From assembly GCF_000327285.1 (NCBI RefSeq), contig NZ_HE998569.1, positions 265,068 through 311,613 of the forward strand: 46,546 nt of DNA. The letters are read 5' to 3'. Numbering within the stretch: the first letter of the stretch is position 1; every line of letters starts with the position of its first letter. A model generated the notes under the pieces. That model did not search any database and had not been told where the DNA came from. It saw only the letters and a list, made by a program, of their open reading frames with translations. Shown here in pieces: positions 1 through 46,546 of the stretch. Both the position numbers and the translations under genes were made by a program. This DNA is from Holdemania massiliensis AP2. GTDB taxonomy: Bacteria; Bacillota_I; Bacilli_A; Erysipelotrichales; Erysipelotrichaceae.

Positions 1-26
1 ACCGGATTGTAAGGGAGGCATAATGG

Positions 27-596
27 ATGATATATAGGTTTACGGAAGTATTAAACGATCTTGTTAATTATTTTCTCCTTGGTGACATTTTGTTGCTGGG
101 GAACTGGAAGCAGGCAAACCATCTTTCAGATGATTTAGCGATGGAGTTTACCACAAACGAAAGCGGCGACAGGGTATTTGCCGAAGGAATTGTAATCCCA
201 ATGACCGGTATTGAAAACTATCCCTATACCATATTGTTCAATCTCTCTGGTGATAGACCGGAGCTGTGCAAAGAAAGAAACCGATTGCAGCTTAGAAAAA
301 GTGGCTATTCCCTCAAAGTAGATCATAATATGCTGATGCTTTTTACATGGCCCATATTAGAACAGTTTACGCCTGAAAAGGTGAAAGATCTGATTTCTTA
401 CTATAGAGTGCATAAGAAGCCGATGATTGAGCTTGCAAATGGCTGGTATCATATCGAGATTTTGGGTGGAGAAACCTTGCAGGACGGGGACTATGAACCT
501 ACATTTGAGTTTGTGATACAACCAGCCACAAATGAAGAAGCCACCATAAATGCAGATATGAATTTTAGCTTTGAAATTACAAGCTCTGCTTATTAG
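27..596 (+). CDS. Hypothetical protein, first gene of a three-gene accessory cluster
   Basis: I do not recognise this 189-residue protein. It is acidic, has no signal peptide or convincing membrane segment, and reads as a soluble cytoplasmic protein with alternating beta and helical stretches. The ATG at 27 is chosen because GGGAGG at 13-18 stands 8 bases upstream; another ATG at 23 meets a stop after four codons. The stop overlaps the region just before the giant TPR/SUFU gene, whose likely start is about 40 bases downstream, so the two are probably co-transcribed. By context it may belong to an immunity or effector-like set (SUFU and CbrC neighbours). No function is assigned. The gene could begin further left if a start outside the window is used. 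Confidence 0.7.
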   Translation: MIYRFTEVLNDLVNYFLLGDILLLGNWKQANHLSDDLAMEFTTNESGDRVFAEGIVIPMTGIENYPYTILFNLSGDRPELCKERNRLQLRKSGYSLKVDHNMLMLFTWPILEQFTPEKVKDLISYYRVHKKPMIELANGWYHIEILGGETLQDGDYEPTFEFVIQPATNEEATINADMNFSFEITSSAY

Positions 597-637
597 TGAA
601 ACCTATCCCTACCGAAGATGGAAAAGGAGATCATGAT

Positions 638-5951
<5,314 letters not shown>

Positions 5952-5964
5952 GATGTTTTTATGA

Positions 5965-6108
5965 ACACGCAGTTGTATAGACGGCGTGGCGGATGGCCAA
6001 ATGTACCGGGAGATTCAGTGGAAGTGCCAATATGAGGATGCTCTGATCCAGCCGCCCAGAGGGGTGCTGGACATCAACATGGGGAAATATGCCTCGGGAG
6101 GACGCTGA
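5965..6108 (+). pseudogene. Probable 3' remnant of an unidentified gene
   Basis: Between the CbrC gene and the WYL gene there is an open frame of about 47 codons that starts right after a TGA at 5962-5964 and ends with a TGA at 6106-6108. It has no well-placed start codon or ribosome site. Its translation looks protein-like (it includes MYREIQWKCQYEDALIQ and then PPRGVLDINMGKYASGGR), with coding-like codon use. I read it as the C-terminal tail of a gene whose 5' part was lost. I cannot name the parent family. A chance open frame is the alternative. Confidence 0.35.
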
Positions 6109-6141
6109 CTTTTTATCATACCAGCAAAGGAGGTGGGAACT

Positions 6142-7104
6142 ATGCAAAGCCAAGGCAATATCAGAGTTGTTGAAATGCTTCGCTATCTTTATCAGCATAC
6201 AGATGAAAACCATACTGCTACTGTTACAGACATTACTGCTTACTTGAAAGAGCGAGGCATTCAGGCAGTGCGCCAAACGGTCTATGCTGATTTGAACGCT
6301 TTGATTACAGCCGGGTTTGATATTGTGATAGTTAAAAGCACACAAAATCAGTATTTCATGGGAAACAGGCTTTTTGAATACCCGGAATTAAAAATGCTGG
6401 CGGATGCGGTGGCTTCTTCCAAAATCATTTCTGCAAAGAAATCGGAGGCTCTGGTACAGAAGCTGGGATGTTTGACGAGTATCCATCAGGCAGAACAGCT
6501 CAAGGGGCTTGCCAGCTTATCCAGCCGCGTGAAACCAGGAAATGAAAAAGTCTACTACATAATCGACAGTATTCATTCTGCTATCTTGGAGCATCGTCAA
6601 ATCGAATTCCAATACTATGAATACATTCAGACAAAAGAAAAAATCCTGAAACATGACGGATACCGCTATCTTCTGAACCCTTATGCACTGGAGTGGAAAA
6701 ATGACCATTATTACTTGATCGGCTACTCACATAAGCATAACAGAGTTGCCCACTTCCGTGTAGATCGTCTGGCAGGCGTTGAGGTCTTATCAACAGAGTT
6801 TGCTCAGCTTGAAAATTTTGATGTGGCTGCATACACAAACACAATGATTGATATGTTTGCCTCGGAGGGCACACTGGATGTTGAGCTGCAGTGTGATAAC
6901 GAGCTTATGCGTGTTATCATTGACCATTACGGAGAGAATGTCCCTGTTAGACCCTATGATAAGGATCGTTTTATAGCAACAATCAAAGTAAACCCAAGCG
7001 GCACATTCTATGGATGGGTATTTAAGTTTATGGGGAAGATCAAGATTCTTTCCCCCCAAGAGTGTGTAAACCAGATGAGAAATGTAGCAAGGGTGTTTAT
7101 TTGA
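6142..7104 (+). CDS. WYL-domain transcriptional regulator
   Basis: This 320-residue protein has an N-terminal winged helix-turn-helix (about residues 5-70, including TVTDITAYLKERGI and QTVYADLNALITAGF), followed by a WYL domain (about residues 140-220, with HYYLIGYSHKHNRVAHFRVDR) and a C-terminal WCX-type extension. WYL regulators bind nucleic acid or nucleotide ligands and often control defence or mobile-element genes. The ATG at 6142 is chosen over a GTG at 6133 because AAGGAGG (6127-6133) lies 8 bases upstream. It is a single-gene unit closed by a very strong hairpin terminator at 7112-7160. Its targets are not visible; the upstream CbrC/SUFU genes or the mobile element are candidates. Confidence 0.85.
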   Translation: MQSQGNIRVVEMLRYLYQHTDENHTATVTDITAYLKERGIQAVRQTVYADLNALITAGFDIVIVKSTQNQYFMGNRLFEYPELKMLADAVASSKIISAKKSEALVQKLGCLTSIHQAEQLKGLASLSSRVKPGNEKVYYIIDSIHSAILEHRQIEFQYYEYIQTKEKILKHDGYRYLLNPYALEWKNDHYYLIGYSHKHNRVAHFRVDRLAGVEVLSTEFAQLENFDVAAYTNTMIDMFASEGTLDVELQCDNELMRVIIDHYGENVPVRPYDKDRFIATIKVNPSGTFYGWVFKFMGKIKILSPQECVNQMRNVARVFI

Positions 7105-7111
7105 GGAATTG

Positions 7112-7160
7112 GGGCGAGGTGTTAAAGATATTTAACACCTCGCCCTGCTTTTCTTTTTTT
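7112..7160 (+). terminator. Rho-independent terminator of the WYL gene
   Basis: A perfect 15-bp inverted repeat (GGGCGAGGTGTTAAA at 7112-7126 and its complement at 7131-7145) with a 4-base loop is followed by a T-rich run (CTTTTCTTTTTTT). It begins 7 bases after the WYL stop codon. Confidence 0.9.
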
Positions 7161-7186
7161 GCCTTGAACCGAACACCTGTTCCGTC

Positions 7187-8155
7187 TTATAATAAAACCA
7201 GGATGTTCGCAGTGCTGCGAACATCCTGGGAGACAGGAGGCAAGCCGTCATGACTTTCGGAACTTTTATCAGCACAAGACGAAAGGAACTCAAACAGAAT
7301 CTGAGAGACACTGCAAAATATCTTAAAATAGCGTATGGCTATCTCAGTGATATTGAGCAAAACCGCCGCCCTGCTCCAGACGGCGACTTTGTAGACCGAA
7401 TTTCTGAGTTCCTTCAGCTGAGCAAAGTAGAGTTTGCCTTGCGGGGTTATCAGCGTATAGGAGCCGATATGCCCGTGATTGCAGTAGTCTTTGACACAAA
7501 ACAGTCCTTCATTGGCTGGCTTTGCATAGGGCAGTACATTACCGGATGCGGTGCGGTACACAAAACGCTTTTCCAGAAGGAAACGGACAAACCGACGCTC
7601 CGGGACAAGCAACTCTTTGGCGGTGGTGCGGAGGTTGGTACTGTGATTGAGGTCGATGAACAAATCATAAAAGGCTGCCTTACTCTCCAGCAGGGCATTT
7701 TCCTCTCGTAGCGACGCATTTTCTTCCCGCTCAGCAAGCAGCTCGGAGCAGAGCTTTATCAGAGCTTCCGGAGAAGTGGCTATCTCCCACAACTTCTCTT
7801 TTGTGAGATAGGCTCCGTGCTTGCGAATGACAGGTAGAACTTCATCAAACACCCATTGTTCAAACCGTTCCGCTGACGGCAGTTTACTATGGGCGATCAG
7901 ACGATATAGATCACCTTCGGGGATAAAGAGCATTTCGACCATTTGTACCGCGGGGCTTCCATCTGCCTTTTTCCCAGTCTGGACCCCTATGGAACATTTC
8001 GTTCCACCCCTGGTATGGTCGCGGACGGCTTTGCGTGGATTGGTATATCCCAGCGCTGTTGCCACATCTGTACCGCAAAATAATACTTTGCCATTCTGTT
8101 CCAAAGTGCGAATGCTTCCGAACTCTGGACTATTGAAAATTTCAATCTGATTCAT
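7187..8155 (-). CDS. Phage-type antirepressor (BRO-N plus KilA-C), with a chimeric C-terminus
   Basis: The 322-residue frame has an N-terminal BRO domain (about residues 1-105, with GTDVATALGYTNPRKAVRD and FIPEGDLYRLIAHSKLPSAE), a coiled linker (AEREENASLREENALLES) and an ANT/KilA-C-like C-terminal domain (about residues 160-245, ending near ITPQGKLYFAQL). After about residue 245 the protein is antisense to the XRE gene, so the last 75 residues or so are not native and the original stop has been lost. Such antirepressors bind or titrate phage and ICE repressors. It sits as the last gene of the minus-strand ICE module, 36 bases after the replication-like gene. Confidence 0.75.
   Translation of the reverse strand: MNQIEIFNSPEFGSIRTLEQNGKVLFCGTDVATALGYTNPRKAVRDHTRGGTKCSIGVQTGKKADGSPAVQMVEMLFIPEGDLYRLIAHSKLPSAERFEQWVFDEVLPVIRKHGAYLTKEKLWEIATSPEALIKLCSELLAEREENASLREENALLESKAAFYDLFIDLNHSTNLRTTAKELLVPERRFVRFLLEKRFVYRTASGNVLPYAKPANEGLFCVKDYCNHGHIGSYTLITPQGKLYFAQLKELRNSVYKVAVWSRAAVLLNITEIAIRYFKIFCSVSQILFEFLSSCADKSSESHDGLPPVSQDVRSTANILVLL
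7198..7229. promoter_or_regulatory. Perfect 15-bp palindrome upstream of the truncated XRE gene
   Basis: CCAGGATGTTCGCAG (7198-7212) is followed by TG and then its exact reverse complement (7215-7229). With only two central bases it is better seen as an operator-like palindrome than as a hairpin. It lies 20 bases before the XRE start codon and 6 bases before the AGGAGG ribosome site, the position expected for an autoregulatory operator. It is not the Gram-positive SOS box, because the GTTCG and CGAAC halves are in the opposite order. Confidence 0.5.
7250..7435 (+). pseudogene. Truncated XRE-family helix-turn-helix regulator (5' part)
   Basis: The first 60 or so codons encode a clear Cro/CI-type HTH (FGTFISTRRKELKQNLRDT, then YLKIAYGYLSDIEQNRRPA). 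The ATG at 7250 has AGGAGG at 7235-7240. The open frame continues to 7711, but beyond roughly 7435 it is only the antisense of the convergent antirepressor gene, so the native C-terminal part is missing. The breakpoint is approximate (about 7415-7450) because both genes look plausible for a few codons there. A short DNA-binding protein with an unrelated tail could still be made. Confidence 0.6.
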
Positions 8156-8191
8156 GCTGTGCCTCCTTTGGTGTAATACAAAAGCGGCTGA

Positions 8192-9070
8192 TTACCAGCC
8201 GCCTGCGTGCATATCGTGATTTACCAGTGAAGTGTAGTGGTTATTCATGGTGGTAGGAGCGTTGAACAGCACTGCAAGCAGGTACTGCTTGATGTTGTGT
8301 ACCTGGGTGGTGTTCTTTTGCAGACAGTCCATGACAAACTCGATGTGAGAGCTGTCCAGCTTCAAAAAGCGGGAGCGTACAATTTCATGAGGAAAGTCCG
8401 CACCAGAGATCCGGGTGGTCTTTCGTTTGGCACAGACCGTTTCTACCAACAGCTCTACGATCTCATTCAGGTCATCCAGGTAGAGAGGATAACGCTGCTT
8501 CAGACAATCATACTCGATATTCTCCAAAATCAATTCCCGATAATTTTCTATCTCTGTGACAGACATCGCATCCCTTCCTTTCCGTTCCGGCGGTATTACC
8601 GCCGCTGTTTCCCGGAAGGGAATGGAATCGGTATTTGATCCATGAGTATTTTGTTTTTGGGTATTTGATTTCTTAGTATTTAATTGTGTTGGATTTTCCG
8701 GTAACGGATTTACCGCTGACGGGTTTACCGTTATCGGGTTTTCCGACAACGGCTTATCCAACATCGGTTCTCCCTCGATGGGACGCTCAAAAATGGTATA
8801 CTCATTGGCTGCGAATTTACCAGAAGCATCAGTTGTCTGTCTGCGCCGAATGTATCCGGCTGTTTCAAGCTCATTGACAGCAGAGCGGATTGCATCTTTG
8901 CTTTCTCGATTGATATAGCTGAGTCCTGACAGCGTATAATCCCAGTCATCAGGCAGAGATAACATCTGCGACAAGAGACCCTTTGCCTTCAAAGAAAGTC
9001 GTTTGTCTTTTAGATGAAAATTGCTCATAACCGTGTAATCGCCAGTGCGTTCTACACGAAAAACAGCCAT
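8192..9070 (-). CDS. Replication-initiator-like helix-turn-helix protein of an integrative element
   Basis: The 292-residue protein starts with the winged-HTH region typical of Firmicutes plasmid/ICE RepA-N or DnaD-like proteins (SNFHLKDKRLSLKAKGLLS and INRESKDAIRSAVNELETAG, about residues 15-75). A low-complexity Pro/Asn linker follows (about residues 95-145), then a C-terminal helical domain seen in ICE proteins of this type (DUF6017-like, from memory). It probably binds the element's origin. The linker is built on repeated Asn-Pro units (LSENPITVNPSAVNPLPEN), visible in DNA as repeated ggnTTTaCCG-like blocks at about 8690-8760. It is encoded on the minus strand with ParA and ParB. Confidence 0.75.
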   Translation of the reverse strand: MAVFRVERTGDYTVMSNFHLKDKRLSLKAKGLLSQMLSLPDDWDYTLSGLSYINRESKDAIRSAVNELETAGYIRRRQTTDASGKFAANEYTIFERPIEGEPMLDKPLSENPITVNPSAVNPLPENPTQLNTKKSNTQKQNTHGSNTDSIPFRETAAVIPPERKGRDAMSVTEIENYRELILENIEYDCLKQRYPLYLDDLNEIVELLVETVCAKRKTTRISGADFPHEIVRSRFLKLDSSHIEFVMDCLQKNTTQVHNIKQYLLAVLFNAPTTMNNHYTSLVNHDMHAGGW

Positions 9071-9100
9071 TTACTTCACTCCTTTCATTTCTCAGGTATG

Positions 9101-9132
9101 AAAAAAGCCGCAATTCATAAAAGAATTGTGGC
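9101..9132 (-). terminator. Minus-strand intrinsic terminator between the ICE small gene and the Rep-like gene
   Basis: On the minus strand, GCCACAATTC (9132-9123) pairs with GAATTGCGGC (9116-9107) across a 6-base loop and is followed by six T. It overlaps the last codon and stop of the small gene ending at 9115, so part of the parA-parB transcript probably ends here and the Rep-like gene is partly insulated. Confidence 0.7.
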
Positions 9133-9333
9133 AGCGGTTAGGGTCTGTCTGTATCTTTTTTTCTTGCGTCGGTAGGGGCGTTTTGGCATTGGTGGTTTAT
9201 CAAACAGATCCCTTTCCTGAGAAAATGGTAAGGTTTGAAAAACACGATCAATCTCGGTGGATTCCATATCACGCTGTGAGCGGCAATCTTCTTGAATAGC
9301 TTCTCGGATTTCTCTTACAGTACACATATTCAT
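9115..9333 (-). CDS. Small hypothetical protein of the ICE module
   Basis: This protein of 72 residues is very basic at its C-terminus (KRPYRRKKKRYRQ). The frame is open further upstream, but the sequence AAAGGAAAGG just before the ATG at 9333 fixes the start (protein begins MNMCTVREIREAIQED). Small genes like this sit between parB and the Rep-like gene in many Firmicutes ICEs. No function is known to me. The basic tail suggests nucleic-acid contact. Its stop codon lies within a terminator hairpin. Confidence 0.6.
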   Translation of the reverse strand: MNMCTVREIREAIQEDCRSQRDMESTEIDRVFQTLPFSQERDLFDKPPMPKRPYRRKKKRYRQTLTAATILL

Positions 9334-9355
9334 TCCTTTCCTTTCGTTGTATCGG

Positions 9356-9628
9356 TTATGAACGACGGTGTTTTTTAGGCTTGAAGTCGAGGATATGCCC
9401 CTCAATAACATGGGCATATCTCTTAATTTTGATTTCTCGACGCTGCTGGCTTTGCAGAGCTGACTGATACCCGTCCTCTGTGAGAAAAAGCCTCATTTCG
9501 TCACCAGGTTCTCCATAAGCAGTAGGGCGCAAGACAGTAAACTCAATCATCCAGAAAGTGCTGTCCCAAAATCGCTCCACTGCAAGAATGTTGTGGCCTT
9601 TCAGTTCCCTTGCTGCAATATCTTTCAT
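9356..9628 (-). CDS. Small conserved ICE protein downstream of parB
   Basis: A 90-residue protein beginning MKDIAARELKGHNILAVERF. The ATG at 9628 is chosen for its AGGGAGAG ribosome site, which falls inside the end of parB; the parB stop (9640) is 11 bases upstream, so translation is probably coupled. It is a compact alpha/beta protein with a basic C-terminus (FKPKKHRRS). I do not recognise a characterised family. Its position suggests a partition or regulatory accessory role. Confidence 0.65.
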   Translation of the reverse strand: MKDIAARELKGHNILAVERFWDSTFWMIEFTVLRPTAYGEPGDEMRLFLTEDGYQSALQSQQRREIKIKRYAHVIEGHILDFKPKKHRRS

Positions 9629-9639
9629 AGGCTCTCCCT

Positions 9640-10569
9640 TCATCGTTCCTGATCTCGTTGGCGTTTTTTCTGCCATTGTTCCAGCAGTTTAATAATGGTT
9701 TCCTGCATTTTGGCCGGTGTATAGCTTTTGGGGAAATACTTTCGCAAGGTATCGCTGCTCAAGGTCACTTTATCCAGATCACCCTTTTTTTCCTCTGACA
9801 TGATGGCAAGCATCACATCTTCTGACAATTTCCCTTCCTGGCTGAACTTTTTCATTCGCTGAGCCTGAGAGAGAGAAGGGGTAGCCTGCTCATAGTCCAT
9901 TGTTTCCACCAGCATTTGCTGTTCGTCCGGTTTCAAAAAAGAGAGTTCATAGGCTGGGTTAAATGCGATTTTCTTTTCATCCACCATATCCAAAAGCTCT
10001 GGAATCAGTTCAGTCAAACGAACATATCGCATTACCTGGATACCGCTTCGTTCACCGGCTTCTTTTGCCACCTGGTCTCTGGCGCTCAACTTCTGTTCAA
10101 CTTGAACAGAAGTCAGGTCTGTTCTTGCTCCTTGATGTTTAATGGCTTCCAGCTTCATTTTGTAGGCAAAAGCCCTTTCACTGGGGAGCAGATTTTCTCG
10201 CTGCAAATTGCTGTCAACCATAATAATTGTGGCAGCATCGTCATCCAAGTCGCGCACAATGACAGGCATGGTTTCTTTTCCGGCCAATTCGCTGGCTCTG
10301 CGGCGTCTGTGACCGGCTACCAGCTCATAACCGCCATCAGGCAGTGGTCTGGCAATCGCAGGAACCAACACACCATACTTTTTGATGCTGTCTGCGGTTT
10401 CTATCATTGCATCATCATCCTTGACCTTGAAGGGGTGATCCTTGAACGGATGCAGTTCAGATAGGGGAATTTCCTGAATTTTTTCCAGTTGCTCGTCTTG
10501 CCGACTTTCTTCTGTAGAAAACAGGTCATCTACTGAGGCCAGCTCTATTTTTTTCGCGCTGCTTTTCAA
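9640..10569 (-). CDS. parB: ParB/RepB/Spo0J family partition protein
   Basis: The 309-residue protein has an N-terminal ParB nuclease/CTPase-like domain (about residues 35-125) with the arginine-rich GHRRRRASELAG box and the ENLLPSERAFAYKMKLEA segment. A central HTH region follows (about residues 150-200, RDQVAKEAGERSGIQVMRYV). It partners ParA in segregation or maintenance of the element and binds parS-like sites. The start overlaps the end of parA by 44 bases. Its sequence is of the type found in Firmicutes ICEs rather than the chromosomal Spo0J near oriC. Confidence 0.9.
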   Translation of the reverse strand: MKSSAKKIELASVDDLFSTEESRQDEQLEKIQEIPLSELHPFKDHPFKVKDDDAMIETADSIKKYGVLVPAIARPLPDGGYELVAGHRRRRASELAGKETMPVIVRDLDDDAATIIMVDSNLQRENLLPSERAFAYKMKLEAIKHQGARTDLTSVQVEQKLSARDQVAKEAGERSGIQVMRYVRLTELIPELLDMVDEKKIAFNPAYELSFLKPDEQQMLVETMDYEQATPSLSQAQRMKKFSQEGKLSEDVMLAIMSEEKKGDLDKVTLSSDTLRKYFPKSYTPAKMQETIIKLLEQWQKKRQRDQER

Positions 10570-11347
10570 GTTTCAATACCTCCTTCGTCAGATTTTTGTA
10601 GCCCTCAGCCACTTTGCCATTAGGATCATGGGCATAAATGCTTTTTCCTTCAGCACTGATTTCTTTAGCCCTGACAGAATGAGGAATTTCTGATGTAAAC
10701 ACCTTGATCTTACTGCCATAGGTTTCGCGCAGAAGAGCGGAGATTTCTTTGGCAAAATTGGTTCGGCTGTCTACCATCGTCAGCAGAATCCCATCAATTT
10801 GCAGCTTGGGATTGATTTGTCTGCGAACCTTATTGATAGTTTGCAAAAGCTGCTCCAAACCTTTAGCTGGAAGATACTCTGCCTGGACGGGGATTATAAC
10901 CCTATTAGCGGCAGCCAGTGCATTGACCGTAAGCATACCCAGGGAGGGCTGGCAATCAATAAGGATATGGGAGTATTGCCCCTTCAGCGTGTCCAGATAT
11001 TGTCGCAGAATGGTTTCTCGGCTCATAGCGTTTACCAGAGATACCTCCATACCAGATAGCTGGATGTCCGCAGGCATCAGGTCTACGCCCTCAGGGTGGT
11101 GCAGGATACCCTCGCCGGGACGAATTGGTTCATCCATCAAAATACGGCCCATAGCGTCTGACAGTGTAAAGGGCAGCTTATCAGGCTGAGGATTGCCCAA
11201 GCTGATGGTCAGGCTTCCCTGTGGGTCTCCGTCAATCAGAAGGACTTTCTTCCCGGACTGCGCCAGACCAATTCCAAGATTGGCACAAGTGGTTGTTTTG
11301 CCGACACCACCTTTTTGGTTGGCTATGGCAATAATCTGTGTATTCAT
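10526..11347 (-). CDS. parA: ParA family ATPase
   Basis: A 273-residue deviant-Walker ATPase. The KGGVGKTTTCANLG P-loop is at residues 11-24, the Walker A' region carries LLIDGDPQGSLT (about residues 36-47), and Walker B is HILIDCQPSLG (about residue 131). It drives segregation or stabilises the excised form of an ICE or plasmid together with ParB. It is the first gene of the minus-strand module and is preceded by a hairpin-plus-T-run at 11382-11431, which may attenuate its own leader. It lies about 350 bases from the tRNA-derived attachment site, the usual place for parA in this ICE class. Confidence 0.93.
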   Translation of the reverse strand: MNTQIIAIANQKGGVGKTTTCANLGIGLAQSGKKVLLIDGDPQGSLTISLGNPQPDKLPFTLSDAMGRILMDEPIRPGEGILHHPEGVDLMPADIQLSGMEVSLVNAMSRETILRQYLDTLKGQYSHILIDCQPSLGMLTVNALAAANRVIIPVQAEYLPAKGLEQLLQTINKVRRQINPKLQIDGILLTMVDSRTNFAKEISALLRETYGSKIKVFTSEIPHSVRAKEISAEGKSIYAHDPNGKVAEGYKNLTKEVLKLEKQREKNRAGLSR

Positions 11348-11381
11348 GATTTCACCTCATTTCTTTCTAAGTTTAGATATG

Positions 11382-11431
11382 AAAAAAAGTGCCTGCTTTA
11401 CCTTTCCTGAGAAAGATAAAACAGGCACTTT
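11382..11431 (-). terminator. Strong hairpin with T-run just upstream of parA
   Basis: AAAGTGCCTG (11386-11395) pairs with CAGGCACTTT (11422-11431), with an inner CTTTC/GAAAG stem. Read on the minus strand it is followed by seven T (11388-11382). It is an intrinsic terminator pointing towards parA, 35 bases before its start. It would either block incoming transcription from the right end of the element or act as a leader attenuator if the parA promoter lies to its right. Confidence 0.65.
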
Positions 11432-11702
11432 CACTGGCTCAATACCTCTTGTAATGAACCTCTATGTATGGTAAACTATGTCCACGATACCATGAATATA
11501 ATTAAGTCTCGACGGGAATTGAACTTTTGGCTAACGCCAAATTTCGCGCCTTTGCAAACAGAGTGCAAACAATAGGGGGCTAAAATCCTTTGTTTTTGCT
11601 TGATTTTGCTTGTACAAGGTTTATAGAGAACATGGAGAAAAGCCTTGATATAACTGCATTTTCTTTATCCCTGTTGATAGGGAATATATGCACTGGGTCC
11701 AT
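11432..11702. other. Non-coding end region of the integrated element, with repeats
   Basis: I see no gene between the parA leader and the tRNA fragment. The region holds an inverted repeat ATGGTA (near 11467)/TACCAT (near 11488), a TTTGGC-TAAC-GCCAAA hairpin at 11526-11541, and two direct copies of TGCAAACA spaced 11 bases apart (11553-11560 and 11564-11571). Short direct repeats about one helical turn apart near an attachment site resemble integrase arm or excisionase sites; that reading is inferred. Confidence 0.45.
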
Positions 11703-11747
11703 CTCCTAAGGCGGGTGTCGGGCGTTCGAATCGCCTCGGGAACACCA
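11703..11747 (+). other. Attachment-site remnant: 3' half of a tRNA-Arg(CCU) gene
   Basis: The 45 bases read as an exact tRNA 3' half. They contain a 7-base anticodon loop CTCCTAA (anticodon CCT), 3' anticodon stem GGCGG, 5-base variable loop GTGTC, T-stem GGGCG/CGCCT around TTCGAAT, acceptor strand CGGGAAC, discriminator A and CCA. The sequence 5' of the loop does not pair with GGCGG, so the 5' half is absent and it is not a functional tRNA. Tyrosine-integrase ICEs insert at tRNA 3' ends and leave such a copy at the far junction. The module to its left (ParA/ParB) supports this. Confidence 0.75.
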
Positions 11748-12255
11748 TATTTAAAGCAGACCGGAAGTCTTTATAACAAAGTTTTCGGTTTTTTTTACTC
11801 AATAGGAAAGTTCTATTGAACAAGATGATAATAAAAGAAAACTGCAGAAAATCATAGCGGATACGTTTTACAGGTTTAAATGAACCGTATTTGTAAACAA
11901 GGGAAAAGAAATCTGAATTCAATAAAACTGTTCGATAATTTCTTCTTCCATTAGCCTGGCGCAGAGAAAGTTTGAAGAGCATATTCGCAATGGTAATAAT
12001 AATCCTTCAAAAATGTGTCCTTGTACTACAATGCATAATCTAAATTCCGAGATAACTAAGAAAATAGAGAAAAAGGAAATCTGAATCTAATACCGAAAAA
12101 GTATAATTCAAAAGGTTGTTTTCGGTCATAACATAAAAATAATAAATATGTATATTTATGTTAATAAATCATAGAACGTTAGAAACGAACCCATCAATTA
12201 ATCCAAGGATTAAAAAAATTCTGCTAGACTATGAAGCAAGTTCAGAGAATCCGAT
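11748..12255. other. AT-rich intergenic region without a recognised gene
   Basis: About 500 bases right of the attachment-site remnant are visibly AT-rich with frequent stops in all frames. I see no supported gene, only AT-rich runs. This may be the original chromosomal flank or decayed element DNA. Confidence 0.5.
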
Positions 12256-12256
12256 A

Positions 12257-12290
12257 TTGATGGTCAATTCGATCATTGTTATAATGATTC
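12257..12290 (+). promoter_or_regulatory. Promoter and candidate operator of the first RpiR gene
   Basis: TTGATG (12257-12262) and TATAAT (12280-12285) are separated by 17 bases. An inverted repeat ATCATT-N5-AATGAT (12272-12288) overlaps the -10 box and could be an autoregulatory operator. A ribosome site AAAGGAG follows at 12291-12297. Confidence 0.65.
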
Positions 12291-12303
12291 AAAGGAGCAA
12301 CTT

Positions 12304-13092
12304 ATGGCAGCAGATAGACTTGACTTGGTTCATTCATTGTTTTCTATTTTAAATGACAGTAAGAGGGACCATCCGGATTTTATTTTAGCAAGATACTTTC
12401 TTGAGAACTATTCAAAGCTTGGTGAATTAAACATTTATGATGTTGCTGACCGATGCTTTGTTTCAAGAAGCAGCGTCAGACGATTCTGTCAAAGATTAGG
12501 CTATGATAATTTTAAAGATCTAAAGGAAGAATTCAAGCGTTTTAATTATCAATATCATTATTTTCTTCAGTTTGCAATGAAACCGGATTTTGAATCCTGG
12601 ATGCAGAATGAGCTGGAAGCAATGGTTCGGGAATTCGAGTGTTTATCCGTGAAGGAAAACATTGCGCGGATTGCGGATAAAATATATGAAAGCTCAAAAA
12701 TCATTTTTCTTTCTTCGTATTCGACGCTGATGGAGGTGACCGAGTTTCAGCGTCCCATGGTTCTCAGCGGAAAGCTGATTAGAATTTTATCGGAACGGAA
12801 AGTTCATGACGAGTTCATCACCGATATGCAACAAAATGATCTTCTGGTTACGGTATCAGCTTCCGGTAATTTTGCGGCTTCTGTTCATGAAATAATAAAA
12901 ACCACCAAGGCGAATAAATTATTGATCACAACTTCCCGTTCCCCGGAAATAATGGAAAACTATGATGAAGTATTTTATCTGGGCAGTAAGGATTATACCC
13001 ATGTAAAAAGTGTTTGCGGCAAATATGGATTAATGTATTTCTTTGATTTGCTTTATAGTACCTACATTCAAAAATATGGAATCAAAGTTTAG
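12304..13092 (+). CDS. MurR/RpiR family regulator (HTH plus SIS domain)
   Basis: This 262-residue protein has an N-terminal RpiR HTH (about residues 1-78, with IYDVADRCFVSRSSVRRFC and LGYDNFKDLKEEF) and a SIS sugar-phosphate-binding domain (about residues 110-245). It presumably senses a phosphorylated sugar made by the PTS or GH1 pathway and controls the following GH1 and ceramidase-like genes. The C-terminus (FFDLLYSTYIQKYG) closely matches that of the minus-strand RpiR at 17568-18365, so the two are probably paralogs. The gene reads towards the GH1 gene 71 bases downstream. Confidence 0.88.
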   Translation: MAADRLDLVHSLFSILNDSKRDHPDFILARYFLENYSKLGELNIYDVADRCFVSRSSVRRFCQRLGYDNFKDLKEEFKRFNYQYHYFLQFAMKPDFESWMQNELEAMVREFECLSVKENIARIADKIYESSKIIFLSSYSTLMEVTEFQRPMVLSGKLIRILSERKVHDEFITDMQQNDLLVTVSASGNFAASVHEIIKTTKANKLLITTSRSPEIMENYDEVFYLGSKDYTHVKSVCGKYGLMYFFDLLYSTYIQKYGIKV

Positions 13093-13163
13093 GGAGCAAA
13101 TTCTGCCCCCCTGGGTCATCGTGGTTTTGTTATAGTGAATCCAACCATAAGGAGGAACGGATT

Positions 13164-14594
13164 ATGAACTATCAAGAAAAACCAAGGTTTCCAAAGAATT
13201 TTATGTGGGGCGCAAGCTCAGCAGCCTGGCAAGTCGAAGGAGCGGTCAATGAAGACGGCAGAACTCCAGCCATCATCGACTTGAACAGTCAAACGAAAAA
13301 GCCTTATGCAGATAATTCCGTAGCCGCGGATCATTATCATCACTATCTGGAAGATGTCAGCTTGATGGCTGAGTGCGGCTTGTCAAGTTATCGATTTTCG
13401 ATTGCCTGGTCAAGAATTATTCCGGATGAAAGCCGCAGAGTGAATCCCAAAGGAATCGAATTCTATAATCATTTAATCAATGCCTTAATCGCCAATCACA
13501 TTACGCCCATCGTAACGCTTTATCATTATGATATGCCCTGCTGGGTCGATGAAAAAAAAGGCGGATGGTCAGACCGGCGGGTGATTGATGAGTTTGAATA
13601 CTACTGTCAGGTTTGTTTTGAGAATTTTGGGGATCGGGTTAAATATTGGCTCACCCTGAACGAACAGAATATGCAGATTGTTTACGGAGATTGGCTGGGT
13701 GTATCAAAAGGCTGTTCGGATTGGTTCAAAGAAAAATGGAAAATCAATCATATTATGAATCTTTGCCATGCAAAAGCAGTCATTGCCTGTCATCGCATGG
13801 TGCCCAACGGCAAAATCGGACCTGTCCCCGGCTATGTTCCGATTTATCCGGAAACTTGTAATCCGGCAGATCAGATTGCCGCGATGAACGCTGAAGAATT
13901 GACGCAAAAAGTATGGAACGATTTTTATGTTTTTCGGGAATACAACGGATTTATTCGACGTTATTGGAAAGAATACGGCATTGATCCCGATATCAGACCC
14001 CAAGATATGGAATTGATTCAGCAGGCTGAGATTGATTTTATCGCGCTGAACTGCTATCGCAGCAACGTAGCAAAGGCAGCAGACAAGGATTCAGAAATAA
14101 AAGAGCTGCAGCTGAACAAAAGCGGGAAAAAAGGTGAATTCGTTTATCCTGTCTATCCTGGGATTTATGCGCTTGCGCCTAACCCCTATGTCCAAACGAA
14201 TGATTGGGATTGGGAGATTGATCCGGTGGCGATGCGGTATATGTTGAGATATATCAACGATCATTATCATTTGCCGATGATGATCACCGAGAATGGCTAC
14301 GGCGCCCATGAAGAGATTGCGGAAGATGGCGGCGTTCATGATCAGCAGCGCATTCACTTTCTTAGGGATCAGATTTTTCAGGTGGGGCTGGCAATCGAAG
14401 ACGGCTGTGAAGTCATCGCCTATAATCCTTGGAGCTTTACCGATTTATTAAGTACAGGCAATGGAATGGCCAAGCGTTACGGACTGGTCTTTGTGAATAC
14501 CACGGATGCGGAAGTCCGCGATTTAAAACGAATTAAAAAAGACAGCTTCGACTGGTATTCCAAATTCATAAAATCAAATGGGAAAGCGTGGTGA
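13164..14594 (+). CDS. GH1 6-phospho-beta-glycosidase (first copy)
   Basis: A 476-residue GH1 enzyme with full TIM-barrel length. It opens with FPKNFMWGASSAAWQVEGA. The acid/base Glu is E167 in TLNEQN and the nucleophile is E376 in ITENGYG. The C-terminal KRYG preceded by a Ser seven residues before the Lys matches the phosphate-binding loop of 6-phospho-glycosidases (LacG numbering S428/K435/Y437, from memory). The LacG Trp after that Ser is a Thr here, which argues against strict 6-phospho-galactosidase use. It is cytoplasmic and cleaves PTS-imported beta-glycosides. The ATG at 13164 has AAGGAGG at 13150-13156. The ceramidase-like gene begins a few bases after its stop. Confidence 0.9.
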   Translation: MNYQEKPRFPKNFMWGASSAAWQVEGAVNEDGRTPAIIDLNSQTKKPYADNSVAADHYHHYLEDVSLMAECGLSSYRFSIAWSRIIPDESRRVNPKGIEFYNHLINALIANHITPIVTLYHYDMPCWVDEKKGGWSDRRVIDEFEYYCQVCFENFGDRVKYWLTLNEQNMQIVYGDWLGVSKGCSDWFKEKWKINHIMNLCHAKAVIACHRMVPNGKIGPVPGYVPIYPETCNPADQIAAMNAEELTQKVWNDFYVFREYNGFIRRYWKEYGIDPDIRPQDMELIQQAEIDFIALNCYRSNVAKAADKDSEIKELQLNKSGKKGEFVYPVYPGIYALAPNPYVQTNDWDWEIDPVAMRYMLRYINDHYHLPMMITENGYGAHEEIAEDGGVHDQQRIHFLRDQIFQVGLAIEDGCEVIAYNPWSFTDLLSTGNGMAKRYGLVFVNTTDAEVRDLKRIKKDSFDWYSKFIKSNGKAW

Positions 14595-14601
14595 AAAGAA
14601 G

Positions 14602-15870
14602 ATGAGAATTTGTCATACGCGGGATATCATCACTCCCTTTTTTCCAACATGGATGGAGGGGTATAGTGAAGACCGATTCATGATCAATCAAACAGAAGCT
14701 CAGAAACAACAGGCTGGAAAAGGAACCCGCATCGCTCAGGGAGCGCGCGATGATTTATTGTTGGAAACGCTGGTCATCGAATCGGGACAGATTGTCGTGT
14801 TCTTTACTTTAGATATGATTATTGCCGAGAAAGAATTTTGTGATTACTGTAAAAGTAAAATCACGAAGGCGACCGGCTTAGAAGCCAAGCAAATCTGTAT
14901 AAGCTGCATCCATACGCATAACAGTCCGCTCACCTCTCACGGAATGAATCATCATCAAAAGCCTGACAAAGAATATTGGAATCGGCTTGCTGATCAAATG
15001 ATCTGTGCTTTTCAATTGGCAAGAAATCATTTACAGCCGGCCCGCGTCTTTCTGGATGAGTATAAAATAAGAGGTTATTATAACAATCGAAATCGTCCGG
15101 GAGAAGAATATTTTGATCAGTGTCTTGATTTGACCTTCAAAACAGAATCAGGAATTCCCCTTGTTCGTTTATTAAATCTGGCTTGTCATCCGTCTTTGAT
15201 CGGCGTCCAGAACCGATATTTCACGAGTGATTTCTTTGGGGTAATGCGCCGCTACATTCAAGGAATCAATGGAACTCCGGTTATGATTATGAATGGGGAA
15301 GCCGGCGACGTCAGTCCCCGGCTCTTAAAAAAAGGGGTAGACTGGAATGAATGCGTAAGATATGGGGAAGGGATTGGCGCCCAGCTGATTTATCCCAATC
15401 ATCCGATTGAATTAAAAACAGAAGAAGTGAAAATCAAGAAAATAACGCATTCCATTCATTATCATCCTCAGGAAAGCGATTATCTCTGGGATAAAAAGAA
15501 AGAACTGACAGAAAAACTAAAAGGTACAGATCAGCAGACCAAGGAATATGAACTGATTTCCGGTTGTTTTCTGTATGATATCGAAGAGAAATTATCGCAT
15601 GATGAGCTTCGCTATGAAGGGGACTGCTTCATTTATGAATTTGGCGGATTTCGCATGGTCACCGTGCCTTGTGAGATAGACAGTGTATTGGGAAAGAAAT
15701 TACGGAATCACGATTCAACGCCCACGATTTTACAGGCTTATTCCAATGGATTTTTATATTATGCCGTCAATCAGGAAGAATACGGTAAAGTTTTTGAATC
15801 CTATGTGACTTATTTTCCAAGGGGAAGTGCTGATTCCATGGTGGAAAAGATGATTTCTCGTTATGAATGA
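14602..15870 (+). CDS. Cytoplasmic neutral/alkaline ceramidase-like hydrolase
   Basis: The 422-residue protein resembles the N-terminal catalytic domain of neutral/alkaline non-lysosomal ceramidases. It has the HTHNSP motif (around residue 110), a second conserved LACHPSLIG segment and NGEAGDVSPR, matching the zinc-binding region. It lacks the C-terminal domain of full ceramidases and has no signal peptide, so it acts in the cytoplasm and its substrate is probably not ceramide. The location after a GH1 gene suggests an amide or ester aglycone released from a glycoside; that is inferred. The start is uncertain: ATG 14602 gives MRICHTRD with only a weak GAAAAGAAG ribosome site, and the frame also opens at 14578 inside the GH1 gene. 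Confidence 0.75.
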   Translation: MRICHTRDIITPFFPTWMEGYSEDRFMINQTEAQKQQAGKGTRIAQGARDDLLLETLVIESGQIVVFFTLDMIIAEKEFCDYCKSKITKATGLEAKQICISCIHTHNSPLTSHGMNHHQKPDKEYWNRLADQMICAFQLARNHLQPARVFLDEYKIRGYYNNRNRPGEEYFDQCLDLTFKTESGIPLVRLLNLACHPSLIGVQNRYFTSDFFGVMRRYIQGINGTPVMIMNGEAGDVSPRLLKKGVDWNECVRYGEGIGAQLIYPNHPIELKTEEVKIKKITHSIHYHPQESDYLWDKKKELTEKLKGTDQQTKEYELISGCFLYDIEEKLSHDELRYEGDCFIYEFGGFRMVTVPCEIDSVLGKKLRNHDSTPTILQAYSNGFLYYAVNQEEYGKVFESYVTYFPRGSADSMVEKMISRYE

Positions 15871-15953
15871 ACCGAAAGTAGCTTCGGGCTTGACTGAACT
15901 GAAGCAGGAATAACAATCCTGCAACGATAATCACCGATCAACTCTCTGCAGGG

Positions 15954-15986
15954 CATCCGCAGCACGTTAAGCTGCGGATGTTTTAT
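15954..15986 (+). terminator. Terminator after the ceramidase-like gene
   Basis: CATCCGCAGC (15954-15963), loop ACGTTAA, and GCTGCGGATG (15971-15980) form a perfect 10-bp stem, followed by TTTTAT. A smaller GCAGGA/TCCTGC hairpin lies just upstream (15904-15922). Confidence 0.75.
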
Positions 15987-16024
15987 GTTGGAGGTTGCAG
16001 AATAGGGTACCCATTCAGTTATAA

Positions 16025-17512
<1,488 letters not shown>

Positions 17513-17540
17513 AGCACAGAAAGTTTTGATTCAGGCAATC

Positions 17541-17570
17541 AGCCGTCCGTTCTGCGGGCGGCTTTCGTTA
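17541..17570 (+). terminator. Terminator between the convergent GH1 and RpiR genes
   Basis: AGCCGTCCG (17541-17549) pairs with CGGGCGGCT (17555-17563, one G-U pair) across a 5-base loop. Only a short T run follows (TTCGTTAGTTTT), so strength is moderate. It sits just before the RpiR stop codon (minus-strand gene ending at 17568). Confidence 0.55.
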
Positions 17571-18365
17571 GTTTTCAGGATGACCGTAGCGGCGGGAATA
17601 CAGGCTGTAAAGATTATCGAAAAAATAACTGACGCCGTATTTGGCGTAGGCGGTTTTGACAAGGTGACAGTCTTGGGAGCTGATCGTGATCACCTGATCG
17701 TAAGGCGTTCGGATTTCACGCTGATGTGAAGCGGTGATGAGAATTTTTTCACCCGGAAGTCCGGCAATCAGCGTCTGATATGCCTGTGCGAAACGTCCCA
17801 TCGCGGAAACGACGAGAATCAGGTCTTCATCCTTCAAGAGCTTCAGCCGTTCATTTTCCAAAGGCGAAGCGATCACATGAAGCCGTTTGCGGCACAGGAT
17901 CATCGGTCTTTGGAAATCCTGCAGCGCCGATAGCGAAGAATAAGAAGAAAGCAGGCAGACAGTCGGAGCTTGGTGAATTTTACCGGCCAGCTGAAGCAAA
18001 AGCGCATCGGGGACGATCGTGTTCATATCGGCGATCATGTCCACGATCTGCCGGCTTAAAATCTCACGGAAATCCGGTTTTTGCGAAAGCGATGTGAAAT
18101 AGGTATAGCAGTCTGTTTCATGATGAGAAGAACGCTTCAAATCACGGAAGTTGGCATACCCCAGCTTGATGCAGAAGCGGTGAATGCTGCTGCGGGGAAC
18201 CTGGCAGGCTTCGGCAAACGCATAGATGTTCAGCGCATCCAGCTCATGATAATGATCCAAAAGATAGTCTGCGAGCACTGTATCGACGCTGGAAAGCGCA
18301 TGATCGTTGACGATGGAACATAGCCGGCTGGCTAAACTCAGCCCATACAGATCGGGATTTTTCAT
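17568..18365 (-). CDS. MurR/RpiR family regulator, second of a coupled pair
   Basis: This 265-residue HTH-SIS regulator has its HTH at about residues 35-80 (FAEACQVPRSSIHRFCIKLG) and a SIS fold with LILVVSAMGRFAQAYQ. It resembles the RpiR at 12304-13092 more than its immediate neighbour (shared FQRPMI and YFFDNLYSLYSRRYG). Its start codon overlaps the stop of the upstream RpiR gene by 4 bases, indicating translational coupling. Two different RpiR proteins from one transcript could form heteromers or sense different sugar phosphates. Likely targets are the flanking GH1 gene or the divergent PTS operon. Confidence 0.85.
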   Translation of the reverse strand: MKNPDLYGLSLASRLCSIVNDHALSSVDTVLADYLLDHYHELDALNIYAFAEACQVPRSSIHRFCIKLGYANFRDLKRSSHHETDCYTYFTSLSQKPDFREILSRQIVDMIADMNTIVPDALLLQLAGKIHQAPTVCLLSSYSSLSALQDFQRPMILCRKRLHVIASPLENERLKLLKDEDLILVVSAMGRFAQAYQTLIAGLPGEKILITASHQREIRTPYDQVITISSQDCHLVKTAYAKYGVSYFFDNLYSLYSRRYGHPEN

Positions 18366-19156
18366 CGCGGGGAATTCGATTCCTTGTTTTCCTCAATTAA
18401 AATCTGCTCGCTGATATAGGAAACCAGGATTTCAATGAAAATGTGGAAGACTGCCTGTTCATCCAAAAAGACACCTTTGACCTTGACGTTGGGCAGCAGG
18501 ATGAAATGGGATGCGTATTTTTTATATTGTGTGTTCGGATTCATCGTCAACACAACAACGGTCTTCTTGGTATCATGACAAGTTTTGATATAGGCGTTGA
18601 GCGGTGTCGATTGATTGCCGCGGACCGTGAAGAAAAAGAAAATTTCATTATCAGCGGAAGAAGAAGCGAGGACATTCATCATCAGGGTGTCCGTGACCGC
18701 TTCCGATTCAATGTCGATGTTAATCAGCCGATATTTGAACTGCATCGCTGTAAATCCAGAACGATTATATCCGCACAAGCGGATTTTTTTAGCTTCAATC
18801 ACTTTTTTTGCCAACAGGATAAAATCACTTTCGTTCAGATATTGACGGATATTGCCGATGGCCAGCGTATAGGCGTCAAGAATATAGTCAAATTTGCTTT
18901 CATGCACTTCTTCTGGCACGCTGCTGTGGCCGACAATGGAGAAATCATATTTGAATTCGGAATAACCCGAGTAGCCCAGTTTTTTCGCAAAGCGTAAAAT
19001 CGCCGATTTGGAAACATGGCATTTCTCAGCCAAATCGACGATCGTCGAGGCGTCGCGGATGATGACCCAATAATCATCCTTGATGCAATTGTAAATCAGT
19101 TCGTCACTTTTTGTGAAAGTCGGCTTGGCCGCATTAATTCGTTCGATAATATTCAT
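18362..19156 (-). CDS. MurR/RpiR family regulator, divergent from the PTS operon
   Basis: A protein of 264 residues (from ATG 19156, MNIIERINAAKPTFTKSDEL, the usual N-terminus for the family; the frame opens at 19174). The RpiR HTH covers about residues 1-75 (VDLAEKCHVSKSAILRFAKK) and the SIS domain residues 105-240. No ribosome site precedes ATG 19156. A TATAAT on the minus strand (19168-19163) stands so close that transcription may begin at or near the ATG, giving a leaderless or very short leader. It is transcribed divergently from the IIC gene with 191 bases between, so it is the prime candidate for the PTS operon repressor or activator. Confidence 0.85.
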   Translation of the reverse strand: MNIIERINAAKPTFTKSDELIYNCIKDDYWVIIRDASTIVDLAEKCHVSKSAILRFAKKLGYSGYSEFKYDFSIVGHSSVPEEVHESKFDYILDAYTLAIGNIRQYLNESDFILLAKKVIEAKKIRLCGYNRSGFTAMQFKYRLINIDIESEAVTDTLMMNVLASSSADNEIFFFFTVRGNQSTPLNAYIKTCHDTKKTVVVLTMNPNTQYKKYASHFILLPNVKVKGVFLDEQAVFHIFIEILVSYISEQILIEENKESNSPR

Positions 19157-19199
19157 GGCCTTATTATAGCACAAAGAAACAGGAAGACATTGGAAAATC

Positions 19200-19256
19200 G
19201 AGAAATTAAGAATTTTTTCAGTTTTATGTTGATAAATTTCTCAAAGTGTGTGAGAA
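19200..19256. promoter_or_regulatory. Candidate RpiR operators in the divergent region
   Basis: Two nested inverted repeats are visible: GAGAAATT (19200-19207) with AATTTCTC (19235-19242), and TTCTCA-N7-TGAGAA (19238-19256). They share the TTCTC arm. MurR/RpiR proteins bind palindromes between divergent genes, so these are the best candidate operators; the assignment is inferred. Confidence 0.45.
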
Positions 19257-19310
19257 TGAGTTTGTGGAAATATTTGCAAATAGAACACGTCCATTTTTAG
19301 ACCCGTTATG

Positions 19311-19347
19311 AAAGGAGGATGTAGATTTTCGATCTACAAAATGAGGT
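19311..19347 (+). promoter_or_regulatory. Hairpin between a strong ribosome site and the IIC start codon
   Basis: AAAGGAGG (19311-19318) is 29 bases from the IIC ATG (19348), too far for direct use. Between them a 7-bp hairpin, TGTAGAT (19320-19326) with ATCTACA (19332-19338), could fold out and bring the site to about 10 bases from the ATG. The only nearer candidate is GAGG at 19344-19346, which is too close. Confidence 0.5.
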
Positions 19348-20649
19348 ATGCAGAAAATAATGGGGTTCTTGGAAAAGCCGTTGGGAAAGTTCTCTGCTTT
19401 TATTCAAAACAATAATTACACATCAGCGATTGTCAGGGGGATCACGATTTCGATTCCGGTGACGATCGTCGGAGGCTTGGCAACGTTAATCACCGCAGCC
19501 CCGGATCCGGCAATTCTTGGTGAAGGGAATTTCTTCTATGGTGTGCTTGTGCTGTGGCAAAGCTTAGCGCAGGGCAGTTTGGGTACTTTTGCGGCGCTGG
19601 TCAACAACGTGACGATGAATATGCTTTCCGTCTACTGTCTGTTGGCGATCACGTACAATCTGGCGGAGTCCTATAAGCTGGATAAGATGACCTCGTGCAT
19701 GACGTCAGCCGTCTTGTTCTTTATGATCGGCTGCAGCTTTGAGGGTGGAATTTCGATGGGCTTTTTAGGCGGACGCGGCTTATTTTTCGCGATGTTCGTA
19801 GCGTGCTTATCGGTGTTCATCACGCAGTTCTTGTTTAAGAAAAATATCAAGATCACGCTGCCGGATTCTGTTCCGCCGAACGTTTCCGCTCCGTTTGAAC
19901 AGCTGATTCCGTTGGTCATCAACGTGATTGTCTTCTATCTGCTCAACGTTCTGTGCCTGAAAGCGACCGGTGTCATCATTCCGGACTTCATCCTGAACGT
20001 CTTCAAGCCGTTATTGAGCGCTTCCGATACATTACCGGCGATGTTGATCTATGTTTTCCTGCTCAATGCCCTGTGGGTGATCGGCGTCAACGGCGGCAAT
20101 ATCGTCAATTCCGTCATGAGCTCAGTGCTGTTAATGAATCTGGCAGAAAACGCGGCTGCGCATGCGGCGGGGGAGGAAATGGCGCATATCTTCTGTTATT
20201 CGCCTAATAATGCAATTATGAATACCGGCGGCAGCGGAGCTGCACTGGCGTTGGTTATTGCTGCGCTGATCGTCGCGAAATCGGATCATTTGAAAGCGAT
20301 CACGCGATTGGGCGGAGCGGGAACGATCTTCAATATCAGCGAACCGATTGTCTACGGCTATCCGATCGTTCTCAACAGCTATCTGTTCATTCCGTTCATC
20401 TTTGTTCCGATGATCAACACGACAATTTTCTACTTCTTAATGAGCACGAACATCATTGGCAAGATGTTCATCAATGTGCCGTGGGTTCTCCCGTCCCCAA
20501 TCCAGCTGGCATTAGCGACGTTAGACTGGAAGGCGGCGGCGGTCTGGATCTTATTGATCGCATTGGATGTAATTTTGTATCTGCCATTTGTTAAAATGTA
20601 CGACAAACAGCTGTTGAAGGAACAAGGGCAGCTGGAAGCGAAGAATTAA
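19348..20649 (+). CDS. PTS EIIC, lactose/cellobiose family
   Basis: This 433-residue polytopic membrane protein has about ten hydrophobic segments. The N-terminus is MGFLEKPLGKFSAFIQNN, and the conserved GGTGSG-like region appears as NTGGSGAALALVIA, followed by FNISEPIVYGYPIVLNS, the substrate-binding signature of the Lac-type IIC family. It imports and, with IIB, phosphorylates a beta-glycoside such as cellobiose or an aryl-glucoside. IIB, IIA and a GH1 gene follow in the same operon. The translational start is unusual because a hairpin separates the strong ribosome site from the ATG. RpiR proteins encoded divergently probably regulate it. Confidence 0.92.
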   Translation: MQKIMGFLEKPLGKFSAFIQNNNYTSAIVRGITISIPVTIVGGLATLITAAPDPAILGEGNFFYGVLVLWQSLAQGSLGTFAALVNNVTMNMLSVYCLLAITYNLAESYKLDKMTSCMTSAVLFFMIGCSFEGGISMGFLGGRGLFFAMFVACLSVFITQFLFKKNIKITLPDSVPPNVSAPFEQLIPLVINVIVFYLLNVLCLKATGVIIPDFILNVFKPLLSASDTLPAMLIYVFLLNALWVIGVNGGNIVNSVMSSVLLMNLAENAAAHAAGEEMAHIFCYSPNNAIMNTGGSGAALALVIAALIVAKSDHLKAITRLGGAGTIFNISEPIVYGYPIVLNSYLFIPFIFVPMINTTIFYFLMSTNIIGKMFINVPWVLPSPIQLALATLDWKAAAVWILLIALDVILYLPFVKMYDKQLLKEQGQLEAKN

Positions 20650-20687
20650 ATGATTGGCAGGGATGCCTGGAAATGGGAGGTATATTG

Positions 20688-20993
20688 ATGAAACATATAT
20701 TATTGGTCTGCGCCAGCGGAATGTCGACAAGCTTGATGGTCAAACGTATGCAGGCGGCCGCTGAGGAACAAGGCTTTGAATGCACGATTGAAGCGGTGGG
20801 CAACGCTTATGTAAGAGAAAAACGGGGAACAATTGATCTTCTGATGGTTGGTCCGCAGCTGCGGTTCAGCTACGACGCCTTGGTAAAGGATTTCCCAGAG
20901 ATTCCGGTTGTTCTGATTGATATGCTCGCTTATGGCAAAATCGACGGCAAAAAAGTGCTGGAAGAGGCGAAGAAAGCGATGGGCGTACAATGA
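20688..20993 (+). CDS. PTS EIIB, lactose/cellobiose family
   Basis: A 101-residue protein with the phospho-accepting cysteine C8 in LLVCASGMSTSLM, typical of the cellobiose/lactose IIB fold. The ATG at 20688 is preceded by GGGAGG; the frame opens 15 bases earlier. It passes phosphate from IIA to the imported sugar. Its stop overlaps the IIA start by 4 bases (ATGA), showing translational coupling. Confidence 0.93.
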   Translation: MKHILLVCASGMSTSLMVKRMQAAAEEQGFECTIEAVGNAYVREKRGTIDLLMVGPQLRFSYDALVKDFPEIPVVLIDMLAYGKIDGKKVLEEAKKAMGVQ

Positions 20994-21292
20994 CGGCAGA
21001 ACAATTGGAAGAGATCTGTTTTCAGATCATTACCTATGCCGGAGAAGCCCGTTCCTGTTTCATTGAAGCGCTAAGACATGCGAAGGATGCGGATAAGACG
21101 AAGGCTAGGGCGTTGTTGGCGGAAGGGAATCAGCATCTGATTGAGGCGGAGAAAGTCCATATGCAGCTGATCCAGCGGGAAGCCAATGATGAACCGGTCG
21201 AAATCAAAATGATCTTGATGCATGCGGAAGATCTCATGATGTCGGCGGACACCATTCATATCTTGATTGAAGAACTGATCCCTTTGCTTTGA
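20990..21292 (+). CDS. PTS EIIA, lactose/cellobiose family
   Basis: A 100-residue all-helical IIA protein of the LacF/CelC family. The active-site histidine is H78 in the LMHAEDLMM motif, and the N-terminal LEEICFQIITYAGEARS matches the trimer-forming helix. It takes phosphate from HPr and gives it to IIB C8. It is encoded with a 4-base overlap after IIB and 14 bases before the GH1 gene, so the three PTS genes and the hydrolase are produced together. Confidence 0.93.
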   Translation: MTAEQLEEICFQIITYAGEARSCFIEALRHAKDADKTKARALLAEGNQHLIEAEKVHMQLIQREANDEPVEIKMILMHAEDLMMSADTIHILIEELIPLL

Positions 21293-21306
21293 GAGAAGGA
21301 GGCTGA

Positions 21307-22749
21307 ATGATGATTGAGAAAAAGTTTGGCGAACACTTTCAATGGGGCGGCGGTTTTGCGGCCAATCAGATGGAAGGCGCTTATCTTGAAGGCGGAAAAG
21401 GTCTATGTCTTGCGGATATCAATGAATTTCTGAGCGATGTAGCAATAGATAAGAAAAATAATGAAGAAATAACGACGGCGTATATTGCAAACGCAGTCAA
21501 AGAGAATTCCAGGAATTTTCCCAAACGCCGGGGAATCGACTTTTATCACCGCTATGCTGAAGATCTGAAACTTCTGGGAAAAGACGGATTAGGATTGAAT
21601 GCTTTCCGGACTTCGATCAACTGGGCGCGGATTTTTCCCAACGGAGATGATGAAAAGCCGAATGAAGAAGGCTTAAGGTTCTATGACCGATTAATTGATG
21701 AGATTCTGGCCAACGGGATGGAACCGATGATCACGATGTCGCACTATGAGATGCCGCTGAACCTGACGCTGAAATACACGGGCTGGTATTCCAAGGAAAC
21801 GATTGGGTTTTTTGAGAAATACGGAAAAGTATTATTGGATCGTTATCATGATAAGGTTAAAAAATGGATCCTAGTTAATCAAATCAATCTGATCACGCAT
21901 GAATCGTTTAATCATCTCGGCATTGCCGAAGATAAGGTGGAAAATCTGGCGGAAGCTAAATATCAGGGGGTCATAAATGAAATGATCGCCTGCGCGGGGA
22001 TTACAGAGTATTCGCATAACCACTATCCGGATGTTGAAATCGGAATGATGCTTTGCGGAGGCCCGGCCTATCCGGCGACCTGCAAGCCGGAAGATGTGCT
22101 TGCAGCTGTGAAGCATAATCAGATGGAATATTTCTACGGCGATGTTCTGCTGCGCGGGAAAATTCCGGGCTATGCTTATCGTTTTTTTGAGGATCATGGA
22201 TTCAACATTGAGGTTTCCAAGGAAGAAGCTGAAAAATTGAAGAACCACTGTGACTTTTTCAGTTTTTCGTACTATTATACGCGGTTGTGCGATCAGCAGC
22301 ATTATGAAAATGGAAACGAGGGTTTTCGGAATCCGGAGCTGCCGGCAAATCCCTGGGGCTGGTCGATCGATCCCCTGGGGCTGCGGACATTTCTGAATCT
22401 GTTTTATGACCGCTATCAATGTCCGATTTATATCACTGAAAATGGCATTGGGTATGCGGACGAGCTGACGGAAGATGGTCAGATTCATGACCCTTACCGC
22501 CCTCAATTTTATCGCCAGCATATTTTGCAGATGAAGGAAGCCCTTGCGGATGGTGTGGATCTGCGCGGATATTATTTCTGGGCGCCGTTGGATATCGTCA
22601 GCTGCTCCTCCAGTGAAATGAGCAAGCGGTATGGTTTTATTTATACTGACATCGACGATGAAGGAAACGGAAGCGGAAAACGGATTCTGAAGGACTCCTA
22701 TGCCTGGGCTAAAAAAGTCATCGCTTCTCAAGGCGAAGATTTAGAATAA
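21307..22749 (+). CDS. GH1 glycosidase with Gln at the acid/base position (thioglucosidase-like)
   Basis: A 480-residue GH1 protein with a complete barrel. Instead of the usual T-x-NE-x-N, residues 188-194 read ILVNQIN: the acid/base Glu is Gln (Q192, codon CAA at 21880-21882). The nucleophile is intact (E378 in ITENGIG) and the C-terminal SSSEMSKRYGF phosphate loop is kept. Plant myrosinases (GH1 thioglucosidases) also have Gln here, because their aglycones leave without protonation. The two other GH1 enzymes nearby keep Glu. Together with the PTS genes just before it and the sulfatase just after, this suggests phospho-thioglucosides such as glucosinolates, or other activated glycosides. Loss of activity or a non-catalytic role is the alternative. 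Confidence 0.88.
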   Translation: MMIEKKFGEHFQWGGGFAANQMEGAYLEGGKGLCLADINEFLSDVAIDKKNNEEITTAYIANAVKENSRNFPKRRGIDFYHRYAEDLKLLGKDGLGLNAFRTSINWARIFPNGDDEKPNEEGLRFYDRLIDEILANGMEPMITMSHYEMPLNLTLKYTGWYSKETIGFFEKYGKVLLDRYHDKVKKWILVNQINLITHESFNHLGIAEDKVENLAEAKYQGVINEMIACAGITEYSHNHYPDVEIGMMLCGGPAYPATCKPEDVLAAVKHNQMEYFYGDVLLRGKIPGYAYRFFEDHGFNIEVSKEEAEKLKNHCDFFSFSYYYTRLCDQQHYENGNEGFRNPELPANPWGWSIDPLGLRTFLNLFYDRYQCPIYITENGIGYADELTEDGQIHDPYRPQFYRQHILQMKEALADGVDLRGYYFWAPLDIVSCSSSEMSKRYGFIYTDIDDEGNGSGKRILKDSYAWAKKVIASQGEDLE

Positions 22750-22779
22750 TTCTTATGATCTTGAATGGGAAAGGAATTT

Positions 22780-24255
22780 ATGGAAAAACGGAAAAATATA
22801 TTGTTTTTTATTGCGGATCAGCTGCGGGCGGACAGCTTGGGATGCATGGGAAATACCGAAGCGGCGACGCCGAATTATGACGCCTTGTCGGAAGAAGGAA
22901 TTCTGTTTGAGAATGCATTCTGTCAGTCGCCGATCTGCGTTCCAAGCCGATGCAGCTTCAATACCGGCTGGTATCCGCATACAAACGGACATCGGACGAT
23001 TCATTATTTCTTGGAAAAAGAAGATCCGAGTATGATGAAGTCGTTAAAAAAGAATGGATATCATGTTTATTTAATGGGAAAGTCGCATTATTTTGATCGC
23101 CAGGATGAGGCGGAAATGGCGGCAACCTGTGATCTGGAATACATTGGCTGTGAGATGAGCACGAATGCGATCCATCGAATCGGGCAGTCGGTATCGAAAG
23201 AAGAAATTTCAGCTAATCCGTATTACTATTCTTTCTATTTTGGAGAAATGTCAAAGGAAGCGGCAGCCAAAACTCAGGATGATCTGGTCATCGAGCGAAC
23301 TTTGGCGATGATTCAAAATCACGAATTAAAAGAACCGTTCTGCCTTTATGTTTCGTTAAACCTTCCGCATCCGCCTTATGAGGTGGAAGAACCTTGGTTT
23401 TCCATGATTGACCGGACATCGATCAAGATTCAGACGCAGCCGATCGAACATCTGAAGGACAAGCCGAGCATTCTTTATCGGATTCGTGAAAATCAGAATC
23501 TAACAAAGTTAACGGAGAAAGATTTTCAGGAGATCAAGGCGACGTATTATGGGATGATTGCGAAATTGGATCATCAGCTTGGCCGTGTTCTCGGGGCTTT
23601 GAAAGAACAGGGCTACTATGAGGATACGCACATTCTTGCCTTTGCAGATCATGGTGATTTTACCGGCGATTATGGCTTGGTGGAAAAAACACAAAATACG
23701 TTTGAAGATTGTCTTGTTCATATTCCATGCATTATTCGTCCTGCTCAGGGCACACCGTTTCAGCCGCGAACGAGTTCATCGCTGGTCGAACTGAACGATT
23801 TGCCGCAGACCGTCGCAGAACTGCTTCACTATGAATTGGATTACACTCAGTTTGGAAAGTCGTTAACCGCTTTGTTTGAAAATGAGATGGAACTGCACGA
23901 GTATGTTTTGAGTGAAGGCGGCCGTATTCAGGGGGAGAAGCAGGCGATGGAAGGCTATACCGGAAAAGCGTCGATCTATTGGCCGCGTCTGGAGGCTCAG
24001 ACGCGCATGCCTGAGCATTCTAAGGCGTTTATGGTTCGCTCTGATCAGTATAAGTATGTTTACCGTTTGTTTGAAAAGGATGAATTTTACGATCTGACAG
24101 CGGATCCTTGGGAAGAAAAGAATGTCGTTGATGATCAGCGATATCGCTTGGAAATTGCGAAGATGAAAGACTGGCTGCTGAAAAAATTAATCGAAACCAC
24201 GGATAACGTGCCGATGAAAACCATGCTTCCAGGAAGAACCTATGGAGAGGAATAG
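22780..24255 (+). CDS. Cytoplasmic S1-family sulfatase
   Basis: This 491-residue arylsulfatase-fold protein has the metal-binding N-terminus FFIADQLRADS, the formylglycine motif C53-V-P-S-R (followed by CSFNTGWYPH), HPPYEVEEPW and the second metal site ADHGDFTGDYG. There is no signal peptide, so it is cytoplasmic and would act on imported substrate, fitting its place 30 bases after the PTS/GH1 genes. The cysteine needs an activating enzyme (anSME or FGE) encoded elsewhere. The ATG at 22780 is preferred over 22765 because GGAAAGGA stands just upstream. Phosphonate monoester hydrolases share this fold and are an alternative. Confidence 0.88.
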   Translation: MEKRKNILFFIADQLRADSLGCMGNTEAATPNYDALSEEGILFENAFCQSPICVPSRCSFNTGWYPHTNGHRTIHYFLEKEDPSMMKSLKKNGYHVYLMGKSHYFDRQDEAEMAATCDLEYIGCEMSTNAIHRIGQSVSKEEISANPYYYSFYFGEMSKEAAAKTQDDLVIERTLAMIQNHELKEPFCLYVSLNLPHPPYEVEEPWFSMIDRTSIKIQTQPIEHLKDKPSILYRIRENQNLTKLTEKDFQEIKATYYGMIAKLDHQLGRVLGALKEQGYYEDTHILAFADHGDFTGDYGLVEKTQNTFEDCLVHIPCIIRPAQGTPFQPRTSSSLVELNDLPQTVAELLHYELDYTQFGKSLTALFENEMELHEYVLSEGGRIQGEKQAMEGYTGKASIYWPRLEAQTRMPEHSKAFMVRSDQYKYVYRLFEKDEFYDLTADPWEEKNVVDDQRYRLEIAKMKDWLLKKLIETTDNVPMKTMLPGRTYGEE

Positions 24256-24359
24256 AGGCTAAACCTCGGATGATTTGATCTTTTCCCTGTGAACAGTGAA
24301 GATATCAGAACAGAATGGTTTTTATTATCCCGCAGGGTATTTGATAAGCAGGTAAAATA

Positions 24360-24394
24360 AGATGGCTTATTGATGAATAGGTCATCTTTTATTT
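24360..24394 (+). terminator. Terminator after the sulfatase
   Basis: AGATGGCTTATT (24360-24371) pairs with AATAGGTCATCT (24376-24387), a 12-bp stem with two G-U pairs and a GATG loop, followed by TTTATTT. It closes the PTS-GH1-sulfatase operon. Confidence 0.75.
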
Positions 24395-24479
24395 CCGATC
24401 ATCGTTTTGATTGATTATGCAGCCCTGTTTTTTTCAAGCCGCCCGCTGTCCAACCTTTTCAAATTACTCAAAGTTGGGG

Positions 24480-24507
24480 TTCACTGTCAAAAAGAGTGTG
24501 CTATAAT
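24480..24507 (+). promoter_or_regulatory. Promoter of the HAD hydrolase gene
   Basis: TTCACT (24480-24485) and TATAAT (24502-24507) are 16 bases apart, 30 bases before the start codon, with AGGGGGAG as ribosome site at 24522-24529. Confidence 0.6.
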
Positions 24508-24536
24508 CTAAATCAAAATGGTAGGGGGAGATAGGT

Positions 24537-25394
24537 GTGGAACGATCGACACGATTGGTGATTTGTGATGTAGACGGGACTTTAGTCGGCAACAATCGAA
24601 TGCTGAGCCCAGCCGCGCGGCAGGTAATTGACCAGCTTCGCCAACAAGGCATATATTTTGGAATAGCTTCAGGCAGACCGGTCAGCGAAGTTGAAACGCT
24701 TTTAGAACGATGGCAGATTCAGGAGCCTTTCGACGTCGTTATCGGGATGAATGGCGCGGAGTTATGGGACGGTATTCATGGGGATTTTTCCGATTACTTT
24801 AAATTGAAACCGGAATGGATCAAAGAAATTATGGAACTGATGGCACCCTTTGATCTGAATGCCTGTATTTACAAGGATGAGGGAATGCTTTGTCAAAGAG
24901 AAGATGAGATGACGCTTCAGTCCGTTCGGCGCAGCGGGAAGAAAATCCAGATAGCGCAGAGCAATGAAGAATTTTATGCGCAGGCTAATGCTAAAATCAT
25001 GTTCAGAACGACACCGGATCGGCTGGACGCGGCTGAAAAATATGCCAAAGAACATCCTTCATCTTTTTATAAAGCTTTCCGAACCGGACCGTTTATTCTT
25101 GAGTTTGCCGATCGGCGGATCTCAAAAGCCTACGCGCTGAAGAAATTTTGTGAAAAGCATCATTTTCAGATGGAGGAAGTATTGGCTTTTGGTGATACTT
25201 CCAACGACAATGAAATGCTCAAGGCCAGCGGATGGGGTGTCTGCTTATGCAACGGCAGTGAAGATACCAAAGCCGCAGCCAATGCCATTACGGAGAAAAG
25301 CAACAATGAAGATGGTTTTGCTTGGTACATGAAGCAGCACTTTTTTAACGGCGGGATCGAGGAAAGTCAATTAAAATACGATCTTCATGGCTGA
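24537..25394 (+). CDS. HAD superfamily hydrolase, Cof type
   Basis: A 285-residue Cof/YkrA-type IIB HAD phosphatase. Motif I is CDVDGTLVG (about residues 9-17), the cap covers about residues 85-195, and motif IV is LAFGDTSNDNEMLKASG (about residues 219-235). The start is a GTG at 24537 with AGGGGGAG upstream; a GTG two bases earlier is out of frame. Such enzymes dephosphorylate sugar phosphates or similar metabolites in the cytoplasm. It has its own promoter, between the glycoside operon and the LicT/PTS leader, so it could relieve sugar-phosphate build-up from either pathway. Confidence 0.88.
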   Translation: MERSTRLVICDVDGTLVGNNRMLSPAARQVIDQLRQQGIYFGIASGRPVSEVETLLERWQIQEPFDVVIGMNGAELWDGIHGDFSDYFKLKPEWIKEIMELMAPFDLNACIYKDEGMLCQREDEMTLQSVRRSGKKIQIAQSNEEFYAQANAKIMFRTTPDRLDAAEKYAKEHPSSFYKAFRTGPFILEFADRRISKAYALKKFCEKHHFQMEEVLAFGDTSNDNEMLKASGWGVCLCNGSEDTKAAANAITEKSNNEDGFAWYMKQHFFNGGIEESQLKYDLHG

Positions 25395-25514
25395 GTCATC
25401 AGTTGGAATTTCCTGATTCTGAGAAAATAAAACTTTGATTAATAACGGTAAAAATGATTACATTCACCTGTATAAAAGGAAGAAAGTGGAATTTAACAAA
25501 ATTTCTGTTCTGTG

Positions 25515-25543
25515 TTGACAACGCTTACATCCTCTGCTAGAAT
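25515..25543 (+). promoter_or_regulatory. Promoter for licT-EIIBC-M81-1
   Basis: Consensus TTGACA (25515-25520) with a 17-base spacer to TAGAAT (25538-25543). Transcription should start near 25550, just before the RAT/terminator leader. The stretch 25395-25514 shows no gene. Confidence 0.85.
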
Positions 25544-25564
25544 GAAATCAACAAGTAAATATTG

Positions 25565-25634
25565 GGACTGTCACTCTTTCGAGGCATAACCTAAATAAGC
25601 GATTATTTTGTGTGTGCCGAGGAAGAGTTTTTTT
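25565..25634 (+). promoter_or_regulatory. LicT-type RAT antiterminator with overlapping terminator (leader 1)
   Basis: The RAT-like element runs from GGACTGTCACT to GGCATAACC (25565-25591). The terminator pairs ACTCTTTCGAGGCA (25573-25586) with TGCCGAGGAAGAGT (25615-25628; two mismatches in the middle and one G-U), followed by a T-run to 25634. The two structures share the same bases, so RNA binding by the antiterminator would block the terminator. The element is close in sequence to leader 2 at 37427-37506. Confidence 0.8.
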
Positions 25635-25751
25635 GTTTGTTGTGCCGGAAAATTTTAAGTTCAGAAGTGAGTTGGAAGATCTGAAACAGAAAGTGAAATC
25701 AACAGTAAGGGAATAACAAAGTACGATTATTTCAGAAAAGGGTAAATGATG

Positions 25752-26570
25752 ATGAAAATTATTAGAAAAATCAATAACAATTACGCTTTAGCACGAAAAC
25801 GCGACGGTGAAGTGGTTGTCGTAGCTGGCCGCGGAATCGGCTTCGGAACCATTCCTCGCTATGTGACCGATGAATCGCAGATTGAAAAAATATACAGCGG
25901 TGTAGACCGAAACTATATCGAACAAATGGGAGAAATGCCGGAGAATATTCTTAAACTCTCAGAAAAAATCGTAGCCTATGCGAAGAAAAATCTGACGAAA
26001 AAGTTTTCTAAAAACTTTGTATTTACACTGGCAGATCACATTGAATTTACGATTGAACGCATTGCACAGAACATGATCTTTGATTTCAAAGGTTATTATG
26101 ACTTTAAATACTTATATCCGCGGGAAGTCGAAATTTCCAAATACGCGATGAAAATGATTGAAGAAGAATTAAAAATCAAGCTTCCTGAATCAGAATTGGG
26201 CGGCTTTGTTATGAATATTGTCAATTCTGAACTGAAGCCATCAGGCAACGATGAAGATGTTAACTTCTCACCGCTGATCAGTCAGATTACAGTCATTATT
26301 GAAAAATATTTCAACCTTGAAATCAACCGCGATTCGTTTAATTATTCCCGGTTTGCAACACACATGATCTATTTGCTGAGACGTTTGAAGGATGGCAAAA
26401 AGACCTCGGATGACAACCGCCGGATTTATGAAAAACTGTTGGAAGAATATCCCGACACCTATCGTTGTGTCGATGAAATCGCCCGTTTCCTTGAACAGAA
26501 CATCCAGTCCAAACTCGATGAAAATGAAATGCTGTACCTGATCCTGCACGTCAACCGCCTTTGTTCTTAG
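25752..26570 (+). CDS. licT-like: BglG/LicT family transcriptional antiterminator
   Basis: A protein of about 272 residues with a CAT RNA-binding domain (about residues 1-55, MKIIRKINNNYALA and GIGFG), PRD1 (about 65-170) and PRD2 (about 180-272). PTS-regulated histidines are present in PRD1 (LADHIEF) and in PRD2 (RFATHMIY, YLILHVNR). The second PRD1 position, usually ALHIVN, reads VMNIVN, so that histidine is Asn, which may alter control. Three ATG codons at 25746, 25749 and 25752 follow AAAAGGG; 25752 is best spaced. It is preceded by its own RAT/terminator leader, so it is autoregulated, and it is co-transcribed with the EIIBC gene whose activity it should sense. Confidence 0.9.
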   Translation: MKIIRKINNNYALARKRDGEVVVVAGRGIGFGTIPRYVTDESQIEKIYSGVDRNYIEQMGEMPENILKLSEKIVAYAKKNLTKKFSKNFVFTLADHIEFTIERIAQNMIFDFKGYYDFKYLYPREVEISKYAMKMIEEELKIKLPESELGGFVMNIVNSELKPSGNDEDVNFSPLISQITVIIEKYFNLEINRDSFNYSRFATHMIYLLRRLKDGKKTSDDNRRIYEKLLEEYPDTYRCVDEIARFLEQNIQSKLDENEMLYLILHVNRLCS

Positions 26571-26648
26571 CCATGGATCCCAGGTCATCAACAGAGTAAG
26601 AGCGCGCCTTATTCCTGTTATGAAATATTGCTAAAGGAGGATTTTGAG

Positions 26649-28040
26649 ATGGGAAAATATGCTGAATTTTCTCAAAAAGTTTTAGAAAACGTCGGGGGAT
26701 TGGACAATATTACCTTTGTTGCCCATTGTGCCACAAGACTACGGATTAGCTATGCCGACGGCAGTAAAATCAACGAAGCAGCGATTAAGGCGCTCCCGGA
26801 ATGTGCGGGAATTGTAAAAAAAGCCAATCAGCTTCAGATTATTATTGGTCCGCAGGTACCGGATGCTTACTACGATTTTCTGGAAGTTTCCGGTTGGAAA
26901 GAAGGCATGAATGAAAATGCCGTCAATGTTCCAAAAGAGAAAAAGTCAATTCTGGATTTGATTGCCGATTTCTTCCCGCCGATCTTCATGCCGATTATGC
27001 CGGCACTGGTCGTTGGCGGTATGGTTTTAGCCATTCGTACATTATGCGTCAACTATTTCGGTCTGGATGTTTCCAGCGGAACAGCCCAATTGTTAACCTG
27101 TTTCTTCAATGCCGGATTTGAATTCCTGCCGATCTACATTGGTTACTCGTATGCGCAGAAACTGAAGCTGCAGCCAATTCTCGGCATGTTCTTGGGCGGG
27201 GTTCTGGTCTGCTCACGTTATCAAAGCGGAGTGGTTACTGATTTTTTAGGACTGCCGATTGAACAGGTCAGCTATTCCTCAACGATTATTCCGGTCATCT
27301 TAGGTACGACATTGATTTACTTCCTGGATAAATACCTGAAGAAAATCATTCCCAACGCCGTTATTTACTTCGTAAAACCAGTAGTAACGATGCTGATTGT
27401 TGTCCCGGTTACATTCTTATGGCTTGGCCCGTTAGGCACATGGCTGAGTACTTACATCGGTTATTTTGTCACCTTCTTAATGGACACGCTGGGTGTCTTT
27501 GCCCTGCCGATCCTGTGTGCACTGTGTCCATACTTCGTCATGTTTGGTGTGGATAAAGCACTTTCCCCACTGGGAATTGAACTGCTTGCTACTTTGGGTT
27601 ACAACAACATCACAGCTCCGCAGAACTTCATTTCCAACATTGGCGTCGGTGCGGTAGCTTTGGCCATCGCCTATTCCGCCGTTGTCCGCAAAGACAAAGT
27701 TAAGCGCGGCATGATCGTGTCCACAGCCATCACAGCGCTGTGCGGCGTTACTGAACCTGCATTCTACGGGTCACTGATCTCACTGAAAGAAGCTTTAATC
27801 GGACATGCGATCGGGACGGTGATCGGCGGCTTTGTCGGTGCCCTGTTTGGCTTAAGAACCTACATTTCCGCTTCCTGCCCAGGCTTCTTAACTTTCCTGT
27901 CATTTATCAATCCGGAAACCGGAAGTCTGCAGATGGTCTGGTATGCAGCGATTACGGCAGCGGTTACGGTTGTAGCCTGCTTTATGGCAACTTCGATTTT
28001 AATCAAGCGTTCCGAAAGCAAGAAAGCGATTGCCGGATAA
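26649..28040 (+). CDS. PTS EIIBC, glucose/beta-glucoside superfamily, without IIA
   Basis: The 463-residue protein has an N-terminal IIB domain with phospho-cysteine C27 in AHCATRLRI, then an EIIC domain with about ten membrane segments (about residues 105-460, including FFPPIFMPIMPALVVGGM and CGVTEPAFYG). It has no C-terminal IIA domain, as in MurP and SacP types, and must use a separate Crr-type IIA; one is encoded at 37517-37972 under a matching RAT leader. ATG 26649 has AAAGGAGG at 26633-26640. The substrate is unknown. Its position directly before six M81 hydrolase genes suggests a sugar carrying an amide or peptide moiety, for example an N-acyl amino sugar or muropeptide-like compound; that is speculative. 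Confidence 0.9.
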   Translation: MGKYAEFSQKVLENVGGLDNITFVAHCATRLRISYADGSKINEAAIKALPECAGIVKKANQLQIIIGPQVPDAYYDFLEVSGWKEGMNENAVNVPKEKKSILDLIADFFPPIFMPIMPALVVGGMVLAIRTLCVNYFGLDVSSGTAQLLTCFFNAGFEFLPIYIGYSYAQKLKLQPILGMFLGGVLVCSRYQSGVVTDFLGLPIEQVSYSSTIIPVILGTTLIYFLDKYLKKIIPNAVIYFVKPVVTMLIVVPVTFLWLGPLGTWLSTYIGYFVTFLMDTLGVFALPILCALCPYFVMFGVDKALSPLGIELLATLGYNNITAPQNFISNIGVGAVALAIAYSAVVRKDKVKRGMIVSTAITALCGVTEPAFYGSLISLKEALIGHAIGTVIGGFVGALFGLRTYISASCPGFLTFLSFINPETGSLQMVWYAAITAAVTVVACFMATSILIKRSESKKAIAG

Positions 28041-28059
28041 ACCAGAAAGAAGGAAAACG

Positions 28060-29502
28060 ATGAAAGTATTAGTCGGACTGTTCAACGCGGAATGCAATGC
28101 GAATATTCCCCTCACCAGTGATTTAAGTGACTTTGATCTGGCGTTTAAAGATCAGGTCATCGAGAAGATGTATGTCCGCGAGATCTACGATCAGGCTGGG
28201 GTGGAGATCATTCCGGCGGTCTATGCCAATGCCGGGGCAACCGGGATTGTGGAAAAATCAGCATTTGAATCAATTGAAAACAGTTTTCTGGCTGTCATTC
28301 AAAAACATCTGCATGAATTGGACGGGATTTATCTGCATCTGCATGGCGCCAGCTATGTGGAAGAGATCGGCAGCGGTGATCATCATCTGTTAAGCATGAT
28401 TCGCCGGCTTGTCGGCCCGTATCTGCCGATTGCGGTTTCTTGTGATCCGCATGGCAATCTGACCCAAGAGTATGCCGAGGCGATTCAGATTCTGCGCAGT
28501 TTTCGGGAATCACCGCATACGGACAACGTTGATACTTATCGAAAAGTTTCGCAGATGCTTTGCGATTTCATCCGTCAACGTCAGACGATTCATTCCGTTT
28601 ACCGCAAACTGCCGTTGATTTTAGGCGGCGAACAGTCGGTATCGGCAGATGAGCCGGTGCGGTCGATCAATCAGTTTATGGATCAGATGGAAGAAGATCC
28701 GCGGATTTTGAGTGCTTCCTGGCATGTCGGCTATCTGCGGCATGATTGTCCGGAAGCGGGCTGCGGCATCGTTGTTGTCCCGAAAACTGAGGCGGATCAG
28801 GCATATGCGGAAACGAAGGCGGATGAGCTGGCCGATTACGTTTGGCAGCGCCGGCGGGAGTTTCATTATACGGGACTCACGGCTCAGCCAGAGGAAGCGC
28901 TGCAGATGGCATTGGATTTCGCAGGCCGTCCGGTGGTTATCACGGACTCCGGAGATAACATGACTTCCGGCGCCGCCGGTTGGAATACCTTTATTTTAAG
29001 ACAATGCCTGGCAATTCCGAATTTAAAGAAAAGCATTCTGTTTGCACCGATTGTCGATCCGAAGGCTTACGCCCATCTGAAAGATCACAAAGTCGGACAG
29101 ACCGAAACAATCGATTTGGGAATGCTGCGTGATGAACTGTCTGAAAGCGTCAGCTTGAAAGTCACAATTCGTCAGTTCAGTCAGATCTGTAAGTTTACCA
29201 ATGGGATTTATGAGCGGGAAATGACTGAATGCGTCCTGGTGCATCTGGAAGGCACAACCATCGATGTGCTGATTGCCAATCTTTCCTACGCCGTGATCAA
29301 CCGTTACCAGCTGGAATATCTGGGTCTGGATTGGCGTCAATATGACATGACCGTCTTGAAGCAAGGCTATATCTTCCCGGATTTCAAAGCCGACGCGCAG
29401 TTCTATGTCATGTCGCTGACCGGCGGGGCAACGCCGCAGGATACAAAGAATATTCCGTTTAAACTGATTCAGCGTCCGATGTATCCGATTGATGAAATTT
29501 AA
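28060..29502 (+). CDS. M81 family metallohydrolase, paralog 1
   Basis: A 480-residue MlrC-like enzyme without a signal peptide. The N-terminal domain holds AECNAN (Glu near residue 9), YLHLHGASYVEEIGSGDHH, and the metal motif D129-P-H131 with H153 in SPHTD. The spacing (D-x-H, then His 22 residues on) equals that of MlrC D167/H169/H191, from memory. The ILGGEQSVSADEPVRSIN block and RHDCPEAGCG follow, and the C-terminal domain has TDSGDNMTSGAAGWNTF. M81 members cleave peptide or amide bonds of small substrates. It follows EIIBC by 19 bases, under the licT leader. ATG 28060 is preferred for its AGAAGGAAA site. It differs from the other paralogs in reading NMTSGAA where most have NTTSGAT. Confidence 0.88.
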   Translation: MKVLVGLFNAECNANIPLTSDLSDFDLAFKDQVIEKMYVREIYDQAGVEIIPAVYANAGATGIVEKSAFESIENSFLAVIQKHLHELDGIYLHLHGASYVEEIGSGDHHLLSMIRRLVGPYLPIAVSCDPHGNLTQEYAEAIQILRSFRESPHTDNVDTYRKVSQMLCDFIRQRQTIHSVYRKLPLILGGEQSVSADEPVRSINQFMDQMEEDPRILSASWHVGYLRHDCPEAGCGIVVVPKTEADQAYAETKADELADYVWQRRREFHYTGLTAQPEEALQMALDFAGRPVVITDSGDNMTSGAAGWNTFILRQCLAIPNLKKSILFAPIVDPKAYAHLKDHKVGQTETIDLGMLRDELSESVSLKVTIRQFSQICKFTNGIYEREMTECVLVHLEGTTIDVLIANLSYAVINRYQLEYLGLDWRQYDMTVLKQGYIFPDFKADAQFYVMSLTGGATPQDTKNIPFKLIQRPMYPIDEI

Positions 29503-29513
29503 CTGAAAGAAAA

Positions 29514-29580
29514 GGCGGCGGTCCTCCCTTTTCCGCTGCCCTTCCTTTCCATCATTCGGATCCGTCACTGCTTCGGATCT
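29514..29580 (+). terminator. Two weak hairpins after M81 paralog 1
   Basis: GGCGGCGG (29514-29521) pairs with CCGCTGCC (29533-29540), and GATCCG (29559-29564) pairs with CGGATC (29574-29579), followed by TTTAAAAAA. Neither has a full T-run; they may form a leaky terminator or processing site. Confidence 0.4.
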
Positions 29581-29587
29581 TTAAAAA

Positions 29588-29624
29588 AGGTTCTGTTGGC
29601 TTCCATGCGAACCGATGAGAACCT
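29588..29624 (+). promoter_or_regulatory. Leader hairpin before M81 paralog 2
   Basis: AGGTTCT (29588-29594) pairs exactly with AGAACCT (29618-29624), with a partial inner stem (TTGG/AACC region). It sits 35 bases upstream of the ATG. No T-run follows, and I see no promoter nearby. It may regulate or stabilise the M81-2 message; the function is unknown. Confidence 0.35.
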
Positions 29625-29659
29625 GTTCACAATTTTGAGCGAATGAAGGAGGGCTTTGT

Positions 29660-31105
29660 ATGAAGATTTTAGTCGGTGAATTTGTTTCTGAAACTAACGA
29701 AAATATACCGCAGCGCTGCCGTATCAATAACTATGTGATCGCCTTTGACGATCAGTGCATTCAAAATCTGAACATCAGTGAAGTGTATGAATCGGAAAAT
29801 GCGGAAATGATTCCGACCATTTATGCCAACGGTGCCAGCGGTGGATTGATTACGCCGGAAACGTTTGCCTATATCGAAACTTCGCTGCTGAATGAAGTAA
29901 AAAAACATCTGAATGAAATCGATGGGATCTTCCTGATGCTTCATGGCGCCAGTAAGGTTGAGGGCCTGGGCAGCGGGGACCATCATATTATTCAGGAGGT
30001 GCGCAAGCTGGTTGGCCCGTATTTGCCGATTGCTGTCGCCTGTGACCCGCATGGCAATCTGACTCAGGAATATGTTGAGTCACTGCAGATTATCCGCAGT
30101 TATCGCCAGTCACCGCATACCGATGCCAATGAAACACTGCGCATCGTTTCAAAAATGTTGATCGATCTGGTCCGCTCACGTCAGAATATACACGCTGTCT
30201 ACCGCAAGCTGCCATTAATCTTAGGTGGGGAACAATCCGTGTCCACAGATGAACCGGTGCTTTCCATCAATCGATATATGGACGAATTGGAACAGGATCC
30301 GCGGATCTTAAGCGCTTCTTGGCATGTTGGTTATCTGCGGCATGATTGTCCGGAAGCCGGATGCGGGATTGTCGTCGTACCGGCTTCTGAAGCGGATCAG
30401 GACTATGCAGAAACGATGGCTGATCAGCTGGCAGATTATGTCTGGCAGCGGCGTCATGAGTTCCACTATACAGGCTTGACGGCAGAACCGGAAGAAGCGC
30501 TGGAAATGGCGCTGAACTATGACGGCAAACCAGTTGTCATTACGGATTCCGGCGATAATACCACATCGGGGGCTACGGGCTGGAATACGTTTGTGCTGCG
30601 TCAGGTACTGGCTGAAAAGAACTTGAAAAAGCAGGTGCTGTTCGCAACAATTTGTGATCCGAAAACATTTAATCAGCTTCAGAAGTTGTCAGTCGGAGAT
30701 TCTGCCGCAATTCGTTTAGGAATGGATTATGACGAATTATCGAAAGCGGTTGACCTGGAAGTGGTCGTTAAAGCGAAAGGCCCGATCACCGGGTTTATGA
30801 TGCACAACATTCCGGGAACGGTGTATGGCGAAACGATCAGCGTGACGGTCAAAAACAGCCCGATCACGATCATGATCGCTACGACCAGCTATGCGATCTG
30901 TGAAATTCATCAGTTTGCCGATGCCGGTCTGAACTTTGATGATTATGACGTTATCATCGTTAAACAGGGCTATATTTTCCCAGAACTGAAGGCCGCGGCG
31001 AAATTTTATGTGATGTCGCTGACCGACGGAGCGACGCTGCAGGATACACGCCGATTGACCTATAAGCAGATCATGCGGCCGATGTATCCGATCGACGAGA
31101 TCTGA
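29660..31105 (+). CDS. M81 family metallohydrolase, paralog 2
   Basis: A protein of 481 residues with FVSETNENIP at the N-terminus, D129-P-H131 and H153 in SPHTD, GGEQSVSTDEP, and TDSGDNTTSGATGWNTF in the C-terminal domain, ending RPMYPIDEI like its paralogs. The start has AAGGAGGG upstream. It differs in the middle of the C-terminal domain (about residues 355-400, KGPITGFMMHNIPGTVYGE) and in reading FLMLHGASKVEGL where paralogs 1, 4 and 5 have YLHLHGAS, so its specificity may differ. It appears to form its own transcription unit, bounded by hairpins upstream and a terminator at 31145-31195. Confidence 0.88.
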   Translation: MKILVGEFVSETNENIPQRCRINNYVIAFDDQCIQNLNISEVYESENAEMIPTIYANGASGGLITPETFAYIETSLLNEVKKHLNEIDGIFLMLHGASKVEGLGSGDHHIIQEVRKLVGPYLPIAVACDPHGNLTQEYVESLQIIRSYRQSPHTDANETLRIVSKMLIDLVRSRQNIHAVYRKLPLILGGEQSVSTDEPVLSINRYMDELEQDPRILSASWHVGYLRHDCPEAGCGIVVVPASEADQDYAETMADQLADYVWQRRHEFHYTGLTAEPEEALEMALNYDGKPVVITDSGDNTTSGATGWNTFVLRQVLAEKNLKKQVLFATICDPKTFNQLQKLSVGDSAAIRLGMDYDELSKAVDLEVVVKAKGPITGFMMHNIPGTVYGETISVTVKNSPITIMIATTSYAICEIHQFADAGLNFDDYDVIIVKQGYIFPELKAAAKFYVMSLTDGATLQDTRRLTYKQIMRPMYPIDEI

Positions 31106-31144
31106 CGGTTTTCCACAACTCCCATCATTGAAGCTTATGAAGAA

Positions 31145-31195
31145 AACAGCCTGGTCTGACGGACATCGTTCATAAGACCCGGCTGTTGTTTTATT
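31145..31195 (+). terminator. Terminator after M81 paralog 2
   Basis: AACAGCCTGGTCT (31145-31157) pairs with AGACCCGGCTGTT (31175-31187) with one mismatch, followed by GTTTTATTC. A 17-base loop makes it moderately strong. Confidence 0.7.
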
Positions 31196-31223
31196 CAGAT
31201 AGAAAGAATAGGTGAGGTGTAGT

Positions 31224-32675
31224 ATGAAAGTCTTGATCGGACATTTTACGACAGAAGCCAATGCTCATATCCCGATGAAAAACAATCTGTCCCATTATGA
31301 ACTGGCCTTCGGCGAGGAATTAATCGAACGCATGAAGGTAAGGGAAGTCTTTGAGCAAGCTGGGATTGAAATCATCCCTTCGATTTATGCCGGCGGCGGA
31401 CCTTCCGGGGTCATCGAAAAAGAAACTTTTCTGACGATTGAGAATTCGCTGCTTTCAACAATTAAAAAACATAAACACGAAATTGACGGAATTTACTTAT
31501 GGCTGCATGGTGCGAGCTGGGTGGAGGACATCGGCAGCGGTGATTTTCATATCATTGCGAAAATCCGGGAACTGGTTGGGCCTTATCTGCCAATTGCTGT
31601 GTCCTGCGATCCGCATGGAAACCTGACGGAAGACTATGTTCATTCGCTGCAGATTCTGCGCAGCTTCCGCCAGTCGCCGCACACTGATATGGTTGAAACA
31701 TACCGCAAAGTCGCAGCTATGTTATGCGACCTTCTGAAGAATCGGCAGCACATCCATCCCGCTTATCGCAAACTGCCGTTAATTCTGGGTGGGGAACAGT
31801 CGGTCTCGGCGGATGAACCGGTGCGCTCGATCAATGCCTATATGGATCAGCTGGAACAAGATCCGCGCATTCGCAGTGTGTCCTGGCATGTCGGCTATCT
31901 GCGCCATGACTGCCCGGAAGCGGGCTGCGGAGTAGTCGTAGTTCCGCAGACTGAGGCCGATCAGGCCTACGCGGAAGCTATTTGTGGTAAACTGGCGGAT
32001 TACGTCTGGCAGCGCCGTCATGAATTTCATTATACCGGTACGACGGCTGATCCGGAAGCCGCGCTGCAGATGGCACTGAACTTTGAAGGCAAACCATTTG
32101 TCTTGACGGATTCCGGTGACAACACCACTTCCGGGGCAACCGGTTGGAATACCTTTGTCCTCAGACAATTTTTAGCTCTCCCAGAATTGAATAAAAGCGT
32201 GCTGTTTGCAGGGATCTGTGATCCTAAGACCTGTGCTGAGCTGCGGATGAAACAGATCGGCGACGCGGTTGAGGCGACATTGGGCGTGGGTGAGGATGAG
32301 CTGTCCAAACCGGTGAGGCTTGAAGGCGTGATTCAGGCCAAGGGGGATGTGATTCGCATTGCGGCATTGGGACGGGATGAGTATACGGTCATGGGACACT
32401 GTGTAAGCCTCACGTTAACCGATCGGCCGATGACGGTGATCATTACTGATCATCGGCAGGCCTATTGTCATACGCTGCAGTTTGAGCATGCTGGAATCAC
32501 AGACTGGACACAGTTTGCGATTACGGTTGTGAAGCAGGGCTATATTTTTCCGGAACTGAAGGCCGCCGCTCAGGGTTATGTCATGTCGCTGACCGAGGGA
32601 GCAACGCCGCAGGATACGAAGAATATTCCATTTAAACAGATCCAGCGTCCGATGTATCCGATTGACGAGATTTAA
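31224..32675 (+). CDS. M81 family metallohydrolase, paralog 3
   Basis: A protein of 483 residues, FTTEANAHIP at the N-terminus, YLWLHGASWVEDIGSGDFH, metal motif D129-P-H131 and H153, GGEQSVSADEP and TDSGDNTTSGATGWNTF. The best start is ATG 31224 with AGGTGAGG upstream; the frame opens with a GTG at 31212. Paralog 4 follows after only 10 bases, so both are in one operon, and the pair likely continues into the AEC transporter. The variable part is around residues 365-395 (KGDVIRIAALGRDEYTV). No signal peptide, so it is cytoplasmic. Confidence 0.88.
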   Translation: MKVLIGHFTTEANAHIPMKNNLSHYELAFGEELIERMKVREVFEQAGIEIIPSIYAGGGPSGVIEKETFLTIENSLLSTIKKHKHEIDGIYLWLHGASWVEDIGSGDFHIIAKIRELVGPYLPIAVSCDPHGNLTEDYVHSLQILRSFRQSPHTDMVETYRKVAAMLCDLLKNRQHIHPAYRKLPLILGGEQSVSADEPVRSINAYMDQLEQDPRIRSVSWHVGYLRHDCPEAGCGVVVVPQTEADQAYAEAICGKLADYVWQRRHEFHYTGTTADPEAALQMALNFEGKPFVLTDSGDNTTSGATGWNTFVLRQFLALPELNKSVLFAGICDPKTCAELRMKQIGDAVEATLGVGEDELSKPVRLEGVIQAKGDVIRIAALGRDEYTVMGHCVSLTLTDRPMTVIITDHRQAYCHTLQFEHAGITDWTQFAITVVKQGYIFPELKAAAQGYVMSLTEGATPQDTKNIPFKQIQRPMYPIDEI

Positions 32676-32685
32676 GGGGGTAGTT

Positions 32686-34149
32686 ATGAAAATATTAATT
32701 GGTTTTTTTGCAACAGAAGTCAATGAGCATATTCCCTGCATGACAGACTTGTCAAGTTATGATCTGGTTTTTGGCGAAAGCATTGCCGAACGCATGCAGT
32801 TGGGAGACGTTTTAAAACAGGAAGGAGCGGAGATGATTCCTTCGGTCTATGCGAAATCATCGCCCAACGGAATCATTGAAACGGCGGCTTTTGAAACGAT
32901 TGAAAACAGTCTGTTGAGGGCTGTGCGCAGCCACCGCCATGAGATTGACGGCATCTATCTGCATCTGCATGGCGCCAGTTATGTGGAAGGCATTGGCAGT
33001 GGTGATTTCCACATTCTGAAGGAAGTCCGCAAGCTGGTTGGACCCTATCTTCCGATCGCGGTTTCGTGCGATCCGCATGGGAATCTGAACGAGGACTATG
33101 TTCGATCGATGCAGATTCTGCGCAGTTATCGTGAATCACCGCATACCGACATGATTGCTACCTGGCAGAAAACACTGCGGATGCTTTGTGAACTGGTGCG
33201 TCAGCGGCAAGGAATCTGCCCAGCTTATCGCAAGCTGCCGTTGATTTTAGGCGGTGAACAGTCGGTATCGGCAGATGAACCGGTGCGCTCGATCAATGCT
33301 TATATGAATCAGCTGGAACAAGATCCGCGGATCATGAGCGCGTCCTGGCACGTCGGCTATCTGCGCCATGATTGTCCGGAAGCTGGCTGTGGGGTGGTGG
33401 TTGTTCCGCAGACCGAAGCGGATCAGGCGTATGCCGATCAGATGTGCGCCCAGCTGGCCGATTTTGTCTGGCAGCGGCGCCGGGAATTTCATTATACCGG
33501 CATCACCGCTGAGCCTGAAGCCGCCTTGAAGATGGCACTGGATTTTGCCGGCAAGCCGTTTGTGCTTACGGATTCCGGGGATAACACAACCTCCGGGGCA
33601 ACCGGCTGGAATACGTTCGTTCTGCGGCAGTTTCTGGCCGTGGACAAGTTAGACAAAAGAGTATTGTTCGCTGCGATTGTGGATCCGGTTTGCGTCCAGT
33701 CGCTGCTTCAGCAGAAACCAGGAGCACAGATCCCAATTCAATTGGGCATGAACGTTGACGCTCTTTCTCAAGCGGTAGAATTAAACGTCGAACTGATCGC
33801 GAAAGGGGAAGTGGTACGGACACTGTCCTTTGCCCCGGGGGAGGATGGCCTAGCTTCCAAAGCTGGCGACTGCGTGCTGGTGCGGCTGACGGAGCATCCG
33901 ATTGATATCATCATTGCCAATCATAAACTCAGTTATTTTAAAACGGTTCAGTATGAACACGCCGGGGTTGAAGATTGGACACAGTACGATATCGTCGTCG
34001 TGAAGCAGGGCTATATTTTCCCAGAACTCAAGGCTGCGGCCCAAGGGTACGTGATGTCGCTGACCGACGGGGCAACGCCGCAGGATACTAAGCACATTCC
34101 GTTTAAGTTGGTACGGCGGCCGATGTTTCCGCTCGATGATATGGATTAA
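32686..34149 (+). CDS. M81 family metallohydrolase, paralog 4
   Basis: A protein of 487 residues, FATEVNEHIP at the N-terminus, metal motif D129-P-H131 and H153, GGEQSVSADEP, RHDCPEAGCG and TDSGDNTTSGATGWNTF. The ATG at 32686 is right behind GGGGG at 32676-32680, 10 bases after the paralog 3 stop, implying coupled translation. Over the GGEQSVSADEPVRSIN block its DNA is nearly identical to paralog 1 (compare 28616-28672 with 33241-33297), suggesting recent duplication or gene conversion. It ends RPMFPLDDMD, slightly different from the RPMYPIDEI end of paralogs 1-3 and 5. Confidence 0.88.
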   Translation: MKILIGFFATEVNEHIPCMTDLSSYDLVFGESIAERMQLGDVLKQEGAEMIPSVYAKSSPNGIIETAAFETIENSLLRAVRSHRHEIDGIYLHLHGASYVEGIGSGDFHILKEVRKLVGPYLPIAVSCDPHGNLNEDYVRSMQILRSYRESPHTDMIATWQKTLRMLCELVRQRQGICPAYRKLPLILGGEQSVSADEPVRSINAYMNQLEQDPRIMSASWHVGYLRHDCPEAGCGVVVVPQTEADQAYADQMCAQLADFVWQRRREFHYTGITAEPEAALKMALDFAGKPFVLTDSGDNTTSGATGWNTFVLRQFLAVDKLDKRVLFAAIVDPVCVQSLLQQKPGAQIPIQLGMNVDALSQAVELNVELIAKGEVVRTLSFAPGEDGLASKAGDCVLVRLTEHPIDIIIANHKLSYFKTVQYEHAGVEDWTQYDIVVVKQGYIFPELKAAAQGYVMSLTDGATPQDTKHIPFKLVRRPMFPLDDMD

Positions 34150-34224
34150 AAACCTTTCACTGCCCAAGACTCAAACCCAACAGAGAGAGTACGATGGGGC
34201 AGGGTCAGGAAATCAGGGAGGATT

Positions 34225-35151
34225 ATGACAACGATTTTAATCAATACGCAGCTTACCATTGTCACCTATCTGATCGTCGGTTTTTTCTTATCCAAAACCG
34301 GTCTGATCGACGGACAGGCACAGCTGTTTATCTCTAATCTGACGATCAACGTCCTGCTTCCCGCCAGTGTTTTTACTTCCTTTCTGACCGGGATGTCGAT
34401 GGACCTGTTGATTTCGCTGGGAACCATTTTGATCCTGGCGATTTTGCTTGAAGTCTTTTTGAGTCTGGCTAGTAAAATACCCAGCTCGCGTTTTACACCG
34501 AGTGAGGCCTGTGTAGCTCATTATGGTTATCTTGTCAGCAACGGCGGCTTAATCGGCACGCCGGTCATTGAATCCCTGTTTGGACCGGTCGGCGTCATGT
34601 GCTGCAATGTCTTTATGATTCCGACACGAATTATGGCGTTCAGCGCGGGGGAAAGTATTTTCAATCCTTCGCTGAAGCGAACACCGAAAGCGATTCTGTT
34701 TTCCATACTGACCAATAAAATTCTCGTTGTGATGGCCCTGGGGTTGGTGATGATCGGTTTCCATCTGTCCCTGCCCTCGCCGGTTCTGACAGCTTTGCAG
34801 AAGATCGGCGGCTGCCTTGCACCGTTTTCACTGATTTTGGTGGGAAGCATGCTGGCGCAGAAAGTGAAGCTGAACGCGGCGATGATTAAAAATGTCGCCT
34901 GGATCACCCTGATACGGCTGCTGGCCATACCGCTGGCGGCTCTAAGCATCTGTCTGCTTTTGCACCTGGATTTTCAGACGACGGCGGTGATCACGCTGCT
35001 GATGGGGATGCCGGTCGGCAGTTCCTGTGCCAGCTTCGCAAAGAAATATCGCGGTAATGAAGCCTTCGCGTCAGCGGTTGTACTGATCTCGACGCTGCTT
35101 TCTACCATGACCCTAGTTTTATTGATGAAATTGATTGAGCTCGCATTTTGA
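34225..35151 (+). CDS. AEC (auxin efflux carrier) family permease
   Basis: A 308-residue integral membrane protein with about ten hydrophobic helices. It has the typical N-terminal half (VTYLIVGFFLSKTGLI, TINVLLPASVFTSFL) and the internal break with SNGGLIGTPVIESLFGPVG. Bacterial AEC carriers move dicarboxylates, auxin-like acids or other organic anions. ATG 34225 follows AGGGAGG. Lying between paralogs 4 and 5, it probably exports or imports a product or substrate of the M81 enzymes, such as an organic acid set free by amide cleavage. That link rests on position only. Confidence 0.88.
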   Translation: MTTILINTQLTIVTYLIVGFFLSKTGLIDGQAQLFISNLTINVLLPASVFTSFLTGMSMDLLISLGTILILAILLEVFLSLASKIPSSRFTPSEACVAHYGYLVSNGGLIGTPVIESLFGPVGVMCCNVFMIPTRIMAFSAGESIFNPSLKRTPKAILFSILTNKILVVMALGLVMIGFHLSLPSPVLTALQKIGGCLAPFSLILVGSMLAQKVKLNAAMIKNVAWITLIRLLAIPLAALSICLLLHLDFQTTAVITLLMGMPVGSSCASFAKKYRGNEAFASAVVLISTLLSTMTLVLLMKLIELAF

Positions 35152-35193
35152 TGGAATGTAAGAATCAAACAAAAGAAAGAAGGAAAGTCCATG

Positions 35194-36636
35194 ATGAAAG
35201 TTCTGGTCGGCAGTTTTACCACTGAGTCCAATGCCAAAGCCCCATACAAAACCTTAATTCAAAATTATGATCTGGCAACCGGCGAGGCGCTGATCGATGT
35301 GATGGAAATTCGGGAAGCCTTTGCCGGGAAAAAGGTAGAGATTATCCCGGGTGTCTATGCCAATGCCAACGCGGCCAGCGTCGTCGATAAGAAAACATTT
35401 TTGCTGATTGAATCCATGCTTTTAAACAGTGTACGGGAACATCTGCATGAAATCGACGGGATTTATCTGCATCTGCATGGCGCCAGCTGGGTTGAGGAAA
35501 TCGGCAGCGGCGACCATCACATCATTCAGGAAATCCGCCGTTTAGTCGGCCCATATCTGCCGATCGCCGTTTCCTGCGATCCGCATGGAAATCTGACAAA
35601 AACATATGTCGAATCCCTGCAGATTCTGCGCAGTTATCGTGAAAGTCCGCATACCGATGCCATGGAAACCCGCCGTCAGGTAGCGGAAATGTTGTGCGAT
35701 TTGATCCAGCAGCGGCAAACGATTCATGCCGTTTATCGCAAACTGCCGTTAATTCTGGGCGGAGAACAGTCAGTTTCGGCGGATGAACCGGTTCGTTCCA
35801 TTAACCGTTATATGGATGAGCTGGAACAGGATCCGCGCATCCGCAGCGTATCCTGGCATGTCGGCTATCTGCGTCATGACTGCCCGGAAGCCGGCTGCGG
35901 CATCGTAGTCGTACCGCAGAAACAGGAAGATCAGGCCTATGCGGAAACACTGGCTGACCAGCTGGCCGAATATGTTTGGAATAAACGGCATGAGTTTCAT
36001 TATACCGGCTTGACGGCCGAACCGGAAGAAGCACTGACGATGGCTTTAAATTTTGAAGGCAAGCCGTTTGTGATCACTGATTCCGGGGATAATACAACCT
36101 CCGGTGCTACCGGCTGGAATACCTTTGTCCTCAGGCAGTTCTTAGCTGTCAAAGATCTGAAAAAAACGGTCCTGTTTGCTTCTCTCTGTGATCCGCAGGC
36201 GTTTAAGCAGCTGGCAGCGGCGGATTTGGAAGAAACGGTGACGCTTGCGTTAGGCACAGGTTATGATGAATTGTCAGCGCCGGTCTCCCTGACATGTAAG
36301 CCGCTGGCCCGGGCGCCGATTCCGATTTCGCATGGCGAGGTGACAATCGGAACACGTGGGGAAGGAATCCTGGCGCATGTTGAGAACACCACCCTTGATA
36401 TTCTTGTCGCTGATCAAACGGCTCGCGTTACCAATGAAAGTCTGTTTGCGGCTTTTGGTATCGATTGGAAAGACTATGATATCACAGTATTGAAACAAGG
36501 CTACATTTTCCCGGATTTTAAACAGGGAGCACAAGGCTATGTGATGTCGCTGACCGACGGAGCGACGCCGCAGGATACCCGGCATATTCCGTTTAAATTA
36601 ATTCAGCGCCCGATGTATCCGATTGATGAAATATAA
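35194..36636 (+). CDS. M81 family metallohydrolase, paralog 5
   Basis: A protein of 480 residues with FTTESNAKAP at the N-terminus, YLHLHGASWVEEIGSGDHH, metal motif D129-P-H131 and H153, GGEQSVSADEP, RHDCPEAGCG and TDSGDNTTSGATGWNTF. ATG codons stand at 35191 and 35194 behind AAGGAAAG; 35194 gives the MKVL start shared by the paralogs. The variable segment near residues 365-400 (LARAPIPISHGEVTIGTRG) is unlike the other copies. It is 42 bases after the AEC gene and 44 before the membrane protein, so all three are probably in one operon. Confidence 0.88.
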   Translation: MKVLVGSFTTESNAKAPYKTLIQNYDLATGEALIDVMEIREAFAGKKVEIIPGVYANANAASVVDKKTFLLIESMLLNSVREHLHEIDGIYLHLHGASWVEEIGSGDHHIIQEIRRLVGPYLPIAVSCDPHGNLTKTYVESLQILRSYRESPHTDAMETRRQVAEMLCDLIQQRQTIHAVYRKLPLILGGEQSVSADEPVRSINRYMDELEQDPRIRSVSWHVGYLRHDCPEAGCGIVVVPQKQEDQAYAETLADQLAEYVWNKRHEFHYTGLTAEPEEALTMALNFEGKPFVITDSGDNTTSGATGWNTFVLRQFLAVKDLKKTVLFASLCDPQAFKQLAAADLEETVTLALGTGYDELSAPVSLTCKPLARAPIPISHGEVTIGTRGEGILAHVENTTLDILVADQTARVTNESLFAAFGIDWKDYDITVLKQGYIFPDFKQGAQGYVMSLTDGATPQDTRHIPFKLIQRPMYPIDEI

Positions 36637-36680
36637 TTCGGGCCGGACTCAACCCTAGAAGCGAAAGCGAGGAAGAAACC

Positions 36681-37259
36681 ATGACTAAAAGGAAAGCAAA
36701 GTTAAAAACTTCAAAGCCGAAAACCAAGACGGCCTATCCGGATATCAACGGAATGTTCATTTATCATGACTCACTGCATCGGATTGTCTATGCGCCGTTA
36801 TTCTCCAAGCGCGGCTATTTGATTCCCAAAAGTCAGATTGATGAGTTTTACCGCTATACGCAGCGGACGATGATTTCTGTCTTTATTGGACTGGCAGCGA
36901 CCGTGTTGCTGGGAATGAATGCCTTCGATGGTTTCTTTCTCGGTTTTCTCGTCTACCTCGTCTGGACCGGTTATTTTTCAGTTAAATTTTTAAATCAGCT
37001 GGCGACGGTTGAACCTTTTGTCCGTCCGAAAAAAGAAAATTATTTCATTACGCTGTCACGCAAATATTCCGTGCCGACCTTTGTGGGGTTGATTGGACTG
37101 AGTCTGATCTTTGTCCTGCTTATCGGAATTTACACGTGGACAACACCGCTCAGTAGCACGGAGTTTTATACCAATCTGATTCTGATCGGCGGCGTCGGTC
37201 TTTTCGCCGCTGTGCATGGAATCGGTTTGTTTCTGCAGCTGCATGCGGCGCGGGCCTGA
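36681..37259 (+). CDS. Four-helix membrane protein of unknown function
   Basis: This 192-residue protein has a lysine-rich cytoplasmic N-terminus (TKRKAKLKTSKPKTKTAY), two hydrophobic segments at about residues 65-110 and two more at about 130-190. I do not recognise a family. ATG 36681 has GAGGAAG upstream. It closes the AEC-M81-5 operon. The pairing of helices in two hairpins and the basic N-terminus suggest an anchor or small permease partner, but nothing more can be said. Confidence 0.7.
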   Translation: MTKRKAKLKTSKPKTKTAYPDINGMFIYHDSLHRIVYAPLFSKRGYLIPKSQIDEFYRYTQRTMISVFIGLAATVLLGMNAFDGFFLGFLVYLVWTGYFSVKFLNQLATVEPFVRPKKENYFITLSRKYSVPTFVGLIGLSLIFVLLIGIYTWTTPLSSTEFYTNLILIGGVGLFAAVHGIGLFLQLHAARA

Positions 37260-37385
37260 TGATGGAGATCACATCGGATCGAGCCTGACAAAGCCGTGAT
37301 GAAAGAAATTAAAACAAGGTCTTTCTGCCGTGCTGAAAGCAGCGGTATTCAGACATTGTGAAGAAATATCAGTAAACTCAAAGAG

Positions 37386-37414
37386 TTGACTTTCAAGGTG
37401 GGATCGCTTACAAT
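37386..37414 (+). promoter_or_regulatory. Promoter for EIIA-M81-6-M24
   Basis: TTGACT (37386-37391) with a 17-base spacer to TACAAT (37409-37414). Transcription should begin near 37421, directly before the RAT element. The region 37260-37385 has no gene. Confidence 0.8.
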
Positions 37415-37426
37415 GAGTTCAAGGTT

Positions 37427-37506
37427 GGACTGTTATTGTTGATTCAACAAGCATAACCAATTTGCATTCAGTTTTAGGCTGTCTTGCAGATTGGTTTTTA
37501 TTATTT
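37427..37506 (+). promoter_or_regulatory. LicT-type RAT antiterminator with overlapping terminator (leader 2)
   Basis: The RAT-like element (37427-37458) begins GGACTGTTATTG and ends GCATAACC, the same frame as leader 1. The terminator pairs AACCAATTTGCA (37455-37466) with TGCAGATTGGTT (37485-37496, one G-U), followed by TTTATTATTT. The last bases of the RAT form the first bases of the terminator stem, so the two are mutually exclusive. The arrangement is the classic LicT/SacY switch. Confidence 0.85.
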
Positions 37507-37516
37507 GGGAGGTTTT

Positions 37517-37972
37517 ATGACAGAATGGATTGGAAGCCCTGTCGCGGGCAAGGGAAAGCGATTAGAAGAACTGAATGATGAAATGTTTGCCAGCCGGGCA
37601 TTGGGCGACGGGTTTGCCGTCAAGCCTCCGGAATTGTTTGCGAAAAAGGAAGTGGTCAGTCCGGCGGAGGGCGAAGTCACGATGGTTTACGAAACAGGGC
37701 ATGCCTTGGGCTTGCTGACAAGCGGCGGTCATGAACTGCTGATTCATATTGGAATTGATACGGTAACGTTAAAAGGAGTACCGTTTGAAACCAAGGTGAA
37801 GGTCGGAGATCATGTTAAACAAGGCGATCTGTTATGTCTTGCAGATTGGAAGATGATGCGCCGGCACGGCTGTGATACCGATGTGATCGTGATCGCTCTG
37901 AACAGTGAAATCGGGAATCTGGCGTCCTCAGGCAAACTGAATGCTCTGGATCCGATGTTTGAAATCATGTAA
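37517..37972 (+). CDS. PTS EIIA, glucose (Crr) family, stand-alone
   Basis: A 151-residue IIA-Glc-type protein with the two active-site histidines 15 apart: H62 in TGHALGL and H77, the phosphorylated one, in LLIHIGIDTV. ATG 37517 is chosen for GGGAGG at 37507-37512; the longer frame from 37484 runs through the terminator. It supplies the IIA function missing from the EIIBC encoded at 26649-28040, and both leaders carry similar RAT elements. It is followed by M81 paralog 6 after 48 bases. The IIA gene lies more than 9 kb from its EIIBC, at the opposite end of the cluster. Confidence 0.92.
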   Translation: MTEWIGSPVAGKGKRLEELNDEMFASRALGDGFAVKPPELFAKKEVVSPAEGEVTMVYETGHALGLLTSGGHELLIHIGIDTVTLKGVPFETKVKVGDHVKQGDLLCLADWKMMRRHGCDTDVIVIALNSEIGNLASSGKLNALDPMFEIM

Positions 37973-38020
37973 AGCAGCACCTCAACTTAAGTCAAAATAA
38001 GCAAAGGAAGGATGATACGG

Positions 38021-39478
38021 ATGAAGAAAAAAGTATTGATCGGCGAGTTTATCACAGAATCCAATGCCAATGTTCCGTTTAAAAATGAAATCACAGCTTA
38101 TGATATCGCGTTCGGTGAGGAAGCTGTTGAAAAGATGCAGGTCGGCGACATCTTTGAGGCGGCTGGGATTGAAATCATTCCCGCGGTTTATGCAGTATCG
38201 GGATCGTCTGGTGTGATCAAACGGCATACTTTTGATTATATTGAAGCGTGTTTTATCAATGCGGTAAAGGCCCATCGGGATGAAATCGACGGCATTTATC
38301 TGATGCTTCACGGCGCGAGTGAGGTTGAAGGTTTAGGTTCGGGGGATCATCATATTTTGAAACGGATACGTCAGCAGGTCGGTGCTTATGTACCGATTAC
38401 GATTGCCTGTGATCCGCATGGCAATTTGTGCCGTGAATATGTGGAAGCCGCAACTGTGATCCGCAGTTACCGGGAGAGCCCGCACACCGACGCCCGCGAT
38501 ACAAAGCGGAAGATGGCTCATCGGGTCTGCGATCTGATCCGCAATCCTCAGCATATTCATGCGGTTTATCGCAAGCTGCCGTTGATCCTGGGCGGGGAAC
38601 AGTCGGTGTCGGCCGATGAACCGGTGCGCTCGATCAATGAGTATATGGATCAGCTGGAACAAGACCCGCGCATCCTGAGTTGTTCCTGGCATGTCGGCTA
38701 TATTCGGCATGATACCGATGTGGCTGGCTGCGGCATTGTCGTGGTTCCGGCAACCGAAGCTGATCAGCAATATGCTGAAACCATCGCTGATCAGCTGGCG
38801 GAGTATGTCTGGAAGAAGCGTCATGAGTTCCATTATACCGGCCGGACAGCCCAGCCGGAGGAAGCCTTAAAACTGGCGCTGGAATATCCGGGGAAACCGG
38901 TAGTCATCACGGATTCCGGGGATAATACTACTTCCGGGGCAATGGGCTGGAATACGGGGATTCTGCGGCAGATGCTGGCTGTGGAGCACTTAAAGAAAAG
39001 TGTCCTTTTTGCCTCAATCTGTGATCCGACCTCATGGAAGCAGCTGAATCCGCTGGCTGAGGGATCTACGGCAAAGATCACGCTGGGCGTGGGCTACGAC
39101 GCATTGTCAGCGGGAGTTGATTTGGAAGTCCGTGTGAAATCCAAAGGTGAGATCATACGTCTGGTCAGCTTAGGGACCGAGAGCCATTACAAAGTATTCG
39201 GCGCCTGTGTTGTCGTGAATATCGTCGGTACCCCGATTGATGTGATTGTGGCGAATCACAGGCAGTCGTATGCCAATGCTATTCAGTTTGAGAAGGCCGG
39301 CGTGGATTGGAAAAATTATGACATCACAGTAGTCAAGCAGGGATATATTTTTCCAGAGCTGAAAGACAAAGCTGAGTTTTACGTCATGTCGCTGACGGAA
39401 GGGGCGACGCTGCAGGATACTGCGCACATTCCATTTCATCGGATTCAGCGGCCAATGTTCCCGATTGATCAGATTTAA
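38021..39478 (+). CDS. M81 family metallohydrolase, paralog 6 (divergent)
   Basis: A protein of 485 residues, FITESNANVP at the N-terminus, metal motif D131-P-H133 and H155 in SPHTD, and GGEQSVSADEP. It looks the least similar of the six: the RHDCPEAGCG block reads RHDTDVAGCG (first Cys lost), VGPYLPIAV reads VGAYVPITI, and SGATGWNTFVLRQ reads SGAMGWNTGILRQ. It may therefore have a different substrate range. ATG 38021 fits AAAGGAAGG at 38003-38011 better than 38012. It lies between the EIIA gene and the M24 gene, under leader 2. Confidence 0.88.
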   Translation: MKKKVLIGEFITESNANVPFKNEITAYDIAFGEEAVEKMQVGDIFEAAGIEIIPAVYAVSGSSGVIKRHTFDYIEACFINAVKAHRDEIDGIYLMLHGASEVEGLGSGDHHILKRIRQQVGAYVPITIACDPHGNLCREYVEAATVIRSYRESPHTDARDTKRKMAHRVCDLIRNPQHIHAVYRKLPLILGGEQSVSADEPVRSINEYMDQLEQDPRILSCSWHVGYIRHDTDVAGCGIVVVPATEADQQYAETIADQLAEYVWKKRHEFHYTGRTAQPEEALKLALEYPGKPVVITDSGDNTTSGAMGWNTGILRQMLAVEHLKKSVLFASICDPTSWKQLNPLAEGSTAKITLGVGYDALSAGVDLEVRVKSKGEIIRLVSLGTESHYKVFGACVVVNIVGTPIDVIVANHRQSYANAIQFEKAGVDWKNYDITVVKQGYIFPELKDKAEFYVMSLTEGATLQDTAHIPFHRIQRPMFPIDQI

Positions 39479-39490
39479 AAGGAGCCGAGT

Positions 39491-40891
39491 ATGAGAAATT
39501 TGAAAATTGAATATAAAACCGTAAAAGCACCGCAGCCGGACGCTCCCTCTGCCCCAACAGCTTTAACCCAGGCTACGATGGAAGAACGCAAGGCCAAAGT
39601 TTTGCGGAAAATGAAAGAACGAGGAATCGAACAGCTGATTGTTTATGGCGACGTCGAGCATGGCGGAAACTTTGAATATTTGGTTGGCTACTTCACGCGC
39701 TTTGAGGAAAGTCTGTTGATTCTTAAACAGGATGGCGCGATGACGCTGATGCTTGGCAATGAGAATATGAATAAAGCGTCCAAGGCTCGTTTTCCGGCTG
39801 ATGCTGTGCATGTTTCACTGTTTTCTTTGCCCAATCAGCCCAACCGCACCGATAAAACGCTGCCCGTCTTGTTGGCGGAAGCTGGGGTGCAGCCCGGGGT
39901 ACGTACCGGAATCGTTGGCTGGAAAATGTTTACCAGTCCGATTGAACACAACAAGCAGCTGTATGATCTTCCAGCCTACGTCCTGTCCGCGATTGAACAG
40001 GTCGTTGGAAATTCCGGTTTTTGCAGCAATGAAACCGATCTGTTTATCGGTGAACAAGGCGTGCGGACAACCAACAATGCCAATGAGATTGCGCATTATG
40101 AATTCGGCGCGGCCTTGGCTTCTGACTGTATTTTGAAGGCGATGGATAAACTGGAAGTGGGAACCACGGAAATGGAATTGGCAGATGCTCTGGTGCGGTG
40201 GGGTCAGCATACCAGTGTTGTCACGATTGCCGCCAGCGGCCCCCGGTTTATTCAGGGAAATATGTTCCCGAGCGCGAATCGTGTAAAAGTAGGAGATCCG
40301 ATTTCTCTGACCGTCGGCTACCGCGGCGGATCATCCAGCCGGGCAGGTTATGCTGTGCATCACCAACAGGAATTGCCGCAGACTTGTCGGGATTATCTGA
40401 CGCGTGTAGCAAAACCTTATTTTGAAGCCTATGTTCAATGGCTGGAAACTATTCGGATAGGACTGAGCGGCAAAGCCTTATTCGATAGGATAGAAGAAGT
40501 TCTGCCGCGAAAAGAATATGGATGGAGTCTGTGCCCAGGACATTTAACTGCGGAAGAAGAATGGATGTCCTCGCCGGTTTATGAAAACTCGCAGGAAATC
40601 CTGACCAGCGGCATGATCTTTCAGATTGATATTATTCCTTCAGTTTCCGGTTATGGCGGTGTCAGTGCGGAAAGTACTGTCGTTTTGGCTGATGCCCATC
40701 TAAAACAGCAGCTGCGTGAACAATATCCTGAGATGTGGCGGCGGATGCAGCAGCGGCGGACTTATCTGATCGAAGAATTGGGGATTGCCTTGTCTGAGGA
40801 TGTGCTTCCGATGTGTTCCACAGTGGCTTATCTGCGTCCTTATCTGCTGAATAAAGATCAAGCTCTGGCTGTTGAAGCTCAATCAATTTAA
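39491..40891 (+). CDS. M24-fold protein with degenerate metal site
   Basis: A 466-residue protein with a creatinase/prolidase N-terminal domain (about residues 30-165) and a C-terminal pita-bread M24 domain (about 190-430). In M24 peptidases the first two metal ligands are Asp in a D-x-G...D pattern; here the stretch after VKVGDP reads ISLTVGYRGGSSSRAGYAVH, so both are missing. GHLTAEEEW replaces GHG-like residues and QIDIIPS stands where the metal Glu usually is. It may be metal-independent, like creatinase, or non-catalytic. It follows M81-6 by 12 bases with AAAAGGAG as ribosome site and is the last gene of the operon. Confidence 0.8.
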   Translation: MRNLKIEYKTVKAPQPDAPSAPTALTQATMEERKAKVLRKMKERGIEQLIVYGDVEHGGNFEYLVGYFTRFEESLLILKQDGAMTLMLGNENMNKASKARFPADAVHVSLFSLPNQPNRTDKTLPVLLAEAGVQPGVRTGIVGWKMFTSPIEHNKQLYDLPAYVLSAIEQVVGNSGFCSNETDLFIGEQGVRTTNNANEIAHYEFGAALASDCILKAMDKLEVGTTEMELADALVRWGQHTSVVTIAASGPRFIQGNMFPSANRVKVGDPISLTVGYRGGSSSRAGYAVHHQQELPQTCRDYLTRVAKPYFEAYVQWLETIRIGLSGKALFDRIEEVLPRKEYGWSLCPGHLTAEEEWMSSPVYENSQEILTSGMIFQIDIIPSVSGYGGVSAESTVVLADAHLKQQLREQYPEMWRRMQQRRTYLIEELGIALSEDVLPMCSTVAYLRPYLLNKDQALAVEAQSI

Positions 40892-40930
40892 AATAAGGAT
40901 AGCTTGAAAATCAAAAAGAAAAACAATAAA

Positions 40931-40980
40931 AAAGAAAGCAAGATTGGGGAAAAACCTCGATTTGAGCTTTCTTTTACTTT
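40931..40980. terminator. Terminator after the M24 gene
   Basis: AAGAAAGC (40932-40939) pairs with GCTTTCTT (40966-40973), with an inner GGGG/CCTC stem around AAAAA. T-rich sequence follows on the plus strand (TTTACTTTA). A-rich sequence on the other side allows it also to end transcription of the convergent LysR gene. Confidence 0.75.
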
Positions 40981-41040
40981 ATCTTCGATCAGAACAGGAT
41001 GACTTGAGATAAGAAGAATCGGACTCTCTGAAAATTTAAA

Positions 41041-41934
41041 TCAAAGGGATTGTGTTTTGACAGCGAGAACATAACGAATAAAATCCATTTCGATTTCACT
41101 CAGCCGATGATCTTTCAGGTAACAGAAGTAAATATCCCAATTCAGATCCGGATCTTCAAATGGAATCAAACGGACATCTGGGAAACCGGGACAACCTTCT
41201 TTGCTGAGGATACCGATGACCGCATGATTCTGAGCGAAAATGTTGCGGTAGGTGCTGACGAGATAACCGCTGGTTGGGATCAGTACGGGCTTGGCCTGAA
41301 CTTGGGAGGCTTTGCTTTGAAGCAGATGATACGTCTTAAACTGCGGTCCGGCACAATGAATGGGCTGTTGATCCAAATCTGAGATTGTCAGCCTCGTTTT
41401 ATCATAGAACGGATGATCAGGACTGACCATTAAACACAAGGGAAGGTTCTTTAAAAGACTGCTTTCATAACGCTGCGGCTGCTGCGGCAAACCGACAGTA
41501 AACAGAAAGTCAGCCTTTCCTTCCAGAACATTCTGTTCTGCCACAAGATCAGGATAGCCGTCAAATTGAATCTCAATGTTCGCATGCTCGGCAAGAAAAT
41601 CCTCGATCAGCGTGGGCGAAATGGACTCCATCGTTTGATAGGCAATCGCTATGCGCAGCGGAACAATACCTTCTTTGGTAATCGAGCGGATCTTATACAA
41701 TCCGGACTCAAAGCTGGATAAAATATCAGTGCAAATCGGGAAAATAGCTTTCGCGTAAGGGGTCAAAGCAACACCGTTTGGAACTTTGACAAATAACGGA
41801 GCGCCCAGCTCCGCTTCCAGGGTTTTGATACTTTTGGACAGCGCCTGCTGGGTGATGTAGAGTTTGCCTGCCGCCGCGGAAATATTCAGATCTTTGCAGA
41901 CTTGAACAAAGTAGGTCAGATTTCGGATTTCCAT
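41041..41934 (-). CDS. LysR family regulator of the flavocytochrome-like gene
   Basis: A 297-residue LysR protein with an N-terminal winged HTH (about residues 1-60, MEIRNLTYFVQVCKDL and YITQQALSKSIKTLEAELG) and a two-lobe substrate-binding domain (about 90-290). It is transcribed divergently from the FMN/FAD lipoprotein gene, and a perfect TTGTTA-N6-TAACAA palindrome lies in the shared region, so that gene is its likely target. The effector is unknown; an unsaturated acid that the reductase uses is a reasonable guess. Confidence 0.9.
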   Translation of the reverse strand: MEIRNLTYFVQVCKDLNISAAAGKLYITQQALSKSIKTLEAELGAPLFVKVPNGVALTPYAKAIFPICTDILSSFESGLYKIRSITKEGIVPLRIAIAYQTMESISPTLIEDFLAEHANIEIQFDGYPDLVAEQNVLEGKADFLFTVGLPQQPQRYESSLLKNLPLCLMVSPDHPFYDKTRLTISDLDQQPIHCAGPQFKTYHLLQSKASQVQAKPVLIPTSGYLVSTYRNIFAQNHAVIGILSKEGCPGFPDVRLIPFEDPDLNWDIYFCYLKDHRLSEIEMDFIRYVLAVKTQSL

Positions 41935-42026
41935 GTTTCTCTCTCCCTTTTCCTTATTATAAATGAAATCGGATTCAATTTCAGGGTATCCGTTGGGAAA
42001 GAAAGTTGAGAAAAAGAAAACAAAAG

Positions 42027-42059
42027 TTGTTAGAGAAATAACAAATGGAAATTTATAAT
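42027..42059 (+). promoter_or_regulatory. LysR operator and -10 box of the flavocytochrome-like gene
   Basis: TTGTTA-N6-TAACAA (42027-42044) is a perfect palindrome of the T-N11-A LysR type. TATAAT follows at 42054-42059. The operator covers the place of a -35 box, as in activator-dependent LysR promoters. AGGAGG at 42066-42071 precedes the ATG at 42080. Confidence 0.65.
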
Positions 42060-42079
42060 GAAATCAGGAGGAAAGAAAA

Positions 42080-43924
42080 ATGAAGAAAGGATTTTATTGG
42101 GCACTGAGCGCTCTGCTTGTTTTGTCTTTGAGCGCCTGTACCGAAAAAACACCATCGGCAACGGAGGATTCGTCCGCAAAGCAAGCCTTTACGGCAGGGA
42201 CCTATACAGCTGAGGCTGAAGGGATTCGCAGTACGGTAAAGCTGGCAGTTACATTCAGCGAAAACAAAATTGAAAACATTGAGATTTTACAACAGGGAGA
42301 AACAAAAAATATTGCGGATGCTGCTTTTGAACAAATTCCGCAGGCGATCATCGAGAATCAGTCGTTGGCAGTGGATGTAGTATCCTCGGTTACAATGACA
42401 AGCCGGGCTGTTTTGAACGCTGTGGAAGAGGCTTGCGTCCAGGCCGGCGGAAATCTGGAACTGTTAAAAACACCGCTTGTACAGACTCAGACCCAGGAAG
42501 AGGTGAATGCGGATGTGGTCGTTGTCGGAATGGGACTGGCCGGAATCACCGCTTCGATGAGTGCTTTGGACGCCGGGGCTACCGTTGTTGCGGTGGAAAA
42601 AGCCGGCGCAGCAGGCGGATCTTCCAAGTATTCAGGCGGCTTTATCACCGCGGTGGGTTCCCAACAGCAGCAGGCCATCGGTTATGATCTGGATGTGGAT
42701 GGCTATATGGATTACTTCAACAGCTGTGAAGATCAGTCGGTGAAACCGGATGAAACCGATCGCGAAGCCGTCCGGGCGATGATCGAAAGGTCAGCCGCCG
42801 ATCTGGAATTTTTAGAGAATCATGGCGTGGGGATTGCCGGACCGGATGGATTCGGCGGTGACTTTACAGTCTGGCATTATCCATCCACGCGGACCAGCGC
42901 CTTCGATGGGGAAGCCGGCGGAGCGGATCATATCGCAGCGGGCATGGAGTGGCTGGAAGAAAAAGAAAACTTTTCAATCTACTACAATACCCCGGCAACT
43001 AAAATCCTAACAGATGATCAGGGAAATATTACAGGTCTTTTATGCGAGAAGAAAGATGGTTCCACGCTGACCGTTCATGCCAAGGCTGTTGTCTTAGCGA
43101 CCGGCGGCTGGGCAGCCAGTCCTGAACTGATGGAACGCTTCTGCCCAGAATTTCCAAGTAATTGGATTTTGCCTTATACCACGGCGGCGATGACCGATAC
43201 CGGCGACGGAATTCGCATGGCGGAAGAACTGGGCGCGGCCGTTTATGAAGACGGTTGGTGGATGGATCTGGCGATCGGCGCGGATGCCGGAGGGTATTCT
43301 ACCTATTTCCCGAACACGTTGAACAGCCTGATCAATTACGCGAATTATTTCGTAGTGGATAAAACAGGCAATCGGATCCTGAATGTCAACGCACTGTACG
43401 GTCCGCGTTCGATTGCCTTTGCGGACGCGATGGAACGGACGGGCGAGATCTTCTCCATTTTCACGGAGGAAGGATTTGCTTCCGGTATTGAATTTATTGA
43501 AACAAACAACCGCATCGACGATAAAACGGTATATAAAGCGGATACGTTGGAAGAGCTGGCGCAGAAGACCGGGATGGATCCGCAAGTGTTTGCGGACCAG
43601 GTAGATCGGTATAATGATTTCTGTGCTCAGGGCGTTGATGATGATCTGGGGCAGACGACACTGATTCCGATTCATGAAGGTCCCTATTATGCTGTCAGCA
43701 TCAAGACCATTACCATGGGAACGATCGGCGGCTTGAAGACCAATGAGAATAATCAGGTGGTTGCGGACGACGGAACGACAATCACCGGGCTGTATGCGGC
43801 CGGGGAACTGATCAATGGCAAGTATTTCAATCAGGTCTATGTTTCCGGTGATGCTCAGCTGTTGTGCACGGATTCTGGAATCCTGGCTGGAGCGGAAGCG
43901 GCGGCTTACGCTTTAGCTGAATAA
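42080..43924 (+). CDS. Lipoprotein FMN/FAD reductase of the fumarate/urocanate-reductase type
   Basis: A 614-residue protein with a lipoprotein signal (lipobox LSAC, Cys20). An FMN-binding domain follows (about residues 40-122), with D99-V-V-S-S-V-T105, a match to the ApbE flavinylation motif. The FAD domain (about 145-612) has the GMGLAGI nucleotide-binding loop and the C-terminal GLYAAGELINGKYFN. In fumarate reductases the substrate is held by HHTMGG and an Arg in NRLGGN; here these read ITMGTIGG and NQVYVSGD, so fumarate is unlikely and another unsaturated acid is probable. It sits on the outer face of the membrane and may receive electrons from quinones or a membrane flavin carrier. It is probably controlled by the divergent LysR. 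Confidence 0.85.
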   Translation: MKKGFYWALSALLVLSLSACTEKTPSATEDSSAKQAFTAGTYTAEAEGIRSTVKLAVTFSENKIENIEILQQGETKNIADAAFEQIPQAIIENQSLAVDVVSSVTMTSRAVLNAVEEACVQAGGNLELLKTPLVQTQTQEEVNADVVVVGMGLAGITASMSALDAGATVVAVEKAGAAGGSSKYSGGFITAVGSQQQQAIGYDLDVDGYMDYFNSCEDQSVKPDETDREAVRAMIERSAADLEFLENHGVGIAGPDGFGGDFTVWHYPSTRTSAFDGEAGGADHIAAGMEWLEEKENFSIYYNTPATKILTDDQGNITGLLCEKKDGSTLTVHAKAVVLATGGWAASPELMERFCPEFPSNWILPYTTAAMTDTGDGIRMAEELGAAVYEDGWWMDLAIGADAGGYSTYFPNTLNSLINYANYFVVDKTGNRILNVNALYGPRSIAFADAMERTGEIFSIFTEEGFASGIEFIETNNRIDDKTVYKADTLEELAQKTGMDPQVFADQVDRYNDFCAQGVDDDLGQTTLIPIHEGPYYAVSIKTITMGTIGGLKTNENNQVVADDGTTITGLYAAGELINGKYFNQVYVSGDAQLLCTDSGILAGAEAAAYALAE

Positions 43925-43950
43925 GCATGACTTTATTAACAAGCTGATAA

Positions 43951-43999
43951 AAAAGAAGCCTTTGTCTGGCAGTACGGAATCCAGACAGCGGCTTCTTTT
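43951..43999 (+). terminator. Terminator after the flavocytochrome-like gene
   Basis: AAAAGAAGCC (43951-43960) pairs with GGCTTCTTTT (43990-43999), with an inner TCTGG/CCAGA stem. The A and T tails allow use in both directions, and the convergent GNAT gene ends shortly after. Confidence 0.85.
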
Positions 44000-44075
44000 C
44001 GTTGTAAAATCAATGGAAAGCAGGATTTGTGAAGGAAAAAGACTGAACTTATCAGGCTGAGTTCAGAAAGGCTTG

Positions 44076-44513
44076 CTACTTCTGCTTCAGTTCCATGCGG
44101 TAAAAACTGCCGGGTCCCAAATGCGTCGTCATCTGGAATGTTTTTGTCATCGTAAACCCTGCTTTTTCATAGCACCGAATCGCCCGCTGGTTCCACGTCC
44201 GGACTTCCAGATACAGAGATTTCTTAGGCCAGCGTTGTTTTGCGATGGCGATGGCTTCACGGGTTATTGCCGTTCCCAGACCTTGAGAACAAGCCTGCGG
44301 ATGAACGCCGATCCCAAAGAAAATGGCATCGGACTCCTCCAATAAATTAACGAAGCCGATCAATTGTCCCTGCAAGCAGAAACTGAGATAATGTGTGAGC
44401 TGCTGGGGCGATAACCGCGAAAAGTCAGGCTCATTGTAAAGCGCATAGTCCTCAGGATATTCCCATTCTGCGATCGCGGCGGCTTCTGCCAACGTCATTG
44501 TATGATATTCCAT
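44076..44513 (-). CDS. GNAT family N-acetyltransferase
   Basis: This 145-residue protein has the GNAT acetyl-CoA motif A at IGVHPQACSQGLGTAITREA (Q/R-x-x-G-x-G/A form, here CSQGLGTA) and the C-terminal NQRAIRCYEKAGF segment. The frame opens at 44573, but GAGGA seven bases before ATG 44513 (MEYHTMTLAEAAAIAEW) marks the start. The substrate is not predictable from sequence: small amines, aminoglycosides and protein N-termini are all possible. It stands alone between convergent and co-directional neighbours. Confidence 0.85.
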   Translation of the reverse strand: MEYHTMTLAEAAAIAEWEYPEDYALYNEPDFSRLSPQQLTHYLSFCLQGQLIGFVNLLEESDAIFFGIGVHPQACSQGLGTAITREAIAIAKQRWPKKSLYLEVRTWNQRAIRCYEKAGFTMTKTFQMTTHLGPGSFYRMELKQK

Positions 44514-44648
44514 AGAATTCCTCATTTCTTGTTTTATTGAAGCCAGTATATCACTGAGAAAGGCCTGCGTCAAAACGAAAGACTGTTGCTTCTGATGGAG
44601 GATCAGAGGATAAATAACAGGCCGGAAAGAGAATGCCTTTGTCAGCTG

Positions 44649-45512
44649 TCAACCGCATGAGACCGGCGGGAAAATCTCGTCGATCAAGCGGTCGGCATGC
44701 GTCTGTTTTAGGTAGACGAAATTAAACTCCCGCTGTTCGCTGAGACCGTCCAGCTTAAAGGTGGTAATGTCGGGGTGACCGTCTGCCACAGCGGAATAGG
44801 CAAAGGAAATCCCCAGGTTTTCACTGACCATGCGGACGATTAAGGCGAAGTTGTTGACGCAGATCACCCGGCCGATCTGATTCAGGGCGAAGCCGCATTC
44901 CTGAAACGACTTCTCAAAAATAGCCCGGGTTCCCGATCCGATTTCCCGCAGGATCACGCTTTGATCCGCCAGTTCCTCACATTGAACCTGACGTCCGGCA
45001 AACGGATGAGTGCGGTGGCACATCCCGACAAACGGAGCGGCTTCAAAGCAGCGGTAGGCATACCGACTTTTGTCAAAGCTGCCCTCGACGAGAGCGAAAT
45101 CCAGTTCTTCCTGATCCAGTCGGTGAAGCAGCTGCTGCGTATTTTCCACGACAACCTCCAAAGTTCGGTCAGGTCGTTTTAAAAACTGGCACAGGTCTTC
45201 ACCGATGATGAATTCGCCGATTGTTTTGGTTGCTCCGATGCGGATGCTCAAGATCTTGGGGGCCGATAATTCCTGCCGCATCCGCTGATCGTTATACATT
45301 GCGACGCGCGCATATTCCGCCAGCTTTTCCGCTTCCGGCGTGCGGGATAAACGGCTGCCGTCATAGGTAAACAGACGACAGCCATATTCACGCTCCAAAG
45401 CATGAATCTGTTGGGTGACGGCTGGCTGACTCAGCTTCAGCTGTTCGGCGGTGCGGCGGTAATTCATCAGCTCATAGAGCGTTAAAAATGTGGGAATGCG
45501 ATAATCAATCAT
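44649..45512 (-). CDS. LysR family regulator divergent from the CoA-disulfide-reductase-like gene
   Basis: A 287-residue LysR protein with an N-terminal HTH (about residues 3-62, YRRTAEQLKLSQPAVTQQIH) and a substrate-binding domain (about residues 90-280). CysL/CbbR-type proteins are the nearest memory match by general form. It faces away from the CoA-disulfide-reductase-like gene with 131 bases between, and an 8-bp palindrome in that gap overlaps the -10 boxes of both genes. It probably controls that oxidoreductase in response to a redox or sulfur signal; the effector is inferred, not seen. Confidence 0.9.
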   Translation of the reverse strand: MIDYRIPTFLTLYELMNYRRTAEQLKLSQPAVTQQIHALEREYGCRLFTYDGSRLSRTPEAEKLAEYARVAMYNDQRMRQELSAPKILSIRIGATKTIGEFIIGEDLCQFLKRPDRTLEVVVENTQQLLHRLDQEELDFALVEGSFDKSRYAYRCFEAAPFVGMCHRTHPFAGRQVQCEELADQSVILREIGSGTRAIFEKSFQECGFALNQIGRVICVNNFALIVRMVSENLGISFAYSAVADGHPDITTFKLDGLSEQREFNFVYLKQTHADRLIDEIFPPVSCG

Positions 45513-45567
45513 GGTTTCACCTCATAAGAAAAATGAATCAGCAGATAAGTATTAACAATTTTCTTTT

Positions 45568-45596
45568 ATTATAGCGCCTATGCTATAATTTTACAA
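45568..45596. promoter_or_regulatory. Overlapping divergent promoters in a palindrome
   Basis: ATTATAGC (45568-45575), six bases, then GCTATAAT (45582-45589). The right arm is a plus-strand TATAAT (45584-45589); the left arm is a minus-strand TATAAT (45573-45568), with TTGTAA 17 bases upstream on the minus strand (45596-45591). Only one polymerase can bind at a time, and a LysR dimer on the palindrome would affect both genes. Confidence 0.6.
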
Positions 45597-45643
45597 TGTG
45601 AGGGGCTTAACAATATCGTAAGTCCCGCAAGGAGGAAATAGGA

Positions 45644-46546
45644 ATGAAAGTAATCGTGATCGGCGGCGTTGCGGCAGGGACCAAAGCTGCGGCGAAGATC
45701 AAACGGCAGGATCGCAGTGCTGAGGTCAAAATTTTGACCAAAGGCAGCGATATCTCCTATGCTGGCTGCGGCCTTCCGTATTATGTCGGAGGTCTGATTG
45801 AAAGCCGGGAACAACTGATTGTCAACACCCCTGAAAAGTATACCGGGCTGACGGGAGTGGAAGTCGTCACCGGCTGTGAAGTCACCGGCGTCGATTTTTC
45901 GGCGAAGACGCTGACCGCTCAGCGGGCGGGTCAAACGACAATGGAAACTTATGACAAACTGGTGATTGCGGTCGGGGCTGCTCCGATTGTGCCATCTGTA
46001 CCGGGGGCAGATCTGCCGGGCGTCTTTACGATGCGGACGCCGCAGGATGCGATTGATTTAAGAACTGCGATTGAACAGCCGCATTGCCATAGTGCCGTGG
46101 TGGTTGGCGCCGGCTTTATCGGTCTGGAAGTCGCTGAGAATTTAAAAGCCCAGGGGTTATCCGTGACGGTGATTGATGCGGCTGATCAGATTCTGCCGAA
46201 CCTCTTTGACCCAGAGATGGCAGAGCTGGCTCGCCGCCGTCTGCGTCAGGCAGGGATCCGTGTATTGACGAATACGCCGCTGAGTGCTGTTACCGGAACA
46301 GAACGGGCGGATGGTGTTATGGCCGGAGGCAGCCGCATCAGTGCGGATCTGGTTGTCTTGGCTATCGGTGTTCGTCCGGCAACCGCTTTCTTAGCTGACA
46401 GCGGATTAACGATGGTCAAGGGCGCGATCGTGGTCGATGAAAGAATGCGCACGAATATTCCGGATGTCTATGCCGCTGGGGACTGCGTGATCGTTGCCAA
46501 CCGCCAGACGCATCAGCCGCAGGTTTCAGCGATGGGTTCGACGGCT
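45644..46546 (+). CDS. CoA-disulfide reductase-like FAD/NAD(P)H oxidoreductase, 3' end beyond the window
   Basis: 301 codons are open to the right edge; the protein continues outside. It begins MKVIVIGGVAAGTKAAAKIK, an FAD-binding GxGxxA-type loop. The single redox cysteine lies in SYAGCGLPYYVGG (about residue 44), as in CoA-disulfide reductases and NADH oxidase/persulfide reductases (Cdr/Nox family). The NAD(P)H site is VVVGAGFIGLEVAENL, and the second FAD segment TNIPDVYAAGDC lies near the end of the visible part. AGGAGG precedes the ATG at 45644. A C-terminal rhodanese domain would make it a CoA-persulfide reductase; that part is not visible. Probably controlled by the divergent LysR. Confidence 0.9.
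   Translation, partial: MKVIVIGGVAAGTKAAAKIKRQDRSAEVKILTKGSDISYAGCGLPYYVGGLIESREQLIVNTPEKYTGLTGVEVVTGCEVTGVDFSAKTLTAQRAGQTTMETYDKLVIAVGAAPIVPSVPGADLPGVFTMRTPQDAIDLRTAIEQPHCHSAVVVGAGFIGLEVAENLKAQGLSVTVIDAADQILPNLFDPEMAELARRRLRQAGIRVLTNTPLSAVTGTERADGVMAGGSRISADLVVLAIGVRPATAFLADSGLTMVKGAIVVDERMRTNIPDVYAAGDCVIVANRQTHQPQVSAMGSTA

Follow-up and report, generated by a model that had tools for sequence, protein, structure and literature searches.

A family 1 glycoside hydrolase (GH1) is recognized by a glutamate acting as acid/base, and the locus studied here raises the question of what such a protein does when this signature residue is a glutamine. The window, i.e., the whole stretch of DNA that was analysed (46,546 nucleotides of Holdemania massiliensis AP2), contains one such protein, P0001, and two GH1 proteins with the usual glutamate. 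In the following, Gln rows and Glu rows are aligned GH1 sequences with the respective residue at position 192 of P0001.

21307..22749, + strand: GH1 6-phospho-beta-glucosidase-like protein of the Gln branch (P0001), 480 residues, PF00232 at 354.9 bits
21880..21882, + strand: codon CAA of Gln192, acid/base position, aligned with Glu180 of LpPbg1 (available part of PMC3605045)
22438..22440, + strand: Glu378, nucleophile, Glu in 57 of the 57 Gln rows covering the position
22624..22635, + strand: KRYG phosphate-binding loop, residues 440-443, with Lys440 and Tyr442 (role from the available part of PMC3605045)
13164-14594: Glu-type GH1, E167 at the aligned position
16064..17512, + strand: Glu-type GH1 (E189), 41% identical to P0001

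The motif around Gln192 is WILVNQIN, as against WLTFNEIN (E189) and WLTLNEQN (E167) in the window's two Glu-type GH1 proteins. The contrast pointed out by the first-pass annotation thus holds (codon CAA, aligned with E167 and E189), as does its remark that the nucleophile and the KRYG loop are kept. Both are present in P0001: E378 is intact within an ITENG motif (TENG at 377), and the loop is invariant across Gln and Glu rows in the column comparison described below. The 6-phosphate site is complete, with S432, which we take to belong to it, K440, and Y442, and C433 is the small residue that replaces the galacto-specific Trp. The roles of the Lys, the Tyr, and the small residue are those given in the available part of PMC3605045. 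The catalytic Glu/Glu pair of GH1 is therefore incomplete, with the nucleophile Glu present and Gln as acid/base, which makes P0001 a variant of the GH1 6-phospho-beta-glucosidases and not a standard member. Its best NCBIfam model is 6-phospho-beta-glucosidase, at 463.5 bits (below the cut-off of 623), and database records call the genes of this branch simply glycoside hydrolase family 1 protein. The predicted fold (AlphaFold2, pLDDT 91.0) is closest, among solved structures, to 6wgd (Z 54.2, rmsd 1.8, 449 aligned); myrosinase is absent among the 50 structure-comparison matches listed, such a list being no test of likeness. P0001 is 40-46% identical over most of the chain to the GH1 6-phospho-beta-glucosidases 6wgd (B. 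licheniformis) and 4ipl (S. pneumoniae BglA-2), and to L. plantarum LpPbg1 (3qom) and E. coli BglA (2xhy). It shares with all four the fold, the nucleophile, the phosphate loop, and the link to a phosphotransferase system (PTS), but the Gln branch differs from them in having Gln for the acid/base Glu and other residues in the aglycone pocket.

The glutamine is a fixed trait of one branch of GH1. In the scan of named genomes, 25 of 26 loci have Gln, at 62-82% identity to P0001, and the sole Glu locus is the most distant (Loigolactobacillus rennini, 47% identity). Together with loci from relatives, from the window's own genome, and from plasmid records, these give 117 distinct alignable GH1 rows, deduplicated on the last 430 residues (at least one near-copy pair is left, L063_1459 and L066_2960), among which 58 have Gln, 59 have Glu, and no third residue occurs. 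In a tree of these rows built without column 192, a single branch separates the 58 Gln from the 59 Glu (SH-aLRT 100), i.e., one change, and inside the Gln branch none of the 58 rows shows a reversion to Glu; the tree results from a quick search, has some Glu rows on long branches, and was made from a set outside of which myrosinase stands. Gln is also found in four rows that the tree does not include: L134, L135, and a pair from L140/L141. The search of the source genome listed 17 GH1 places, all of them read, of which two have Gln (P0001 and L068, at G000:C1:1181763-1183193) and the others Glu. Among 395 class genomes drawn evenly, matches with E no higher than 1e-137 come from 11, and all 17 places listed have Gln; a phylum-wide draw mostly overlapped this one and added a single genome (G558), with two Gln rows. 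Because Glu rows are also present at about 49% identity (L075), the Gln branch is not definable by identity alone.

The branch includes Holdemania, Enterococcus, Hungatella, Lacrimispora, Breznakia, Niallia, Collinsella, and Treponema, as well as Listeria monocytogenes (L117) and a plasmid of Enterobacter ludwigii (L118). It thereby extends over Bacillota, Actinomycetota (Collinsella and other Coriobacteriaceae), a Treponema metagenome-assembled genome, and the Enterobacter plasmid. Holdemania sp. Marseille-P2844 (NZ_LT635450.1) has an ortholog 82% identical to P0001. Relative to its nearest ortholog P0001 shows dN 0.12 and dS 1.65, and relative to L036 and L040 dN/dS is undefined (saturated). 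The genus-level group of E. gallinarum was covered by six genomes: a Gln row occurs in three (L094, L134, L135), and the best matches in the remaining three (L136-L138) are Glu-type; Enterococcus casseliflavus is a glucosinolate user according to the available part of PMC6767122. The first-pass annotation had considered a mutation of this strain, to be checked by aligning orthologs; since Gln is common to orthologs, a strain mutation is ruled out, as are sequencing error and chance. Hence, the observation at position 192 is real and marks a subfamily of GH1. Literature listings for glutamine as a GH1 residue, for thioglycosidases and myrosinase, and for the gene of Listeria, with subscription papers largely outside their scope, yielded no description of this branch.

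Upstream of P0001 lie the genes of a PTS and two regulators.

19348..20649, + strand: PTS EIIC, lactose/cellobiose family, TIGR00410 at 272.9 bits (above the cut-off of 236)
20673..20993, + strand: PTS EIIB, lactose/cellobiose type, PF02302
20990..21292, + strand: PTS EIIA, lactose/cellobiose type, PF02255
18362..19174, - strand: RpiR-type regulator carrying a SIS domain, transcribed divergently from the PTS genes, PF01418, with a 57-59% homolog in L052
17568..18365, - strand: second RpiR-type regulator, PF01418

The genes of EIIC, EIIB, EIIA, and the GH1 protein are codirectional, with a gap of 14 bases between the last two. The position of the Gln GH1 directly after EIIC-EIIB-EIIA in one gene run makes a PTS-coupled phospho-glucosidase likely. 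Among 25 flanked Gln loci, PTS genes occur within 3.5 kb in 22 (the three without, L034, L043, and L049, have one short flank), a PRD-type regulator in 17, and a second GH1 within 3.5 kb in four (the Glu GH1 of L031 is just beyond this distance). The usual operon has a divergent PRD regulator, followed by EIIB, EIIC, EIIA, and the Gln GH1, and one of this type is also found in the source genome, around L068 (L076). That the Gln GH1 is mostly the sole GH1 of its PTS operon, for example in Lacrimispora celerecrescens and in Enterococcus, argues for catalysis, and the protein probably functions as an enzyme. The window EIIC shares no more than about 24-31% identity with the EIICs of PRD operons, as against 95% with its counterpart in Holdemania sp. 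and 76% with that of the Lachnospiraceae genome L052. The L052 genes are arranged as EIIC, GH1-Gln, sulfatase, EIIB, EIIA, RpiR. In Enterococcus sp. PF1-24 (L045 7444-8253), the Gln GH1 is followed by a lipoprotein-like histidine phosphatase, named by eye, and the same cluster is present in L047.

Based on sequence, phylogeny, and gene context, with the chemistry inferred throughout, our best explanation, to which we give an even chance, is that P0001 belongs to a Gln-bearing subfamily of GH1 and works as a PTS-coupled retaining 6-phospho-beta-glucosidase, in which the leaving group departs unaided or is protonated from elsewhere. Gene order and family suggest that the PTS would import a beta-glucoside and phosphorylate its O6. 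From the conserved residues, Ser432, Lys440, and Tyr442 would hold the phosphate and Glu378 would attack the anomeric carbon. Because residue 192 has no carboxylate, the leaving group would then depart without protonation by the enzyme, or with a proton from elsewhere. The likeliest substrates would be those whose leaving group is stable or self-assisted, i.e., thio-, acyl-, N-, or acidic aryl glucosides. The attack of water in the second step would need another base, a part that Glu199, Glu274, or another acid close by could play, and the glucoside of the window, or a variant of it, would probably also be sulfated, the neighboring sulfatase removing the sulfate. Leaving-group chemistry alone fails to explain the fixation of Gln, as Glu-type enzymes, too, can act on glucosides whose leaving group is good. 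An artificial Glu-to-Gln form of a 6-phospho-galactosidase relative, Gan1D-E170Q, is termed a catalytic mutant in the titles of its structure entries; E170 is presumably the acid/base residue of Gan1D. A more specific proposal, which we hold as a tentative one and rather less than evenly probable, is that a GH1 subfamily, independently of plant myrosinase, has dropped or moved its acid/base for PTS-imported thio-, acyl-, or N-glucosides (here sulfated, with a dedicated sulfatase), and that no such bacterial phospho-glycosidase has been described.

The changes that accompany Gln concentrate in part around the aglycone, where two residues deserve mention.

21901..21903, + strand: Glu199, seven residues after Gln192 in the loop after strand 4, at the place of myrosinase Arg194, Glu in 47 of 58 Gln rows
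22126..22128, + strand: Glu274, aligned with the aglycone-binding Arg267 of LpPbg1 (role from the available part of PMC3605045)

When Gln rows were compared with 50 of the 59 Glu rows, those at 36% identity or more, the columns separating them most included many near the aglycone site, namely 189, 190, 195, 199, 200, 202, 203, 204, 251, 273, 274, 423, and 433. The changes correlated with Gln are the loss of T189 and F190 and the gain of L195, E199, N202, H203, E274, Y423, and C433. LpPbg1 uses Glu180 as acid/base and Lys438 and Tyr440 as phosphate ligands, and its Arg267 and Asn183 contact the +1 sugar (PMC3605045, available part); in the alignment these five residues correspond, in this order, to Gln192, Lys440, Tyr442, Glu274, and Leu195 of P0001.

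Such changes could mean that the acid/base has moved, Glu199, Asp251, or Glu274 (in the loops after strands 4 and 5) replacing Glu192 in an enzyme that would cleave ordinary O-linked 6-phospho-disaccharides or glucosides. We regard this as doubtful, about half as probable as our best explanation. An acid is found at 199 or 200 in 52 of 58 Gln rows and 3 of 59 Glu rows, and Asp or Glu at 274 in 41 of 58 and 4 of 59, respectively; if one takes positions 199, 200, 251, and 274 together, at least one is acidic in all 58 Gln rows versus 7 of 59 Glu rows. Asp251 occurs in 20 of the 58 Gln rows, including several without Glu199 (L006, L064, L068, L073, and L074), and Lys or Arg is found at 251 in 24 of 59 Glu rows and in none of the 58 Gln rows. 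A role for 274 would be consistent with its alignment with the residue of LpPbg1 that contacts the +1 sugar. However, the four positions were picked post hoc and the rows are related by descent, so that the acid contrast counts as one evolutionary event and not 58. Furthermore, no position is acidic in every Gln row, and the acids may merely bind the aglycone. If the substrate makes an acid/base needless, they would bind one that is polar and non-anionic. Since no single acid is invariant, and since the plain family already cleaves ordinary O-glucosides, an acid/base made needless by the substrate would rank somewhat above a moved one. Were a conserved pocket acid to take over the lost function, the substrates could be ordinary O-glycosides, which would count against our best explanation.

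The gene that follows P0001 codes for a putative sulfatase.

22765..24255, + strand: FGly-type sulfatase, CVPSR at 58-62, PF00884 at 137.7 bits

Inspection by eye of this protein found no obvious signal peptide, and its closest solved relatives, iota-carrageenan sulfatase and choline-sulfatase, are too distant for assigning a substrate. The source genome contains a sulfatase-maturase-like protein (333.9 bits, cut-off 349.45). The sulfatase adjoins the Gln GH1 in the window and in L052 (69% identity), and a sulfatase gene or remnant is found in two of the 25 flanked Gln loci, being absent from the other 23. In Holdemania sp. Marseille-P2844 (L148 8978-9259, the L031 locus), a 93-residue sulfatase remnant, 87-89% identical, follows the Gln GH1, and hence the sulfatase can be lost with the Gln GH1 retained. 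Homologs of the sulfatase (41-45% identity) adjoin a lactose-type EIIC in six of the seven other class genomes having one; L145 has it on the opposite strand, and L147 lacks the adjacency. The order is EIIC, sulfatase, GH1-Glu, EIIB, EIIA in L143 and EIIC, sulfatase, GH1-Glu in L144, and the window protein nearest to these two GH1s is the Glu-type one at 16064..17512 (47-48%). The occurrence of sulfatase and EIIC with a Glu-type GH1 elsewhere indicates that the sulfatase tracks the PTS rather than Gln. Its presence apparently signals a PTS module that handles a sulfated glucoside and that has recruited the Gln GH1. The module of RpiR, EIIC, and sulfatase in L142, L143, and L144 resembles a system for PTS use of sulfated glucosides, and in L142 a radical-SAM maturase-like protein, recognized by eye, lies beside the regulator. 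The sulfatase was also considered as proof of a glucosinolate locus, and rejected as such given its absence from 23 of the 25 Gln loci and its place beside a Glu-type GH1 in L143 and L144.

The first-pass annotation had likened the residue change to that of plant myrosinase and proposed a PTS-coupled 6-phospho-thioglucosidase as a route for glucosinolate breakdown. The likeness, one of a single residue, is correct: classical (QE-type) myrosinase (1myr and 7z1i) has Gln at the acid/base place, and Gln187 of 1myr matches Gln192. By ungapped counting from a shared IG, Arg194 of 1myr falls at Glu199 and Arg259 at 252 (G252). These two arginines are, we assume, the binders of the aglycone sulfate. 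Lys or Arg occurs at the place of the first in none of the 58 Gln rows and at that of the second in one. The nucleophile of classical myrosinase is Glu, as in the Gln branch (PMC6691170, available part), which differs from it by the 6-phosphate site, the PTS operon, and the lack of Arg at the two places. The Gln change sits inside a set of bacterial 6-phospho-type GH1 proteins, in a tree without myrosinase, and this grouping, together with the missing anion-binding residues, indicates that P0001 is not a member of the myrosinase family. Moreover, the plant enzymes PEN2 and PYK10 cleave glucosinolates with Glu, their class having added basic residues in the pocket (PMC6691170, in its available part), so that Gln is neither needed for nor diagnostic of myrosinase activity.

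It is thus improbable that P0001, with the Gln seen in classical myrosinase, is a 6-phospho-thioglucosidase acting on intact glucosinolates. This reading agrees with the shared residue change, with the PTS coupling, and with the known breakdown of sinigrin by a PTS and a GH1 6-phospho-beta-glucosidase, backed by expression in E. coli and Lactococcus (available part of PMC8660893). Companilactobacillus farciminis PttS/PbgS and E. coli BglA/AscB also pair a PTS with a GH1 phospho-glucosidase (PMC8660893 and PMC6767122, available parts). The C. farciminis transporter is a fused IIBCA, unlike the separate EIIC, EIIB, and EIIA of the window, and such a pairing, present here, is true of many systems for other sugars. 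The adjacent sulfatase and the use of desulfoglucosinolates by gut strains (PMC6767122, available part) fit as well, but the sulfatase distribution and the Glu-type plant enzymes speak against this reading, as do the acids at or near the arginine places. Because these places are almost never basic, intact glucosinolates look unlikely and would be among the less likely substrates. What stands of the earlier proposal is a likely PTS-coupled phospho-glucosidase; the glucosinolate thioglucosidase is unsupported, given the pocket acids and the lack of Arg, and a glucosinolate route is not borne out in a branch whose range of hosts and habitats is far wider than Brassica eaters. A lead is offered by non-anionic thioglycosides, e.g., a desulfoglucosinolate: after the sulfatase, desulfoglucosinolate-6-phosphate would be free of sulfate and would be better suited than a glucosinolate to an acid-rich pocket.

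It is still less probable that P0001 is not a hydrolase, being instead a phosphorylase or transglycosidase on 6-phospho-glucosides in which Gln admits an anionic or other acceptor. The loss of the carboxylate would remove charge repulsion toward phosphate, and a GH3 phosphorylase with a non-carboxylate acid/base exists. However, no beta-phosphoglucomutase was recognised among the examined neighbors, the HAD neighbor being of Cof type, and no basic residues were gained for a second phosphate. Least probable of all is an inactive relative, a pseudoenzyme that would bind 6-phospho-glucosides and perhaps regulate the operon: the acid/base residue is gone, but nucleophile and phosphate site are invariant across rows, and the protein is usually the sole GH1 of its own PTS operon, with PRD or RpiR regulators already present.

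Gln throughout a branch suggests a bacterial enzyme of GH1 fold that works without the acid/base, which would add a second case to that of myrosinase. Should its substrates be thio-, acyl-, or N-glucosides, this would point to an unrecognised route for plant glucosides in bacteria of the gut, insect gut, soil, and food. The Listeria monocytogenes relative (L117 5986-9408) lies in a cluster of EIIB, EIIC, EIIA, GH1-Gln, and PRD regulator, ahead of a Vga-family gene; these are presumably lmo0914-lmo0918. Expression of lmo0917 is raised in soil extract (PMC3179493) and that of lmo0915 in the infected mouse spleen (PMC2679221), the available parts of both texts assigning the Gln GH1 no function and making no mention of the missing acid/base.

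The window contains other features of interest. Between the two Glu-type GH1 genes, a 430-residue protein (14578-15870) matches only a neutral-ceramidase-like model, and weakly (24.4 bits against a cut-off of 32.1). A 1491-residue protein with TPR repeats, SUFU, DUF7832, and DUF4253, followed by a UPF0167 protein, occupies 596-5951, a set of domains that looks to us like a polyimmunity arrangement. On the minus strand, 7187-11347 codes for a BRO/KilAC antirepressor, DUF6017, ParB, and ParA, and resembles part of an integrated mobile element. Finally, 28030-39478 contains an unusual run of six M81/MlrC-type metallopeptidase-like paralogs (28030, 29660, 31212, 32662, 35191, and 38012); a Mem_trans-type transporter is interspersed, and the run is immediately preceded by a BglG-type antiterminator and a PTS EIIBC.

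What the first reader, a model, noticed from the sequence alone, without database searches (positions are those of the whole stretch)
25515..40891. A PTS-linked cluster of six paralogous M81 metallohydrolases
Six full-length M81 (MlrC-like) genes alternate with EIIBC, EIIA, a LicT antiterminator, an AEC permease, a small membrane protein and an M24-fold protein. All six keep the D-x-H...H metal spacing of MlrC, while the segment around residues 355-400 differs in each. None has a signal peptide, so the substrates must be imported. M81 enzymes are little studied outside microcystin degradation, and I know of no described PTS-fed M81 array. A family of amide hydrolases for phosphorylated sugar conjugates (glycosyl amides, muropeptide-like or N-acylated sugars) would fit. 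The substrate idea is inference.
Basis: partly seen in the sequence, partly recalled or inferred. Interest (0 to 1): 0.82.

Follow-up and report, generated by a model that had tools for sequence, protein, structure and literature searches.

The report
Sugar-transporter operon carrying six MlrC-like hydrolases
A gut bacterium (Holdemania) switches on, together with a sugar-importing phosphotransferase transporter, six different copies of a zinc hydrolase family known almost only from cyanotoxin breakdown; the same pairing recurs in unrelated bacteria, which suggests an unrecognised pathway for digesting sugar-amide compounds.

Summary
Window 25515-40891 is one transcription unit: a promoter with an overlapping cre-like site, a LicT-type RAT/terminator leader, LicT, EIIBC, six full-length M81 genes, an AEC permease, a small membrane protein, EIIA and an M24-fold protein. 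The leader is unchanged in Holdemania filiformis, whereas its flanks have drifted. The genome holds a second array of nine M81 genes with its own LicT, EIIBC, EIIA and five GH1 genes. EIIBC-M81(-M24-like) recurs in Erysipelotrichaceae, Lachnospiraceae, Faecalibacterium, Collinsella, Oceanobacillus, Enterococcus and enterobacteria, usually with M81 directly after EIIBC, where the phospho-glycosidase stands in ordinary beta-glucoside operons. All M81 copies keep the MlrC zinc ligands; residues 350-425 vary. A separate M81 lineage sits with lactose-type PTS subunits, a glycosylasparaginase, M20 and CutC. I found no paper linking M81 to a PTS. Best reading: inducible, cytosolic zinc hydrolases that cut amide-type C-N bonds in PTS-imported sugar-6-phosphate conjugates, with the paralogues differing in the acyl/aglycone side. 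PTS coupling is well supported; the substrate is not proven. The M24-fold partner has lost two metal ligands and is not an ordinary M24 metallopeptidase.

The parts
25515..25543 (+). sigma-70-type promoter TTGACA-17-TAGAAT with TG before the second hexamer
   Evidence: 11 of 12 matches; conserved in H. filiformis, with diverged flanks
25516..25529 (+). cre-like (CcpA) palindrome TGACAACGCTTACA overlapping the -35 box
   Evidence: one mismatch on each strand (1.45 hits expected by chance in the whole window); one base differs in H. filiformis
25564..25591 (+). RAT-like antiterminator element GGGACTGTCACTCTTTCGAGGCATAACC
   Evidence: pattern match; identical in H. filiformis; similar element upstream of a LicT-EIIBC-M81 set in L041
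25573..25638 (+). overlapping terminator hairpin with T run, mutually exclusive with the RAT
   Evidence: fold of the leader gives -23.3 kcal/mol; identical through the T run in H. filiformis
25746..26570 (+). LicT/BglG-type antiterminator
   Evidence: CAT_RBD and two PRD domains; NF046042 217.5 bits, below the equivalog cut-off 300
26628..28040 (+). PTS EIIBC, beta-glucoside type
   Evidence: PF02378, PF00367; TIGR01995 best at 357 bits
28030..29502 (+). M81 paralogue a (an ATG lies at 28060)
   Evidence: PF07364, PF07171; start
29660..31105 (+). M81 paralogue b
   Evidence: PF07364, PF07171
31212..32675 (+). M81 paralogue c
   Evidence: PF07364, PF07171; model pLDDT 88.3; Z 36.6 to 3IUU and 7YLQ
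32662..34149 (+). M81 paralogue d
   Evidence: PF07364, PF07171
34225..35151 (+). AEC (Mem_trans) permease
   Evidence: PF03547; AEC next to the paralogue-e orthologue recurs in L061, L067 and L071
35191..36636 (+). M81 paralogue e
   Evidence: PF07364, PF07171
36681..37259 (+). 192-aa membrane protein, no known family
   Evidence: no Pfam or NCBIfam hit; three hydrophobic segments
37386..37414 (+). possible internal promoter TTGACT-17-TACAAT
   Evidence: 10 of 12 in the only long gap, 224 bp; consensus match only
37484..37972 (+). PTS EIIA (glucose superfamily)
   Evidence: PF00358
38012..39478 (+). M81 paralogue f; its orthologue follows EIIBC in other genera
   Evidence: PF07364, PF07171; tree; neighbours
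39491..40891 (+). M24-fold (pita-bread) protein, M24L, two metal ligands replaced
   Evidence: PF00557 E 4e-6; alignments; fold
40941..40963 (+). terminator-like hairpin closing the operon
   Evidence: sequence

Best explanation
This is a catabolic operon induced by its own substrate. EIIBC/EIIA import and phosphorylate a sugar conjugate. Reduced phosphorylation of LicT by the working transporter lets it bind the RAT and prevent termination, so the whole 15-kb unit is made; CcpA probably represses it on good sugars. Inside the cell the M81 enzymes, with an MlrC-type zinc site, hydrolyse an amide-type C-N bond of the imported sugar-6-phosphate conjugate, for example an N-acyl glycosylamine, glycosyl-asparagine peptide or glycosyl ureide, freeing sugar-6-phosphate (directly, or through an unstable glycosylamine phosphate) and an acid or amide. 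The paralogues share the catalytic core and differ around residues 350-425, so they would serve different acyl/aglycone parts. The AEC permease may move the released acid. M24L is a creatinase-like partner with no complete metal site. Shown: gene content, leader, conservation of zinc ligands and neighbourhood. From established knowledge: LicT/PTS control and the MlrC mechanism. Inferred: that the imported phosphorylated conjugate is the M81 substrate, that the bond is an amide next to the sugar, and the roles of AEC and M24L.
For: One unit with promoter, cre-like site, RAT/terminator and end hairpin; the leader is identical in H. filiformis while its flanks differ. M81 follows EIIBC directly (gap -11 to 191 bp) in Holdemania, Breznakia, Enterobacter, Izhakiella, Lachnospiraceae, Faecalibacterium, Collinsella, Oceanobacillus and others, whereas a sister EIIBC (61% identical) in the same genome is followed by GH1 with no M81 nearby. 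Of the 16 best hits to this EIIBC subfamily in 146 genomes, 13 lie within 4 kb of an M81. Enterobacter and Izhakiella have a single M81 and it is in EIIBC-M81-M24L, without GH1 in the neighbourhood. Zinc ligands invariant; fold is MlrC's. Nearby GH1 proteins carry S-W-x-N-G-Y-x-K-R-Y-G, the 6-phospho-glycosidase signature by my own knowledge. A separate M81 lineage is in an operon with lactose-type EIIA/EIIB and a glycosylasparaginase (best PDB hits all glycosylasparaginases, 3e-58), M20 and CutC in four genomes. M24L also occurs with another EIIBC and an allantoate amidohydrolase/N-carbamoylase M20 in ten loci.
Against: No M81 of this group has been assayed. Columns separating the PTS-linked clades from other M81 lineages in the family include no obvious phosphate-binding set, so binding of a phosphorylated sugar is not visible in sequence. 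Where GH1 enzymes are present they could remove the sugar first, leaving the aglycone to M81. Some M81 relatives have no PTS nearby. MlrC itself cleaves a peptide bond.
Confidence: 0.5

Rival explanations
1. The imported compounds are ordinary O-linked beta-glycosides whose aglycone holds an amide or lactam. The 6-phospho-glycosidases remove the sugar and M81 then cuts the aglycone, which AEC, MFS or MATE carriers export.
For: GH1 genes with a phospho-glycosidase signature stand in the nine-copy array and in many related clusters; permeases accompany M81; many paralogues would suit many aglycones.
Against: The window operon and the Enterobacter and Izhakiella operons hold no GH1, and M81 takes the place after EIIBC; the glycosylasparaginase context points to a sugar-N bond.
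Confidence: 0.25
2. M81 cleaves peptides: the clusters take up glycopeptides, and M81, M24L and M20 trim the peptide part.
For: MlrC is a peptidase; M3, M19 and M20 peptidases and a glycosylasparaginase neighbour the Faecalitalea lineage.
Against: A beta-glucoside-type EIIBC is not a known glycopeptide importer (own knowledge); M24L lacks the M24 metal site; 15 paralogues with a conserved core and one variable segment suit small-molecule selectivity better.
Confidence: 0.15
3. M81 here is not a C-N hydrolase but a zinc-dependent 6-phospho-glycosidase or esterase that replaced GH1.
For: It occupies the GH1 place after EIIBC and no M81 activity outside microcystins was found in the library.
Against: MlrC-type zinc ligands and fold are kept, and amide hydrolases are the repeated neighbours.
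Confidence: 0.08
4. The array is a chance co-location of a sugar operon with a tandemly duplicated peptidase.
For: Other lone M81 genes in the family sit beside unrelated genes such as hrcA/dnaK.
Against: Conserved order in many genera and several phyla, one leader, syntenic in H. filiformis.
Confidence: 0.02

Closest known systems
MlrC, linearised-microcystinase of Sphingomonas (M81; PDB 7YLQ; PMC9982164)
   Same: Two-domain fold (Z 36.6, 459 residues aligned, 19% identity), zinc ligands E/D/H/H and the ExN motif
   Different: 55 bits against the NCBIfam MlrC cut-off of 999; multi-copy, PTS-linked, in gut anaerobes; substrate unknown
Beta-glucoside PTS operons bglG-bglF-bglB / LicT-controlled operons
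   Same: LicT-type antiterminator, RAT/terminator leader, EIIBC of the beta-glucoside subfamily, EIIA
   Different: M81 instead of (or besides) the 6-phospho-beta-glucosidase after EIIBC; EIIA on its own; M24-fold partner
Glycosylasparaginase (aspartylglucosaminidase) routes
   Same: In Faecalitalea and three other genomes an M81 shares an operon with a glycosylasparaginase and lactose-type PTS subunits; also an amide bond to the anomeric nitrogen
   Different: The window has no glycosylasparaginase in the operon; that M81 lineage is only 42-45% identical to window paralogue b
Glucose-ureide splitting by Clostridium innocuum (Mohr 1999, cited in PMC12046600 and PMC9942572)
   Same: Same bacterial class; cleavage of a sugar-N-carbonyl bond by a gut bacterium
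   Different: I found no gene assigned to it; not tested whether C. innocuum has this module
Creatinase/prolidase (M24, pita-bread fold) for M24L
   Same: Fold; His351, Asp380 and Glu394 at metal-site positions
   Different: The two metal Asp are Thr274 and Ser283

Membership tests
M81 (MlrC-like) hydrolases | N-terminal PF07364 and C-terminal PF07171 domains | tested here: met
   all six over the curated cut-offs
M81 (MlrC-like) hydrolases | Zinc ligands equivalent to MlrC E39, D167, H169, H191 | tested here: met
   D133, H135, H157 aligned with MlrC, E15 by the ExN motif; invariant in 92 sequences; MlrC residues from PMC9982164
M81 (MlrC-like) hydrolases | General base equivalent to MlrC E70 | tested here: inconclusive
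M81 (MlrC-like) hydrolases | Amide/peptide bond hydrolysis | not testable with these tools
   needs purified enzyme
Microcystinase MlrC proper (NF041767) | Score over the NCBIfam cut-off of 999 bits | tested here: not met
   55 bits for the two paralogues scanned
Beta-glucoside-type PTS | EIIB + EIIC of the glucose superfamily with EIIA | tested here: met
   PF00367, PF02378, PF00358; best subfamily TIGR01995
Beta-glucoside-type PTS | Score over the TIGR01995 subfamily cut-off (614.7) | tested here: not met
   357 bits; the model covers a fused IIABC, whereas here EIIA is a separate protein
LicT/BglG antitermination | CAT_RBD + two PRD domains and a RAT/terminator in the leader | tested here: met
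M24 metallopeptidase | Pita-bread fold | tested here: met
   prolidases, creatinases and related enzymes lead the Foldseek list
M24 metallopeptidase | Five metal ligands D, D, H, E, E | tested here: not met
   T274, S283, H351, D380, E394 by alignment with 1pv9; T274 and S283 are invariant in A1

The most novel reading that the evidence does not exclude
A widespread, undescribed PTS pathway for sugar-amide (N-glycosyl) conjugates, in which M81 zinc hydrolases replace phospho-glycosidases and have expanded to 15-16 copies in Holdemania to read different acyl groups.
Probability: 0.35. Interest if true: 0.82.

Novelty: new variant of a known kind. Interest (0 to 1): 0.6.

Why it matters
M81 enzymes are hardly characterised outside microcystin breakdown. 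If they act on PTS-imported sugar amides, gut anaerobes have an unrecognised route to compounds such as glycosyl amides, N-glycan stubs or glycosyl ureides, and an open case (glucose-ureide splitting by a gut Erysipelotrichia member, no gene found here) becomes testable. The single-copy EIIBC-M81-M24L operon in Enterobacter gives a simple model.

Tried and rejected
Muropeptide uptake: the EIIBC fits MurNAc models much worse than beta-glucoside ones. Phosphate-pocket signature: no group-specific set of basic residues separates PTS-linked from other M81 clades. Rfam: no hit in the region; the RAT was found by pattern, after a stricter consensus gave nothing. Fold search beyond M81: only 3IUU and 7YLQ stand out (Z 36.6); the next rows (Z about 10) are common Rossmann-like domains. 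M24L as a marker specific to M81 clusters: rejected, 47 of 78 named loci have neither M81, M20, EIIBC nor GH1 nearby. Collinsella 'amidase' gene downstream: it is gatA next to gatB, so not evidence for a shared theme. Papers on M81 with PTS, Holdemania or beta-glucosides: none relevant. The model has no coordinates in the Python box, so the six pockets were not compared in 3D.

Full report
What is there. Window 25515-40891 contains LicT, EIIBC, four M81 genes, an AEC permease, a fifth M81, a 192-aa membrane protein without known family, EIIA, a sixth M81 and an M24-fold protein, all on the + strand. Gaps are -14 to 157 bp except one of 224 bp before EIIA, which holds a possible internal promoter. 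The unit starts with an 11-of-12 promoter, an overlapping cre-like palindrome and a RAT/terminator leader, and ends in a terminator-like hairpin. That is the footprint of functional control, so the M81 genes are very probably induced together with the transporter.

The genome. The same genome holds 15 M81 genes: six here and nine in C2:591-623 kb, with LicT, EIIBC, EIIA, M24L, AEC, AbrB, MFS, MATE, an M20 and five GH1 genes. H. filiformis has 15 or 16 and a third species of the genus 10; a fourth genome of the genus has none. Arrays of 9-11 occur in three other genera of the family. In a phylum-wide draw only 11 of 392 genomes have any M81, so M81 is rare and the arrays rarer.

The association. 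M24L relatives in named genomes led to 80 loci. Of 78 that could be read, 19 have M81 within 8 kb and 10 have an M20 in its place, mostly with another EIIBC. EIIBC, M81 and M24L occur together in Enterobacter, Izhakiella, Oceanobacillus, Enterococcus, Breznakia, Dielma, Lachnospiraceae, Faecalibacterium and Collinsella, with variations in order. A search of 146 family genomes with the EIIBC subfamily gave 16 strong hits; 13 are within 4 kb of M81. The three others are not: one is an EIIA-LicT-EIIBC-GH1 operon in the window's own genome, and two (in G097 and G053) lack M81 downstream. The rows of the EIIBC profile were taken from M81 clusters, but the genomes searched were not. The tree shows the window's paralogues a, c and d as an expansion seen only in this genus among the genomes sampled, while b, e and f group with copies from other genera.

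Enzymes. The six M81 keep the MlrC zinc ligands and the model matches 3IUU and 7YLQ over the whole length. Residues 350-425 average 31% identity among the six against 66% for the rest; this stretch includes and follows the residue aligned with MlrC S392, one of the substrate-binding residues listed in PMC9982164. The link to substrate selectivity is inference. Most GH1 proteins near M81 carry the S...K.Y motif of 6-phospho-glycosidases (the meaning of the motif is my own knowledge). M24L has the pita-bread fold but Thr and Ser for the two metal Asp.

What it most likely does. The transporter, its control and the place of M81 after EIIBC argue that M81 acts on the imported phosphorylated conjugate. 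The chemistry is read from MlrC and from the company M81 keeps: glycosylasparaginase with lactose-type PTS subunits in Faecalitalea and three more genomes, and, next to M24L, an M20 of the allantoate amidohydrolase/N-carbamoylase family, which is also present in the nine-copy array. A ceramidase-like protein, weakly matched, stands in related GH1/PTS clusters and at window 14578-15870. I therefore favour amide-type C-N bonds near the sugar (0.5). Cutting the aglycone after GH1 is the main rival (0.25).

Known or new. M81, the beta-glucoside PTS and LicT control are each known. I found no paper that links M81 to a PTS in the library searched; subscription papers are mostly absent from it. Glucose-ureide splitting is known for Clostridium innocuum; a connection is only a suggestion.

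Noticed in passing
L036 7969-13087; also L037, L038, L039: Operon of M81, lactose-type EIIA and EIIB, glycosylasparaginase, M20 and CutC, beside divergent M3 and M19 peptidases: looks like a PTS-linked glycosyl-asparagine pathway.
   Followed up: partly
L100-L103, L105, L106, L108-L110, L113: M24L next to an M20 of the allantoate amidohydrolase/N-carbamoylase family, mostly with a maltose/glucose/GlcNAc-type EIIBC, EIIA and RpiR: a second PTS-amidohydrolase module.
   Followed up: partly
window 12304-24255: RpiR regulators, GH1, a weakly matched ceramidase-like protein (14578-15870), GH1, lactose-type PTS, GH1 and an arylsulfatase-like protein; sulfatase relatives recur next to PTS/GH1 in L052 and L158.
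   Followed up: partly
window 596-5071: 1491-aa protein with TPR, SUFU, DUF7832 and DUF4253 domains.
   Followed up: no
window 7187-9070 (-): Bro-N/KilAC antirepressor and a DUF6017 protein: probable remnant of a mobile element.
   Followed up: no
L154 10508-15127: EIIA-LicT-EIIBC-GH1 operon with a sister EIIBC (61%) and no M81: the ordinary form for comparison.
   Followed up: yes
L052 5410-6678: Group II intron maturase ORF between a sulfatase and an M81 gene.
   Followed up: no
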